Origin: Methanolacinia paynteri
Lineage (GTDB): Archaea; Halobacteriota; Methanomicrobia; Methanomicrobiales; Methanomicrobiaceae
Reading direction: 5' to 3'
Assembly: GCF_000784355.1 (NCBI RefSeq)
Contig: NZ_KN360940.1
Coordinates: 61,243-114,540 of the forward strand
DNA: 53,298 nucleotides
In this document: positions 1 through 53,298 of the stretch, one piece after another
How positions within the stretch are numbered: position 1 is the first letter of the stretch
How the letters are laid out: the number at the start of each line of letters is the position of its first letter
Notes under the pieces: generated by a model
Told to the model about the DNA's origin: nothing
The model's database searches: none
Seen by the model: only the letters and a program-made list of their open reading frames with translations
Made by a program: the position numbers and the translations under genes

Positions 1-837
1 GACCTGTGGGACAATGTAAAAGAACTGGGGATAACGGATTTCCTCGACGAGGCCAAAGCCGACGGACGGATTGTGAATGCAGGTTTCTCATTCCATGGTG
101 CCACTGAGGATTTCAGGCGTATAGTAGACGCCTACGACTGGGACTTCTGCCTGATACAGTACAACTTCCTCGACGAGAAGAACCAGGCGGGAACGGCCGG
201 TCTCGAATACGCCGCTTCGAAGGGGCTTGCAGTTATCATCATGGAGCCGCTTCGCGGGGGGAACCTGACAAGAGTGATACCGAAGTCCGTTGAGGAGATC
301 TGGAACGAAGCACCGGTAAAGAGGACACCGGCCGAATGGGCGCTCCGCTGGATCTGGAACCATCCCGAGGTCACTGTCGTTCTTTCGGGTATGAACGACG
401 ATGAAAATATCCGCGAGAACCTCAGGATCGCGGACGAGGCATACCCCGGTTCACTTACCGAAGAAGAGTTGCAGCTTGTAAAGAGAGTCGAAGGCAAATA
501 CCGTGAACTGATGAAAGTCGGCTGCACCGGCTGCCAGTACTGTATGCCCTGCCCGGAGGGAGTGAACATCCCGCTCTGTTTCGAGCATTACAACAACCTG
601 AATCTCGCCGACGACCCCGACCAGGTAAAATTCATGTATGCTTCACAAATGGGCGGCGTTCTCTCCGTAGGCGAGCCGCAGTATGCATCACTGTGCATCG
701 AATGCGGACAGTGTATCGAGAAGTGCCCACAGCATATCGATATCCCCGAAGTCCTGAAATGCGTCGTCGAGGAGATGGAAGGGCCGGGCTTTGAGGAGAG
801 AGTTGCAGCGGCAAGAGAGATATTCAAGAAGAAATGA
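1..837 (+). CDS. Aldo/keto reductase with C-terminal 4Fe-4S domain, 5' end outside window
   Basis: The reading frame is open from base 1, so the N-terminal part of the TIM barrel lies upstream of the window. The visible 278 residues contain the end of an aldo/keto reductase barrel (LIQYNFLDEKN, then a WALRWIWNHPEVTVVLSGM segment typical of the NADPH-binding end). A ferredoxin-like tail follows with clusters CTGCQYCMPCP and CIECGQCIEKCPQHIDIP. This arrangement is the Fe-S aldo/keto reductase family common in methanogens and clostridia; the substrate is not known. A redox flavoprotein follows 69 bases downstream on the same strand. The family call is firm, the physiological role is not. Confidence 0.9.
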   Translation, partial: DLWDNVKELGITDFLDEAKADGRIVNAGFSFHGATEDFRRIVDAYDWDFCLIQYNFLDEKNQAGTAGLEYAASKGLAVIIMEPLRGGNLTRVIPKSVEEIWNEAPVKRTPAEWALRWIWNHPEVTVVLSGMNDDENIRENLRIADEAYPGSLTEEELQLVKRVEGKYRELMKVGCTGCQYCMPCPEGVNIPLCFEHYNNLNLADDPDQVKFMYASQMGGVLSVGEPQYASLCIECGQCIEKCPQHIDIPEVLKCVVEEMEGPGFEERVAAAREIFKKK

Positions 838-906
838 GGATACTGAGTCCGTAGAATTGTTGGGAGAGACAAAAGGATTTATTATTGCATGTTTTATCTA
901 TAAACT

Positions 907-1461
907 ATGAAGATAATCGGTATTGCATCAAGCCCGCGAAAAGGCGGGAACAGCCAGACGCTTGTAGAGCATATACTCTCCGGTGCACGGGAAGAGGGAG
1001 CGGAGACCGAATTGATAAGGCTCTGCGAGAGAAACATCCAGCCCTGCACGGGATGCAACAGCTGCAAGGACGGGAGCGGCTGCATCATACAGGACAGCAT
1101 GGAGGATCTATGCGACACTCTTGCAGAAGCGGATGCTTTGGTCTTCGGCTCCCCGATCTACTGGTCGAGGCTGAACGCACAGGCGTATCCGTTCATCGAC
1201 AGGCTGTATGCCCTATTAAGACCGGACTTTTCCACAGATTTTCCCAAGGGCAAAAAGATGGCCGTTGCACTTACCTGCGGCGGAATGGAAGAGGAACAGC
1301 TGAAACCTGTAAACGACTACCTGAAATTCATCTTCGGGTTCCTTGGATTTACCGATGCAGGTTTCGTCTGGCAGAACCAGTGCTATATGCCTGACGATCT
1401 TGCGAAATATCCCGACAAGATCAAAGAGGCGGAGCAGCTGGGAAGATCCCTGGTAAAATAA
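907..1461 (+). CDS. Iron-sulfur flavoprotein / NADPH-dependent FMN reductase family
   Basis: A 184-residue flavodoxin-fold protein. The N-terminus has the FMN phosphate-binding loop (IGIASSPRKGGNSQTL), followed near residues 48-59 by CTGCNSCKDGSGC, the compact cysteine motif that binds a 4Fe-4S cluster in Isf-type flavoproteins of methanogens. GSPIYWSRLNAQAYPFIDR is the conserved flavin-contacting segment. It probably transfers electrons between ferredoxin and a small acceptor in the cytoplasm, as described for Isf proteins. The partner cannot be told from sequence. It lies just after the Fe-S aldo/keto reductase and may be co-transcribed. Confidence 0.9.
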   Translation: MKIIGIASSPRKGGNSQTLVEHILSGAREEGAETELIRLCERNIQPCTGCNSCKDGSGCIIQDSMEDLCDTLAEADALVFGSPIYWSRLNAQAYPFIDRLYALLRPDFSTDFPKGKKMAVALTCGGMEEEQLKPVNDYLKFIFGFLGFTDAGFVWQNQCYMPDDLAKYPDKIKEAEQLGRSLVK

Positions 1462-1649
1462 ACTCATTTTTTGGTTCTCCGCTAATCCGCGTAAATATTG
1501 TAGCTTCAACACTTTTGACGAACTCGAACGGCGAGCCGTAGTAAATTCATGGTGTGTACGGAGCGGAATGTACCGAAAACTAAATTCAACAGCTCAGGGG
1601 ACCCTTGCCGGTCCCCGAGCGTGCCGTGAGAGAACTATCTTAAGGCAAG

Positions 1650-1687
1650 GCCCCTGGGCAGGGGCCGTCCGGCGGCTTTGCCGCCGG
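1650..1687. repeat. Two back-to-back GC-rich hairpins
   Basis: GCCCCTG-GG-CAGGGGC (1650-1665) is followed at once by CCGGCGGC-TTT-GCCGCCGG (1669-1687), both perfectly paired. They stand in a gene-free stretch (1462-1820) that shows no convincing coding frame. They could be part of a structured RNA or a degenerate GC-rich intergenic repeat. No U-tract follows directly, so a simple terminator role is not supported. Confidence 0.5.
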
Positions 1688-1749
1688 TGCCGGGGTCGCC
1701 GATTAAAGTATAGTAAGGTATGTAATACTCGGACACATGTGAGGATAAG

Positions 1750-1779
1750 AAAATGCGAAGCATTTTCAGATAATTTTTT
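1750..1779 (+). terminator. Possible terminator hairpin with T-rich tail
   Basis: AAAATGC-GAA-GCATTTT (1750-1766) pairs perfectly and is followed by a T-run (TTTTTT at about 1774-1779). It could end plus-strand transcription from the redox genes before the convergent membrane-protein gene. Archaeal termination mostly needs only the T-run. Confidence 0.4.
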
Positions 1780-1820
1780 ACTGTCCTGACTCCTTATTCC
1801 ATCCGTTTCTAATCCTCCTG

Positions 1821-2423
1821 TTAGGATGACCCATCACCCGAAATTCCCGCCGCCTTCCTGAAACACCAGAAGACAAGAAGCATAATCATCGTCATCTCGA
1901 CAAAAAAACCGGTGTACAATATCAGCATAGGAAACAGGCTGCCGCCGGCGGTCGTATGCACCCATCCGGATGTGAATGGATCGATCGCCCACCCGACAAG
2001 TGGGATCTTGATAGAGAAATAATCGCCGTAGAGTTTACCCTCCCATACTTCCGGCGAGATAAGCAGTTTAAGGATAAAAGGTATCGAGATCAGGGGGGCA
2101 AGGGCCGCCACGAAGCCTTCGTCTTTTTCTTTGAATATTCCCGGAAAAACATTCATCGCCAATGCAACGGGATACCCGGCTGCAAATGCGATCATCGAAA
2201 TCGCGGCAAATGCGAAAATAAACGGCGACGGCCCTATGGTATGCGGTTTAAAGAGCACCCATAAAATTATCGAGAGAACAAACAAGAGGGGCAAAACCAG
2301 AAGGGCGGTCTTCTTCATCGCCGGGGAAGAAATTTTTTTCAGCCCGAACCAAATGAGAAGAGAAAAAAACGACGGCCCGAGAAAAAGAACGAGAACTTCA
2401 ATCACGGTCTCTTCCGCCCCCAT
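1821..2423 (-). CDS. Integral membrane protein of unknown function
   Basis: A 200-residue protein with about five hydrophobic segments (near residues 5-28, 38-59, 67-92, 105-120 and 160-188) and few charged loops. There is no motif I can assign. The sequence before the ATG is AT-rich, compatible with its own promoter. Nothing nearby indicates a function, since the adjacent genes are redox proteins on the other strand and an accessory HNH gene. GC content matches the core genome. Confidence 0.65.
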   Translation of the reverse strand: MGAEETVIEVLVLFLGPSFFSLLIWFGLKKISSPAMKKTALLVLPLLFVLSIILWVLFKPHTIGPSPFIFAFAAISMIAFAAGYPVALAMNVFPGIFKEKDEGFVAALAPLISIPFILKLLISPEVWEGKLYGDYFSIKIPLVGWAIDPFTSGWVHTTAGGSLFPMLILYTGFFVEMTMIMLLVFWCFRKAAGISGDGSS

Positions 2424-2548
2424 GGATCAACCGGCCCGGAATACGATCTAAAATATATCGATGAAATCCTTAAGTCCCCCTTTTTATTCTAATTATTTTG
2501 CCGGGTGTATATATGATCTCCCTTAAATGGAACCTGAGTCACTTACTT

Positions 2549-3310
2549 TCAATAATCCATCATTTCAATTTCTTTACTGTAATTCTCATCTTCTTCCCTG
2601 AGCATCTCTTCTCGGCGTTCAGGAGATGCAGACTCAAATTCAGCAAACCATCTGTCTGCTTCCAAATCTTCCTCTTCGATTTCCCTTATATATAGTCCTC
2701 TCTCATGAATTTTCCTCTTTTCTTCCTCAGGGAGGCACGAATAGCATAAAGAGTACTTGGTATATCTCTGTTTACAGGCGGGACAAAGATGCATCCCATT
2801 ATGAAGAGCGAAATGGCATCGATTACATAGGACGATTGTATCACATTCGAGATCGATATAATCTGGTTCATTAACGCTCATGCCAGATTTAGCTTCTACA
2901 CGTGCTTTAATCTCCAAAGAATATTGCTTAATGAACTGTTTGTAGCCATCACGGCCGAGATAATAGTCTGGCTTAGTTGCCTCTCTTTTCTCGACTTGAT
3001 TAAGTATTACTTTTGTCCGGCAGTTCTTACAGGTAGTCGTAACTCTCCCTTTGACCTCCTGTGAAGAGCCACATTCGGGACAGCGAAAAATTAAAATTGT
3101 CTTTGTATTATCAACCTCTCCAGAGTCCACTTTTTCTCGGATGAGATCTTTTATTATTGGGCGCTCAATGCTCTTTTTTGCATTCCGAGTTTTATGGGTA
3201 TGGTGAATTATTAAATTCTCAGCGCTTCCGCACCATGCACACTTTGCATTTTCGAGTAATTTTTCCCGTTGTTTCTTCCAGGCAGCCGAAGCCCATGGTT
3301 TCGCAGGCAT
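2549..3310 (-). CDS. HNH-like zinc protein with zinc-ribbon insertion
   Basis: A 253-residue protein rich in paired cysteines. Residues 24-37 (CAWC then IHH) and 162-170 (CNRCHFALH) resemble the two ends of an HNH/McrA-type beta-beta-alpha-metal nuclease. Between them is a zinc ribbon (CPEC at 77-80, CKNC at 94-97). After the second half follow two more pairs (CPAC 176-179, CYSC about 189-192) and an acidic tail. HNH proteins act in restriction, homing or DNA processing; the inserted ribbon is unusual and nuclease activity is inferred. It lies in an AT-rich island and looks acquired. An alternative is a zinc-binding DNA or RNA protein without catalysis. Confidence 0.6.
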   Translation of the reverse strand: MPAKPWASAAWKKQREKLLENAKCAWCGSAENLIIHHTHKTRNAKKSIERPIIKDLIREKVDSGEVDNTKTILIFRCPECGSSQEVKGRVTTTCKNCRTKVILNQVEKREATKPDYYLGRDGYKQFIKQYSLEIKARVEAKSGMSVNEPDYIDLECDTIVLCNRCHFALHNGMHLCPACKQRYTKYSLCYSCLPEEEKRKIHERGLYIREIEEEDLEADRWFAEFESASPERREEMLREEDENYSKEIEMMDY

Positions 3311-3532
3311 TATACAAAATTGGCTTTTAATTTACAGGAATATTTACTTTCTGAATTATCTTATCTCCCTATAACTACCTTCATTTAATTTATCACTGTC
3401 ATTGCTGGATTGTAATTTCCATATTCTTAATGTAGTAATTTTTACTCCAATCCCTAACACGCAGCAGAAAAGATTCTTAAAATATTAATAAAATCCGTAA
3501 TGTATCCGTCTGGTACTTTTCAATATGATAGT

Positions 3533-4150
3533 TTATGGTATAGCTGTTATAAAAAACACAATAAAAATGCAAATGAGAGCATTTCGTATACACTCATACG
3601 AGGTGTAAATGCTATTATTTCGAATCAGATTCTGTATACGATTATTTGAAATACATTTGTCATAATCATCTCGTAAAGTGGATTCACCTGCTGCATAACT
3701 ACTGAGTTCTATGATAGAAATTTTATTTTCATCAAACAGTACTTTGATTGCGAGAATCCCTCCTGAAATCAGATAAATCTCAGCACCGATATACAGAAAA
3801 AATCCTATCCAAGAAAAAATTGAGCAAGGATACTTTTCATAAAGTACCATTAATATTCCAGATGCCCCAGTTATTAAAGTAATAGCTATAGTAATTCCTA
3901 TAATGCTTATTTTTGCTTTATCCTCCAATTTATCTTTTGTGTGCATTGTGTCGGCATATTGACCTTTGAGCGTATCAATGCCAATTGCATCAGAATTTTC
4001 TATGCCGTCGAGAATACTTTGAGGATATTTTTTAGATAATTTTTTATTTTTTAGATAATTGTCTATAAAAGGAAAAGCGGCATCAAATATTTGTTTTATA
4101 CATCTTTTTATTTTTTCATATGCCCTTTTAACAGAAGATTCTTTGGTCAT
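3533..4150 (-). CDS. Membrane protein, third gene of the graspetide-like cassette
   Basis: A 205-residue protein with a charged N-terminal helix region of about 75 residues. It has two adjacent hydrophobic segments (about 80-103 and 107-135), a central soluble stretch and a C-terminal hydrophobic segment (about 185-204). The start codon overlaps the stop of the ATP-grasp gene (ATGA at 4147-4150), so translation is probably coupled. The two-helix hairpin after a cytosolic helix is reminiscent of SLATT-type pore effectors, but I see no diagnostic motif. It may instead export, anchor or sense the modified peptide. The family is not recognised; the operon link is strong. Confidence 0.6.
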   Translation of the reverse strand: MTKESSVKRAYEKIKRCIKQIFDAAFPFIDNYLKNKKLSKKYPQSILDGIENSDAIGIDTLKGQYADTMHTKDKLEDKAKISIIGITIAITLITGASGILMVLYEKYPCSIFSWIGFFLYIGAEIYLISGGILAIKVLFDENKISIIELSSYAAGESTLRDDYDKCISNNRIQNLIRNNSIYTSYECIRNALICIFIVFFITAIP

Positions 4151-5100
4151 GACATTCCTCCAGTTACTAGAAACTCTGCAATGACCTTATCAATAGGGAG
4201 TTTTGCAGTGAAGATCAACCAACCCCATTCCCCTGTTGGATTTATCTCAATAAAATAATAGGTATCACCTACCAATGCAAGGTCTATTCCGCCAAAATTC
4301 AATCCCAATTTATGCATTAACTCTTTAATTTGATCTTGAACATTCAAAGGTAAATCAATAGGTGAATATTTGAGGGATTCCTTTTCGTTTTTCCTCCAGT
4401 CACCTTCAATATTAAATCCATTTTTCGTTATGCTAACAGCAAAAATAGTATCACCAATGACAGTGACGCGAATGTCCGTCTTATCATGTAAATATTCTTG
4501 AACAATTATCGGCGCAGACTGTATTTCAGCATTTAGTAATTCCTGACCATCAATCATTGTTGAGTAAGTAAACATTTCCTGTCCTTTATCGTAAAAAAGG
4601 GCTGTATCCAAAGATTTGACAATATATATCAGTTCTGGTTGAATGCTTTCCGGGAGAATATTTCCTACATATGTTTCTGGTACAGGAAAACCACATAGTC
4701 TGGCGATTTTAAGCTGATAAAGTTTATTTTCAGCACCATATATCGAAACTGGATGATTAACCCATGTCACATTATCAAATGAAATGAGATTGCGAATAAA
4801 CGAACTCCATTGACTTTTAGATAGTTGTTCTTGCAGTGTGTATGGTTTTCCCATGTTCCGCAGAAAAACGGGCGCACGGAAATAAACAGATTTCAATATC
4901 CTTGGTGTTATAGTAAAAACTTGATCACCCTGCTTGATGGAGAGCGAATCATTTTGAAGAGTGTATAGTATTTTATATTCCGAAAAACGATCTCTGTTAA
5001 TTCGTAAATAGTTCAAACCACGCCTTTCAAGTTCACAACAAATTAAATCCGTTGAATAATCAATCGTGCTTGAGATGATCAAATGATTAACATCATTCAC
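4147..5100 (-). CDS. MvdD/MvdC-like ATP-grasp peptide ligase
   Basis: A 317-residue ATP-grasp enzyme. The family joins carboxylates to hydroxyl or amine side chains of a precursor peptide, forming the macrolactone or macrolactam links of graspetides (microviridin type). Visible ATP-grasp features are the nucleotide-binding lysine region VKSLD (161-165), IVQEYLHDKTDIRV with the conserved R (about 211), GGIDLAL (270-276) and the metal-binding EINPTGEWGW (285-294). The N-terminal 120 residues resemble the MvdD pre-ATP-grasp domain. It overlaps the upstream 68-residue precursor gene by 8 bases and the downstream membrane gene by 4. The enzyme family is confident; the product structure is unknown. 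Confidence 0.85.
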   Translation of the reverse strand: MNDVNHLIISSTIDYSTDLICCELERRGLNYLRINRDRFSEYKILYTLQNDSLSIKQGDQVFTITPRILKSVYFRAPVFLRNMGKPYTLQEQLSKSQWSSFIRNLISFDNVTWVNHPVSIYGAENKLYQLKIARLCGFPVPETYVGNILPESIQPELIYIVKSLDTALFYDKGQEMFTYSTMIDGQELLNAEIQSAPIIVQEYLHDKTDIRVTVIGDTIFAVSITKNGFNIEGDWRKNEKESLKYSPIDLPLNVQDQIKELMHKLGLNFGGIDLALVGDTYYFIEINPTGEWGWLIFTAKLPIDKVIAEFLVTGGMS

Positions 5101-5299
5101 CTTTTTGATCTTCTCCTGTTTCTCTGTCTTCTTTCTTTGTTAGCGGCCTACATGAATCATCGCTCAGCATCATTATTTCTCCTGTTGAGTTTTTTATCCA
5201 ATAACCTTGTTTTTCTTTAAAAGTACAATCTTGCGGAATGGGATCAACAACAGACGAAGTATAGCGAGACGCTTTTTCCAATAAAATATGCTCTTTCAT
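5093..5299 (-). CDS. Putative graspetide-type RiPP precursor peptide
   Basis: A 68-residue hydrophilic peptide immediately upstream of the ATP-grasp ligase, overlapping it by 8 bases. The first half looks like a leader (KASRYTSSVVDPIPQD, then QGYWIKNSTGEIMM). The C-terminal 24 residues are dense in acceptors and donors for ester or amide links: Ser, Thr and Lys alternating with Asp and Glu, ending TGEDQKGE. This composition and position match precursors of MvdD-type ligases, though the core boundaries are not determinable here. A purine-rich stretch (AAGGGAAG) precedes the ATG. Without the neighbour it could pass for an ordinary small protein. Confidence 0.7.
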   Translation of the reverse strand: MKEHILLEKASRYTSSVVDPIPQDCTFKEKQGYWIKNSTGEIMMLSDDSCRPLTKKEDRETGEDQKGE

Positions 5300-5568
5300 T
5301 TTCTTCCCTTAGCTCAATGTATTTCTATTAAGTATACCATGTATGCCAGATATTTTAACTTTTTTTATCACCATTATATGTGAATTGTACCTAACTATTT
5401 CTTGGATGACAAACATCTCAGATTCTTGAACCTTTGATATAAATTGCCTTTGAAATCTAAAAAATTCCTTATAGGATGTGTTTCTAATCATAAATATCAT
5501 AGATTTTTTTTTCAAAAAGTGATGAATAAAGAAGTTTTTTGAAATAGAAATTTGGGGGAATAAATTAT

Positions 5569-7062
5569 TCAGTCGGGACTTTCAGTCAGCTCTTTTTCCG
5601 TCTCTTCAAAGACCTTTACAATTGCCTCGTCGGGCGGAGGAGTGTGGATACTTACCACGTAGATCGCTATCATCGAGAATATGAAACCGGGAACAATCTC
5701 GTACAGGCCGAAGAATTCGAACTGCATCCATATGAGGACAGTCAGTCCTCCCACGATGATTCCCGCAAGGGCTCCCTGCAGAGTGGTTCTCTTCCAGAAG
5801 AGCGCCATAATCACGATCGGACCAAACGCCGCACCGAAGCCCGCCCATGCATACGAGACGATGTTGAACACGAAGCTGTCCGGGTTAACCGCAATCAAGA
5901 TTGCACAGATCGCGACCGCAAGAACAGAGAACCTGCTTATCCAGATCAGCTGCCTGTCAGTTGCGTCGGATTTGAGATACGTCTTGTACAGATCCTGCGA
6001 GACCGCGGACGCACTCACAAGAAGCTGCGATGAGGCGGTGCTCATGATTGCCGCGAGAATTCCGCAGAATACTATTCCTGCCAAAAAGGAGAAGAAGACT
6101 TCGCCCGTCATGATCATGAAGACAGTCTCCGATTCGGAACCCCCGAGAGTCTGCGGGAGGAACACTCTCCCGATCACTCCTATAGCCACCGCCGCAAAAA
6201 GCGATATGATGACCCAGACCATCGCGACTGTTCTTGCTTCCTTTATTTCTCCGGGATTTTTGATCGCCATGAACCTGACGAGGATGTGCGGCTGCCCGAA
6301 GTAGCCGAGACCCCAGGCGAGCATGGATACGACGGCGATGATCGTAAGAGGGCTTCCGTCCGGATTGACGAACGGGTTTAAGAGTGCGGGATTGATCTGT
6401 TCGATTCCTGCAATTGCTTCTCCCGGACCCCCGAGGATTGCGAGCGCCATGATCGGGACGATGAGGAGGGCGAAGAACATCAGGCAGCCCTGGATGAAGT
6501 CCGTCAGGCACACAGCCTTGAATCCGCCGGTGAAGGTATACAGTACGACTATCAGCGATCCTATGAGAAGAGCGGTCGTATAATCTACCCCGAATACGGT
6601 ATTGAACAGTTTTCCGCTGGCAACGAACTGTGCGGACGTATATATCAGGAAGAAGATCAGGATAAAAATAGCCGAGATGGCGCCGATGATATCGGAGTTG
6701 TCGCCGAACCTGTTCTTGAAAAAGTCGGGAAGGGTAAGGGAGTCGTTCGCATTTTTGGTATAGACCCTGAGCCTCTTCGCGATGAATTTCCAGTTCAGGA
6801 ATGTTCCGATAATAAGCCCGATTGCGATCCATATGACCGACATTCCCGAAAGGTATGCCAGGCCGGGAACTCCTATGAGGAGCCACCCGCTCATATCTGA
6901 TGCTTCAGCACTAAGCGCCGTTACAAACTTGTTTAGTCCTCTTCCCCCGAGGATATAGTCACTGACACTGTTCGTCTTTTTGTAATACAAAAAACCGATC
7001 GTGACCATTATGCCAAGATAGACGACAAAAGCCGCCAGTATTTCCAGTTCGTTGCCAACCAT
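5569..7062 (-). CDS. putP: Sodium:solute symporter, PutP-like (sodium/proline)
   Basis: A 497-residue protein with about 13 hydrophobic segments, the normal length for the SSS family. The N-terminal DYILGGRGLNKFVTALSAEASDMSGWLL and GFKAVCLTDFIQG segments are characteristic of the sodium/proline branch (PutP). The protein imports a small solute, probably proline or a related osmolyte, with sodium across the cytoplasmic membrane. Its GC-rich codon use matches the core genome, unlike the AT-rich island on either side. It is monocistronic by position. The substrate is inferred from family similarity only. Confidence 0.88.
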   Translation of the reverse strand: MVGNELEILAAFVVYLGIMVTIGFLYYKKTNSVSDYILGGRGLNKFVTALSAEASDMSGWLLIGVPGLAYLSGMSVIWIAIGLIIGTFLNWKFIAKRLRVYTKNANDSLTLPDFFKNRFGDNSDIIGAISAIFILIFFLIYTSAQFVASGKLFNTVFGVDYTTALLIGSLIVVLYTFTGGFKAVCLTDFIQGCLMFFALLIVPIMALAILGGPGEAIAGIEQINPALLNPFVNPDGSPLTIIAVVSMLAWGLGYFGQPHILVRFMAIKNPGEIKEARTVAMVWVIISLFAAVAIGVIGRVFLPQTLGGSESETVFMIMTGEVFFSFLAGIVFCGILAAIMSTASSQLLVSASAVSQDLYKTYLKSDATDRQLIWISRFSVLAVAICAILIAVNPDSFVFNIVSYAWAGFGAAFGPIVIMALFWKRTTLQGALAGIIVGGLTVLIWMQFEFFGLYEIVPGFIFSMIAIYVVSIHTPPPDEAIVKVFEETEKELTESPD

Positions 7063-7374
7063 AAAACACTCCGTACAAAAAGATATCTGTCAATGCCTGC
7101 ATTCAGAAAAGTCCGGGATTATCCTTCGTGATTTTCTTTCCCCGGTGAAAACAGTGATTTAGATGATTTCATATCTTCATTTATCCTGAAAGCCGTTCCA
7201 TCCGAAATATCTTGATAATTATCGATGGAAATCCTATATATATCATAAGTACTTGGTTTTTTGGACATTACATGGATTTTTAAAAGGTTTTTACAAGATA
7301 AAATCACTAAAATCATTATTTCAACCAATCAGATATATAAAAAAAATCAATTTTTAGTTAATAACATTTCATAA
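7063..7374. other. AT-rich gene-free stretch upstream of putP
   Basis: This 312-base stretch contains one short minus-strand frame (7119-7328) without a convincing start signal or protein-like composition. It probably carries the putP promoter at its left end and the 3' region of the HEPN-like gene at its right end. No hairpin or repeat stands out. Confidence 0.5.
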
Positions 7375-8124
7375 TTATTTAGGATGTCTTTGAAAATTAT
7401 TATAATCCCTTTTTCCGATCTCTTCATCACTTAACACAAGAAAATCATACACAATTGAACTCATTTTTTTCCCCAGGGGGCCAATATCTGCTAAAGTAAA
7501 AAACCTCGAAATTGCACGTAAAAATGTTTCTAGGATTACAACGATTTCTTTTATTATTTCTGATATGTGATTATATGAGAGATCATCGGTGAGCCTTCTT
7601 TGCAAATCTTCGCGTCTAAAAAATATCTCATTTTCAATTTTTTCCCAACCTTTTTTTGGATCAGAAAACTTTGATTTTCTATCCATGATAATATCTAAAT
7701 TATAATATCTTCCGCCTTGAGAAAAATTTGAAAGAACGGCGATTAAATGATTTAAATCTGGATTATCAATAATAAAATCAAGATCCTCCTTCCCAACAGG
7801 TCTTTTAGAAGAATATTTTTTTTCTTCAACAATATCAATAACTGCTTTCAATAGGTTCTCTAAATTATGACCATTACGTTTTACCCATTTTTTATGATAT
7901 TTTTCAAGAATCTCAAGGTCTTCCCAATACACAATAACCATAATGCTTTTAAGGAATTTTTCAAGACCAAAAGATAATAAAAAAATTGGAGCTTCACAAA
8001 AATCATTTACTCGATCCAAACTCTGTAATTCACCAATTCCTCTTTTAAGAAAACCAATAGATGTTTCAAGTTCATTAATCAAGCATAAATGCCGTAATGT
8101 GTCAACATTAGTCACCATGGACAT
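7375..8124 (-). CDS. HEPN/AbiV-like hypothetical protein
   Basis: A 249-residue, mostly helical, cytoplasmic protein. Residues 45-95 (FLLSFGLEKFLKSIMV, later HNLENLLKAV) resemble the helical core of HEPN or AbiV-type proteins, in which a 'GLEK-LK' helix is followed by a helix with HdLe-LL. No clear catalytic R-x4-6-H is visible, so RNase activity cannot be claimed. The gene is AT-rich relative to its neighbours and stands alone, which suggests acquisition. HEPN proteins commonly act in abortive phage defence or toxin-antitoxin pairs, but no nucleotidyltransferase partner is seen here. Confidence 0.5.
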   Translation of the reverse strand: MSMVTNVDTLRHLCLINELETSIGFLKRGIGELQSLDRVNDFCEAPIFLLSFGLEKFLKSIMVIVYWEDLEILEKYHKKWVKRNGHNLENLLKAVIDIVEEKKYSSKRPVGKEDLDFIIDNPDLNHLIAVLSNFSQGGRYYNLDIIMDRKSKFSDPKKGWEKIENEIFFRREDLQRRLTDDLSYNHISEIIKEIVVILETFLRAISRFFTLADIGPLGKKMSSIVYDFLVLSDEEIGKRDYNNFQRHPK

Positions 8125-8454
8125 TCCACCTTTTATTTGTATATCGTATTTCTATCGGAACAAATCAATTTAAGATTAATCAAAATGTTTAATAGAATTC
8201 CAGATTATGGAACATATGATCATAATATCGAATATAATTGATTTGCGAAGAATTTCTTGAGAATCAGATTATATAAAAATTTTGTAGAAAGATTATTGGC
8301 AATTCTCAATGGGGAAATAAGGAAGGTATAATACATACTTACAGATTCAACAATTCAAAATGCATTGAAATATAATTATAAATAATCTTTAAGTGAATAT
8401 TTGAGAAAAGGGGGTTGTTAGTTCCGGATTACAGCATGAGGGTAAGGATAATTA
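8125..8454. other. AT-rich intergenic region before the first histidine kinase
   Basis: These 330 bases are strongly AT-rich and hold no plausible reading frame. They form a divergent region between the minus-strand HEPN-like gene and the plus-strand kinase and presumably carry both promoters. No strong inverted repeat is evident. Confidence 0.5.
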
Positions 8455-11046
8455 ATGAACAGGGACGGTGAATATGCATTTGACAGCAGAATCGCTCCTG
8501 CGCTGATAATAGTCACAACCCTTCTCTCAGTTGTCATCAGTCTCCTATCCCTCTCGTCCGGCTTATATATAATATTCCAGAACCTGTTCTATATCCCGAT
8601 CATCCTTGCCTGCATATTTTATCTCCGCCGGGGGCTCATTTTTTCGATAATTCTCTCATTCTCCTACTTCGTCCTGCTGATGGCATTCGCGGGAATCGGG
8701 GAACTGGAAAACGGCATCGTCAGGACTTTTATCTTTATCGCGATCGCCTCCCTCGTAACCGTTCTTATAGAAAGAATAAAAGAGACCGAGAAGAAGGTCG
8801 AAGAAAAAAATAACGAACTTGATAAAGCGAACGAAGAACTGAAGAAGAGCAGGGATCGCTATCATATGCTCTTCGAAAGTACCGGAGATGGCATATTCCT
8901 TCACGAGATCGATCAGAAGAACGGATCACCCGGACGGTTTCTTGAAGTAAACAGCAGTGCATGTGAAAGCCTCGGCTACACCCGTGACGAACTACGCCGT
9001 CTCACTGTCTTCAATATTATACCGGATAACAGTAAGGAAGAGACAAAAGAGCATATCGAAGCCCTTTACAGAAAAGGCGATCACACGTTCGAATCATCAC
9101 ACCTGAGGGCCGACGGGACTATATTTCCTGTCGAAGTAAATGCTCACCTAATAAAGAACGACAATAACAGTGACTACATCCTCTCGGTTGCAAGAGATAT
9201 CACCCGGAGAAAAGAAGCGGAAGAGGCACTCCGGAGGAGCGAAGAGCAATACAGGGTGATATATGACAACTCCCCGATTGCAATAGAGCTGTACGACAAG
9301 GACGGCTATTTAATTCACGCGAATCCTTCCTGCCTGAAGCTTTTAGGAGTGGAAAACACAGATTTGCTCAAAAACTTTTTCATCTTCGGCGATCCCCACA
9401 TCGGTGACGAACAGAAGAAAATGCTCGCCGAAGGAGAGATAGTCAGGTACGAATCGGAATTCGATTTCGAGAAGGTCAGGGATCTAAACCTGTACCCAAC
9501 ATCCCGGAAGGGGACGATCTGGTTAAATGTTCTCATAACACCCCTGAAGACCCCCACGAATTCGATCTCCGGGTATCTCGTACAGGTCCAGGATATAACC
9601 GACAGGAAGCTCATCGCAGAGGAACTGAGAATCTCGGAGATGAGATACCGCGACCTTGCAGACAATGCACCGATCGGAATTCTCACCTGCGACAGGAACG
9701 GCAAAATCACGTACGTGAACAACAAGGTCCCCAGGATGCTCGGCTCTCCTTCGATTGAGAAGACTATGGAGATCAATCTCCTGCAGACGGAAAATATCAT
9801 AAAATCGCGACTGGCGGATACCCTGAGGAATGTGATAGAGAGCGGTGCGGATTACCCCGAATTCGAGATTGAATATACTTCGGTATGGGGAAAGAAACTC
9901 TATCTCAGGCTCCATATCTCACCTGTGCTGAACGGCGATACCCCCGAAGGTGCAAGGGTCATCATTGACGACATAACACGAAGAAGAGAGGCGGAAGAAG
10001 CCATTAAAATGAGCGAAGGACAGCTGCGTACATTTATTCAGACCATACCCGACCTCATCTGGCTCAAGGATGAGAACGGAGTATACCTCGTATGCAACCC
10101 GGAGTTCGAGCACCTCTTCGGTGCGAAAGAAAGTGAGATTAAGGGCAAAACGGACTATGATTTCCTTGAGAAGAAACAGGCTGATTTCTTCCGTGAAAAA
10201 GACAGGCAGGCGGTCGAGGCAGGGAAACCAACGGTAAACGACGAATGGATAACATTTGCCGATGACGGCCGGCTCGTATACCTTGAGACGATCAAGACTC
10301 CGGTGTACGATTCCAATGGAAATGTTACAGGCGTTCTCGGTATAGGGAGGGATATAACCGAGCGCAAGAAATCAGAAGATGCATTGAAGGAGGCAAACAG
10401 GAAGCTCAACCTGTTGTCGAGCATCACCCGCCACGACATCCTTAACCAGATCACGGGCGCTGCCGGGTACCTGGGACTGATTGAAATGGATAAGCTGGTT
10501 CCTCCCGGGACAAAGGCGGAAGATTACATCAAAAGGATCTCCGGTGCAATCGAGACAATCAAGAGGCAGATAACATTCACGGGGTATTATAAAGATCTCG
10601 GAGAACAGGCTCCCGGCTGGTTCGATGCCGGGGATCTGGTGAACAAAGTCTCAAAAACCTCATCATTCGGTGATATCGAACATAAAAATAATATTAAGAA
10701 TGTGGAAATATTTGCCGACCCGCTCTTTGAGAAGGTGATCTACAACTTAATCGACAATGCGATCAAACACGGGGAGACAATAACGGAGATCTCCTTTTAC
10801 ACCCTGAAGACACCCGAAGAACTCATCATAGTCTGCGAGGACAACGGGGTGGGGATTCCTGCAGGTGTAAAGGAGAAGATCTTCAGGCGCGAATATTACA
10901 AGAACTCAGGGCTCGGCCTCTTTTTGTCAAGAGAGATCCTGGCGATCACCGGCCTTACTATAGAAGAGACGGGAACACCGGGAAAAGGTGCAAGATTCGA
11001 GATCCATGTTCCTAAAGGGAAATTCAGGATCAATTCAGAATTATAG
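8455..11046 (+). CDS. Membrane PAS-domain sensor histidine kinase
   Basis: An 863-residue sensor. Residues about 15-115 hold four or so hydrophobic segments, then a coiled-coil linker (KKVEEKNNELDKANEEL). Four PAS domains follow (about 130-250, 262-378, 390-505, 515-640), several ending in the DITxRK motif. The dimerisation helix carries SITRHDILNQ with the candidate phospho-acceptor His near residue 660, the form typical of archaeal kinases. The ATPase domain has NLIDNAIKHG (N box), EDNGVGIP (G1) and SGLGLFLSREI (G2). It presumably autophosphorylates on sensing a redox or ligand signal. No response regulator is adjacent. A second kinase with the same C-terminal module follows at 11260. Confidence 0.92.
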   Translation: MNRDGEYAFDSRIAPALIIVTTLLSVVISLLSLSSGLYIIFQNLFYIPIILACIFYLRRGLIFSIILSFSYFVLLMAFAGIGELENGIVRTFIFIAIASLVTVLIERIKETEKKVEEKNNELDKANEELKKSRDRYHMLFESTGDGIFLHEIDQKNGSPGRFLEVNSSACESLGYTRDELRRLTVFNIIPDNSKEETKEHIEALYRKGDHTFESSHLRADGTIFPVEVNAHLIKNDNNSDYILSVARDITRRKEAEEALRRSEEQYRVIYDNSPIAIELYDKDGYLIHANPSCLKLLGVENTDLLKNFFIFGDPHIGDEQKKMLAEGEIVRYESEFDFEKVRDLNLYPTSRKGTIWLNVLITPLKTPTNSISGYLVQVQDITDRKLIAEELRISEMRYRDLADNAPIGILTCDRNGKITYVNNKVPRMLGSPSIEKTMEINLLQTENIIKSRLADTLRNVIESGADYPEFEIEYTSVWGKKLYLRLHISPVLNGDTPEGARVIIDDITRRREAEEAIKMSEGQLRTFIQTIPDLIWLKDENGVYLVCNPEFEHLFGAKESEIKGKTDYDFLEKKQADFFREKDRQAVEAGKPTVNDEWITFADDGRLVYLETIKTPVYDSNGNVTGVLGIGRDITERKKSEDALKEANRKLNLLSSITRHDILNQITGAAGYLGLIEMDKLVPPGTKAEDYIKRISGAIETIKRQITFTGYYKDLGEQAPGWFDAGDLVNKVSKTSSFGDIEHKNNIKNVEIFADPLFEKVIYNLIDNAIKHGETITEISFYTLKTPEELIIVCEDNGVGIPAGVKEKIFRREYYKNSGLGLFLSREILAITGLTIEETGTPGKGARFEIHVPKGKFRINSEL

Positions 11047-11259
11047 GGGAGAACACAGGACGAGTTCGCGGAGAAAGCGGGTAATAACCGGCGGGACAGG
11101 TCCTGCACCTCTCTTCCCGGGGACAAAAAGTGCCGTAATGAAAACCGGATATTTCCGCCCGCATATTTTCATAAACTGCCCGAATCTGCCGGACATTTTA
11201 TATATATACGTGATAAATTGCAGATCATTACGACTTAGGCGACACGAAATGCCTGCAGA

Positions 11260-14187
11260 ATGAGGATTTTGAACATGAACGACCGCCACGAACGACACAC
11301 GGGCCGGAAGAAAACGGAGGAGGGCCCGGGGGAGAACAGCGAGAAATTCCGCAACCTCTTCGACTCGATGCCGGAAGGATTCGCCTATTGCAGGATGCTG
11401 TACGACCGGGAGGGAAAACCTGTCGACTGGGTTTATATCTCCGTAAATCCGGCATTCGAGGAGATAACCGGCCTGAAAAACATAACAGGCATGAAGGTCA
11501 CCAGTGCGATCAGGGGCATCATGGAGGGATACCCGGAACTTTTCGAGATCTACGGCAGGGTTGCGGAAACAGGTATACCCGAAAAGTTCGAGATCGACTT
11601 TGCACCTGTTTCAAAGAAGCTCAGGATCTCCGTATACTCCCCGGAGAAGGAATATTTCGCAGTCGTCTTCGAGGATATCACCAGGCTTGGAATAGCCGAA
11701 GAAGAACAGAAGAAGATCAGGTCCTGGCAGGCGGGCGTGAACAGAATTCTCGGGTCCGTTCTCTCCCCCGCACCGCTCGACCGAAAACTGAAGATCATCA
11801 CCGACGGCGTTGTCGAAACCTTCGGTGCGGAATTCTGCCGGATCTGGCTTATCGAAGAAGGCGACCTCTGCGAGAAGGGGTGCATTCACGCGGGAATCAC
11901 CGAAGGGCCGTATGCATGCCGCTCGCACGAAAAATGCCTCCACCTTGAGGCGAGTTCTGGCAGGTATACCCGTATCAACGGAAAGCTTCACCGCCGCATA
12001 CCCCTTGGCTCCTACAAGGTAGGACAGATCGCCTCGGGCGACGAGATCTCATTTCTCACAAACGACGTGCAGAACGATCCGCAGATCGAGGACCATGAAT
12101 GGGCCGGAAAACTTGGACTCGTCTCTTTTGCAGGCTACAGGTTGAAACCCCGGGACAGCGAGGTCATGGGCGTATTCGCACTTTTTGCGAAATTCGAGAT
12201 CTCCCCTGACATGGACGCCATCCTGAAGGGACTGAGCCGGGCGATTGCACTCCTCATCAAAAAAGAGATTGCCGAAGAGACGGTACGAAAATCCAGGGAC
12301 TACTTCCTGAAGCTCTTCGACGATTTCCCTAATCCGATCTGGAGAGCCGGCACTGACGCGAAATGCAATTATTTCAATAAAGAATGGCTTGCATTCACCG
12401 GCAGAACGGCCGAACAGGAGATGGGCGACGGGTGGACCGAAGGCATTCACCCCGACGACCTCGATCGTTGCGTGGAGATCTACACCTCCTCTTTTCAGGC
12501 ACGCAAACCCTTCGAGATGGAGTACCGCCTCAGGTACAACGACGGCTCCTACCACTGGCTTTTCGATAGCGGAAAACCGTTCTACGACCTTAACGGGAGC
12601 TTTGCAGGGTACATCGGTTCGTGTTACGACATCAACGAACGAAAACTGGCCGAAGAGGCAATCCGGACATCGGTGGAGCTGAACCACCTGATCGATACGA
12701 TGTCCGTTGCGGACAGCATGAAGTATACGCTCGACGTGGCCGAGCGCCTTACAGACAGCAGGATCGGATTCTTTCATTTCGTCAATCCCGGCGAGGAGAC
12801 GATCCGGCCGGTCACGTGGTCGACGGGAACACTCAAAATCTGCAATGTCACGAATGGACCGGAGACGGAGTACCCCTTATCCGAATCGGGTGTATGGGTG
12901 GACGCCTTACGGGAACGAAAGCCCGTAATCCACAACGATTATGAATCCCTGCCAAAAAAGAAAGGGCTCCCCGGAGGGCATGTCCCGGTGACAAGAGAGC
13001 TTGTGGTTCCCATCTTTGATGAAAACAGGATCGTCGCCGTCATCGGCGTGGGAAACAAGGCGACGAATTACGACGACCAGGACACCTCTGTTTTGTCCCT
13101 GCTCGCGAAGAACGTGTGGATGCTGATCCGGCGCAAAAACGACGAAGATGCACTCAGGGAGAGCGAACAGAAGTTTAGGGACATATTCGAGAATGCAAAT
13201 GATGCGATAGAGATTATCGCGATAGGGGAGAACGGGTCTCCGGCGAACTATATCGACATAAACGACGTCGCCTGCCGGATGTCCGGCTACACCAAGGAAG
13301 AACTGCTGAAGATAGGTCCGATTAAGTTAAGCACGGGAAAATTCAACAGGCCGTTTGAAGAGATCATGACCGAACTCCATTCGGCCGGACACGTGAGGTT
13401 CGAGACCGAACACTATAGAAAAGACGGCACGGCGATCCCGCTGGAGATCAACTCCCATATCGTCACTCTCACGGGAAAGAAGGTGATCCTGGCAGTCACC
13501 CGCGATATCACCGAACGGAAACGTGCGGAGGAGGCGGTGAAGGAGGCAAACAACAAACTCAATATGCTCTCTTCTATTACAAGGCACGATATTCTGAACA
13601 TGATTATGGTTATCAACGGTTATCTCGATCTTTCGAAGGAGCTTGAGACCGATCCTTCTCTCCAGGAGTACATACTGAAGGAGAAGGACGCGGTGGATGC
13701 GATCCAGCACCAGATCGAGTTCACGAGATATTACCAGGATATCGGGGTCGAGGAGCCGGGATGGCAGGATGCAGGGGAGATCGTCGGCGAGGCGGAGAGA
13801 CAGCTCGACATGGACGGCATCGCTGTCGATAATTCTTTGAAAGGGCTGGAGATATTCGCCGATCCTCTCGCAGGGAAGGTCTTCTATAATCTTATGGAGA
13901 ACTCCCTCCGCCACGGGGAGCACATAACCTCGATCGGGCTCTCATACTCGGAGACCGCCGACGGGGTCACGATATCATACCGCGACAACGGCGTCGGCAT
14001 CAGCGAGGAGGACAAAAAGAAACTTTTCACGAGAGGGTTCGGGAAGAATACCGGACTCGGGCTGTTCCTCTCAAGAGAGATCCTCTCGATCACGGGAATA
14101 ACGATCGAAGAGAACGGCGAGCCGGGGAAGGGCGTGAACTTCGAGATCAAAGTTCCCGGGGGAAAGTTCAGGATTAAGTCTTCTTAA
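11260..14187 (+). CDS. Soluble PAS/GAF multidomain histidine kinase
   Basis: A 975-residue kinase without membrane segments. The order is PAS (about 25-150), a GAF-like domain with cysteines (about 155-330; GDLCEKGCIHAG and CRSHEKC), PAS (345-460), a GAF_2-type domain (465-625; RIGFFHFVNPGEETI), PAS (630-750), and a dimerisation helix with SITRHDILNM (His near residue 775). The ATPase domain ends it (NLMENSLRHG, RDNGVGIS, TGLGLFLSREI). The cysteine-containing GAF could bind a cofactor, but this is speculation. The C-terminal 240 residues closely resemble those of the preceding kinase, suggesting duplication of the catalytic module. An ATG at 11275 is an alternative start. Confidence 0.9.
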   Translation: MRILNMNDRHERHTGRKKTEEGPGENSEKFRNLFDSMPEGFAYCRMLYDREGKPVDWVYISVNPAFEEITGLKNITGMKVTSAIRGIMEGYPELFEIYGRVAETGIPEKFEIDFAPVSKKLRISVYSPEKEYFAVVFEDITRLGIAEEEQKKIRSWQAGVNRILGSVLSPAPLDRKLKIITDGVVETFGAEFCRIWLIEEGDLCEKGCIHAGITEGPYACRSHEKCLHLEASSGRYTRINGKLHRRIPLGSYKVGQIASGDEISFLTNDVQNDPQIEDHEWAGKLGLVSFAGYRLKPRDSEVMGVFALFAKFEISPDMDAILKGLSRAIALLIKKEIAEETVRKSRDYFLKLFDDFPNPIWRAGTDAKCNYFNKEWLAFTGRTAEQEMGDGWTEGIHPDDLDRCVEIYTSSFQARKPFEMEYRLRYNDGSYHWLFDSGKPFYDLNGSFAGYIGSCYDINERKLAEEAIRTSVELNHLIDTMSVADSMKYTLDVAERLTDSRIGFFHFVNPGEETIRPVTWSTGTLKICNVTNGPETEYPLSESGVWVDALRERKPVIHNDYESLPKKKGLPGGHVPVTRELVVPIFDENRIVAVIGVGNKATNYDDQDTSVLSLLAKNVWMLIRRKNDEDALRESEQKFRDIFENANDAIEIIAIGENGSPANYIDINDVACRMSGYTKEELLKIGPIKLSTGKFNRPFEEIMTELHSAGHVRFETEHYRKDGTAIPLEINSHIVTLTGKKVILAVTRDITERKRAEEAVKEANNKLNMLSSITRHDILNMIMVINGYLDLSKELETDPSLQEYILKEKDAVDAIQHQIEFTRYYQDIGVEEPGWQDAGEIVGEAERQLDMDGIAVDNSLKGLEIFADPLAGKVFYNLMENSLRHGEHITSIGLSYSETADGVTISYRDNGVGISEEDKKKLFTRGFGKNTGLGLFLSREILSITGITIEENGEPGKGVNFEIKVPGGKFRIKSS

Positions 14188-14878
14188 GTGCGGTGACAAC
14201 TCCGTGACAGGTGCAGGCCGTTCCCACAAGGACTGAATCCTTCCTGCACGCTTTTTTTATCACATCAGTTAGATCGGAATAGTCGATATAGCCGAGGCCG
14301 GGACAAAGCTGCCGGCTTTCGATTACGAATGAGGCAGGCAGCCCGGGCTTCCTGTCACCGGAGAGACAATTTTCAAGAGTCTCCCATAACGGTACATCAC
14401 GCCTTTCTTTTGTCACCGGACAGATCTTCGGCGAAGAACAAAGTGGAAGGCACGGTTCCTTTTTGTTCAGGGTGCAGTAGATATCTGCATCTTTTTTCCC
14501 GGCAATGAGTTCTTCGGGGATTGAACCGGCTGCTGCTTCCGCTCTCTCCGGGTCGGGAACGAATCCGCATAGTTCGGATATGATCCCTGCTGCGATATGA
14601 ACCGGAGCGGTCGGAAAGATCCTTGCTTTCATATATTCTCCCGGACCGGAATTTTCTGAAGATCCCGCGACGAACCCGGCGGCGGTCTCGACGCTCCCTT
14701 TTATGAAGACAGATCCCTCTTCCGGGAGGGTATCATCCCCGGAGATCTCCGGGAGACGGAATTCTTTTTGCACGATGCAGCCGGGATCTTCATCGATTAC
14801 CACGATTAATCTGCCATCGTCCCGGATCTTTTCAAGTGCCAGTTTCCCGTAAGTGCCTCCGCCGATAATGAGATCCAT
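14174..14878 (-). CDS. Cysteine-rich protein with TrkA-N-like start
   Basis: A 234-residue protein starting at the ATG at 14878, because the motif DLIIGGGTYGKLALEKI follows at once and resembles the nucleotide-binding loop of TrkA-N/Rossmann proteins. An upstream in-frame start at 14968 would add 30 unlikely residues. The second half is cysteine-rich (CTLNKKEPCLPLCSSPKIC, CPGLGY, ACTCHG), suggesting a metal or Fe-S site. The 3' end overlaps the kinase gene by 14 bases in convergent orientation. I do not recognise a named family; a redox or NAD-binding role is a guess. GC content is core-like. Confidence 0.65.
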   Translation of the reverse strand: MDLIIGGGTYGKLALEKIRDDGRLIVVIDEDPGCIVQKEFRLPEISGDDTLPEEGSVFIKGSVETAAGFVAGSSENSGPGEYMKARIFPTAPVHIAAGIISELCGFVPDPERAEAAAGSIPEELIAGKKDADIYCTLNKKEPCLPLCSSPKICPVTKERRDVPLWETLENCLSGDRKPGLPASFVIESRQLCPGLGYIDYSDLTDVIKKACRKDSVLVGTACTCHGVVTALKKT

Positions 14879-14986
14879 GATTATTTTTCTATCTGTCTCT
14901 CCTGTCTTTTTTGAGTTTTGATTTTGGATTTTCGGAATAATAATACAAACTTTTGAGAAAAAATACAATTGGAAAAACGGAATAAT

Positions 14987-15580
14987 TCATAGGGATTGTC
15001 GATTGTCTCCGTAATTTTTGCTCTCTTGAATAATAGTATAAATTTCCTCCATACTGATAGGTGTGTAATTGATGACTTCTACGCTGACATTTATTCTCTT
15101 TCTGTAGATATCGACAAATGGCGAATTGATGTGTGTGTGTCCATGAATTATCCAATCTCCATCAAACCATCTTGTGTCCCGGCTATCTGGATCATGAATG
15201 GCTAAAAATTTCATATCCCGATATTGTATAATGAATTGTTTGTTCCACTGTTTATTGTCATGATTCCCTTTGGCAAGTGTGATCTTTCCATTTAATTTTT
15301 TGAAATACCTGAAATCTCCGAAATCGCCCAAACAAAATACTCGATCATAGTGACCAATGTGATAATTCCAATTCGAAATAAGACGCTGATGCATAATTTT
15401 AATGTTTTTAAATTCAGGACGACACCAATTAATAATATTTCTATGGCCAAAGTGCATATCAGAGATAAACCAAACGCGGTCCCCATTAATAACTTTGATT
15501 GGGTTTTCAAATTTAATTATTCGGTTTCCAATAAATGTTTTGTAAAAAAAGTGTCTGATTTTTTGAGGAAAGCGATACAT
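14987..15580 (-). CDS. Calcineurin-like metallophosphoesterase
   Basis: A 197-residue protein with the ordered metal-binding motifs of the family: SDMHFGH, LGDFGDF, AKGNHD and HGHTHINS. This small phage- and plasmid-associated type often starts with the SDxHFGHxNI(I) pattern, as seen here. It hydrolyses a phosphoester with two metal ions; the natural substrate is unknown. The gene is AT-rich and isolated, which hints at mobile origin. The ATG at 15580 is the only sensible start upstream of the first motif. Confidence 0.88.
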   Translation of the reverse strand: MYRFPQKIRHFFYKTFIGNRIIKFENPIKVINGDRVWFISDMHFGHRNIINWCRPEFKNIKIMHQRLISNWNYHIGHYDRVFCLGDFGDFRYFKKLNGKITLAKGNHDNKQWNKQFIIQYRDMKFLAIHDPDSRDTRWFDGDWIIHGHTHINSPFVDIYRKRINVSVEVINYTPISMEEIYTIIQESKNYGDNRQSL

Positions 15581-15836
15581 ATAGCATTTTTTTATTTATA
15601 CAAGGCAAAAAGGTTTCCAGTATGAAATAGACTGAATCAAGTTTAGATAAATTAATAAAAAAAATTTACCCTGGAGAAAACCCCATCTTAAATTCGCAAA
15701 CTTGCGTTTTTGTTTAATTTACTGAATATATAAGGAATAAAATATTGGATTTTTTCAAGGCAAAAACACTAATTAAGGTATTTGAATCCATTAACATCTG
15801 CATGGCCTGTTTCTTTCCACTACACACAATCACTAA

Positions 15837-16016
15837 TTATTCCCCGATCTCAACCATGACATCATACTCCGCCCCATCATCAACTAAATGAACGATCATA
15901 TCCTCCCGTGGAACACCATAGACAGTAACGGACCTGACAACACATCCCTTTCCCAAATTTTTAACCGTAATACGATACACAATTGAGTGATAACGGTAAT
16001 CTATCTTGTATAAATC
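15837..16016 (-). pseudogene. Remnant reading frame without start codon
   Basis: A minus-strand frame of about 60 codons translates into a protein-like sequence (YRITVKNLGKGCVVRSVTV, then HLVDDGAEYDVMVEIGE) ending in TAA at 15837-15839. It is bounded upstream by a TGA and has no ATG near its beginning. The beta-strand-like pattern resembles the end of a CARDB or surface-protein domain. It is best read as the 3' remnant of a decayed gene, though a GTG start within it is possible. Confidence 0.4.
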
Positions 16017-16019
16017 TCA

Positions 16020-16598
16020 TTATTTTTCAGATGGAACAGATTTAGGACCTACAATACTGAGTTTTTCCCTGAGAATTCCGACACTCCTTTTAACATCCTC
16101 AATGTTCTTTCCGCCTGTTATAATGATCTTTCCTGACCCGAAGAGAAGAAATACTATATTTGGTTCAAAAATTCGTAAAACAAGTCCGGGGAAGACTTCC
16201 GGCTCATATTCTACACTTTCACTGTCCATTAACGTTACTACAACTCTGTTGAGGTTGAGTGCATATCCAAGATCATACGAGCAAACCATATTGGTGACCG
16301 CGATCTGCGGTTCATCAAAGCAGGTTACTCCTGCCTCCTTCAGGTCGTTCTGAAGAGTTTGAAGGATTATCGAAAGATCTTCATTGTTCCTGACCCCGGT
16401 GAGAACGACCTTGCCTGACGCAAAGATAAGAGCAGCGGCTTTAGGATTTTTCAGGTGATAAACCGCTCCCGGGAACTTTTTTTTGTTGAATGTGCAGTTC
16501 GGGAGAGTCTTTGCAATGAACTCCGGATCGATGGAGTCTGCAATTGATCCCGTAGCGACGATATTTTCAATTCTTAATGAACTATAATCCTCCTTCAT
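16020..16598 (-). CDS. tbp: TATA-box-binding protein (TBP)
   Basis: A 192-residue protein made of the two imperfect TBP repeats. The first half has LRIENIVATGSI, FPGAVYHLKNPKAAALIFASGKVVLTG and the second VTNMVCSYDLG, EPEVFPGLVLRIFEPNIVFLLFGSGKIIITG. It binds promoter TATA elements and recruits TFB and RNA polymerase. The length is normal for archaea, and the short charged C-terminus (GPKSVPSEK) is ordinary. Methanogens often have several TBPs; whether this is the main one or a paralog cannot be told. It sits in an AT-rich accessory stretch rather than among information-processing genes, which favours a paralog. Confidence 0.93.
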   Translation of the reverse strand: MKEDYSSLRIENIVATGSIADSIDPEFIAKTLPNCTFNKKKFPGAVYHLKNPKAAALIFASGKVVLTGVRNNEDLSIILQTLQNDLKEAGVTCFDEPQIAVTNMVCSYDLGYALNLNRVVVTLMDSESVEYEPEVFPGLVLRIFEPNIVFLLFGSGKIIITGGKNIEDVKRSVGILREKLSIVGPKSVPSEK

Positions 16599-17809
16599 AT
16601 CTTCAACATAGGTAATGGAATCTATATCTGATTTTGGCGATAATGAGAAATATCATCATTACGGCTGCATTGGAAACAACAAAGAATAGTGAATGATCCC
16701 TGAAAACGGTATGGAACTTATAGTAACTTTTCCAACCGACAAGTGAATACACCTATTTTCATGAGATGGGCGATACCTAAAAAACGGCAATTTGGGCTTA
16801 TTTTCGCATTTAAGGGGGCATTTTGAAGACCCGTTTTGGAAAACGCCAATATGGAGTTATTTAAGCGATTAAAGCCAGTATTGCATCGATATAACGGCCC
16901 GTATTTGCCCTCTTTTTTTTGGACGATGTCTATATCGAACAGAGAAGAGATAATGGATTCTGGAGCTTCTGTGTGGATGCTAAAATCGGCAATTTGGCCT
17001 TATTTTCGTCCTATTTAAGTTTTACTTTACAATTTATTAATTTTGAAACAACTATATACTAGACAAAATCTTAACTGAATACTTTTTGTATTTAGATTCA
17101 TTATCAAAATCATTATTTTTTCTCCGTCATCTATAGCATAACGATCGAACTTCAAAGATCAATTTTTCACTGGGTATCTACAAAGTCATAAATTCAGATC
17201 TTGAACAGGTATATCAAAAAATTCCTGAAAAATAAGAGAAAAGTTCTAAATTTTCCTCTTAAAACTCATTAATCAATTATTTAGCAATTTCTGCAAAAAT
17301 TTTTTTAATGTCGATAGCGCAAAGAAAAATTTCCAGACATCTGATGGAGTATTAATGCAAAGAACGAAAGTTTTAATTTATCTGTTAGCATCACCATTGA
17401 AAATCATCTCGAAATAAATTTTTCTCGGACAATTCTCATCATTTGTTCAAGAGTATGGTGAAAGTCATTATATATGCATTAACCATAGAGACTAACTTGG
17501 GGGCTAGGTGGAGCGAAAAATTCTCCATCGAACCTTTCCTGAAAAATTAACCGGCTGGATTTATGATGGGATTACAAGTCAGATTGTTCAATCAAGGTCT
17601 TTCCCTGATAATCCACCAACAAATGCAACCGGCATTAACATTTGTCAGCATTAACGCAGATTAAAGTTTGTATACCGGTTGTTGTAAGTCAGGAGATATT
17701 TTATCTCTGAAACGAAACCGTGATTGAAAAGGAGTCTTAAAGCAACAGAAAATAGTTCAAATCCTAAACAACTCCTTTTTCCGGTTTTAAATGAATGAAG
17801 GTGAAAAGA
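16599..17809. other. 1.2-kb AT-rich gene-free region
   Basis: No reading frame in this stretch has protein-like composition. It contains three related segments (16781-16813, 16838-16866, 16982-17019) sharing a core like CGGCAATTTGG-CTTATTTTC with a TTTAAG end. There is a TATA-like TATATATG near 17470 and the imperfect stem AGGTGGAG...CTCCATCGAACCT near 17510. A non-coding RNA or long leader for the cysteine-rich precursor gene downstream is possible but not demonstrated. Confidence 0.45.
17727..17779 (+). promoter_or_regulatory. Inverted repeat in the leader of the archaeocin-like gene
   Basis: AAAAGGAGT (17727-17735) and ACTCCTTTT (17771-17779) are perfect complements separated by 35 bases, ending 30 bases before the proposed start codon at 17810. 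The left arm looks like a Shine-Dalgarno sequence. In RNA the two arms could pair and form a long leader stem; an operator role is the alternative. Confidence 0.35.
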
Positions 17810-18469
17810 ATGAAAAAATTTATCTTAAAAATTCCTAGCCTGCTACTTGTTATGATGCTGCTATTAGTAGTTGGAATAACTCCTGCAATGGCTTGTGAAC
17901 CGGGAACTGCATGTTATAGTGCCAGTAATAATGCCATTGATACAAAACCAGTAGTTACAGAATTAGCTATACAGGATCAGATAAGTTATATTGATGAAGC
18001 GAATCTGAATGAAAAATTCAAAACATTAGAATTTGAATTACTGAAAAAAGGATATACAGCACAACATATAGAAGCATTCAAAGCCCAAGTACCAAATCAA
18101 GATGGCAATATTGACGATTTTGCAGTAGTAGCTGCTGTTTATGGAATAAAGGATGAGGATCAGAAATCAATCCTGTTCATTAAAAATGAAAAAACAGGAG
18201 TTACTACTACAATATTGATAAAGGGTGATGCTTTAGCTGATAGCAAGGGTATTTCAATGTGTGTTATTTCAGCAGCTGCATGTATTGTTGGGTGTGCAAC
18301 GTGCGCAGGACTTTGTGCGGCGGAAGCAGTGGCCTCAGATGATGGATATGCCTGCACTTTATGCATGGTAGGAGCATGTAGTCTTACCTGTTTTGCAGCA
18401 ATTTGTACATGCGCAGATGCCTGTTGTGAGGCTGGAAATCAATGGTGTTGTGACCATAAATGTCCTTGA
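17810..18469 (+). CDS. Secreted halocin-C8-like cysteine-rich precursor
   Basis: A 219-residue protein. The start at 17810 is preferred over 17795 because GGTGA lies 5-9 bases upstream and a clean signal peptide follows (KKFILKIPSLLLVMMLLLVV ... AMA). A central soluble domain of about 115 residues could be a leader or immunity domain. Residues 148-219 contain 16 cysteines in Ala/Gly-rich helices (CIVGCATCAGLC, CTCADACC, WCCDHKCP). Halocin C8 precursors have the same plan: a signal, an N-terminal immunity domain and a C-terminal cysteine-rich bacteriocin. A thioredoxin-CcdA fusion lies three genes on. Antimicrobial activity is inferred. A metal-binding secreted protein is the alternative. Confidence 0.7.
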   Translation: MKKFILKIPSLLLVMMLLLVVGITPAMACEPGTACYSASNNAIDTKPVVTELAIQDQISYIDEANLNEKFKTLEFELLKKGYTAQHIEAFKAQVPNQDGNIDDFAVVAAVYGIKDEDQKSILFIKNEKTGVTTTILIKGDALADSKGISMCVISAAACIVGCATCAGLCAAEAVASDDGYACTLCMVGACSLTCFAAICTCADACCEAGNQWCCDHKCP

Positions 18470-18486
18470 TTTAGGTGTTATTAATC

Positions 18487-18852
18487 ATGAATTATCAAAG
18501 AAAAACCATTTTTTTCATTATTGTTCTGGCTACGGGGCTTCTCTGTGTAACCGGAGGCATTATCGAAGCAATGTCAAATTTTATCGATTCTTTATACATC
18601 ATAATGGTTGGAATTGGTATAATACTGCTTAATTTTGGTATCACTGAAAGTCGTAAAAAATTATCAAAATATTTACTAATTCTTTCTTTCTTATCATACA
18701 GTTTTGCTTTTTTCGCATTTAGTTATTCATCATATAAAGTAAACCATCAAATTACAGCACTTGTATTTACACTATCAGGTATATTATTACTAATTTTTAC
18801 TCTGAATTTTTCTCTTAAAAGAGGTGAAGTTAATTATGAAAATCTACACTAA
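18487..18852 (+). CDS. Small four-helix membrane protein of archaeocin-like cluster
   Basis: A 121-residue protein beginning at the ATG at 18487, nine bases after a GGTG motif. Four hydrophobic segments are evident (about 7-29, 34-52, 62-82, 91-108). The ending KRGEVNYENLH is hydrophilic. It begins 17 bases after the precursor stop and overlaps the next gene by 17 bases, so it belongs to the same operon. An immunity or export role would fit its position but nothing in the sequence proves it. No family is recognised. Confidence 0.6.
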   Translation: MNYQRKTIFFIIVLATGLLCVTGGIIEAMSNFIDSLYIIMVGIGIILLNFGITESRKKLSKYLLILSFLSYSFAFFAFSYSSYKVNHQITALVFTLSGILLLIFTLNFSLKRGEVNYENLH

Positions 18853-19669
18853 AATAGCATTAATTGCCATATTTGGACTATTTATTCTAAGCATAGGCTT
18901 GATTAGTATACAGTCAACTGACAGTCCTATATCATATCAAGATTCATTCTTAAAATACGACATACAGGATAATCAGGAATATGATTATGAGATAAATATT
19001 TCATCAAAAGAGCAATCACTAAATGTATTAAAAAATCTTGAAATGTCTGTTGATAAGGCAGAAAATGAAGACATTTACGAAAAGTATGTTTTAACCACAG
19101 CTAGTTCAGCAGAAGTTGAAAATAGTTATATCATCCAAAGAACAGATCAGGGGAAAATTATAGATATTAATTCAAAAACACCAATTATTCCAGAAGTCCA
19201 ACCTGAATTCCCAAATTTGTTAGAATTTCCTGAAAAAACAGTTGAACCAGGCATGGAATGGACAACGGTATTTGATAAGTCTGGTGATTCTATAACGAAA
19301 AATGGAACAATAAAATATGAGGCCACCGGAACTTCTGATTTTGAAATTATTGGCAAAAAAGTAATTATAACCGAATCTGGCAATTTTGATTGTGTTGGAA
19401 TTAAGCAAACAGTAAATTATTCGATAAAAGAATCCATAGTATCTAAAAATGAGACACTTAATTCTGAAAAATATGGTTATTACACAGGTGAAAATTGGAT
19501 TAATCTAGAAAATGGAATTTTAATTAGGTCATCATTTAATCATCATAGAGTAATAAGTGCAGATCTATCAGAATCTTATCAAGGATTTTTTGGTTTTGAA
19601 AAAATATATCGTGAGGTTCCTATTGACTTCCAGATTGTAACAGAATTGACAGAAGTTAGAAACAATTAA
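18836..19669 (+). CDS. Membrane-anchored extracellular protein of archaeocin-like cluster
   Basis: A 277-residue protein with an N-terminal membrane anchor (IYTKIALIAIFGLFILSIGL) and an otherwise hydrophilic, beta-rich extracellular body. The ATG at 18836 is chosen because GAGGTGA stands nine bases ahead; the GTG at 18824 is less likely. The body has one cysteine (SGNFDCVGIKQTVNYS), and its pattern of EFPEKTVEPGMEWTT followed by IKYEATGTSDFEIIGKK resembles a repeated beta-sandwich fold seen in uncharacterised surface proteins. It overlaps the small membrane gene upstream. The role is unknown; binding or processing of the cysteine-rich peptide is a guess. Confidence 0.6.
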   Translation: MKIYTKIALIAIFGLFILSIGLISIQSTDSPISYQDSFLKYDIQDNQEYDYEINISSKEQSLNVLKNLEMSVDKAENEDIYEKYVLTTASSAEVENSYIIQRTDQGKIIDINSKTPIIPEVQPEFPNLLEFPEKTVEPGMEWTTVFDKSGDSITKNGTIKYEATGTSDFEIIGKKVIITESGNFDCVGIKQTVNYSIKESIVSKNETLNSEKYGYYTGENWINLENGILIRSSFNHHRVISADLSESYQGFFGFEKIYREVPIDFQIVTELTEVRNN

Positions 19670-19685
19670 TGGAACAGTATTGGTT

Positions 19686-20696
19686 ATGATTGAAAAAAAA
19701 AAATATTTACTCATTCTCTGTATTTTATCATCCTATATAATAATTGCATCAGCAAATACATCTACAATTCCAATCCAATATTTTCACCAACAAAATTGTC
19801 CCGATTGCGAAAAAACAGATCCTCTTATTGCTGAATTTGCTAATTCATACAATGATACAATAATTGAATGGATCGATACAAGTACACTGGATGGCTATAA
19901 TAGATGGAAAAAATTTGGTTTTTTCGAAGTTCCTGCAATTGTGATAAATAACGAAATTAAAATTCCTAAAAATGAAATAACAAAGGAAAACCTTAGAGAA
20001 AAAATTAATTCTCTACAAATTGAACAATCAAATGAAAATACCAATACGAGCACTATACAACCTAACCTGAGTATTCCCGTGGCTTACTCTTTAGGATTAT
20101 TCGCAGGATTTTCCCCATGTTTGATGGCGATATTAGGATTTATTTTCACCATTACAGCAAGTAAAAGTAAGGGTGTCCAATCAGGAATATGCATGGCAAT
20201 TATGTTTGGTTTCGGGCTGATAACTGCATATATCATAATAGGCACTGCCATAATTTTTTCTCTTGGATCATTTGATGATACCAGATGGCTATCCATAATC
20301 GCAGGCTTGATTTCTCTAATATTTGGCTTAAATCTTATTGGGATTATTAAAACACCATCTTCTATAGATACATACTTCCATAATAAATCCAAACAATATA
20401 TAGGTAGTTGGACTGGTCTCTTTGGACTGGGTCTTTTATTCTCAGTTGTAAAGGTTCCTTGTTCCGCACCAATGTTATTAGTACTCATTGAGCAAATGTT
20501 CAATAGCAGTTCGATTTCAGCATTAACACAACTCCTTACGTTTTGTGGAGGAATTCTTACTCCATTCCTTGCAATTGGTATAATTGGGGGCGCAACGTTG
20601 ACTCAGAAAGTTCGCAATTACAGAATACAAATTCAAATAATCAGTGGAATTTTTCTGCTGATATTTGGAATATGGATAATATTTTTTAATTTATAA
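19686..20696 (+). CDS. Thioredoxin-fold plus CcdA/DsbD-type transmembrane fusion
   Basis: A 336-residue protein. After a signal-anchor comes a thioredoxin-like domain (about residues 25-115) with the active-site motif CPDC in YFHQQNCPDCEKTD and the cis-Pro region FFEVPAIVI. A DsbD/CcdA membrane domain with six or more helices follows, containing the paired intramembrane cysteines in FAGFSPCLMAI and VVKVPCSAP. Such proteins carry electrons across the membrane to an extracytoplasmic thiol-disulfide domain. As the last gene of the operon with a 16-cysteine secreted protein, it probably controls its disulfides. ATG 19686 is chosen; TTG at 19680 is possible. Confidence 0.85.
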   Translation: MIEKKKYLLILCILSSYIIIASANTSTIPIQYFHQQNCPDCEKTDPLIAEFANSYNDTIIEWIDTSTLDGYNRWKKFGFFEVPAIVINNEIKIPKNEITKENLREKINSLQIEQSNENTNTSTIQPNLSIPVAYSLGLFAGFSPCLMAILGFIFTITASKSKGVQSGICMAIMFGFGLITAYIIIGTAIIFSLGSFDDTRWLSIIAGLISLIFGLNLIGIIKTPSSIDTYFHNKSKQYIGSWTGLFGLGLLFSVVKVPCSAPMLLVLIEQMFNSSSISALTQLLTFCGGILTPFLAIGIIGGATLTQKVRNYRIQIQIISGIFLLIFGIWIIFFNL

Positions 20697-20896
20697 TAAC
20701 TATTCAAGCTTAGTATAATCTACAAATCTGTAAACCGAAGTCATTTATGTATTATCGAAAAGGCACTACGGGAAGTTTTGCTCAGATCGATCAAAAATTG
20801 AACTATTAATCTATATTATGATTGCCACCTCTTCTCTGCCGACGGACAAAAGGCATGTGAGTTATACAATCTGCTTCCGTCACCCCGGCTTTAATT

Positions 20897-22108
20897 TCAG
20901 TTTCCGGTCCGGTCACGAACAGAGAGAATAAAGAATCCGCAAACCACAACGGCGATCAAAAGACTCGAAAAGAATCCTGCAACATAGCCGCTGCCTGCCA
21001 CGATGACACCTGTTACGATTGGGCCAGCCGAATGCCCGATGTCCATGACGGATGAGAGTGCTCCCATCGAGGCACCCATCTGCCCCTTTTCTGCGACATC
21101 CGCGATATATGCACTGGTCGCAACAGTGGAGAGCGAGATCCCGAGACCGATTAGTGAACTCACGAGAAGGAATACGGCGAAGGATGACGCAAACGGAATG
21201 GCGGCAGTTGAAATCCCGAGAACGAGGAGCCCGGTGACAATCTGAATTCTCTTGTCGATCCTGTCGGCGATCCTGCCGAAGAACGGTTTTGTCGCGGCGA
21301 TGACCAAAGTCTGGACGGCAAAGAGGGCTCCGATCAGGTATGCACCAATTCCCTGCGATAAAAGAACGAGCGGGAAGAACGTCTCGAACGAACCGAAGGC
21401 GAAATAAGTTGCCATATCCACAAATGCCGTCGCACGGAGTTTACGTTCCGAGAAGAACATGACGAAACTGCTGCGAAATGACGAGAACGGTACGAAGGCG
21501 AGAGTTCCATGCTTCTCCTCCTTAAACATGAGAATCAAAATAAGAACGGGCAGGGCGGCGAGTGCCGCGACTATGTACACTATCCGGTAAGGGATAAGCC
21601 CGGGGTACATAACGAACAACGAGATGACAAAACCACCGACAACCGGAGCCAGGGTTCTGCCGATGAGGGTTGCAGAAGAGTACTGCCCGAGCATCTCGCC
21701 CTTGTTATCCGGAAAACGTTCGGCTATGATCGCTGAGACAACCGGGCCGAGGATTGCGGTGGCCGTCCCGTGGAAGAACCGGATCGGGATCAGCCAGAAC
21801 GGATTGTTTATGATAAGGTAGAGCAATGGTGCGGAGAGGAATACCAGACCGGATACGATAAGCAGTCTCCTTCTTCCAAGATGATCCGAGATAACTCCTA
21901 CGGGAAATGAAAAGAGAATTCCCGCGAGGGGGGATACCGCTGCGATCAGGCCGATTACGGCATCCCCGGCGCCCAAGGCCTGCGAAAAGAGCGGGAGCAC
22001 GGGATTTTTGGATATTGTCGTCGAGAATATTGCGAAAAATCCGAGCATAAAGAGAAAATAGACCATCCGCCTGCCGGGCAGGGAAGAATTAGAGGACATA
22101 TATCGCAC
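20897..22108 (-). CDS. MFS transporter
   Basis: A 403-residue protein with 12 predicted membrane helices, normal for the major facilitator superfamily. The loop between helices 2 and 3 has the family signature (GVISDHLGRRRLLI), repeated in degenerate form in the second half (GRIADRIDKRIQIVTG). It resembles drug-efflux members such as the DHA1 group. The substrate is unknown. GC-rich codon use matches the core genome, in contrast to the AT-rich peptide cluster just to its left. It stands alone, and the 200-base gap before it holds no recognisable feature. Confidence 0.88.
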   Translation of the reverse strand: MRYMSSNSSLPGRRMVYFLFMLGFFAIFSTTISKNPVLPLFSQALGAGDAVIGLIAAVSPLAGILFSFPVGVISDHLGRRRLLIVSGLVFLSAPLLYLIINNPFWLIPIRFFHGTATAILGPVVSAIIAERFPDNKGEMLGQYSSATLIGRTLAPVVGGFVISLFVMYPGLIPYRIVYIVAALAALPVLILILMFKEEKHGTLAFVPFSSFRSSFVMFFSERKLRATAFVDMATYFAFGSFETFFPLVLLSQGIGAYLIGALFAVQTLVIAATKPFFGRIADRIDKRIQIVTGLLVLGISTAAIPFASSFAVFLLVSSLIGLGISLSTVATSAYIADVAEKGQMGASMGALSSVMDIGHSAGPIVTGVIVAGSGYVAGFFSSLLIAVVVCGFFILSVRDRTGN

Positions 22109-22380
22109 CTTAAGGATCTATTTTAACGGAGTGAGCCGAAAAAGGTATTGATATTCGCCGTTGTCGTCCTAAAATAAAAAATGATGACCGGTATTGATGC
22201 GTAACATTGTATCTTCAGCGAAGCGGAAAAAACAGAAACAAAAAAAGAGGAATGATCAGGCATTACTAAGTATTGTAAATGCCCCTGACAGGTATTTCCG
22301 GATCGTTTTCCCGGATGTGGTATGTTTTGATATGCCACAACTTTTCACCTGTTCTTTGATTATACTCCTTTCCAGTGATT

Positions 22381-23295
22381 TCAATAAACTGAAACCCGGA
22401 ACGGAATTATGGTATAAGTATCACTGTTATATGATCCGCCGCTTGCCTCCTGGCTGTTGAATGCATCAACGAGTGCATCAGCAGCATCTACGCCGTCCAG
22501 TCTTCCGTAACCGAAGATTTTGAAGACATTTATACCGTTGTTCTGTTTCACGTTGCGAACATAATCCCCGGCGACAACGAAGTCGAACTGATCGTCCATC
22601 ATCGGGTGTTCAACGACGAGATAATTCTGACCTTCCGGGAGTTCTGCGGACATTGCCGCATCGGCATCAAACGTAAACGATGCATCGATGTTTACCGGTA
22701 CCTTTGTCGTATTGAAATAAGAGTCGCCGAAGATCCAGATCTGAACTTCAGTAGGAACTCCTTCCGCAAACCCTGTAATCGAAAAAGGCTGCCCTTTTAC
22801 AACATTTGCAGGAGAGATCTCCGCGGTGATGAAGGGTTTTTTGAGTATAATACTGGTCATGTTATAGTTCGTCGAGTTATCGAACCGGTTCTTCGCCGTG
22901 GGGCTGCTCACGACATAGAGAGTATAAGACCCTGCATCAAGGTTAAGATTGGCAGTGTAAAACGAATATTCCCAGGTGTTATTAGGTCCTGTTTCCACAA
23001 CCGTAAATGAGTCCGGGTCTCCGTTGAACACTGCATCGTCCGGCGATTCAAGGTTGACACCTCCCGCCGGGAGGTTAGGACCTGTCAGGAAAAGGTACAC
23101 GGAATCTGCACCTGAACCCTGGCCTCGCAGGACCACTTTTTCTCCAAGATAATAGGACTGGTCGCCATCTGCAGAGATGGTGACCCCCGTATCTGTTGCT
23201 GCGCCTAAAACAGGGACGACTACCGTCCCGACGATGAGAACAAGAAGGATTGCCGTTCTCATCGCAAACTTTTGTCTACTACCATGTAGTATCAT
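22381..23295 (-). CDS. S-layer-type surface protein of the methanogen MEMAR family
   Basis: A 304-residue secreted protein. The start is set at the ATG at 23295 because a TATA element centred 26 bases upstream makes the transcript leaderless there; 23310 and 23262 are alternatives. A signal peptide (AILLVLIVGTVVVPVLGA) is followed by two or three beta-sandwich modules (YYLGEKVVLRGQGSG, NVVKGQPFSITGFAEG) and the ending FKIFGYGRLDGVDAADALVDAF. That ending is the recurring signature of S-layer glycoproteins in Methanomicrobiales. It ends shortly after this module with no C-terminal anchor, so it is shorter than typical members. It shares its operator with the regulator gene at 24518. Confidence 0.75.
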   Translation of the reverse strand: MILHGSRQKFAMRTAILLVLIVGTVVVPVLGAATDTGVTISADGDQSYYLGEKVVLRGQGSGADSVYLFLTGPNLPAGGVNLESPDDAVFNGDPDSFTVVETGPNNTWEYSFYTANLNLDAGSYTLYVVSSPTAKNRFDNSTNYNMTSIILKKPFITAEISPANVVKGQPFSITGFAEGVPTEVQIWIFGDSYFNTTKVPVNIDASFTFDADAAMSAELPEGQNYLVVEHPMMDDQFDFVVAGDYVRNVKQNNGINVFKIFGYGRLDGVDAADALVDAFNSQEASGGSYNSDTYTIIPFRVSVY

Positions 23296-23297
23296 AT

Positions 23298-23325
23298 GTA
23301 AATATATCAATATTTACAATATAAA
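23298..23325 (-). promoter_or_regulatory. Operator and TATA box of the S-layer gene
   Basis: The perfect palindrome GTAAATATATCAATATTTAC (23298-23317) has 8-base arms around a 4-base centre. Directly next to it, on the minus strand, is TTTATATT (23318-23325), a TATA element centred 26.5 bases before the ATG at 23295. The palindrome therefore fills the space between TATA box and transcription start, where a bound repressor would block initiation. The same arrangement recurs at 24970-24997. Confidence 0.7.
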
Positions 23326-23414
23326 TTGTTTCCTATGATATTTGTGATTTTATGTTCCGCTATAAGCCCCTCCATGATACGGGCAGGAAAAAGATTATAG
23401 GCAGTATTCCGGTT

Positions 23415-24521
23415 CTAAGATCTATATTCCTGCCTGCTCTTTGCAGAATTATAAAGATCCAGCACTGCAATTCCTCCGACTGTCGCCATAACAAACGCAA
23501 CGCTGAATAGTATGAAATCATAGAAGATACCGATGGCAGTCCATGTAGCAGAGGGTCTATAACTGATGACCTCCAGTGGTGCGAGCATACCATGTGCCGC
23601 TTCAACGAGCATGTATACAAGAAACACGCCGAATACTAGAACTCCAATGAAGACAACACAGGCAGCTGCCTCAACACGGATCTTTTTCATCAGGGCAAAC
23701 GATCCCGCAACAGCCTCACGGAGTGTCTTTTGTTCAAGAACAATCAGCGGCACGACAAACAGGGTCAGGATCAGAAGGAGCAGGTTGATCGCCGAAATGA
23801 TCAGGGTGTCCACTAACCCCGGATATATCCAGAACAAAACCGATCGTCCTCCATAACCCGGGATCTCGGTAAAGAGGTCCCACCGGAGAGAGAGGTTGAA
23901 GGGGAACTGGCTGAGCGTGCTGAAAAGGAAATTATAGAAATACCCGAATAAATTGAATTTAGAGAGCTCATGCGGCCACCAAAGCAGTGACCGTAAAGTA
24001 AAAATCTCGACGAGAAGCATACCTGCGAATGCCAGAATAAAAGACCACAGGAAGATTGGCTTCAGGTATTTTTTCGCTCCTGCAAGCCCGGCAAAAAACG
24101 AAGACGAGACTCCTTTCTTTTGCGGGATGCTCAGGAAGAGGCCGGCCAGCAGGAACACCAGGCAGAACATTGTTGCAAACTCAATAAAAAACACCAGGAC
24201 TTTATTCATTATACCAAGCTGCAAGTCAGTGTTCCAGAGGATGAAGTAACGTGAAGACTGGCCGATTGTATTCCCGGCCAGCACAAGCCCGGCGAGAGCC
24301 GCAAACCAGAGGAGCTGCCTGTTCTGGTTCAGTGTCTTCATCCCCGACAGGGCCGCTCCTATTCCTCTTCGGACAGATCCGGATATCCCGCCTCCGCCAT
24401 CCGGGCTCCCAACATAAACCGGTTCGTGCTTATCTTCAAAATCCGTCTGCGAGGTGCAGACCACTGGCTGCTTCGGGCACAGGCCGAACCGGTGTTCGGT
24501 AATTTCAGGTTCGCAGGTCAT
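23415..24521 (-). CDS. Multi-pass membrane protein co-transcribed with HTH regulator
   Basis: A 368-residue protein with a hydrophilic N-terminus of about 70 residues containing two cysteines (MTCEPEI, RFGLCPKQ). About seven membrane segments follow. The pattern of long helices with a YxFL-type central part resembles uncharacterised archaeal DUF7847/GPDPase-membrane-domain proteins. Its ATG overlaps the stop of the regulator gene (24518-24521), so both are one operon. The pairing of a regulator with a membrane protein, and a shared operator with an S-layer gene, suggests a role in the cell envelope. No enzymatic motif is seen. Confidence 0.65.
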   Translation of the reverse strand: MTCEPEITEHRFGLCPKQPVVCTSQTDFEDKHEPVYVGSPDGGGGISGSVRRGIGAALSGMKTLNQNRQLLWFAALAGLVLAGNTIGQSSRYFILWNTDLQLGIMNKVLVFFIEFATMFCLVFLLAGLFLSIPQKKGVSSSFFAGLAGAKKYLKPIFLWSFILAFAGMLLVEIFTLRSLLWWPHELSKFNLFGYFYNFLFSTLSQFPFNLSLRWDLFTEIPGYGGRSVLFWIYPGLVDTLIISAINLLLLILTLFVVPLIVLEQKTLREAVAGSFALMKKIRVEAAACVVFIGVLVFGVFLVYMLVEAAHGMLAPLEVISYRPSATWTAIGIFYDFILFSVAFVMATVGGIAVLDLYNSAKSRQEYRS

Positions 24522-24967
24522 ACCTGATCCTCCCGGATCTTTGCGAGAAGTTCATCTGCCATCTCTGTCGGGTCCTGGACCTTTTCGATCGAAATCCCCA
24601 GCTCAGATGCAAGATCCCAGATAAACTCGATGCACTTCGTGTACTCGTCACAGGACCCGCAGTCGCCTTCATGCTCGTACCAGACCTGCATGCCGTGCTT
24701 CTCCGAGACAAATATATAGGCACTGGTCCGGAACGGGACCGACCATCCGGACAGGATGCCACGTTCTGCATCGATATTTTTGATCTGGATCCGGTTCGCC
24801 TGCGCCATCTCCCTGAGTGATGCATCTATCTTCCTGTCCATCGTGCGGAGGGCCTGGGATACTCCCTGCCTTGTGATGCCCAGCTCGTTTGCAATGGAAA
24901 TATTCTGCATCCCGCTGCGACGCATCTTCCAGAACACAAATTGTTTCTCGTTCGTGGGGAGGAACAT
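24518..24967 (-). CDS. HTH transcriptional regulator with C-terminal cysteine motif
   Basis: A 149-residue protein starting at the ATG at 24967. The other ATG at 24985 lies inside the operator, only about 8 bases after the TATA box, and cannot be used. Residues 12-50 form a winged-helix-like HTH (NISIANELGITRQGVSQALRTMD). The C-terminal half contains CGSCDEYTKC, a possible metal or redox sensor, and ends in a helical region. It probably represses its own operon and the S-layer gene through the shared palindrome. The autoregulation is inferred from operator position. Confidence 0.75.
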   Translation of the reverse strand: MFLPTNEKQFVFWKMRRSGMQNISIANELGITRQGVSQALRTMDRKIDASLREMAQANRIQIKNIDAERGILSGWSVPFRTSAYIFVSEKHGMQVWYEHEGDCGSCDEYTKCIEFIWDLASELGISIEKVQDPTEMADELLAKIREDQV

Positions 24968-24969
24968 AA

Positions 24970-24997
24970 GTAAATATATCAACATTTACAATATAAA
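24970..24997 (-). promoter_or_regulatory. Operator and TATA box of the regulator operon
   Basis: GTAAATATATCAACATTTAC (24970-24989) differs at one base from the palindrome at 23298. It is followed on the minus strand by TTTATATT (24990-24997), centred 26.5 bases before the ATG at 24967. The identical geometry at two promoters supports one regulator acting on both. Confidence 0.7.
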
Positions 24998-25163
24998 AAT
25001 ATTGAGTTCTTTTTTGGTATGATTCCTGAAACTTTTTGAGGTTAGTGTGCTTATTAATGCACTGCTTTTTTTTGGGGGGAGGCGCAGGAAGAAACGGAAA
25101 TGACAGGGCTGGATTTATTTAGCAGGATGAGGATATTGATCAGGAATTTGCCGGAGGTATTTT

Positions 25164-25610
25164 GTGCAGGTAGAATGGGGAAAATGTAATGATATTGATG
25201 AATGGATGAAACTTGTCGAAGAGATAAGCTGGAATTATCCGGGGTTGGAAACAAAAGAGAAATTAGATGAGCACAAAGAAACGGTTTTGGAGTTTATGGA
25301 CGAAACACGAGCTTTGTGCGTGAAAAATGGAAAAGAAATAACCGGAGTGCTTCTATTTTCGAGAGAGCATAATATGATTTGTTGTTTAGGTGTTTCGCCC
25401 GGATATAGAAGATGTGGAATTGCGGCAAAACTACTTGAAAAAGCAATAAATGAATTAGATCAAAATAAGGATATCATTGTTACGACATTTAGAGAAAACG
25501 ATGAAAAAGGAATTGCACCAAGAGCACTATATGAGAAATTCGGATTCATTGCAGGTGAATACATCGAAGAATTTGGTTATCCTAATCAAATATATGTATT
25601 GCATCCATAA
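25164..25610 (+). CDS. GNAT-family N-acetyltransferase
   Basis: A 148-residue acetyltransferase starting with GTG, chosen because GGAGGT precedes it by five to seven bases. The acetyl-CoA-binding segment is LGVSPGYRRCGIAAKLLEKAI (about residues 76-96), followed by ALYEKFGFIAGEY, the usual GNAT C-terminal beta-strand pattern. The substrate is unknown. The gene is AT-rich and faces another GNAT gene (25632) tail to tail, although the two are not close in sequence. Confidence 0.85.
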   Translation: MQVEWGKCNDIDEWMKLVEEISWNYPGLETKEKLDEHKETVLEFMDETRALCVKNGKEITGVLLFSREHNMICCLGVSPGYRRCGIAAKLLEKAINELDQNKDIIVTTFRENDEKGIAPRALYEKFGFIAGEYIEEFGYPNQIYVLHP

Positions 25611-25631
25611 ATCCCGATTTTCAAAATTTAT

Positions 25632-26057
25632 CTAATATTCAGGGTCCCATGCTGAAGGTATGAAGAGAACATTTCCCGTATAACTTAAAAAACCATTTTT
25701 TAGATAATACTTTACATTTTCATCATTAGTCTGAACTATCCACTCGGTTTTAGGAAAAGTCCGAATACATCGTTCCAGCAATTCTCTTCCAATTCCTCTG
25801 CACTGGAATTCCGGATCAACAACCAGATCGTAAATGACCGATCTGATTATTTTGTCAGAAAGTACCCTGACAACTCCCACCAACCTGTCTTCATGCCATG
25901 CTGAAATAACGAGAGTCGAATTGATAAAAGGCAGATTAAAATTTGAAATCATTTCCTGTGTTTCAGTGCCCTTACTCCATCCTGCAGACATGAACAGAAA
26001 ACGTAACTGATCAATTGGAAGGTCCTTCTTTTTTTCATTAAAAACAATTTCAGGCAT
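25632..26057 (-). CDS. GNAT-family N-acetyltransferase
   Basis: A 141-residue GNAT protein. The ATG at 26057 is preferred over an upstream TTG at 26069. The core motif is DLVVDPEFQCRGIGRELLERCIRTFP (about residues 77-102), with the acetyl-CoA loop Q-C-R-G-I-G. The tail NVKYYLKNGF is the usual end of the fold. Similar to small-molecule or protein N-acetyltransferases of unassigned substrate. It converges with the preceding GNAT gene across about 20 bases. Confidence 0.82.
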   Translation of the reverse strand: MPEIVFNEKKKDLPIDQLRFLFMSAGWSKGTETQEMISNFNLPFINSTLVISAWHEDRLVGVVRVLSDKIIRSVIYDLVVDPEFQCRGIGRELLERCIRTFPKTEWIVQTNDENVKYYLKNGFLSYTGNVLFIPSAWDPEY

Positions 26058-26069
26058 ATAACATCTCAA

Positions 26070-26459
26070 TTATTTAATGGCATTTTCTCGCGTGTAAAAT
26101 TTTTTTTCGCTCATAACCAAACCGAATTCTTTCCTTTCTCCCTGTCTCCTTTGCCGTCTGCATTCGGAGGTCGACCTCAACGATTTTTATGTACATTGTC
26201 CCTCATCACACAACTTTTCAGAACAATGAACGCTTTCCAGGCTAACAGCATTTCAGAACACTGGAAATCACAAGTGATGAGATTCAAAATTATGGAAGCT
26301 TATCACTCAAAACAAAAAGGAGATAGGAGCTGAATCGCACGGCTTTTTGGGCGGTTATTCGGGAGAGGCTTTCGGAGAGGTTTTTAGTCATAAGGCATTA
26401 GTAAAAGGCTGCAGAGTGCTTATTAGAATTTAAATGTTTTAATCATTAATAGAAATATA
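26070..26459. other. Intergenic stretch without recognised gene
   Basis: A plus-strand frame at 26151-26333 exists, but it lacks a good ribosome-binding site and has no recognisable domain. The right end of this stretch (about 26400-26459) is AT-rich and probably holds the promoter of the membrane protein at 26460, which begins almost leaderless. Confidence 0.4.
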
Positions 26460-27593
26460 ATGCCTAACGACAAGAGTGAAAAATCAAATAAGGTTGAAAA
26501 AATCTATCGTATTATTGAGTTTGAAATAGACAATGCGAATAATCAGATTTCCCTATATAAAAAAGACAATATCAATTTTATTCTTTTATTTTTTGCATTA
26601 ATTGGATTATTTGTATTCATTCCTGCTGACACTTTTTTCTACAAATGGTTTGAGTATGGTGTTTGGATGGTAATTATTTTAATAGGAACAATTGTGTTCT
26701 TTTCAATTTTAATGTATTATTTTATCTATAAAGGAGGATTCAAGAAAGAAAATTCATTAAACGACAATAATATAAAATGTGAACTATGTGAAAGTAAGAT
26801 AATATGTAAAGACATTGACGCCTCAGCAAAGAAAAAATATATCCTAAAATATTACAATTCTGTTTTCATTGAAATTATAGATCTTTACTACTCAACTTTT
26901 ATTAATACGAGTTTTATATTTTTATTAAGTTGTATATTACCATACGTTTATTTCACATCTTCAAAAGATATCACTCCTTCTTTTCAAAATAATTCTTGGA
27001 TTTCGTTGCTCCTGATGCTAATATTAATTTCGTATATTATTCTATATTTCAAACAATCATCCCTTCTTAAAAAGAGAAATTTTAAAGAATATTTACCGAA
27101 AATGGCAATCTATTCAGCCATAATTTTTATTTTTGCTGTAACGATTATATTATATGGAATTAATTCTAAAATTCCACCATTTGTTGAAATAACTAATGGT
27201 TCACAATTCTCATCACTCTTAATTGAGCACTTAGAAATCATTCCTTCTATGCCATTATCATGGATTGTGGTTTTCTATGTGTTATTTATATTTGTAATAC
27301 TGATTGAAATCTTTATATCTTCAAAATATATTAGAATAATAAATCAAAAATTAGAGGAATTACTTATTTTAAAATATAGTATTGATCGCTATCAACTAGG
27401 AATTTCTCCGGAATTAAATATTGAAAGTACCATAAAAAAAGTTTCAAAGTTAAAAATTCAGCCTCCTAAATATACTACAGCAGGAGGGATATTCACAATT
27501 CCGATTCCACTACTAAATATTAGATGTGAAGAGATGGTTTATTTAGCCATTGAAGATCAACTGACTGAAGAAAAAGAAGATATCCAAAATTGA
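26460..27593 (+). CDS. Multi-pass membrane protein of unknown function
   Basis: A 377-residue, AT-rich gene. A charged N-terminal helix (about 40 residues) is followed by membrane segments near residues 42-60, 70-92, 145-165, 180-198, 216-236 and 268-288. A soluble loop between the second and third has CELCESKIIC, a possible zinc pair. The C-terminal 90 residues are hydrophilic and helical. No family is recognised. It is the last gene left of the tRNA fragment that marks the integrated element, so it belongs to the host side of the junction or to an older insertion. Confidence 0.55.
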   Translation: MPNDKSEKSNKVEKIYRIIEFEIDNANNQISLYKKDNINFILLFFALIGLFVFIPADTFFYKWFEYGVWMVIILIGTIVFFSILMYYFIYKGGFKKENSLNDNNIKCELCESKIICKDIDASAKKKYILKYYNSVFIEIIDLYYSTFINTSFIFLLSCILPYVYFTSSKDITPSFQNNSWISLLLMLILISYIILYFKQSSLLKKRNFKEYLPKMAIYSAIIFIFAVTIILYGINSKIPPFVEITNGSQFSSLLIEHLEIIPSMPLSWIVVFYVLFIFVILIEIFISSKYIRIINQKLEELLILKYSIDRYQLGISPELNIESTIKKVSKLKIQPPKYTTAGGIFTIPIPLLNIRCEEMVYLAIEDQLTEEKEDIQN

Positions 27594-27703
27594 GTAATTC
27601 AAAGGATTGTAGTTAAATTATAAACTTTTTACAATTATAATCCATTTCTCTGATTAAAAATAATTAAGCTCATTACTAAATCAGGATAATAAGAAACAAA
27701 AAA

Positions 27704-27758
27704 TGCGAGGGAAGGGATTCGAACCCTCGAACATCTACATGACTAGGCCCTGAACCTA
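27704..27758 (-). tRNA. 3' fragment of tRNA-Leu(CAG), integration site
   Basis: On the minus strand the sequence folds into the anticodon stem-loop TAGG-TTCAGGG-CCTA (anticodon CAG at 27752-27750). A long variable region, a T-arm containing GGGTTCGAATCCC, and the acceptor end CCCTCGC plus discriminator A (27711-27704) follow. The 5' acceptor strand (expected GCGAGGG) is absent, so this is not a functional tRNA. A short TGCCAAG resembling the D-arm occurs at 27774-27768. A 3' tRNA fragment beside an integrase is the classic left-over attachment site. The intact tRNA-Leu should lie at the other end of the element, beyond the window. Confidence 0.8.
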
Positions 27759-27813
27759 TTACATACACTTGGCACTGTTTACATTAAAAAACGGCCAAGG
27801 AGGATGATAAGTC

Positions 27814-28962
27814 ATGGACGTAATAGGCAAGCTAAACAAACTCGACTCGACAAACAAAAAATACCTTGAACAGTTCAGCAGACATTTAAAACTAATACAA
27901 AATTCTCCGCAGACCATCAAAACCAAACTCTGGCGGATCTATACGTTTTTAATCTGGCTGGACTTCAAAGATGCAAAAGAAACCACCCAGGAAGACATTG
28001 AAAATTATTACCTCCTAAGATGTGAAAAAGTTAGTCCCTTCACGGTTCAGGGGGACATGCTCGACCTCAAGCTCTTCTTCAGGTGGCTCGTACCTGAAAA
28101 CGAAAAGGAACTCTTCAAAAATATTAAATCAAAGAGGCCCAGGAATCATCTCCCCGTCGACCGGCTCATAACAAGAAGCGACATCATAAAGATGGTCGAA
28201 GTTTGTGAAAAACCCAGGGACCGGGCACTCATCATGATCCTGTGGGACACCGGTGCAAGGATCTCTGAAATTCTCAACCTGAACATCGGCCACATCCAGT
28301 TCGACAGATACGGGGCCGTTGCCATAGTCACCGGCAAGACCGGGATGAGGAGACTCAGGCTGATAAGCTCCGTTCCCGAACTTCAGAACTGGGTCAACAT
28401 GCACCCTTACAGAAACGACTCCGACGCACCACTCTTCGTTACAAGCAGATGCTATGGCAAAACTCAAAGAAGGCTGAACTCAAGAACTGTTGAGAATAAG
28501 TTTAAAAAATTCTCAAAGGACGCCGGGATAAAAAAGAGAGTTCACCCACATGCAATCCGTCATGCAAGACTCACCGATCTCACAAAGAGTAACGGCAACA
28601 AGAAGGGACTCTCCGAAATGGAGCTCCGCATAGTAGCAGGATGGGAGAAGAACAGTTCCATGCCTGAAGTCTACATCCACCTCTCTGGTGCGGATGTGGA
28701 GCGCAAGCTTCTTGAAAACGCAGGCATCATCGATGATGAATCCGACCCCGCTGATAATGCACTTGAACCATGCCGCTGCCCCCGGTGCAAGACAATGAAT
28801 CCACATGGTGCACTCTACTGCGTAGCGTGCTCAATGGCCCTGACAGAAGAGGCCGCGATGGAGATCGAAACTAAAAACCAAAAAGCCAAAGAGAGTAGCG
28901 AATACGAAGAGCTTTTTGATAGGCTAAAAAAAGACCTGATGGCCGAAAGGGGCTTGTCCTAA
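27814..28962 (+). CDS. Tyrosine recombinase / integrase with zinc-ribbon tail
   Basis: A 382-residue integrase. The N-terminal core-binding (SAM-like) domain spans about 15-110. Catalytic residues are visible: R149 in DTGARISEIL, H246-A-I-R249-H in HPHAIRH, and the nucleophile Y287 in VYIHLSG. The tail (about 325-345) holds paired cysteines (CRCPRC and YCVAC), a zinc ribbon frequent in archaeal XerC/D-like recombinases. GGAGG precedes the ATG by nine bases. Located 110 bases from the tRNA fragment, it most likely catalysed integration there. Its open frame is complete, unlike SSV-type integrases that are split on integration. Confidence 0.92.
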   Translation: MDVIGKLNKLDSTNKKYLEQFSRHLKLIQNSPQTIKTKLWRIYTFLIWLDFKDAKETTQEDIENYYLLRCEKVSPFTVQGDMLDLKLFFRWLVPENEKELFKNIKSKRPRNHLPVDRLITRSDIIKMVEVCEKPRDRALIMILWDTGARISEILNLNIGHIQFDRYGAVAIVTGKTGMRRLRLISSVPELQNWVNMHPYRNDSDAPLFVTSRCYGKTQRRLNSRTVENKFKKFSKDAGIKKRVHPHAIRHARLTDLTKSNGNKKGLSEMELRIVAGWEKNSSMPEVYIHLSGADVERKLLENAGIIDDESDPADNALEPCRCPRCKTMNPHGALYCVACSMALTEEAAMEIETKNQKAKESSEYEELFDRLKKDLMAERGLS

Positions 28963-29097
28963 ATTGACATTTTAGAAACTTTTTCTTTTTTTAAACAGGC
29001 GGACCGAATCCCCCTCCCTTGCATCAACCAATCTTTTCTGATTTTTTCTTCCACTTGGCACTCTTCAACTTTATAACACGCTCATCCCTATCCTTAT

Positions 29098-29118
29098 CTG
29101 GTGCTAAAATCGCACCAG
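29098..29118. promoter_or_regulatory. Inverted repeat upstream of the replication operon
   Basis: CTGGTGC (29098-29104) and GCACCAG (29112-29118) are perfect complements around a 7-base spacer, ending ten bases before the ATG at 29129. The segment AAAATCGCACCA within it occurs again at 35003-35014 inside another palindrome, so a shared DNA-binding protein is plausible. Confidence 0.45.
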
Positions 29119-29128
29119 GTAAAAAAAC

Positions 29129-29272
29129 ATGGAAGAAATCGATAAACAAACACTCGAACACTTACCGGACCCGATTGCAAGACTCGTATGGGAGAAATGG
29201 ATCGCCGAAGGAAAAGCAAAACTCATCGACAATACGCCCGGAGGCGAAACGTGCCAGGCACAGAACAGATAG
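29129..29272 (+). CDS. Small protein of the replication operon (47 aa)
   Basis: A 47-residue reading frame beginning EEIDKQTLEHLPDP and ending in CQAQNR. AGGT lies about eight bases before the ATG. The next gene starts inside it (GTG 29251) with a strong ribosome-binding site, a compact arrangement typical of plasmid or virus operons. It is helical and charged (VWEKWIAEGKAKL). No family is recognised; a regulator or copy-control protein is possible. Confidence 0.5.
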   Translation: MEEIDKQTLEHLPDPIARLVWEKWIAEGKAKLIDNTPGGETCQAQNR

Positions 29273-29526
29273 ACGGCAGCCCCCAGGGGGGCAAATTGTG
29301 GGCTAACACAAATAATCCAGGAACTGCCAACAACTCTTCAACCTCTGAAAACTTAAGCAAATCGGCCGGGCCAGTCCCCCTCTATCTCCTGCCACAGACA
29401 CTCTCACAGGAGATCCATGAATTCGGAGATTCGATCATCGAAGTTAATATACGGAGAACCCGAGGCCACAACTACCTTATCAGGCTGACTGCGTCCGCAA
29501 AGGAGGAAGAGGCCAATGAATCCTGA
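29251..29526 (+). CDS. Small hypothetical protein of the replication operon (91 aa)
   Basis: Starts with GTG at 29251, supported by GGAGG six bases upstream inside the preceding gene. The first 40 residues are Asn/Ser/Gly-rich and probably disordered. The second half (LPQTLSQEIHEFGDSIIEVNIRRTRGHNYLIRLTASA) looks like a small folded alpha-beta unit. It overlaps the next gene by 11 bases. Function unknown; co-transcription with the primase-helicase suggests an accessory replication or regulatory role. Confidence 0.55.
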   Translation: MPGTEQIDGSPQGGKLWANTNNPGTANNSSTSENLSKSAGPVPLYLLPQTLSQEIHEFGDSIIEVNIRRTRGHNYLIRLTASAKEEEANES

Positions 29527-29869
29527 ACCAGGAAAGATCTCCATATGCGGTGACAACTCGCTCCGGATCGAAGCAGGAGGAATGCGCCTCTTCATCACGA
29601 CAGAGGACGTGAAGAGTCTCATCTTCTACGGCCGTGTCGTCCCGATCTCGAAATCGGTTTGCAGAACCGGGGAAGGAGGGATCACTGAAAGCTTACTATC
29701 CATCGAGGGCCACGCCGCGATGAATGCCGGAGGAAAGGCGGTGACCTTCTTCACCACAAACGGTCACTACATCCTCCCGCTCATCTCCCTGCAGAGAGTC
29801 GCAAGGGGAGAGGCTGTATCCGCACCACTCTTCCCCCTTGAATACGATTCACCCGAGGGAAGAAAATGA
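29516..29869 (+). CDS. Hypothetical protein upstream of primase-helicase (117 aa)
   Basis: A 117-residue, beta-rich protein with no cysteine cluster or membrane segment. Alternating hydrophobic patterns (LRIEAGGMRLFITTEDVKSLIFYGRVVPIS, then KAVTFFTTNGHYILPLISLQRV) suggest a small barrel. It overlaps both neighbours (11 bases before, ATGA after), so it is tightly coupled to the primase-helicase. No family is recognised. A single-strand-binding or accessory replication factor would fit the context but is unproven. Confidence 0.6.
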   Translation: MNPEPGKISICGDNSLRIEAGGMRLFITTEDVKSLIFYGRVVPISKSVCRTGEGGITESLLSIEGHAAMNAGGKAVTFFTTNGHYILPLISLQRVARGEAVSAPLFPLEYDSPEGRK

Positions 29870-32691
29870 CCAGAGAGATCGAAAAGGCCCTCTCAATTCT
29901 CTTTCCCAAGGGAGGAATTGTCGAGCTTCGGGCACTCGCCGATTACAACACCCACAGCGGGTACTTCGACGACTACGCCGCACTCGCGGAGAAGGCAGAT
30001 CAGATCAACCGTCTTTCAGATGTCCACGGTGTCTACGTAACACTCAACGAAGTCAACCCGGCCCTTCTCTCGCGGAGGGCCAACCGCGTGAAGATGAAGC
30101 TCGGGCGAAAGGACGCGACGACTGCGGACGCCGATATCGTCCGCCGGCGGTGGCTCCCGGTGGACCTCGACCCGGTCCGGCCGAGCGGTGTTTCATCGAC
30201 TGATGAGGAACACGAAGCAGCCATCTCGAAGGCAGAGAAGATCGCCGGGTTTCTGGAAACTATCGGGTTCCCCCGGCAGGTCCTCGCTGACTCAGGGAAC
30301 GGGGCCCATCTTCTTTATTCAATCGAGCTTCCGAACGACGACGACGCAACCGCTCTTATCAAAGACTGCCTGAACACACTCGACGCCCTCTTCTCCGATG
30401 ATTCGGTCATGGTCGATGCGGCGAACTACAACGCGGCCCGTATCTGGAAACTCTACGGGACAATTTCCTGCAAGGGCGACGACACCCCGCACCGGCCGCA
30501 CCGGATGGCGAAGATCCTTGATGCCCCGGAAGAGATTGAGACAGTTGCAGCCGAAAACCTCCGGAGGCTTGCAACCCTCCTCCCGAAAGACGAACCGAAG
30601 CCGCCGGCGAAGAACGGAGAGAAAGCAATCGACCTCTCCCGGTGGCTCTCCGAACACGGGATCGCGGTTGCGAGTGAAAGGCCGTGGCAGGGCGGAACCC
30701 TCTTCGTCCTCGAAGACTGCCCTTTCTCCTCGGCCCATAAGGACGGGGCCTTCGCGATACAGTTCGACAACGGGGCGATCTCTGCCGGCTGCCACCACAA
30801 TTCCTGCGGCGGCGGAAAACAGAGATGGGCCGAACTCCGGGCGATGTACGAGATCAAGAAAAGCAAAAAGGAACGGGCGAAGAAAAGATCGGAACAGCCG
30901 GCCCCCACTTCCCCGGAGAGCGAAGAGTCACCGGAGAGAACAAAGGCCATCGAGATCCTCCGGACCGGCGACCCGATCGCCTTCATGCTCGACACATTCA
31001 ACATCGAGCATGTCGGAGACAGGATCGTCGCCGAGTGCCTGATAATGTCGGTCGTCTCCCAGTCGGTCCTGAACACGAAGGGCCTGCACGTCTCGATCTC
31101 CGGAAACTCCGGGAAGGGAAAGACACACGCCTGCAATACGATGCTCCGTCTTCTGCCTGAAGAGTACCGACTCAAGGGGACGGTCTCGAACAAGGCCCTC
31201 TTCTACTTCGACTCACTCCGGCCGGGGACAGTGCTGCTCTTCGACGACGTGACGATGTCCGAAGACATCCAGGAGCTCCTTAAGTCGGCGACCGCAAACT
31301 TCCGGGAACAGATCGAACACCGGACGCTTACAACCGACCGGCAGCTCCGGGTCTGCAAAATTCCGGAGCGGTGCGTCTGGTGGCTCGTAAAGGTCGAGAA
31401 CATCGGCGACGACCAGGTAATGAACCGGATGCTCACCGTCTGGATCGACGACTCCTCCGACCAGGACCGGGCCGTCCTTGAGCACATGAAGAAGGTCGAG
31501 GCCGGGGAGATCAAACCGAACGAGTCCGCGGCAGAAATCTGCCGGGCCATGTGGGATATCCTCAAGGAAGACTGCCTGAATGTTGCGATCCCGTTTGCGA
31601 CCCGCATCCAGTTCCTCGCCTCGTCCAACAGGCGGAACCCGGCGATGCTCTTCGACCTCATCAAATGCCACGCCAGGCTGAACTTCTGCCAGAGGAAGAA
31701 AAATGAAGACGGAAGCATCATCGCTACAAGGGAAGACTTCAATTCCGGAAAGAACCTCTACACCAGAATTAACGGTGACACCGGGGGCCAGGAGACAAAA
31801 CTCACGAGGAATGAGGCGGCCGCATTATCTACGGTTGCAAAAACGGGGATGACATCCTTTAACATCCGGAATATCCAGGAACTCACCGGCCTTTCATATT
31901 ACCAGACATACCGGATGTTTCACGGATACAACTCCAGGGGAACGAGTTACGCGGGCCTTCTTGAAAAGTGCCCGGCCCTGACATGTATCGATACGACGGT
32001 GACGCTCGACGAGGACGGCTACTGTGTCCGGAGACGTGAGAACCATTACACCTTTGATTTCGAGATGTATAAAATCTGGATCGGCGGGGGCGATATATGG
32101 CTCGACGAATCGCCGGAGGACGGAGATAATGACGGCGATGACGGGGGGGACGACTCCCCCGATTCCCCTGAAAACCTTTGCAGCTTTACTGAAGATTTAC
32201 AGCAGGTACGCAAAGGTTGCTGCAAAGATCAAAATTCGGAGAATGTTTCCGGATCTTTAAAAGAAGATAATAATATAGGTACTAGTACATGTACAGATAG
32301 TATTTTGCGTACATCCGCAGGAACACAGAAGGCGGACACGGGTCACCCTTCCGGGTGTGTGTCTCCGTGTGAAATTGGCGATGTTGCAAACAAAATCAAT
32401 CGGAACACATCTTCAGGCCCGATTGAGACTTCACTAAAGCAGTGCCCTTCTTTTTTGTTGCAAACGAGTTACAATAACATCCGCAAAGGGAAAAGTGCTG
32501 CAAAGTTCCGGCCACTCCCAGGCGTTCTCGACCACCGCGATTTTGAAAGAGTGAACAAGGAGCTCGGGAAGTGTGATCTCTGCGGTGAAGGTCGGGCCGT
32601 TTTTTCTTCTAAGGAGCTTCAGACGAATATCTGCGAAGTATGTTTTGGGAGACTGTTGAGAGAGGATTTGAGGGAAGGGGGGGTGAGGTGA
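29866..32691 (+). CDS. Primase-helicase of the mobile element
   Basis: A 941-residue multidomain protein. The N-terminal part (about 1-240) resembles virus or plasmid AEP-type primases, with the acidic WLPVDLDPVRPSG and the substrate region SGNGAHLLYSIELP. A zinc-binding segment follows (CPF at about 285, GCHHNSC near 306-312), as in phage D5-type primases. The ATPase domain has Walker A GNSGKGKT (413-420) and Walker B VLLFDD. The tail is low-complexity and Thr/Ser-rich, then a terminal zinc pair (CDLC ... CEVC). It probably primes and unwinds the element's DNA. The gene is GC-rich except for an AT-rich tail at about 32200-32500, which may have been acquired separately. Confidence 0.82.
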   Translation: MTREIEKALSILFPKGGIVELRALADYNTHSGYFDDYAALAEKADQINRLSDVHGVYVTLNEVNPALLSRRANRVKMKLGRKDATTADADIVRRRWLPVDLDPVRPSGVSSTDEEHEAAISKAEKIAGFLETIGFPRQVLADSGNGAHLLYSIELPNDDDATALIKDCLNTLDALFSDDSVMVDAANYNAARIWKLYGTISCKGDDTPHRPHRMAKILDAPEEIETVAAENLRRLATLLPKDEPKPPAKNGEKAIDLSRWLSEHGIAVASERPWQGGTLFVLEDCPFSSAHKDGAFAIQFDNGAISAGCHHNSCGGGKQRWAELRAMYEIKKSKKERAKKRSEQPAPTSPESEESPERTKAIEILRTGDPIAFMLDTFNIEHVGDRIVAECLIMSVVSQSVLNTKGLHVSISGNSGKGKTHACNTMLRLLPEEYRLKGTVSNKALFYFDSLRPGTVLLFDDVTMSEDIQELLKSATANFREQIEHRTLTTDRQLRVCKIPERCVWWLVKVENIGDDQVMNRMLTVWIDDSSDQDRAVLEHMKKVEAGEIKPNESAAEICRAMWDILKEDCLNVAIPFATRIQFLASSNRRNPAMLFDLIKCHARLNFCQRKKNEDGSIIATREDFNSGKNLYTRINGDTGGQETKLTRNEAAALSTVAKTGMTSFNIRNIQELTGLSYYQTYRMFHGYNSRGTSYAGLLEKCPALTCIDTTVTLDEDGYCVRRRENHYTFDFEMYKIWIGGGDIWLDESPEDGDNDGDDGGDDSPDSPENLCSFTEDLQQVRKGCCKDQNSENVSGSLKEDNNIGTSTCTDSILRTSAGTQKADTGHPSGCVSPCEIGDVANKINRNTSSGPIETSLKQCPSFLLQTSYNNIRKGKSAAKFRPLPGVLDHRDFERVNKELGKCDLCGEGRAVFSSKELQTNICEVCFGRLLREDLREGGVR

Positions 32692-32699
32692 TAAAAAAC

Positions 32700-32942
32700 C
32701 TAAACCCCTTCATGGATGTGGTCTTCTTTCATCCCTTTCATAAACACAACTGCCAAATCATAACTCTCAACGGCAAGGCCCACAAGAAGAGTCTCCTCAG
32801 TTGCCATCTCCCTCAGAACCTCAATTCTGGACAAAGCTTCCCACTCGGCACGGGTTTGAGCAACTTCCGCTATTGATGACTTTAGGAATTCGAAGATAAA
32901 TTTTTTATCCGGATCAATGATCGAGGGAATATACTCCATCAT
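32700..32942 (-). CDS. Conserved 80-residue protein, copy 1
   Basis: Starts at the first of two adjacent ATG codons (32942), with AGGTGG just upstream. It overlaps the stop of the 24-codon frame before it (TGATG). The product is helical and acidic (IIDPDKKFIFEFLKSSIAEV, then VESYDLAVVFMKGMKEDH). It differs from its paralog at 35049 by only a few residues. No known domain is recognised. Divergent pairing with an AbrB-like gene is reminiscent of toxin-antitoxin or regulator modules. Confidence 0.65.
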   Translation of the reverse strand: MMEYIPSIIDPDKKFIFEFLKSSIAEVAQTRAEWEALSRIEVLREMATEETLLVGLAVESYDLAVVFMKGMKEDHIHEGV

Positions 32943-33016
32943 CACCACCTGAAACAATATCCCCGCTTGGGGCCACCGTCGATCTCTTTGATCTCTTCCA
33001 CATTTGGCATGAACAT
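32942..33016 (-). CDS. Possible 24-residue microprotein
   Basis: A 24-codon frame preceded by AAGGAGAG nine bases before its ATG and ending in TGATG, which overlaps the start of the 80-aa gene. The paralogous module has a frame with the same beginning (MF-x-PNVEEI) and GP-x2-GY-x-F in the middle. Conservation and the strong ribosome-binding site suggest real translation, either as a peptide or as a leader coupling translation of the next gene. Confidence 0.45.
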   Translation of the reverse strand: MFMPNVEEIKEIDGGPKRGYCFRW

Positions 33017-33113
33017 TTTTGTTCTCTCCTTTTAACACGTGTGATTAACACTTGTATAATGCTTTGTTTGGATTGTATCTATAAATAATCACCTGTGTAA
33101 ATCACTATGTATT

Positions 33114-33287
33114 ATGGTACTCGTCGGAAATGGAAAGATTACATCTGCTGGAAAAACTAACACCAAATACCTTTCTGTTCCTGCAAAATTAGTAATGGAT
33201 TCTAATTTCCCGTTTGAAGAAGGAGAGCAGGTCAAAATCACAATAGACCCACAAAACAAACGCTTAATTGTCGAGAAGATTAGATGA
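33114..33287 (+). CDS. AbrB/MazE-like DNA-binding protein, copy 1
   Basis: A 57-residue swapped-hairpin protein: GKITSAGKTNTKYLSVPAKLVMDSNF, then EEGEQVKITIDPQNKRLIVEKI. This is the AbrB/SpoVT fold used by archaeal regulators and MazE-type antitoxins. TATAAATA about 31 bases upstream gives a nearly leaderless transcript. From DSNFPFEEGEQV onward it is identical to the paralog at 35446 almost to the end, while the DNA-contacting N-terminal half differs. The two may therefore dimerise with each other but bind different operators. Confidence 0.72.
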   Translation: MVLVGNGKITSAGKTNTKYLSVPAKLVMDSNFPFEEGEQVKITIDPQNKRLIVEKIR

Positions 33288-33376
33288 TCTCAAAAATGGC
33301 AGGAAAAAATATACCTAAAAAAATGATAAACAATTCAATAAGTTATAGTAATCAATCGTAAACCCTGGTTTAGACA

Positions 33377-34711
33377 ATGGACTTAGACGCAATACTATCG
33401 GATACCGAAAACCGGCAGGTTGAATATAAAGAATCGGACAACGCAGCGATGTACAAAACTCTCTCTGCGTTCTCAAATACAAACGGGGGAGTCGTGCTGG
33501 TCGGTGTTGCAGACGACAAGGCTATTGTCGGTTTTAACTGCTCCAATAAAAAAATAAAAGAAATAACAGACACTATTGCAAATAAACTTCTGATCCATCC
33601 TGTAATTACATCTCATGCAGTCGAAGGAAAAAAAATTCTTAAGATCGAGGTCTCCAAAAGCCCAAACCCTGTTTCCTATGATGGTAAATACTATTCAAGA
33701 GTCGGAAATACAACCCGTGGAATGCAGGCAGAAGAATTAAAGCGTTATTTCCTAAGGACAACCCAGTGGGACAATATTCAAGGAGATTTTAATCCTGATG
33801 AAATCGATGAACAGACAGTGAAATCTTTTGTAAAGCTTGGCTTAGACAGCGGACGAATGCCTCCCTCTGCAGCCAGTGAATCTGTTACTGAAATATTAGA
33901 GCACTTGAATCTTCTGCATAACGGAAAACTGACAAACGGTGCAATTATCCTTTTCGGCAAAAATCCCCAAAAGTATTTCACAAACGCTCTTGTCCGAATA
34001 GGCCGTTTCAAAGAAGAAGACATAATTATCGGGGACAAACTGGCCGGCGGAAATCTATTCCGCCAGCTGGAGGGAGCTGAAGAAGCGATAAAAGGATTCA
34101 TCAACGTCAGGTACGAGATATCAGGAGACTCCTTCAAAAGAAAAGAGATCTGGGATTACCCTCTTAATGCAATAAGGGAAGCTTTGCTCAATTCGGTTGT
34201 TCACCGGGATTATTTTATGTCCAACAGGCAGACACAGATTAAAATCTTCGACGATTATATCTGGTTTCACAATCCCGGCGGCCTTCCCCTGGGCGTTACG
34301 ATCGACGACATTGTAAAACTCCATTCATCAATTCCGCGCAACCCGCTAATAGCGGATGTGATGTACAAATCGGATTTCATTGAGGCATGGGGCACGGGGA
34401 TAGAGAGGATGTGTTCTGCATTTTCGGATGCCGGATTACTACCCCCTGAGTTTAAAGAGGAGATGGGAGGCTTTTCTGTTTACTTCAGGAAGAGTTTCGA
34501 CCTTGAGCAAATCATGAAAAGTCAGGCCCTAAACGATCGACAGAAAAGAGCCGTAGAATACGTTATTGAAAATGGTGAAATTTCAAATAAAACTTATCAG
34601 GAATTGAATTCTGTCTCAAGGACTACGGCAATAAGGGATCTAAAAGAGCTTGTATCATCAGGAGTTCTCAAACGGACCGGTGTAGGTAAATCAACCGTTT
34701 ATAAGCAATAA
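33377..34711 (+). CDS. AlbA_2 / HATPase_c_4 protein (Schlafen-like, 'RecG-like' annotation)
   Basis: A 444-residue protein. Residues 1-120 form the AlbA_2 domain (RQVEYKESDNAAMYKTLSAFSNTNGGVVLVGVAD). The central part (about 255-330) has the ATP-binding motifs of HATPase_c_4: NAIREALLNSVVHRDY and IWFHNPGGLPLGVT. The C-terminus is a winged helix (SRTTAIRDLKELVSSGVLKRTG). Members are often annotated as helicases or regulators but lack helicase motifs; several occur in defence islands. It stands between two direct copies of a small-gene module and next to iteron-like repeats. A paralog is embedded in pglX at 43150. Confidence 0.85.
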   Translation: MDLDAILSDTENRQVEYKESDNAAMYKTLSAFSNTNGGVVLVGVADDKAIVGFNCSNKKIKEITDTIANKLLIHPVITSHAVEGKKILKIEVSKSPNPVSYDGKYYSRVGNTTRGMQAEELKRYFLRTTQWDNIQGDFNPDEIDEQTVKSFVKLGLDSGRMPPSAASESVTEILEHLNLLHNGKLTNGAIILFGKNPQKYFTNALVRIGRFKEEDIIIGDKLAGGNLFRQLEGAEEAIKGFINVRYEISGDSFKRKEIWDYPLNAIREALLNSVVHRDYFMSNRQTQIKIFDDYIWFHNPGGLPLGVTIDDIVKLHSSIPRNPLIADVMYKSDFIEAWGTGIERMCSAFSDAGLLPPEFKEEMGGFSVYFRKSFDLEQIMKSQALNDRQKRAVEYVIENGEISNKTYQELNSVSRTTAIRDLKELVSSGVLKRTGVGKSTVYKQ

Positions 34712-34714
34712 CCG

Positions 34715-34898
34715 TGATCGGTTTGCGATCCATTTACGATCCATTTGCGATCCGATTACACCTTGAAAAATTTATAAAAAACTCATAAAATACTTATCAA
34801 AAACTTATCAAACCATTATTACGCCTTGCTTACGATCTCAAATTTCGATCCATTTACGATCCATTTGCGAGGAATCACGAGTGGTCACGATTCATTTG
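34715..34898. repeat. Iteron-like 11-base repeats with AT-rich spacer (possible origin)
   Basis: Two clusters of 11-base units lie 120 bases apart. The first has a degenerate unit (34715-34725), CGATCCATTTA (34726), CGATCCATTTG (34737) and CGATCCGATTA (34748). The second has CGATCCATTTA (34846), CGATCCATTTG (34857), a degenerate unit and CGATTCATTTG (34888). Between them is an AT-rich stretch with two ACTTATCAAA copies. Spacing of one helical turn and an AT-rich spacer are the plan of iteron origins in plasmids. An operator array for the AlbA_2 gene's neighbours is the alternative. Confidence 0.55.
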
Positions 34899-35004
34899 CA
34901 GTGCCGGGGATCTTCAAAAGGAGTTTCCGGGCATTTCCGGTTTCTCAGCTTCGAGTCTCCGGAGAATGAAAAATTTTATGAGACTTCCCGGGGCTCTGAA
35001 AAAA

Positions 35005-35021
35005 TCGCACCACTGGTGCGA
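35005..35021. promoter_or_regulatory. 17-base palindrome TCGCACCACTGGTGCGA
   Basis: The sequence is a perfect palindrome around a central C. The upstream half shares AAAATCGCACCA (35003-35014) with the inverted repeat at 29098-29118 before the replication operon. It lies between the iteron-like repeats and the 3' end of the second 80-aa gene. A binding site for an element-encoded regulator or initiator is plausible. Confidence 0.45.
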
Positions 35022-35026
35022 GAAAT

Positions 35027-35050
35027 AGGCTGAAGTTATAATATCAGCCT
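35027..35050 (-). terminator. Hairpin at the end of the second 80-aa gene
   Basis: AGGCTGA (35027-35033) and TCAGCCT (35044-35050) are perfect complements around ten bases. The stem includes the stop codon of the minus-strand 80-aa gene. It may act in termination or mRNA 3'-end protection. Confidence 0.35.
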
Positions 35051-35291
35051 AAACGCCCTCCGGGATGTGGTCTTCTTTCATCCCTTTCATAAGCGCAATT
35101 GCCAAATCATAACTCTCGACGGCGAGACCCGCAAGAAGAGCCTCCTCACTTGCCATCTCCCTCAGAACCTCTATTCTGGACAAAGCTTCCCACTCGGCAC
35201 GGGTTTGAGCAACTTCCGCTATTGATGACTTTAGAAATTCGTAGAGAAGTTTTTTATCCGGGTCAATGATCGAGGGAATAGACTCCATCAT
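35049..35291 (-). CDS. Conserved 80-residue protein, copy 2
   Basis: Near-identical to the product of 32700-32942, with scattered substitutions in the N-terminal part and in the last 20 residues (for example LLYEF for FIFEF and AIALMKG for AVVFMKG). The start is set at the ATG pair at 35291, preceded by AGGTGG, by analogy with copy 1. Most changes are conservative, which suggests both copies are kept functional. Unknown function. Confidence 0.65.
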   Translation of the reverse strand: MMESIPSIIDPDKKLLYEFLKSSIAEVAQTRAEWEALSRIEVLREMASEEALLAGLAVESYDLAIALMKGMKEDHIPEGV

Positions 35292-35355
35292 CACCACCTA
35301 AAAAATATCCCCACCCAGGGCCGTAGCCGATCTCTTCTACATTTGGTATGAACAT
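35263..35355 (-). CDS. Possible 30-residue microprotein, copy 2
   Basis: A 30-codon frame preceded by an AAGGTGG-type site, starting MF-x-PNVEEI like the 24-codon frame at 32942. The spacing in the middle has changed by two codons, and the stop has shifted so that it overlaps the 80-aa gene by 29 bases. The shared start with divergent end suggests that the N-terminal part, or only the coupling, matters. Confidence 0.35.
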   Translation of the reverse strand: MFIPNVEEIGYGPGWGYFLGGDDGVYSLDH

Positions 35356-35445
35356 TTTTTGTCCCCCACCTTACAGCACAATTTACAGTATGTATTACAG
35401 TATTGAGCCGCTGGCATATATAACTTACCATGCAAAATATACTGT

Positions 35446-35619
35446 ATGTCCGTCGTAGGAAATGGGCGCGTTGTATCTCAGGGAAATGCAAAAACAAAAT
35501 ATTTAACGATACCATCCGCATTAGCTAGAGATTCAAACTTTCCATTTGAAGAAGGAGAGCAGGTCAAAATCACAATAGACCCACAAAACAAACGTTTAAT
35601 TGCCGAAAAGATCAGATAA
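35446..35619 (+). CDS. AbrB/MazE-like DNA-binding protein, copy 2
   Basis: A 57-residue AbrB-fold protein (GRVVSQGNAKTKYLTIPSAL, then EEGEQVKITIDPQNKRLIAEKI). The C-terminal half is identical to copy 1 apart from one residue, while the N-terminal DNA-contacting half differs at about half the positions. TATATAA about 27 bases upstream indicates a leaderless transcript. Repeated ACAGTAT motifs around the promoter could be its operator. Confidence 0.72.
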   Translation: MSVVGNGRVVSQGNAKTKYLTIPSALARDSNFPFEEGEQVKITIDPQNKRLIAEKIR

Positions 35620-35636
35620 TCTCAAAAATATAGCAG

Positions 35637-36563
35637 TTAATTTCCTTCATAGCTCCTTATTATCAATGATTTTGCTCTTTCAAGATCATCATCATTTCTA
35701 ATTAATATTTCAAGATCGCCAGTACCATAATGGCCGATAGTTCTTACATCCCGTAAAAATCCTTCTTTCAATTCAACAGAGTCGGGGTCCACCTTTATCC
35801 ATACAACGATCTCTTTTTTCTGATATCCAATAGTAACACATGCAAAATTCTTAATCCGCTTGAAAGCAACGTAGAACTTTAAAACTTTTGTCTGGACATC
35901 GTCACCGAGTGCTTCAATAAACGCTCGTAATTCCTCATACCTGTCTTTCAGATCGTCATCGGATTGTTCGAGATGTTCTGAAAATGTCTTATAAACAATC
36001 TGTTTCTTCCCTTTCACCGGGCTGATCTTCTTACTTTCGGATTCACCCCCGTTTTGCGCAGAGGTTGCATTCACCAATTCGAGGAGGAGAAGATCTGGAT
36101 CGAATTCACGATACCTTAAGAGTTCTATGTTACGATTTATCTGCTGCACTGCATGGAGATCGTATTTGGTAAAATCACCAGCTATACAGAGAAGACGGGG
36201 ATTACTCCAGTCTATTTTATCTTGCCACTCATTTCCCAGCTTTTTCAGTACTTTTAACTCGAACTCCCCTTTATGATCCATCAGCCAGTCGAGATAGAAT
36301 AACCCCTGATTGATAACATTTTCATTAATGGCTCGTTTATATTCGATTATTACAGGGAAACCATTCTCATCGATCCCCAGCGTATCAATACGGCCTCCAT
36401 GTGTCTTCCCGGTCGCATATTCACTCGCAAGGAATGTTATTCCAAGAAGAGACTCCAGGTTTTTCTCGATATATTTTTGAAGAGATTTTTCGAGGGCCAT
36501 AGACTGCCCTTTGAGTTCGGTCGCATTCCCGTCGGCCATGCTAAAGATACGAATATCTCCCAT
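35637..36563 (-). CDS. PD-(D/E)XK nuclease-like protein with DUF5655-type tail
   Basis: A 308-residue protein. Residues about 25-110 resemble the DUF91/NucS-like restriction-endonuclease fold: GGRIDTLGIDENGFPVIIEYKRA provides the D...E-x-K catalytic pattern. The C-terminal 120 residues (FSEHLEQSDDDLKDRYEELRAFIEALGDDVQ, then KNFACVTIGYQKKEIVVWIKV) match the DUF5655 type. The ATG at 36563 is chosen because GGTGA precedes it; a GTG at 36572 is possible. It is coupled to the EVE gene just upstream. Together they suggest a modification-dependent restriction pair, but cleavage is inferred. Confidence 0.75.
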   Translation of the reverse strand: MGDIRIFSMADGNATELKGQSMALEKSLQKYIEKNLESLLGITFLASEYATGKTHGGRIDTLGIDENGFPVIIEYKRAINENVINQGLFYLDWLMDHKGEFELKVLKKLGNEWQDKIDWSNPRLLCIAGDFTKYDLHAVQQINRNIELLRYREFDPDLLLLELVNATSAQNGGESESKKISPVKGKKQIVYKTFSEHLEQSDDDLKDRYEELRAFIEALGDDVQTKVLKFYVAFKRIKNFACVTIGYQKKEIVVWIKVDPDSVELKEGFLRDVRTIGHYGTGDLEILIRNDDDLERAKSLIIRSYEGN

Positions 36564-36568
36564 TGATT

Positions 36569-37024
36569 TCACCCTCTCGGAGTCTCGGCTGCCTTCATGA
36601 TATATTCATAATCTTCTTCCGGGATGGTCCTCATTGCCGTTCTCAGGTGGCCGGTCCACTGCTTCTTGTTGGTGATGAACTCCAGCTTTGGAATGAGTGA
36701 TTTGAAGTCCAGAGGTTCATCGAATATTTTGACGGGCTTCAGCTTCACGCGATAGGGGAATACTTCTTCCCCTGGCATTGTCGGCGGTTTGACGAAGACT
36801 TCTGACTGATCTTCGAAGGGTTTCGATGTTATCTCATAGGCGCCTGTTATTGCGGACGGGAGGATCGTATCTCCTGCATTCTCCTGGCGGACGAATATGG
36901 TGATCTTATCGCCGGGATTTGATCTTTCGATGCTGTTCTTATTCCTCTTCGGAACGCCCCAGATGTTTTTCTTCCTGATGATCTTCCAGTTGTCGCGGTT
37001 GGTGGATGCAATCCATATTGTCAT
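36569..37024 (-). CDS. EVE-domain protein
   Basis: A 151-residue protein whose body is an EVE domain: TIWIASTNRDNWKIIRKKNIWGVPKRNKNSIERSNPGDKITIFVRQ, then GAYEITSKPF and FPYRVKLKPVKIF. EVE/PUA-like domains bind modified bases such as methyl- or hydroxymethylcytosine and are often fused or linked to restriction nucleases. The start at 37024 is supported by ATATATTA centred about 28 bases upstream (leaderless). The longer frame to 37123 would have an unrelated hydrophobic start. It faces away from the BREX operon and is followed by the nuclease-like gene. Confidence 0.85.
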   Translation of the reverse strand: MTIWIASTNRDNWKIIRKKNIWGVPKRNKNSIERSNPGDKITIFVRQENAGDTILPSAITGAYEITSKPFEDQSEVFVKPPTMPGEEVFPYRVKLKPVKIFDEPLDFKSLIPKLEFITNKKQWTGHLRTAMRTIPEEDYEYIMKAAETPRG

Positions 37025-37166
37025 TGAAATGAGATTAGGGACCGGGAGTAATATATCTTTCATCGAAATGCCAATTGTCGTTTCATATAGAAATAGGCTA
37101 AAGCAATTAATGAAAAAATCCAATCTGTATAACTATTATAGATTCTCTACAATAGGAAATATTAGG
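37025..37166. promoter_or_regulatory. Divergent promoter between EVE gene and BREX operon
   Basis: These 142 bases separate the leaderless minus-strand EVE gene (TATA-like ATATATTA at about 37045-37060) from brxB on the plus strand. AT-rich TATAACTATTATAGATT near 37128-37144 could be the BREX promoter. No clear operator palindrome is visible. Confidence 0.5.
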
Positions 37167-37745
37167 ATGAACACCGAGACACGGATAGAACATCTCAAAG
37201 ATAAATTACTCAGTGATGTTTTTTTAGAAGGGAGAGGGCTTGGAAATGAAATTCCATTTTGGATCTTTGATTACCCACCCGAAGATGAACATCTGGTCCG
37301 CCACTCAATAAAAAGAATTGAAGAAATATTGAAATCCAATTCAATCAACTTTATTGAGATCGACCTTTATGAATTGTGTCTTGAAATTATCGATAGCAAA
37401 ATTAAATTTGAAAAAGTTATCGAATTTGAAAAGAAAAGGGGTTCAGACGAATTATTAAAAAAATTAAGAATAATATTAAAGCAGGATACTGTAAAGAAAG
37501 TTATAACCAGGAGACTTAGTGTCTGTGGTAATGTGGAGGTCGTCTTTTTAACAGGAATCGGGAAGGCATGGCCCATGATCAGATCGCACTCGATCTTAAA
37601 TAATTTGCAGCCGGTTTGGGGGAATACTCCGCTATTAGCCTTTTATCCGGGGGTATACAACAACACAGAACTAAATCTGTTCGGCAAGTTTGAGGATGGT
37701 AATTACTATCGCGCATTCAGGATAATCAACGAGGAAGAAGCATAG
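37167..37745 (+). CDS. brxB: BREX protein BrxB (DUF1788)
   Basis: A 192-residue protein starting at the ATG at 37167. The longer frame beginning at 36897 runs antisense through the EVE gene and is not real. Features match the DUF1788 family: ERIEHLKDKL-like start, EIPFWIFDYPPEDEHLVR, INFIEIDLYELCLEII, and the end GIGKAWPMIRSHSILNNLQPVWGNTPLLAFYPGVYNNTELNLFG. BrxB is essential for methylation and defence in BREX-1; its exact activity is unclear. It is the first gene of the operon here, as no brxA is seen upstream. brxC follows after 15 bases with a GGGAGG site. Confidence 0.9.
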   Translation: MNTETRIEHLKDKLLSDVFLEGRGLGNEIPFWIFDYPPEDEHLVRHSIKRIEEILKSNSINFIEIDLYELCLEIIDSKIKFEKVIEFEKKRGSDELLKKLRIILKQDTVKKVITRRLSVCGNVEVVFLTGIGKAWPMIRSHSILNNLQPVWGNTPLLAFYPGVYNNTELNLFGKFEDGNYYRAFRIINEEEA

Positions 37746-37760
37746 TCGGGAGGCAGTGAA

Positions 37761-40700
37761 ATGGAACCCAAAATCAGTGATTTATTTTATAATGACATCA
37801 GAAGAGAGATCAACGGAGTTATTAAGGTTGATCAGTATGACGATCAAAATGTATTCACAGAACTTAATGAATATGTCGTGACCAGGGAGTCACTAAAATA
37901 TATCGATACTTTTTTTGAAAGATACCTGAATTCGATAAATAATCCTACTGATAAAACAGGTGTCTGGATCTCAGGAGATTTTGGATCAGGTAAATCCCAT
38001 TTCTTAAAGACGTTATCATACCTCCTTGAAAACAGGGAAGTTGCAGGGAAAACCGCACTTGAATTCTTTGAACAAAAGATCTCTGACCCGGGTATCCTAA
38101 ACACAATTGAAAAATCGGTAAAAACCGGTACAAAAGATATAATCCTGTTCAATATTGATTCCAAATCAGGAGAGACCTCTGAGAGAATAGTAGATATAAT
38201 GATGAGAGTCTTCAATGAAAAGAGAGGATATTTCGGGGATGTCTTCTGGATAGCGGAGATGGAAGAAAACCTCGAAGACAAGGGCCTCTTCGATTTATTT
38301 AAAGAAGAATTTTTAAAAATCAACGGAAATAGATGGGAGGAGATCCGTGAACAGTATTCTTTTGAGCAGGACGACATAATTGACGCCCTGGAAAAATGCG
38401 GTTTTCAAAGCAGAGACGCGTCTGAAAGAATGTTTGAATCAGACGGCCAGAACTACATCCTGACTCCTGAAAAATTTGTAAAAACCATTAAAAAGTACTG
38501 TGATTCCAAAGGGAAGGATCACCAGGTAGTATTCCTGATCGACGAGATCGGGCAGTACATCGGTGACAACAGTCATCTGATGCTTAACCTTCAGACTGTA
38601 GCAGAAGAGTTCGGGACTATACTTAGAGGGAAGGCATGGATAATTGTCACATCGCAGGCAGATATCGAGACTGCTCTTAACGGAATAAAAAGAAAGGATA
38701 CGAAACAGGACTTTTCAAAGATCCAGGCACGTTTTGATACGAGGATAAGTCTTTCCAGTGCAAATGTGGATGAAGTCATAAAAAAGAGAATTCTCAGGAA
38801 AAAAGATGAATCCAATGAGATGCTTTCTCTCTATTTTGAAGAGAAGAAGACTATCCTCAAAAACCTGATATCATTCTCGCAAGGCAGTGCTGAGATGAAG
38901 AAATACAGGGACTCAGAGGAGTTTGTCTCAGTATACCCTTTTGTTCCGTACCAGTTCAATGTCCTTCAAAAGGTATTCGAAAAGATTCGCACGACCGGTT
39001 TTACAGGCAAGCATCTTGCCAAAGGCGAACGCTCGATGCTCAATGCATACAAGGAGTCTGCTGAAAAATACGGGGACTCCGATATAGGGACTCTTATTCC
39101 GTTTTATTCGTTCTATGATACCATCGAGAGTTTCCTTGACCCAGTGATCATAAGAACAATTACTCAGGCAGGGGATAACGATAATCTTGAAGATTTTGAT
39201 TGCCTCATTCTAAAGACCCTCTTTATGATAAGGCATGTAAATGAATTGCAGCCCACACTTGACAATATTATAGTTTTATCACTTACAAATGTCGATGAAG
39301 ACAAACTCAGCCTTAAGGAGAGTGTTGTTGCCTCCCTAAACCGGCTTGAGAAAGAGACACTGATCAGTAAATCGGGTGATACATTCCATTTCCTTACAAA
39401 CGAAGAACAGGAGATAAACAGGGAGATTAAAAATATAGACATCGAAAGGCACAAAATTGTCCAGGAGATATATGAAGAGGTATTTAATTCAAATGATATC
39501 TGCCAGAAATCATACGGCGACTATAAATTCAACAAGTCTGTCGACGATAAACTGACGACTTCTCCTGATGCGGATCTCACAATCAGATTCCTGACACCGC
39601 GTTCTGATGAGTACCCGGACGACAGCGATCAGAGCACTTTTACCGGTGAAATTCTGAGTAATGTTGATTCAGAAGACACTCTTCTCTTTGTCTTTCCGAA
39701 AGATAGTAAATTTCTATCACAGATTGAAGAGTATCTCCAGATTGATGCATATTTCAAACGAAACGGTTTAAATCGCAGCGATGAGTTAATGCAGGGTATC
39801 CTTACGGCAAAGAAACAGGAGGCAGAGAGACTAAAGAATTCATCAGTTCTGGCGATCTGTGAAGGGGTTAAGAATGCAAGAGTTTTCATCGACAGGAGAA
39901 AGGTGGATCTCGGTTCCGTAGGTCCAAGAGAGAGGGTAAAAGAAGGATACGGGAAACTTGTGGAGAATGTTTACAGCAAGTCGAATTATGTGACAAAAGA
40001 GTTCGAATCTGAAAATGACATTATCAGGTTACTAAAGACAAACGATCTCGAAAAGTTTGGTCTCGGGAGGTCTGAGACAAATGAACTTGCTTTAAACGAG
40101 ATACTCAGTTACATCAGTATCAGGGATGAGAGAAAGATCCCGGTCGTTTTTAGCGAGTTAAGGGATCATTTTATGGGAAAACCATACGGATGGAAAAATT
40201 ACACAGTCTCTGGTCTTGTTGCAACTCTTTTCATGGGAGAGGATATCAGGCTCAGGTACCAGAGGACGTATCCTCCACTAAATCCGGAAGAGATTACAAA
40301 ATATCTGACAAGGAAAGAAAATTTCGACAAGGTGATTATCGAGATCCGGAAGAAGACCGGTATCGAGATCATAACCAATGTGAAGTCGGTTTTAAGGGAT
40401 GTCTTTGATAAGACCGCCCTTCCTGAGAAGGAGAATGATCTATATAATCTGGCAAGGGATCTTTTTGCGGGGAAAAGGGAAAAACTGTCTGAAGATCTTG
40501 TCAAATATTCGGAGGAGAGCAGGTATCCCGGAAGGAAACAGATCGAGAGTTACCTGGGATTCCTGAAAGAGATCCTGGCTGTGTCCGATCCTTCGGCTTT
40601 CCTGAAAAAGATCTCGGATGAAAAGGATGAGATCTTCAGGCTTAATGCAGAGGCAGAGCTTCCCTTAATATTTTTCGATGGGGGTCAAAAGGATATATTC

Positions 40701-41300
40701 AAGAGAATTCTCGATAAGGTCGAGGGATATAAGAGGAACGCCCGGTTCCTGACAGAAGAGGCGAAAGAAAGCCTTTCGCAGATCGAAAATATTCTTGCTT
40801 CGGATGAGCCGTATTCGGATATCAAAAATCTTAGCCATCTTGAGGCAATTGTCGAGTCGTCTCTTGCGGAATCTCTTGCAGAACTGAAGGATGAATTCAA
40901 AGATCAGGCTGAAAGCTATAAGTCCAGGCTCAGGAGTGAATTCAGTTATTCTTCTGTTAGTAATCCCGATATCGGAGGTTCCGTGGATGAAGCGTTTGAT
41001 TATCTTGCGGATGATGTTGGAAGATCTGGTGACTGCTCATTTATCAAATTGAAGATCGGCGATCTTTCGGGTCTTTATAAGGGGACATACAGGGAGATCG
41101 AAGAGATGATAAACTCGGAGAAGACGGCCGGACCCGGCGATGAAAAGGTCCCGGAGATCCCCCTCGATATTATTGACAAAACAGAAATATTCAGGACGAA
41201 GAAGACTATCGAGACCGAGGAAGATCTTGAGGAATATATCGCGGAGATCAAGGGAAGACTGAAGGAGCTTTTGAAGAAGAACAAGATCCAGGTGATCTGA
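37761..41300 (+). CDS. brxC: BREX ATPase BrxC
   Basis: A 1179-residue P-loop ATPase of the usual BrxC length. Near the N-terminus are GVWISGDFGSGKSHFLKTL (Walker A, 72-79) and QVVFLIDEIGQYIG (Walker B, about 253-266). Characteristic segments are FERYLNSINNPTDKTG and FVPYQFNVLQKVFEKIRTTGFTGKHLAKGERSML. The large C-terminal part is helical. BrxC is thought to couple ATP hydrolysis to the recognition or methylation complex. pglX begins three bases after its stop, so the two are translationally linked. Confidence 0.95.
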   Translation: MEPKISDLFYNDIRREINGVIKVDQYDDQNVFTELNEYVVTRESLKYIDTFFERYLNSINNPTDKTGVWISGDFGSGKSHFLKTLSYLLENREVAGKTALEFFEQKISDPGILNTIEKSVKTGTKDIILFNIDSKSGETSERIVDIMMRVFNEKRGYFGDVFWIAEMEENLEDKGLFDLFKEEFLKINGNRWEEIREQYSFEQDDIIDALEKCGFQSRDASERMFESDGQNYILTPEKFVKTIKKYCDSKGKDHQVVFLIDEIGQYIGDNSHLMLNLQTVAEEFGTILRGKAWIIVTSQADIETALNGIKRKDTKQDFSKIQARFDTRISLSSANVDEVIKKRILRKKDESNEMLSLYFEEKKTILKNLISFSQGSAEMKKYRDSEEFVSVYPFVPYQFNVLQKVFEKIRTTGFTGKHLAKGERSMLNAYKESAEKYGDSDIGTLIPFYSFYDTIESFLDPVIIRTITQAGDNDNLEDFDCLILKTLFMIRHVNELQPTLDNIIVLSLTNVDEDKLSLKESVVASLNRLEKETLISKSGDTFHFLTNEEQEINREIKNIDIERHKIVQEIYEEVFNSNDICQKSYGDYKFNKSVDDKLTTSPDADLTIRFLTPRSDEYPDDSDQSTFTGEILSNVDSEDTLLFVFPKDSKFLSQIEEYLQIDAYFKRNGLNRSDELMQGILTAKKQEAERLKNSSVLAICEGVKNARVFIDRRKVDLGSVGPRERVKEGYGKLVENVYSKSNYVTKEFESENDIIRLLKTNDLEKFGLGRSETNELALNEILSYISIRDERKIPVVFSELRDHFMGKPYGWKNYTVSGLVATLFMGEDIRLRYQRTYPPLNPEEITKYLTRKENFDKVIIEIRKKTGIEIITNVKSVLRDVFDKTALPEKENDLYNLARDLFAGKREKLSEDLVKYSEESRYPGRKQIESYLGFLKEILAVSDPSAFLKKISDEKDEIFRLNAEAELPLIFFDGGQKDIFKRILDKVEGYKRNARFLTEEAKESLSQIENILASDEPYSDIKNLSHLEAIVESSLAESLAELKDEFKDQAESYKSRLRSEFSYSSVSNPDIGGSVDEAFDYLADDVGRSGDCSFIKLKIGDLSGLYKGTYREIEEMINSEKTAGPGDEKVPEIPLDIIDKTEIFRTKKTIETEEDLEEYIAEIKGRLKELLKKNKIQVI

Positions 41301-41302
41301 GT

Positions 41303-43153
41303 ATGGATAAAGCGAGGGTGCAGGAATTCTCTGATACTCTCAGGGAAAGGCTTTCTGAAGAGACGAAGGCACGTGCAGCTCATTTCGGGATTTTCCCGAA
41401 AAAGATCACTGAGGTTGAAAAAGAGCTTGATGACTCTGTTATCATCGGCGGAAAGGTATATAGTAAAAGCATTGGCAAACAGAGGAAGGTCCTCGTCGAA
41501 GAGATCTCCAAAAAGGGGTATGAGAGGGTTATCGGGGAGATAACCTATACATGGTTTAACAGGTTTGTGGCCATCCGGTTTATGGAGGCGAACGGGTATA
41601 TGCCGGTGAGAATTTTTTCTTCGGATTCTGAAGAGAAAAAGGAACCTGATCTCCTTACAAAAGCACAGAATATTTCTTTTATGAAGGTAGATCGCGATTA
41701 TATCCTCGATCTGAAATCCGAGGGGAAAGATGAGGAGCTCTACAGGTATCTGATTCTCAGACTCTGCAACTTTCTTCATGAGACGATGCCTTTTATGTTC
41801 GAGGAGATACAGGATTATTCCGAACTTTTATTTCCCGGACGTCTCCTGCATACCGATTCCCTTCTCGTTGAACTGAATGATATTATCAGCGGGGACGACT
41901 GGAAGGAGACTGAGATTCTCGGGTGGATCTACCAGGATTACATTGCGGAGAAGAAGGGCCGGCTGATGAAGGCGAAGAAGGCATATTCGCCGGACCAGAT
42001 CCCGGCTGTAACCCAGCTCTTCACTCCGAAGTGGATTGTTCAGTACCTTGTTGAAAATTCTCTCGGGAGGTTATGGATGCTGAACCACCCGAATTCACGT
42101 CTTTTTGAGAAGATGGATTACTATATCGCACCCGTGGAGAGGGAGACCGGCTTCTTAAGGATTAGTTCGCCGGAAGAGATCCGGGTATGTGATCCTGCCT
42201 GCGGGTCGGGGCATATTCTTGTGTATGCCTTTGATCTTTTGTACGAGATCTACAAGGAGGAGGGATATCTTGAATCGGAGATCCCCGGGCTGATCCTGAG
42301 CAACAATCTCTATGGGATTGAGATCGACAGGCGTGCGGGTTCTATTGCGGCCTTTGCTCTCGTAATGAAGGCGAAGAACAGGAACAGGAGATTCTTTGAC
42401 AATCCTGTGCAGCCCCAGGTCTGCGTTCTTGAAAATATATCTTTTGAGGAGGACGAGCTTGAGGGTTATATGTCTGCAGTCGGGAGCAATCTTTTCTCGC
42501 GGGAATTGAAGGAGACGATTCTTCAGTTCACTGAAGCGGACAATTTCGGGTCCCTGATCCGGCCTGCATCTATCGATCCGTCCTATATCCGCCGGATGCT
42601 TGACGATAAAAAAATCTCAGAGGATCTTATCCTCTACGAGACACACAAAAAGGTCCTGCAGGCCCTTGAGCAGGCGGAATATCTTGAGCCCCGTTATCAT
42701 GTGGTTGTCGCCAACCCGCCGTATATAGGAAACAAGGGGCTTAATGCCGGGCTGAAAAAGTTTGCAAAGGACAATTATCCTGACAGCAAATCAGATCTCT
42801 TTGCGATGTTTATCGAGCGGAACCTGGATCTTTCGATTGATAACGGGTTGGTTGCGATGATTACCATGCAGAGCTGGATGTTTTTATCTTCTTTTGAAAA
42901 ACTTCGCGAGAAGATATTGGACAATGACACGATAATTACAATGGCTCATTTCGGCCCCAGAGCATTTGACAGCATAGGCGGAGAGGTCGTTTCAACCACA
43001 GCTTTTGTTATAGAAAATGCTCACCGTCCTGATTATCAGGGTGCATATGTCCGTCTTGTTGACGGCAGGAATGAATCGGAAAAGAAAAAAGCACTCCGTG
43101 ATGCAATTCTTCAATCAGGTAATGATACAAGTTCACAGATGGAGGCAAAATGA
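41303..43153 (+). CDS. pglX: PglX methyltransferase, N-terminal half
   Basis: A 616-residue protein corresponding to the first half of BREX-1 PglX (about 1200 residues). It contains the N-terminal helical domain and the complete catalytic core: DPACGSGH (motif I, from 297) and ANPPYIGN (motif IV, NPPY 471-474), marking N6-adenine methylation. It ends shortly after VRLVDGRNESEKKKALRDAI with a short unrelated tail. In full-length PglX the sequence would continue directly into the FYRASADDF segment found at the start of the gene at 44592. Its stop overlaps the AlbA_2 start (ATGA). It may act with the C-terminal half as a two-subunit enzyme. Confidence 0.93.
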   Translation: MDKARVQEFSDTLRERLSEETKARAAHFGIFPKKITEVEKELDDSVIIGGKVYSKSIGKQRKVLVEEISKKGYERVIGEITYTWFNRFVAIRFMEANGYMPVRIFSSDSEEKKEPDLLTKAQNISFMKVDRDYILDLKSEGKDEELYRYLILRLCNFLHETMPFMFEEIQDYSELLFPGRLLHTDSLLVELNDIISGDDWKETEILGWIYQDYIAEKKGRLMKAKKAYSPDQIPAVTQLFTPKWIVQYLVENSLGRLWMLNHPNSRLFEKMDYYIAPVERETGFLRISSPEEIRVCDPACGSGHILVYAFDLLYEIYKEEGYLESEIPGLILSNNLYGIEIDRRAGSIAAFALVMKAKNRNRRFFDNPVQPQVCVLENISFEEDELEGYMSAVGSNLFSRELKETILQFTEADNFGSLIRPASIDPSYIRRMLDDKKISEDLILYETHKKVLQALEQAEYLEPRYHVVVANPPYIGNKGLNAGLKKFAKDNYPDSKSDLFAMFIERNLDLSIDNGLVAMITMQSWMFLSSFEKLREKILDNDTIITMAHFGPRAFDSIGGEVVSTTAFVIENAHRPDYQGAYVRLVDGRNESEKKKALRDAILQSGNDTSSQMEAK

Positions 43154-44595
43154 CGATCCCGATCTCCGAACTCATCAAAATGCCGGAGGGAAAGACCCTT
43201 GAATTCAAGCGGGATCTTTCTTCGCCGAAGAATATCCTGAAGACGATCGTTGCTTTTTCAAATACTGCCGGCGGGAAGATATTCATCGGTGTGGAGGACA
43301 AGTCACGTGATATTACCGGGATTCCTGATCCGCTGAGCGAGGAGGAGAGGCTTTGCAGCCTTATTGCCGACAATATCGCGCCGAGGCTGGTCCCGGATGT
43401 CGAACTTGTCTCCATCGATGACAAGACTCTTCTTGCCGTCGAGGTTTACCCGAGCGGGAGGCGGCCTCATTTTCTGAAGAAGGAAGGACCGGATGAGGGG
43501 GTCTATGTAAGACTTGGTTCAACCAACCGGAAGGCCGACCGGGAACTTATCGAAGAACTGGATCGGAGTGTTTCCGGGGTTTCATTCGATGAGACCGCTG
43601 TGCCGGATCTCTCTCCTGATGACCTGGATATCGAGGCCGCAAAGGATGACTTCAAAGGAGTCAGGGAGCTGAATGAAGAAGAGCTGCTGACGCTTAAATT
43701 CCTGGTTCCTGTTCAGGGGAAACTGGTTCCGACGAATGGCTCCATGCTTCTTTACGGTAAGAGGAGGGATTACTATTTCCCTGATGCATGGGTCCAGTGC
43801 GGGCGGTTTATGGGAAAAGACAAGACTTACATCTTCGACCATACCGAGATTCACGAGAATCTTCCTGCTACGGTCGAGAGCGTCATGCTTTTTCTGAAGA
43901 AGCATGCCTTTAAGGGTGCTGATATCTCTGGTATCAAACGCAGGGATGTCTGGAGCATTCCCCTGACAATTCTTCGCGAGGCTGTTATCAATGCGGTTAT
44001 CCATACGGATTATTCGCAGAGGGGTGCACCTATCAGGGTCTCTTTCTTCGACGACAGGATCGAGATCGAAAACCCCGGTATCCTCCTCCCCGGGATGACG
44101 ATCGAGGATGTGAAGCAGGGGATATCGAAGATCAGAAACCGCGTCATTGCAAGAGTCTTCCGTGAGCTCGACCTGATTGAACAATGGGGGAGCGGTTTTC
44201 GCCGGATATTGAATGAGGCGGAAAGGCTCGGCCTGCCCGAACCCGGGATTGAAGAGATCGGGATGAGGATCAGGGTGACTGTTTTTCTGGCAGAAAACAT
44301 TGAGATTAGGACAACCGAACAAGTAACCGAACAAGTAACCGAACAAGTAACCGAACAAGTAAAACGCCTGGTGGCCTGCCTGAAGGAAGAGCCGCTGAGT
44401 GTAAAAGAGGCGATGGAAGCTCTCGGACTGAACCACCGGCCGACATTTATGTATGATTACCTGAAGCCTGCAACAGATGCCGGACTTGTGGAGATGACAC
44501 AGCCGGATTCACCGAAGAGCCCTAAACAGAAGTACCGGCTGACAAAAAAAGGAGTGTCTCTCATCTCAAAAATAGCGGAGGATAACCAGTCATGA
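43150..44595 (+). CDS. AlbA_2 / HATPase_c_4 protein embedded between the pglX halves
   Basis: A 481-residue protein of the same family as 33377-34711. The AlbA_2 domain occupies about 1-115 (EGKTLEFKRDLSSPKNILKT, GKIFIGVEDKSRDITGI). The ATP-binding part has LREAVINAVIHTDYSQRG and IEIENPGILLPGMT (about 275-320), followed by GSGFRRILNEAE. The Thr-Glu-Gln-Val unit repeats four times (389-404), then a winged helix. Overlaps of ATGA at both ends couple it to the two pglX halves. Such proteins occur in BREX loci as accessory genes, but a position inside pglX is unusual. The role is unknown. Confidence 0.88.
   Translation: MTIPISELIKMPEGKTLEFKRDLSSPKNILKTIVAFSNTAGGKIFIGVEDKSRDITGIPDPLSEEERLCSLIADNIAPRLVPDVELVSIDDKTLLAVEVYPSGRRPHFLKKEGPDEGVYVRLGSTNRKADRELIEELDRSVSGVSFDETAVPDLSPDDLDIEAAKDDFKGVRELNEEELLTLKFLVPVQGKLVPTNGSMLLYGKRRDYYFPDAWVQCGRFMGKDKTYIFDHTEIHENLPATVESVMLFLKKHAFKGADISGIKRRDVWSIPLTILREAVINAVIHTDYSQRGAPIRVSFFDDRIEIENPGILLPGMTIEDVKQGISKIRNRVIARVFRELDLIEQWGSGFRRILNEAERLGLPEPGIEEIGMRIRVTVFLAENIEIRTTEQVTEQVTEQVTEQVKRLVACLKEEPLSVKEAMEALGLNHRPTFMYDYLKPATDAGLVEMTQPDSPKSPKQKYRLTKKGVSLISKIAEDNQS
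44314..44361 (+). repeat. Four tandem copies of a 12-base unit (ACCGAACAAGTA)
   Basis: The unit encodes Thr-Glu-Gln-Val and is repeated four times within the embedded AlbA_2 gene. Copy-number change would lengthen or shorten the linker by four residues without a frameshift. Similar TEQV-type linkers are common in this protein family. Confidence 0.85.
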
Positions 44596-46256
44596 CCTCA
44601 GGAAATGCAAACAATCCGGTCCCGAACTTCTACCGGGCCTCAGCCGACGATTTCAGGAAGATCCCCGGGAGCCCGATTGCTTATTGGGTTAGTGAGAAAT
44701 TTAGAAGTTTGTTTTGTGAAGATCAGCTATATAACTTCACAGAATCTGGTGGGAGATGTAAAACACATAATGATGAATTGTATGTCAGAATGATTTGGGA
44801 AACCTCCAAAAATAGAATTGGAACAACTAATTTCTGGAAGTTATATAATAAAGGTGGTCCCTCACGTAAATGGTATGGGAATCTAGATTACTTAATTAAA
44901 TGGACTGAAGATGCAAAAATAAAATATTCACAATCTGGAGGATTAAGTAATCAATCAACGTGGAATCGAATAGGAATAACTTGGTCTGGAATTTCTTCTA
45001 GAAAAACAGCATACAGAATAAAAATTAAAGAATCTGAATATTCATCCGCGTCTCCTACAATTTTATCAAGCGAAAAATTGTCCAATAATAATATTTTGGG
45101 ATTCCTCAATACAAAAATATCATTTCAAGCAATGATGCTTATAAACCCAACAATGCAAGTAAACGTTGGAGACGCATTGAAATTACCCTCTAAGATGATT
45201 ATATCCGGGGATACGATCGAAAAGAATGTTGATTCACTAATCAATCTCGCAAAAACAGACTGGGACTCCTACGAGACCTCATGGGATTTCGAATCGCTTC
45301 CCCTTCTCTCCCCCGAATACAAGTCCCCGACCATAAAGGAGACCTACACAAAACTCCGGTCGCACTGGCGTGAGATGACCCTTGAGATGCAGAGACTCGA
45401 AGAGGAGAACAACAGGATCTTCATTGAAGCATACGGGCTTGAAGACGAACTGACTCCCGACGTTCCTCTCTCCGAGATAACACTCACATGCAACCCGCAT
45501 TACCGGTATGGCGGGAAGAGGAACGAAGAAGAACTCGAAGCACTGCTCCTCAAAGACACGGTGAAGGAGCTTATCTCGTATGCGGTCGGCTGCATGTTCG
45601 GGCGGTACTCGCTCGATAAGCCGGGACTGATTCTTGCAAACCAGGGCGAGAAGAAAGACGACTATCTCGCACAGGTACCTGAACCGTCATTCAGGCCGGA
45701 CGACGACAACATCATCCCCGTCCTCGACGACGAGTATTTCACCGACGATATCGTATCAAGGTTCATGGAGTTCCTGAAGACTACATTCGGAAAAGAAACC
45801 CTCTCAAAGAACCTCGACTTCATCGCCGCCGCACTGACCGGAAAGAGCAGCGCCTCGCCGGAGGAGACAATCAGGGACTACTTCATCAGGGACTTTTACA
45901 AAGACCACGCCAGGACATACAAAAAGAGGCCGATATACTGGATGTTCTCCTCCGGAAAGAACCAGGGATTCAACGCACTCATATACATACACAGGTACGA
46001 TAAGACCACCCTTGCCAAGATGAGGACCGACTACCTCCTCGAACTCGAATCCAAACTATACGCAGAGGTAAAAGTGCTCCCTGAAGAAACGGAGAGAAAC
46101 AAGGCGCGGCTGGCAAAGATCAAAAAGCAGATCGAAGAGATGCAGAAATACGACGAACTCCTCAACAACAAGGCATTATCCCTAATAGAGATCGATCTCG
46201 ACGACGGAGTCAAAGTCAACTATGAAAAGTTCGAAGGACTTGTAAGGGAGATCTGA
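44592..46256 (+). CDS. pglX: PglX methyltransferase, C-terminal (target-recognition) half
   Basis: A 554-residue protein matching the second half of BREX-1 PglX. It begins at NFYRASADDFRKIPGSPIAYWVS, the segment that in full-length PglX follows the catalytic core. The conserved end is RPIYWMFSSGKNQGFNALIYIHRYDKTTLAKMRTDYL with a coiled-coil tail. It has no methyltransferase motif, so alone it is probably the specificity part. Bases about 44690-45230 (residues about 33-213) are strikingly AT-rich compared with both flanks. The frame differs from the N-terminal half, and both halves are intact, adding up to the length of a complete PglX. Confidence 0.92.
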   Translation: MTSGNANNPVPNFYRASADDFRKIPGSPIAYWVSEKFRSLFCEDQLYNFTESGGRCKTHNDELYVRMIWETSKNRIGTTNFWKLYNKGGPSRKWYGNLDYLIKWTEDAKIKYSQSGGLSNQSTWNRIGITWSGISSRKTAYRIKIKESEYSSASPTILSSEKLSNNNILGFLNTKISFQAMMLINPTMQVNVGDALKLPSKMIISGDTIEKNVDSLINLAKTDWDSYETSWDFESLPLLSPEYKSPTIKETYTKLRSHWREMTLEMQRLEEENNRIFIEAYGLEDELTPDVPLSEITLTCNPHYRYGGKRNEEELEALLLKDTVKELISYAVGCMFGRYSLDKPGLILANQGEKKDDYLAQVPEPSFRPDDDNIIPVLDDEYFTDDIVSRFMEFLKTTFGKETLSKNLDFIAAALTGKSSASPEETIRDYFIRDFYKDHARTYKKRPIYWMFSSGKNQGFNALIYIHRYDKTTLAKMRTDYLLELESKLYAEVKVLPEETERNKARLAKIKKQIEEMQKYDELLNNKALSLIEIDLDDGVKVNYEKFEGLVREI

Positions 46257-46311
46257 AACTTTCGGATTTATATGAACGCAGACCCAAAAATCAGGTAAAA
46301 GGAAAAGAGAT

Positions 46312-48936
46312 ATGCCGATACTAAGCCTGGAGAAGACAAACGCCGCAATACTTGAAAAATTCAGCAGAATATCTGAATTTGAAAAGAGAAAGATTGTCTT
46401 CTGGTACGACAGTGAACAGACCGCCGGAGAAGAAGATCTTCACGCCATCATTCAGACCCTCCGGCAAAAAGGCATAAAAACACTTATCCTCGGAGATAAC
46501 TTCTACGAGATCAAAAAAACTCTCGAACACGACGATACGGAATCGAATTATCTCGTCTACTCCCCAAAACCCGAAAGACCATTCCAGGAGAACTGGCTTT
46601 TAGACATCCAGCTATACTCGGAAAGATTTGAAAACAGCCGGATATCCGATATAAAATCAGAGATCGGGATAGAAGGCTACAGCCTTGACAACTTCCTCGA
46701 TAAGCACAAGAAGTTCTTCGCCAACAAAAGAAGAGTCGCCGCATTTAAAAAATTCTATGAGGAAAGATGGAAAGAAGAAGACTTCATAAAAGGAATATTT
46801 GCAGTAATTACCGGATCGACCGTACCTGACGAAAAAGAGATTGTAAAAAACATACTCCTGGACTCCCTCTCAGAAGAAGAGAACAAGATGTGGGAGGATG
46901 TTACCCGCTACAACCTCGAAGAAGCCTTCTGGAAGATCGCAGAAAGAAACTTCGGATTTTATAGAGAACACCCCACACTCGGAAAACTATTCCTGAGCTT
47001 TCTGATAACCCACATCGACAGAAACTCAACACTCCCTCTCGGATCGCTGCTCGAAACTTACGTCAACCGGAAAAGGCAGAGCAATGAATGTGAGATATTC
47101 ATCTCAGGCTGGATGGACAACTCGAAAGACTCCTCCCTGTTCGACGAATACTGCCGAAAACTTCTGCTCGAAGAAGACAAAAAACTTGAAAAAGAACTGA
47201 CATCCATTCTCAACAAAGAGAAAGTCGAATGCTACCTGGAAGTGGAAGCGCCGGACATTTTTGATAAAAGCATAATCAGAAAGATAGTCGCCACAATATC
47301 AAAAGGCGGCAGCGATTATGATAAATACCTCGAATGGATAGAAGCACGGAAAACAAAACATTACTATACCGAATTCAGGGAGATCTACTCTGCACTCAGA
47401 TACGCAATAATGCTCATCCGCCTCTCGGAAGAGATCGAAGAGAGGGACATCCCGGAAAGCAGCCTCAATGAACTCTTCATAAACTATACCACAAATTATT
47501 ATCTCCACGACTTCTATTACCGGAAATTCTACTCCCACTATGACAAAACAAGCGGGAAAGATATCCTGAAAAACAGTATCCGGGAAAAAGTTGAAAGAGA
47601 ATACCGGAGCGCAAACGAAAAGCTACTTATGAAATGGAGCAGTCTCATTGAAGCCCGGCCCGACGGAAGATGGGGAATAGAGCTCATCGGCAACCAGGAA
47701 GACTTCTTCACTAACCATGTTGCAAAGATTATCAAAAGAAACGACAGGGACAAAGTCGCAGTCATAATCTCAGACGCCATGAGATACGAGGTTGCCTCCG
47801 AACTGAAAGTTCTCCTTAACATAACTACAAACGGCACAGTTGAGATGAAGACGATGGCCGGCTGCCTGCCATCCTATACAAGACTCGGAATGGCATCCCT
47901 GCTCCCACATAAAAAACTCGAATACAGAAAAGATCGTGTCATCGTAGACGGAACCGATTCCGACGGCCTGAAAAACCGCGAAAAGATCCTTACGTCCTAC
48001 GAGAAGGAATCGATAGCCTTCAATTTCAGGGATTTTCGGAACCTGAAATCAGATGAGGCAAGAGAGCTGATCAAGGGAAAAAAGGTTGTCTATATCTACC
48101 ACAACAAAATCGACGAGACAGGAGACAGCAAAGCGTCAGAAGATGAAGTCTTCGAATCCGCCGAGTCTGCCATCCGGGATATCGACGAAATAGTAAACCG
48201 CCTCGGAAGATCCCTGAATGTAAACAACATAATAATCACGGCCGATCACGGCTTCATCTACAAACGCGACAACCTTGAGAGTGCCGATATCGTAGAGACG
48301 ACCGGTTTTGACAAAGAAGATATCCTGGTAACAAATAAAAGATTTATAATCACCAGCCAGCAGACCGAACTTCCGAACACTCACAGGTTCATGATGACCT
48401 ATCCCTCCGATTCAGGTGAACAACTCTATCTCTATACTCCATTCGCCGATCTCCGTTTCAAACTCCCGGGAGGAGGAAGAAACTTTGTTCACGGAGGCTT
48501 ATCTCTCCAGGAGATAGTGATTCCGGTTATTCTCTACAACCATAACAGATCCACATCAGACCTCGACAAAAAGGGGATCGGGCATGGAAAGGTAGGAATA
48601 ACAACAATCGGACATATTCAAAAAATAACCAGCAACCCGTTTAAAATCAGACTGCTCCAGACCGAAAACGTGACAGACAAACGCGAACCGCTGAGATGCA
48701 GGATTGCTCTCTATGACAATACAGGGGAAAGAGTCAGTGACGAAAAAACCATCATCGCCGATAAGACCTCGGATGAACCGAACGAAAGAATCTTTGAGGC
48801 AATACTTACATTGGGCAGTAATGTTAAAAACGGGATATATATCCTGAAAGCCATCGATGAGGACATAAAGGCCAAATACACCGATGTTCTTGATATGGTT
48901 GTTGAAGTTGATATTCTGATAACCGATGATTTTTGA
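46312..48936 (+). CDS. pglZ: BREX alkaline-phosphatase-fold protein PglZ
   Basis: An 874-residue protein of the BREX-1 PglZ type. The N-terminal 450 residues are helical. The phosphatase-fold core has VAVIISDAMRYEVASEL with the metal-binding D488, and IITADHGFIYKR with D645-H646. The KLPGGGRNFVHGGLSLQEIVIPVI segment near 720 is typical. The C-terminal 130 residues form beta domains. PglZ is required for both methylation and defence in BREX. Codons lean to the C-ending style seen in the second half of pglX. Start spacing from pglX is 55 bases, with an AAGGAAAAGAG site. Confidence 0.95.
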   Translation: MPILSLEKTNAAILEKFSRISEFEKRKIVFWYDSEQTAGEEDLHAIIQTLRQKGIKTLILGDNFYEIKKTLEHDDTESNYLVYSPKPERPFQENWLLDIQLYSERFENSRISDIKSEIGIEGYSLDNFLDKHKKFFANKRRVAAFKKFYEERWKEEDFIKGIFAVITGSTVPDEKEIVKNILLDSLSEEENKMWEDVTRYNLEEAFWKIAERNFGFYREHPTLGKLFLSFLITHIDRNSTLPLGSLLETYVNRKRQSNECEIFISGWMDNSKDSSLFDEYCRKLLLEEDKKLEKELTSILNKEKVECYLEVEAPDIFDKSIIRKIVATISKGGSDYDKYLEWIEARKTKHYYTEFREIYSALRYAIMLIRLSEEIEERDIPESSLNELFINYTTNYYLHDFYYRKFYSHYDKTSGKDILKNSIREKVEREYRSANEKLLMKWSSLIEARPDGRWGIELIGNQEDFFTNHVAKIIKRNDRDKVAVIISDAMRYEVASELKVLLNITTNGTVEMKTMAGCLPSYTRLGMASLLPHKKLEYRKDRVIVDGTDSDGLKNREKILTSYEKESIAFNFRDFRNLKSDEARELIKGKKVVYIYHNKIDETGDSKASEDEVFESAESAIRDIDEIVNRLGRSLNVNNIIITADHGFIYKRDNLESADIVETTGFDKEDILVTNKRFIITSQQTELPNTHRFMMTYPSDSGEQLYLYTPFADLRFKLPGGGRNFVHGGLSLQEIVIPVILYNHNRSTSDLDKKGIGHGKVGITTIGHIQKITSNPFKIRLLQTENVTDKREPLRCRIALYDNTGERVSDEKTIIADKTSDEPNERIFEAILTLGSNVKNGIYILKAIDEDIKAKYTDVLDMVVEVDILITDDF

Positions 48937-48951
48937 CTGGAGGCTTTAGAG

Positions 48952-50988
48952 ATGACAGATCAGTATGGTATGGAAACGGACAAAAAACTCAACCTGTACT
49001 TCCCCGGCCGGGTCGTAAGAAAAGACCTCACAAAGAAGCTCAAAGGCAGTAACAACGTTCCGGTATATGTCCTTGAGTACCTGCTTGGCTCGAACTGCGC
49101 CACAGATGACGAAGAACTCATCAAAGAAGGGGTCAGGAAAGTAAAACGCATCTTATCGGACAACTACGTCCGGCCCGACGAAGCCGAATTGATAAAGTCA
49201 AGGATACGGGAGACCGGTTATTACACAGTCATCGATAAGATCACCGTCCATCTCAATGAAAGAAGAGATGTATATGAAGCTGAATTCTCATCACTCGGCA
49301 TAAGGGAGATCGAAGTTGATCCCGAGACAGTAAAAAAATATGAAAAGCTCCTCGGAGGAGGGATCTGGTGCATAGTAAAGATGGAATATTCCCCGGAATC
49401 CTCCCGCTCCCCCTTCATCATCTCCAGTTTAAAACCCATCCAGATACCAAATATGGATATCAATGAACTTATCGACCGGAGAAAAGAATTTACGAAGGAT
49501 GAGTGGATCGATGTCCTGTTAAGAACAATAGGGATGGAGCCTGACAAACTGGAATATTCTGTCAAATGGCACCTTCTTGAGAGACTGGTTCCTCTTGCAG
49601 AAAATAATTACAACCTCTGCGAACTCGGACCGAGGAGTACAGGCAAATCTCATGTTTACAAGGAGATCTCACCAAATTCAATACTTATCTCTGGCGGACA
49701 GACAACTGTGGCAAACCTCTTCTACAACCTCAGTTCAAGACAGGTAGGACTTGTCGGATTGTGGGATGTCGTCGCGTTTGATGAAGTCGCCGGAATCAGG
49801 TTCAAGGATAAAGACGGAATCCAGATCTTAAAGGATTACATGGCATCAGGATCATTTGCAAGAGGTAAGGACCAGATAAATGCAAATGCTTCGATTGTAT
49901 TTGTCGGAAACGTAAACCAGAGCATCTCATCACTATTGAAAACCGCACACCTCTTCGCTCCTTTCCCCGACGCAATGAACAACGACAGTGCATTTTTCGA
50001 CAGAATTCATTATTATCTCCCCGGGTGGGAAGTCCCGAAATTCAGACCAGAGCATTTCACAGAGAGATCCGGTTTCATCGTAGACTACCTTGCAGAGTTC
50101 CTGCGGGAGATGAGAAAAAGATCTTTCGGAGATCACATATTCAAACATTTCAGGTTCGGAAACAATCTCAACCAGAGAGATGTAATCGCAGTGAAAAAGA
50201 CATTTTCCGGTCTTATGAAAATAATCTATCCGGATGACAGCGCCTCAAAGGAAGATGCACGTGAAATCCTGGAATATGCCCTTACCGGACGAAGAAGAGT
50301 CAAAGAGCAACTTAAAAAGATCGGAGGTATCGAATTCTATGATGTCAACTTTTCATACATTGATCTCGAAGAAAGCTCCGAACACTTCGTTACCGTTCCG
50401 GAAAGCGGCGGCAGCAAATTAATTCCCGAGGGAATGGGAAAACCGGGACAGGTATTTTCTGTCAACAGGAACAATGAAGGCAAGATTGGAGTATATAAGT
50501 TTGAACTCCAGGTAGTTGCAGGTTCGGGGAAATATGAGAGATCCGGACTTGGCTCAAATTCAAAGGCAAAAGAAGCTGTTCAGACCGCATTCAATTACTT
50601 CAGGGCAAATGCAAAGTCTGTAAGCCAGAGCATCTCGACGAAAGAAAAGGATTATCAGCTTCATGTTCAGGATCTGACAGGTGTCGGAATGACCGACGGG
50701 CTTGCACTCCCCGCATTTATAAGTCTCTGCTCCGGCGCCCTGGAAAAACCGCTACATGAACAGATTGTAGTTCTCGGAACATTTACAATCGGCGGCTCTA
50801 TAAGTGTGATTGATAATCTTTCTGATCTCCTGCAGGTCTGCCTTGATGCTGGTGCAAAGAAGGTCCTGATACCTATATCTTCTGCAGGAAAGATTTCAAC
50901 AGTCCCGCCGGATCTATTCAGTAAATTCCAGATCTCCTTCTATGAAGATCCGGTGGATGCAGTGTATAAATCTCTGGTGCTTTCTTAG
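48952..50988 (+). CDS. brxL: BREX protein BrxL (AAA ATPase with Lon-like domain)
   Basis: A 678-residue protein. The N-terminal part (KLNLYFPGRVVRKDLTKKLKG) and AAA core with GPRSTGKS (226-233) and VVAFDEVAGIRFKDKDG are BrxL hallmarks. The C-terminal 130 residues form a Lon-like domain (GVGMTDGLALPAFISLCSGAL, then LDAGAKKVLIPISS). BrxL forms hexameric rings on DNA and is needed for phage exclusion but not methylation. A TGGAGG site lies about 12 bases upstream. It is the last gene of the operon and converges with the Orc1/Cdc6 gene across 41 bases. Confidence 0.95.
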   Translation: MTDQYGMETDKKLNLYFPGRVVRKDLTKKLKGSNNVPVYVLEYLLGSNCATDDEELIKEGVRKVKRILSDNYVRPDEAELIKSRIRETGYYTVIDKITVHLNERRDVYEAEFSSLGIREIEVDPETVKKYEKLLGGGIWCIVKMEYSPESSRSPFIISSLKPIQIPNMDINELIDRRKEFTKDEWIDVLLRTIGMEPDKLEYSVKWHLLERLVPLAENNYNLCELGPRSTGKSHVYKEISPNSILISGGQTTVANLFYNLSSRQVGLVGLWDVVAFDEVAGIRFKDKDGIQILKDYMASGSFARGKDQINANASIVFVGNVNQSISSLLKTAHLFAPFPDAMNNDSAFFDRIHYYLPGWEVPKFRPEHFTERSGFIVDYLAEFLREMRKRSFGDHIFKHFRFGNNLNQRDVIAVKKTFSGLMKIIYPDDSASKEDAREILEYALTGRRRVKEQLKKIGGIEFYDVNFSYIDLEESSEHFVTVPESGGSKLIPEGMGKPGQVFSVNRNNEGKIGVYKFELQVVAGSGKYERSGLGSNSKAKEAVQTAFNYFRANAKSVSQSISTKEKDYQLHVQDLTGVGMTDGLALPAFISLCSGALEKPLHEQIVVLGTFTIGGSISVIDNLSDLLQVCLDAGAKKVLIPISSAGKISTVPPDLFSKFQISFYEDPVDAVYKSLVLS

Positions 50989-51029
50989 ATGAATTCCAGA
51001 ATATCCAACCTGAATTTGGGTTAAAAAAT

Positions 51030-52151
51030 TCACAAAACCTTCAACACCTCCTCAACCTCATACCTCAATGAAATCTCCCTCGTCTGCCCTCTCCCCTGGA
51101 GAGTCTTCAGGGAAATAATCTCCATCGACTCCAGCTTATTCAGCCGCTTGTGAAAGTTGGCATAACCCATTGAAAGCCGTTTATTTACAATCTCATAGAG
51201 AGCTCCGGAAGTCGGCAGCTCTTCACTATCCCGGACCTCTTCAGCCAGGACCGCCAGGAATTTTTTCTCCTCCGGAGACAAGCCCCCGATTGCATCCCGT
51301 AACCGGATATCCTTCGCAGAGACCGATGTCGATACATCCTCTGCAAGGACTTCCTTCCTTGCCGCCTTCTCCGCATTTGCAACAGACTCTTTTATTATCG
51401 TAAGGCCGACACGGAGATCTCCCGCCTCAACCGTCCTTTGAACAATGAGATCCAGAACCTCATCGGAGATCACCCCGGGATAAAGGCCCCGGTGTACTCT
51501 CTGCAAAAGGATCTCCCGGACCTCCTCGTAGCCGTAAGCAGGAAAATAAATATCAACGGGCCTGAAGACCGACCAGACCGCAGAATCGACTTTGGTCATA
51601 AGGTCGATCTCCATGTTGCTCACAGCCGCAATCACCCCGAGTCTTGCACCCGGAAATTCTTCGTAAAGACGGAGCAGCACATAGAGAATATCATTCAGCC
51701 GGTTCTCGTACATCAGATAATTTACATCGTCGAGACATACGACCGCAACCGTCCGGGACTCTGAAAGGTAATTTCCTATCTCATTGTAGACCTTCCGGAA
51801 CGCAATCCCGGTAGTCGGCGGATAGTGCCCGAAGATCCGGTTGAATATTGAACCGAAGATCGAAACCCGCGTCCGATCGTATTTGCAGTTGATATATACC
51901 GGCAGGACCCGCTTTGTCGTCTGTTCGATCTCGGAGAAGAGCACCCGGACCGAGGTAGTCTTCCCTGTTCCGGGAAGTCCCCGGATGACGGAGTTGAACG
52001 GGCGGCTGCCTTTCATCGCCGGCCGCATGGTATAGGCCAGTTCGCTGAGCTGCGTATCTCTGAAATTAAACTGTTCCGGTACGTGATCTATCTCAAAAAT
52101 ATCGGGGTCCCTGAAGAGAGTCTGGTCCCCCATTAGCAAATTTCTCTTCAT
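51030..52151 (-). CDS. cdc6: Orc1/Cdc6 replication initiator
   Basis: A 373-residue archaeal initiator. Walker A is GLPGTGKTT (near 68-76), Walker B VAVVCLDDVNYL (about 134-145), sensor regions follow, and the C-terminal winged helix includes SGALYEIVNKRLSMGYANFHKRLNKLESMEII. It binds origin recognition boxes and loads the MCM helicase. The transcript looks leaderless (TTATACAT about 25 bases upstream). On an integrated element it may serve the element's own replication, separate from the host initiator. It lies beside an intergenic region with a perfect inverted repeat. Confidence 0.93.
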   Translation of the reverse strand: MKRNLLMGDQTLFRDPDIFEIDHVPEQFNFRDTQLSELAYTMRPAMKGSRPFNSVIRGLPGTGKTTSVRVLFSEIEQTTKRVLPVYINCKYDRTRVSIFGSIFNRIFGHYPPTTGIAFRKVYNEIGNYLSESRTVAVVCLDDVNYLMYENRLNDILYVLLRLYEEFPGARLGVIAAVSNMEIDLMTKVDSAVWSVFRPVDIYFPAYGYEEVREILLQRVHRGLYPGVISDEVLDLIVQRTVEAGDLRVGLTIIKESVANAEKAARKEVLAEDVSTSVSAKDIRLRDAIGGLSPEEKKFLAVLAEEVRDSEELPTSGALYEIVNKRLSMGYANFHKRLNKLESMEIISLKTLQGRGQTREISLRYEVEEVLKVL

Positions 52152-52454
52152 TATTATGAATTTTTATGATGATGTATAAGGATGAATTCTGTGCCTGGTG
52201 AAAGTGGAAATTATCAAATCGCTCACTTTCACCCCTTCCGCTCCCCGGTTAAATATTCATCCAAACAATCTTTGATCGTCCCCGGTCGGGAAAAACATAG
52301 GACATTTCTCACAACTCCGAACTGTTGAGTCAACGGGTCTTCACAATATGCCGTACCGACTTGTTTCTCTGAATGCAGTCAATAATCCGGCCGGGACACC
52401 TTACCCACAATCTAAAGGGATCACCAAAAATCAATTTTTTAAGGAGCCTGATCA
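52152..52454. other. Gene-free region beside cdc6, candidate origin or control region
   Basis: The region contains the cdc6 promoter, the inverted repeat at 52197-52233, and two CCCCGGT sequences (about 52239 and 52279). Its right end provides AAGGAG, the ribosome-binding site of the next gene. No reading frame fits. In archaea the origin is often adjacent to the initiator gene, but a clear ORB consensus is not recognisable here. Confidence 0.45.
52197..52233. promoter_or_regulatory. Perfect 10-base inverted repeat upstream of cdc6
   Basis: GGTGAAAGTG (52197-52206) and CACTTTCACC (52224-52233) are exact complements separated by 17 bases. They lie 46-82 bases upstream of the cdc6 start. Oppositely oriented binding sites around a short spacer are typical of origin recognition boxes and of autoregulatory operators. 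Confidence 0.5.
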
Positions 52455-52772
52455 ATGACAATCACAGAACTACTCGCAGCCATCGACCCCCTTCAGACCA
52501 TCGCTGTAATCCTGGGAATATCAGGGGCCGCCCTTGTAGCAGGGAAGAAAGCCGCATCAAGACTTTCCGGCTTCTCATGCTGGATTATCGCAAACCTGAT
52601 CTGGTTCTTCGAAGGTGTCTACTCATCGAATTATTACCTGGCGGCGATGTTCGGGTTCTACTGGATAACTGCCATTGTCGGGTTTTGGAATTCATTGAAA
52701 TTAAAGGAGAAAATTGAAAGGAAGAGCCATTCGGCAAGTGTGCCGCTTCCGTTTAAATCACAGGACCAGTGA
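52455..52772 (+). CDS. Small three-helix membrane protein
   Basis: A 105-residue protein with an AAGGAG site nine bases before its ATG. Three hydrophobic segments are visible (about 15-35, 40-56, 60-78), followed by a charged tail (KLKEKIERKSHSASVPLPFKSQ). The length and topology resemble small membrane proteins of proviruses, including holin-like ones, and the PnuC-like fold start. No family is recognised for certain. Confidence 0.6.
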   Translation: MTITELLAAIDPLQTIAVILGISGAALVAGKKAASRLSGFSCWIIANLIWFFEGVYSSNYYLAAMFGFYWITAIVGFWNSLKLKEKIERKSHSASVPLPFKSQDQ

Positions 52773-52839
52773 ATTAAGACCCACCAAAAAACCCCATGAA
52801 ATTACTCCGTAATTTCAAAGAGTTCCCCAATGACATCCG

Positions 52840-53070
52840 TCATTGCAGAAACTTCATTATCACCGCAACAAGGCCGCCCGCACCCGCCCCGACCCCGGCG
52901 GAGATCTGCCGATCACGACCTGCCGACTCCGACTTAAAACCTTCAAGATCCCGGATTCGGTTCTCATGATCTCCGATGGACTCCTTCATCTCCTCAAGCG
53001 TCCTGCAGATCCACTTCACATCCCGGTTCGTCTCGACGATCATGTCCCTGTTACTCTTCTCTTCTTTCAT
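52840..53070 (-). CDS. Small coiled-coil protein with C-terminal hydrophobic segment
   Basis: A 76-residue protein starting at the ATG at 53070 (longer frame to 53133 possible). It has a coiled-coil region (VKWICRTLEEMKESIGDHENRIRDLE) and ends in a short hydrophobic stretch (GAGAGGLVAVIMKFL). This plan resembles XhlA-type phage proteins and other tail-anchored small membrane proteins. It lies on the opposite strand to its neighbours. The assignment is tentative. Confidence 0.5.
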   Translation of the reverse strand: MKEEKSNRDMIVETNRDVKWICRTLEEMKESIGDHENRIRDLEGFKSESAGRDRQISAGVGAGAGGLVAVIMKFLQ

Positions 53071-53226
53071 CGTGCGTTCGTTCACTCCTGCGGATAAATT
53101 CGGCAGAAACAGGGATAAATCGAACTGTATCAACTATCTGATACAGTCACGCTAATCTATCAAAAGAACGAGTAATTAAATGCCTGTTCCAGTACCCGGG
53201 GAAAAGGCAGGCAGGAGAAAAAACGA

Positions 53227-53298
53227 ATGGCAGATTTCATCGAAACTACCAACACCAAGTCGGCCACTCGTGAGCTTGCAGCCTCCATCGCAGACGTT
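53227..53298 (+). CDS. Partial gene at right edge of window
   Basis: An ATG at 53227 opens a frame that continues past the end (ADFIETTNTKSATRELAASI). With only 24 codons visible no function can be assigned. It follows the small element genes and may be a virus structural or non-structural gene. Confidence 0.5.
   Translation, partial: MADFIETTNTKSATRELAASIADV

What the first reader, a model, noticed from the sequence alone, without database searches (positions are those of the whole stretch)
41303..46256. PglX split into core and recognition halves with an AlbA_2 ATPase gene embedded between them
The first ORF ends just after the methyltransferase core and the third ORF starts at the exact continuation of full-length PglX. 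A complete 481-residue AlbA_2/HATPase_c_4 gene sits in between, with ATGA overlaps at both junctions. Together the halves equal a normal PglX (616 + 554 residues), both are open, and they are in different frames. This points to a deliberate three-gene unit: a two-subunit methyltransferase resembling type I M and S subunits plus a third protein made in fixed ratio. AlbA_2 genes are known near BREX genes, but I know of no description of one dividing pglX.
Basis: partly seen in the sequence, partly recalled or inferred. Interest (0 to 1): 0.93.

Follow-up and report, generated by a model that had tools for sequence, protein, structure and literature searches.

The report
Two-piece BREX methyltransferase hosting defence cargo
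In this methanogen the BREX anti-phage DNA-marking enzyme is made as two separate proteins, a catalytic half and a DNA-recognition half, with an unrelated Schlafen-type RNase-like gene between them; the same cut recurs in distant bacteria and archaea, where the gap holds many different anti-phage genes, so it looks like a built-in socket for back-up defences rather than a broken gene.

Summary
pglX-N (41303-43153), an AlbA_2/HATPase_c_4 gene (43150-44595) and pglX-C (44592-46256) are intact, overlap by ATGA, each internal start has a GGAGG, and the cut falls at the hinge between the methyltransferase and target-recognition halves of E. coli BrxX (634/637). It is not a disrupted gene: relatives share it and all three genes are under purifying selection. 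It is not private to this genome either: 36 of the 80 nearest GTDB loci, in archaea and many bacterial phyla, are cut at the same place. The gap holds interchangeable defence genes: Schlafen/AlbA_2, HEC-02A/B, UG5-nitrilase reverse transcriptase, SIR2(+HerA), Shedu, YhcG. One archaeon has the bare split. In archaea PglX-N co-varies with the conserved part of PglX-C (r=0.97) but not with the AlbA_2 protein or the TRD. I read it as a two-subunit (M+S-like) PglX with an exchangeable back-up-effector slot, not an obligate three-gene unit. Schlafen-kinase-wHTH genes beside BREX are known (PMC12839542); I found no description of the split or slot in the papers searched, though PADLOC has half-length PglX models. 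Function is inferred, not tested.

The parts
41303..43153 (+). pglX-N: 616 aa, N-terminal helical domain + gamma-class N6-adenine methyltransferase core (DPACGSG at 297, NPPY at 471); the M-like subunit
43141..43145 (+). GGAGG Shine-Dalgarno of the AlbA_2 gene, inside the 3' end of pglX-N; ATGA overlap follows at 43150
43150..44595 (+). cargo gene: SLFN_AlbA_2 + HATPase_c_4 + Fic-like_C wHTH, 481 aa; E13, E18, D50 align with the Schlafen nuclease triad
44313..44362 (+). 12-bp in-frame tandem repeat (AACCGAACAAGT x4.2, VTEQ repeats) linking the kinase-like and wHTH domains of the cargo protein
44577..44581 (+). GGAGG Shine-Dalgarno of pglX-C
44592..46256 (+). pglX-C: 554 aa, target-recognition domain, spacer and C-terminal domain; the S-like subunit
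44709..45236 (+). hypervariable TRD segment of pglX-C (residues 40-215); about 31-32% GC against 45-56% around it
36897..37745 (+). brxB (BrxB domain from residue ~91 on; by comparison with L026 the real start is probably near 37167)
37761..41300 (+). brxC
46312..48936 (+). pglZ
48952..50988 (+). brxL

Best explanation
The locus encodes a BREX system whose methyltransferase/specificity factor PglX is a two-subunit enzyme. PglX-N carries SAM binding and catalysis, PglX-C carries the target-recognition domain, spacer and C-terminal domain; they are translated separately from one operon and should reassemble at the surface that in one-piece BrxX is only a flexible hinge, like the M+S form of gamma-class methyltransferases. 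The gap between them is a slot that holds exchangeable anti-phage genes. Here the cargo is a Schlafen/AlbA_2 protein with an intact RNase triad, a GHKL-type ATPase domain and a winged helix; most likely it is a back-up effector that stays silent while BREX works and cleaves RNA (tRNA-like substrates) when infection or an anti-BREX factor disturbs the system, as PrrC does in the EcoprrI type I operon. Shown here: the split, its exact recurrence, purifying selection, co-variation of N with C, exchangeable cargo and TRD. Inferred: reassembly, methylation, the guard role and the RNA target.
For: Cut at BrxX 634/637, the start of the 638-675 hinge loops between methyltransferase and TRD (PMC11842806). 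Bacterial split loci end PglX-N within a few residues of query position 602-605 and start PglX-C at position 13 in most. 36 of 80 GTDB loci split, one undetermined. Motif I and/or NPPY kept in split as in fused copies. dN/dS 0.09/0.04/0.11. N against C outside the TRD r=0.97, p=0.0004; N against AlbA_2 r=0.41, not significant, and -0.30 within Methanosarcinaceae. Bare split L143, 13 bp gap, in a full BREX locus, placed inside the split+AlbA_2 clade. 36 of 37 complete gaps hold cargo, mostly known defence families. Cargo differs between near-identical PglX-N (L050 SIR2+HerA, L054 AlbA_2; L056 AAA pair+RT, L059 Shedu+RT). Schlafen triad aligned. Schlafen-kinase-wHTH proteins are listed as BREX auxiliary effectors in at least 1017 taxa (PMC12839542).
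Against: No methylation, expression or interaction data. BrxX alone is inactive even as one chain, so activity cannot be read from motifs. Structure prediction of both the AlbA_2 protein and PglX-C gave low confidence (mean pLDDT 64 and 58.5), and complexes could not be modelled. The AlbA_2 family is also annotated as transcriptional regulators (wHTH), so an RNase role is not certain. BrxA was not detected in the genome. Went et al. could not express the isolated C-terminal domain of Salmonella PglX (PMC11341690).
Confidence: 0.72

Rival explanations
1. Obligate three-component methyltransferase: the AlbA_2 ATPase is a structural or regulatory subunit made in fixed ratio with the two halves.
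For: ATGA overlap at the first junction in 7 of 10 archaeal loci and tight second junctions in 7; strong purifying selection on the AlbA_2 gene; members of the same close AlbA_2 family also sit directly before or after one-piece pglX.
Against: Other cargo or none in the same slot; no co-variation with PglX-N/C; close relatives of the AlbA_2 gene occur outside BREX beside MutS-like, helicase and other genes.
Confidence: 0.12
2. A disrupted pglX: an AlbA_2 gene inserted into the coding sequence and the system is dead.
For: The AlbA_2 gene is found elsewhere and moves.
Against: Same cut with clean stop, Shine-Dalgarno and start in many lineages; purifying selection on both halves; nothing missing at the junction; a cargo-free two-gene form persists.
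Confidence: 0.04
3. Split is real but the AlbA_2 gene is a transcriptional regulator of the BREX operon rather than an effector.
For: wHTH C-terminus and the family's common annotation; variable wHTH (25-83% identity).
Against: It sits mid-operon where other loci carry nucleases, reverse transcriptases and SIR2 effectors; Schlafen catalytic residues kept in at least 90% of 25 homologues.
Confidence: 0.2

Closest known systems
One-piece PglX/BrxX of BREX type 1 (E. coli, Salmonella; PDB 9EWZ, 8C45)
   Same: Same domains in the same order, motif I and NPPY, variable TRD
   Different: Here two polypeptides, cut at the hinge (BrxX 634/637), with an unrelated gene between
Type I R-M HsdM + HsdS, and M+S gamma-class methyltransferases (PMC3874165)
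   Same: Catalytic and specificity functions on separate subunits; TRD exchange in the S-like part
   Different: Sequence is PglX, with one TRD and the PglX C-terminal domain; works with BrxC/PglZ, not with HsdR
EcoprrI with embedded prrC anticodon nuclease (PMC3874165)
   Same: A probable RNase gene embedded in a modification operon
   Different: PrrC is another protein family; guarding of the AlbA_2 protein by BREX is not shown
Schlafen-kinase-wHTH auxiliary effectors of BREX (Rakesh and Krishnan 2026, PMC12839542)
   Same: Same domain architecture, same kind of association with BREX
   Different: That survey's text, as read here, does not mention PglX in two genes or cargo between its halves
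PADLOC PglX models PDLC02525 (607) and PDLC02516 (593)
   Same: Half-length PglX profiles that match the two ORFs end to end
   Different: Filed only as PglX; no description of the two-subunit form

Membership tests
BREX type 1 | brxB, brxC, pglX, pglZ, brxL in order | tested here: met
   (pglX as two genes)
BREX type 1 | brxA present | tested here: not met
   No PF08849 match at E<=1 in the genome, nor in related split or fused archaeal genomes with the same kind of BREX, while the same profile rings at 1e-50 and 1e-59 in two bacterial ones. A highly divergent BrxA is not excluded, so I call it a BREX locus of the type 1 kind without recognisable BrxA
BREX type 1 | m6A methylation of a 6-bp non-palindromic motif and phage restriction | not testable with these tools
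   needs long-read methylation calls and phage assays
PglX methyltransferase (gamma-class N6) | motif I and NPPY, full set of domains | tested here: met
PglX methyltransferase (gamma-class N6) | single polypeptide | tested here: not met
   two ORFs in different frames
Schlafen/AlbA_2 protein | SLFN_AlbA_2 domain with E-x4-E and D catalytic residues | tested here: met
   (E=1.6e-26), triad from PMC5862951
Schlafen/AlbA_2 protein | RNase activity | not testable with these tools
   biochemistry needed
Type I R-M (HsdM/HsdS/HsdR) | HsdR and HsdM/HsdS homologues at the locus | tested here: not met
   best PADLOC matches of the halves are PglX; no HsdR-type gene among the operon genes scanned

The most novel reading that the evidence does not exclude
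Separating PglX into catalytic and specificity subunits is a recurrent evolutionary state of BREX that both lets the specificity subunit be exchanged and places a guard protein in the middle of the operon, where the cargo (Schlafen RNase, HEC-02, UG5 reverse transcriptase, SIR2, Shedu) docks on the assembled or disassembled PglX and fires when a phage inhibits BREX.
Probability: 0.3. Interest if true: 0.85.

Novelty: new variant of a known kind. Interest (0 to 1): 0.66.

Why it matters
PglX is treated as a single-chain methyltransferase and specificity factor. A naturally separated form gives a direct way to ask which part binds BrxC/BrxB/PglZ and how specificity is read, and may succeed where isolated domains of one-piece PglX failed. 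The fixed slot gives a searchable address: any unknown gene found between the two halves is a candidate anti-phage gene, and the slot asks whether such cargo guards BREX.

Tried and rejected
Insertion/disruption of pglX: rejected on relatives, selection and junctions. Split restricted to this archaeon: rejected. AlbA_2 as constant partner: rejected. The idea that splits never occur without cargo held for the first 33 complete gaps but fell with L143. The idea that stand-alone copies of this AlbA_2 family lie between hsdM and hsdS was checked in a few loci (L152-L157) and not seen: neighbours scanned were MutS-like, TPR, BrxC/D-like, helicase and nucleotidyltransferase genes. Structure predictions of the AlbA_2 protein and PglX-C were too poor to use, so no fold search was run. 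Goldfarb et al. 2015, which describes pglX irregularities, is not in the paper library, so prior mention there cannot be excluded. The genome search could not be centred on the bacterial hosts. The 80 GTDB loci were picked by similarity to a split copy, so 36/80 is not a frequency in nature.

Full report
Observation. GGAGG stands 4 bp before the first internal start and 10 bp before the second, so each gene can be started on its own. PADLOC's PglX profiles match the first ORF over its whole length (PDLC02525, 607 positions) and the third (PDLC02516, 593 positions), and the full-length profile PDLC02521 continues from 624 in one to 623 in the other. Against solved BrxX the alignments stop at residue 634 and resume at 637. 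In the cryo-EM structure the two jaws of BrxX, 1-650 and 651-1205, are joined by flexible hinge loops 638-675 (PMC11842806): the natural cut is at the beginning of that hinge. The middle protein is SLFN_AlbA_2, HATPase_c_4 and a Fic-like_C winged helix. The surrounding genes are brxB, brxC, pglZ and brxL.

The genes are alive. Against the nearest relative (L026, same family) dN/dS is 0.09 for pglX-N, 0.04 for the AlbA_2 gene, 0.11 for pglX-C, with dS near saturation. Methyltransferase motifs DPACGSG and NPPY are present. In pglX-C one segment, residues about 40-215, is only some 20% identical to L026 in blocks while the rest is 80-93%, and it is about 31-32% GC against 45-56% around it. That is what a swapped target-recognition domain looks like.

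It recurs. In the same archaeal family G014 and G012 have the split; across 393 genomes of the phylum the strong N-half matches fall into open frames of about 620-640 codons (nine genomes, plus G066 broken over contigs) or 1150-1190 codons. Of 80 GTDB loci retrieved with PglX-N, 36 are split, 43 one-piece and one undetermined (L087); the splits are in Methanosarcinales/Methanomicrobiales, Chlorobiaceae, Pseudomonas, Burkholderiales, Kiritimatiellae, Hydrogenedentota, Melainabacteria and others. In bacteria the N half ends within 1-8 residues after query position 602-605 and the C half starts at position 13 in most. On a tree of PglX-N, 14 archaeal splits form one supported clade beside a clade of nine one-piece archaeal copies; over all rows at least 3 changes of state are forced and 7 are needed on the tree drawn. 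Direction cannot be told from the tree.

The gap is a slot. Of 37 complete gaps, 36 hold cargo: AlbA_2 proteins of the window's kind in most archaea and in some Chlorobiaceae and Methylococcaceae; elsewhere HEC-02A/HEC-02B pairs (11 and 8 members of the clusters), UG5-nitrilase reverse transcriptases (8), SIR2 proteins (with HerA in L050), Shedu (2), YhcG/DUF1016 (2), KilA-N (2), a DUF4062-HATPase_c_4 protein in L035 (cluster counts include loci whose C half lies beyond the contig end). Close relatives differ: L050 has SIR2+HerA where L054 has AlbA_2; L056 and L059 share the reverse transcriptase but differ in the gene before it. One-piece loci more often have cargo between brxC and pglX instead: that interval exceeds 400 bp in 26 of 41 one-piece and 6 of 40 split loci (related loci are not independent, so the p value of 1e-5 is only a guide). 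The window's AlbA_2 family itself sits before one-piece pglX in L149 and L150 and after it in L063, L082, L095, L099 and L151.

The halves belong together, the cargo does not. In L143 (G153) the halves are 13 bp apart with nothing between, in a locus with brxB, brxC, pglZ, brxL and a GmrSD gene after pglX-C; it nests among loci with AlbA_2 in the gap, so the simplest reading is that cargo was lost and the subunits stayed separate. Over ten archaeal loci the distances of PglX-N and of PglX-C outside the TRD correlate at r=0.97 (p=0.0004, permutation); PglX-N against the AlbA_2 protein gives 0.41 (p=0.11) and -0.30 within Methanosarcinaceae; PglX-N against TRD 0.21. Ten loci are few, but the contrast is large.

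What the cargo does here. E13, E18 (at least 90%) and D50 (invariant) of 25 homologues align with the E-x4-E and D positions of SLFN11, the residues shown to be catalytic in SLFN13 (E208/E213/D251 of the human protein, PMC5862951). The ATPase N-box region is also kept (E277, N281). Rakesh and Krishnan list the same architecture as a BREX auxiliary effector in at least 1017 taxa and propose tRNA cleavage (PMC12839542). By analogy with PrrC, held silent in the EcoprrI complex and freed by a T4 product (PMC3874165), I infer a back-up effector. A guard role is not shown.

Novelty. I found no text that describes PglX in two genes or cargo between its halves: PMC12839542, PMC11341690 and PMC11842806, and four literature searches. 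The library lacks Goldfarb et al. 2015 and most subscription papers. PADLOC's half-length models mean that the sequences were seen before.

Noticed in passing
window 35637-37123, minus strand; also L026 4099-4554: Divergent from brxB lies an EVE-domain gene (36569-37123) and behind it a DUF5655/PDC-S18 candidate defence gene (35637-36572); the EVE gene is divergent from brxB in the relative L026 too.
   Followed up: partly
whole genome G000 and archaeal relatives: No BrxA detectable with PF08849 in this genome or in related archaeal genomes with this BREX, split or one-piece, although two bacterial BREX genomes ring strongly.
   Followed up: partly
window 33377-34711; G000:C41:28454-28771, C41:116986-117156, C27:135027-135359: Four further AlbA_2 genes in the same genome, three on the same contig within 90 kb of the BREX locus; one is 2.2 kb upstream of the brxB start.
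   Followed up: no
window 44313-44362: Perfect 12-bp in-frame tandem repeat (VTEQ x4) between the ATPase and wHTH domains of the AlbA_2 protein; the linker type and copy number differ among relatives (VTEQ, SPTQ, LRPE, LKSR).
   Followed up: partly
L027 9206-11467; L050 9770-10132; L051 10731-11111: Partial AlbA_2 C-terminal pieces beside other cargo, suggesting replacement of AlbA_2 by YhcG, SIR2-HerA or AAA pairs.
   Followed up: partly
L052, L054, L057, L058, L064, L069, L074, L088, L089, L100: A second, distant AlbA_2 family (about 556-590 aa, 27% identity) sits between brxC and pglX in bacteria.
   Followed up: no
L113 11192-13447 (751 aa), L146 9214-9594, L147 6339-6782, L148 8890-9345: Proteins with no Pfam match inside the PglX gap; candidates for new anti-phage genes by position.
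   Followed up: no
window 27814-28962: Tyrosine recombinase/phage integrase gene about 8 kb upstream of the BREX genes, compatible with a mobile island.
   Followed up: no
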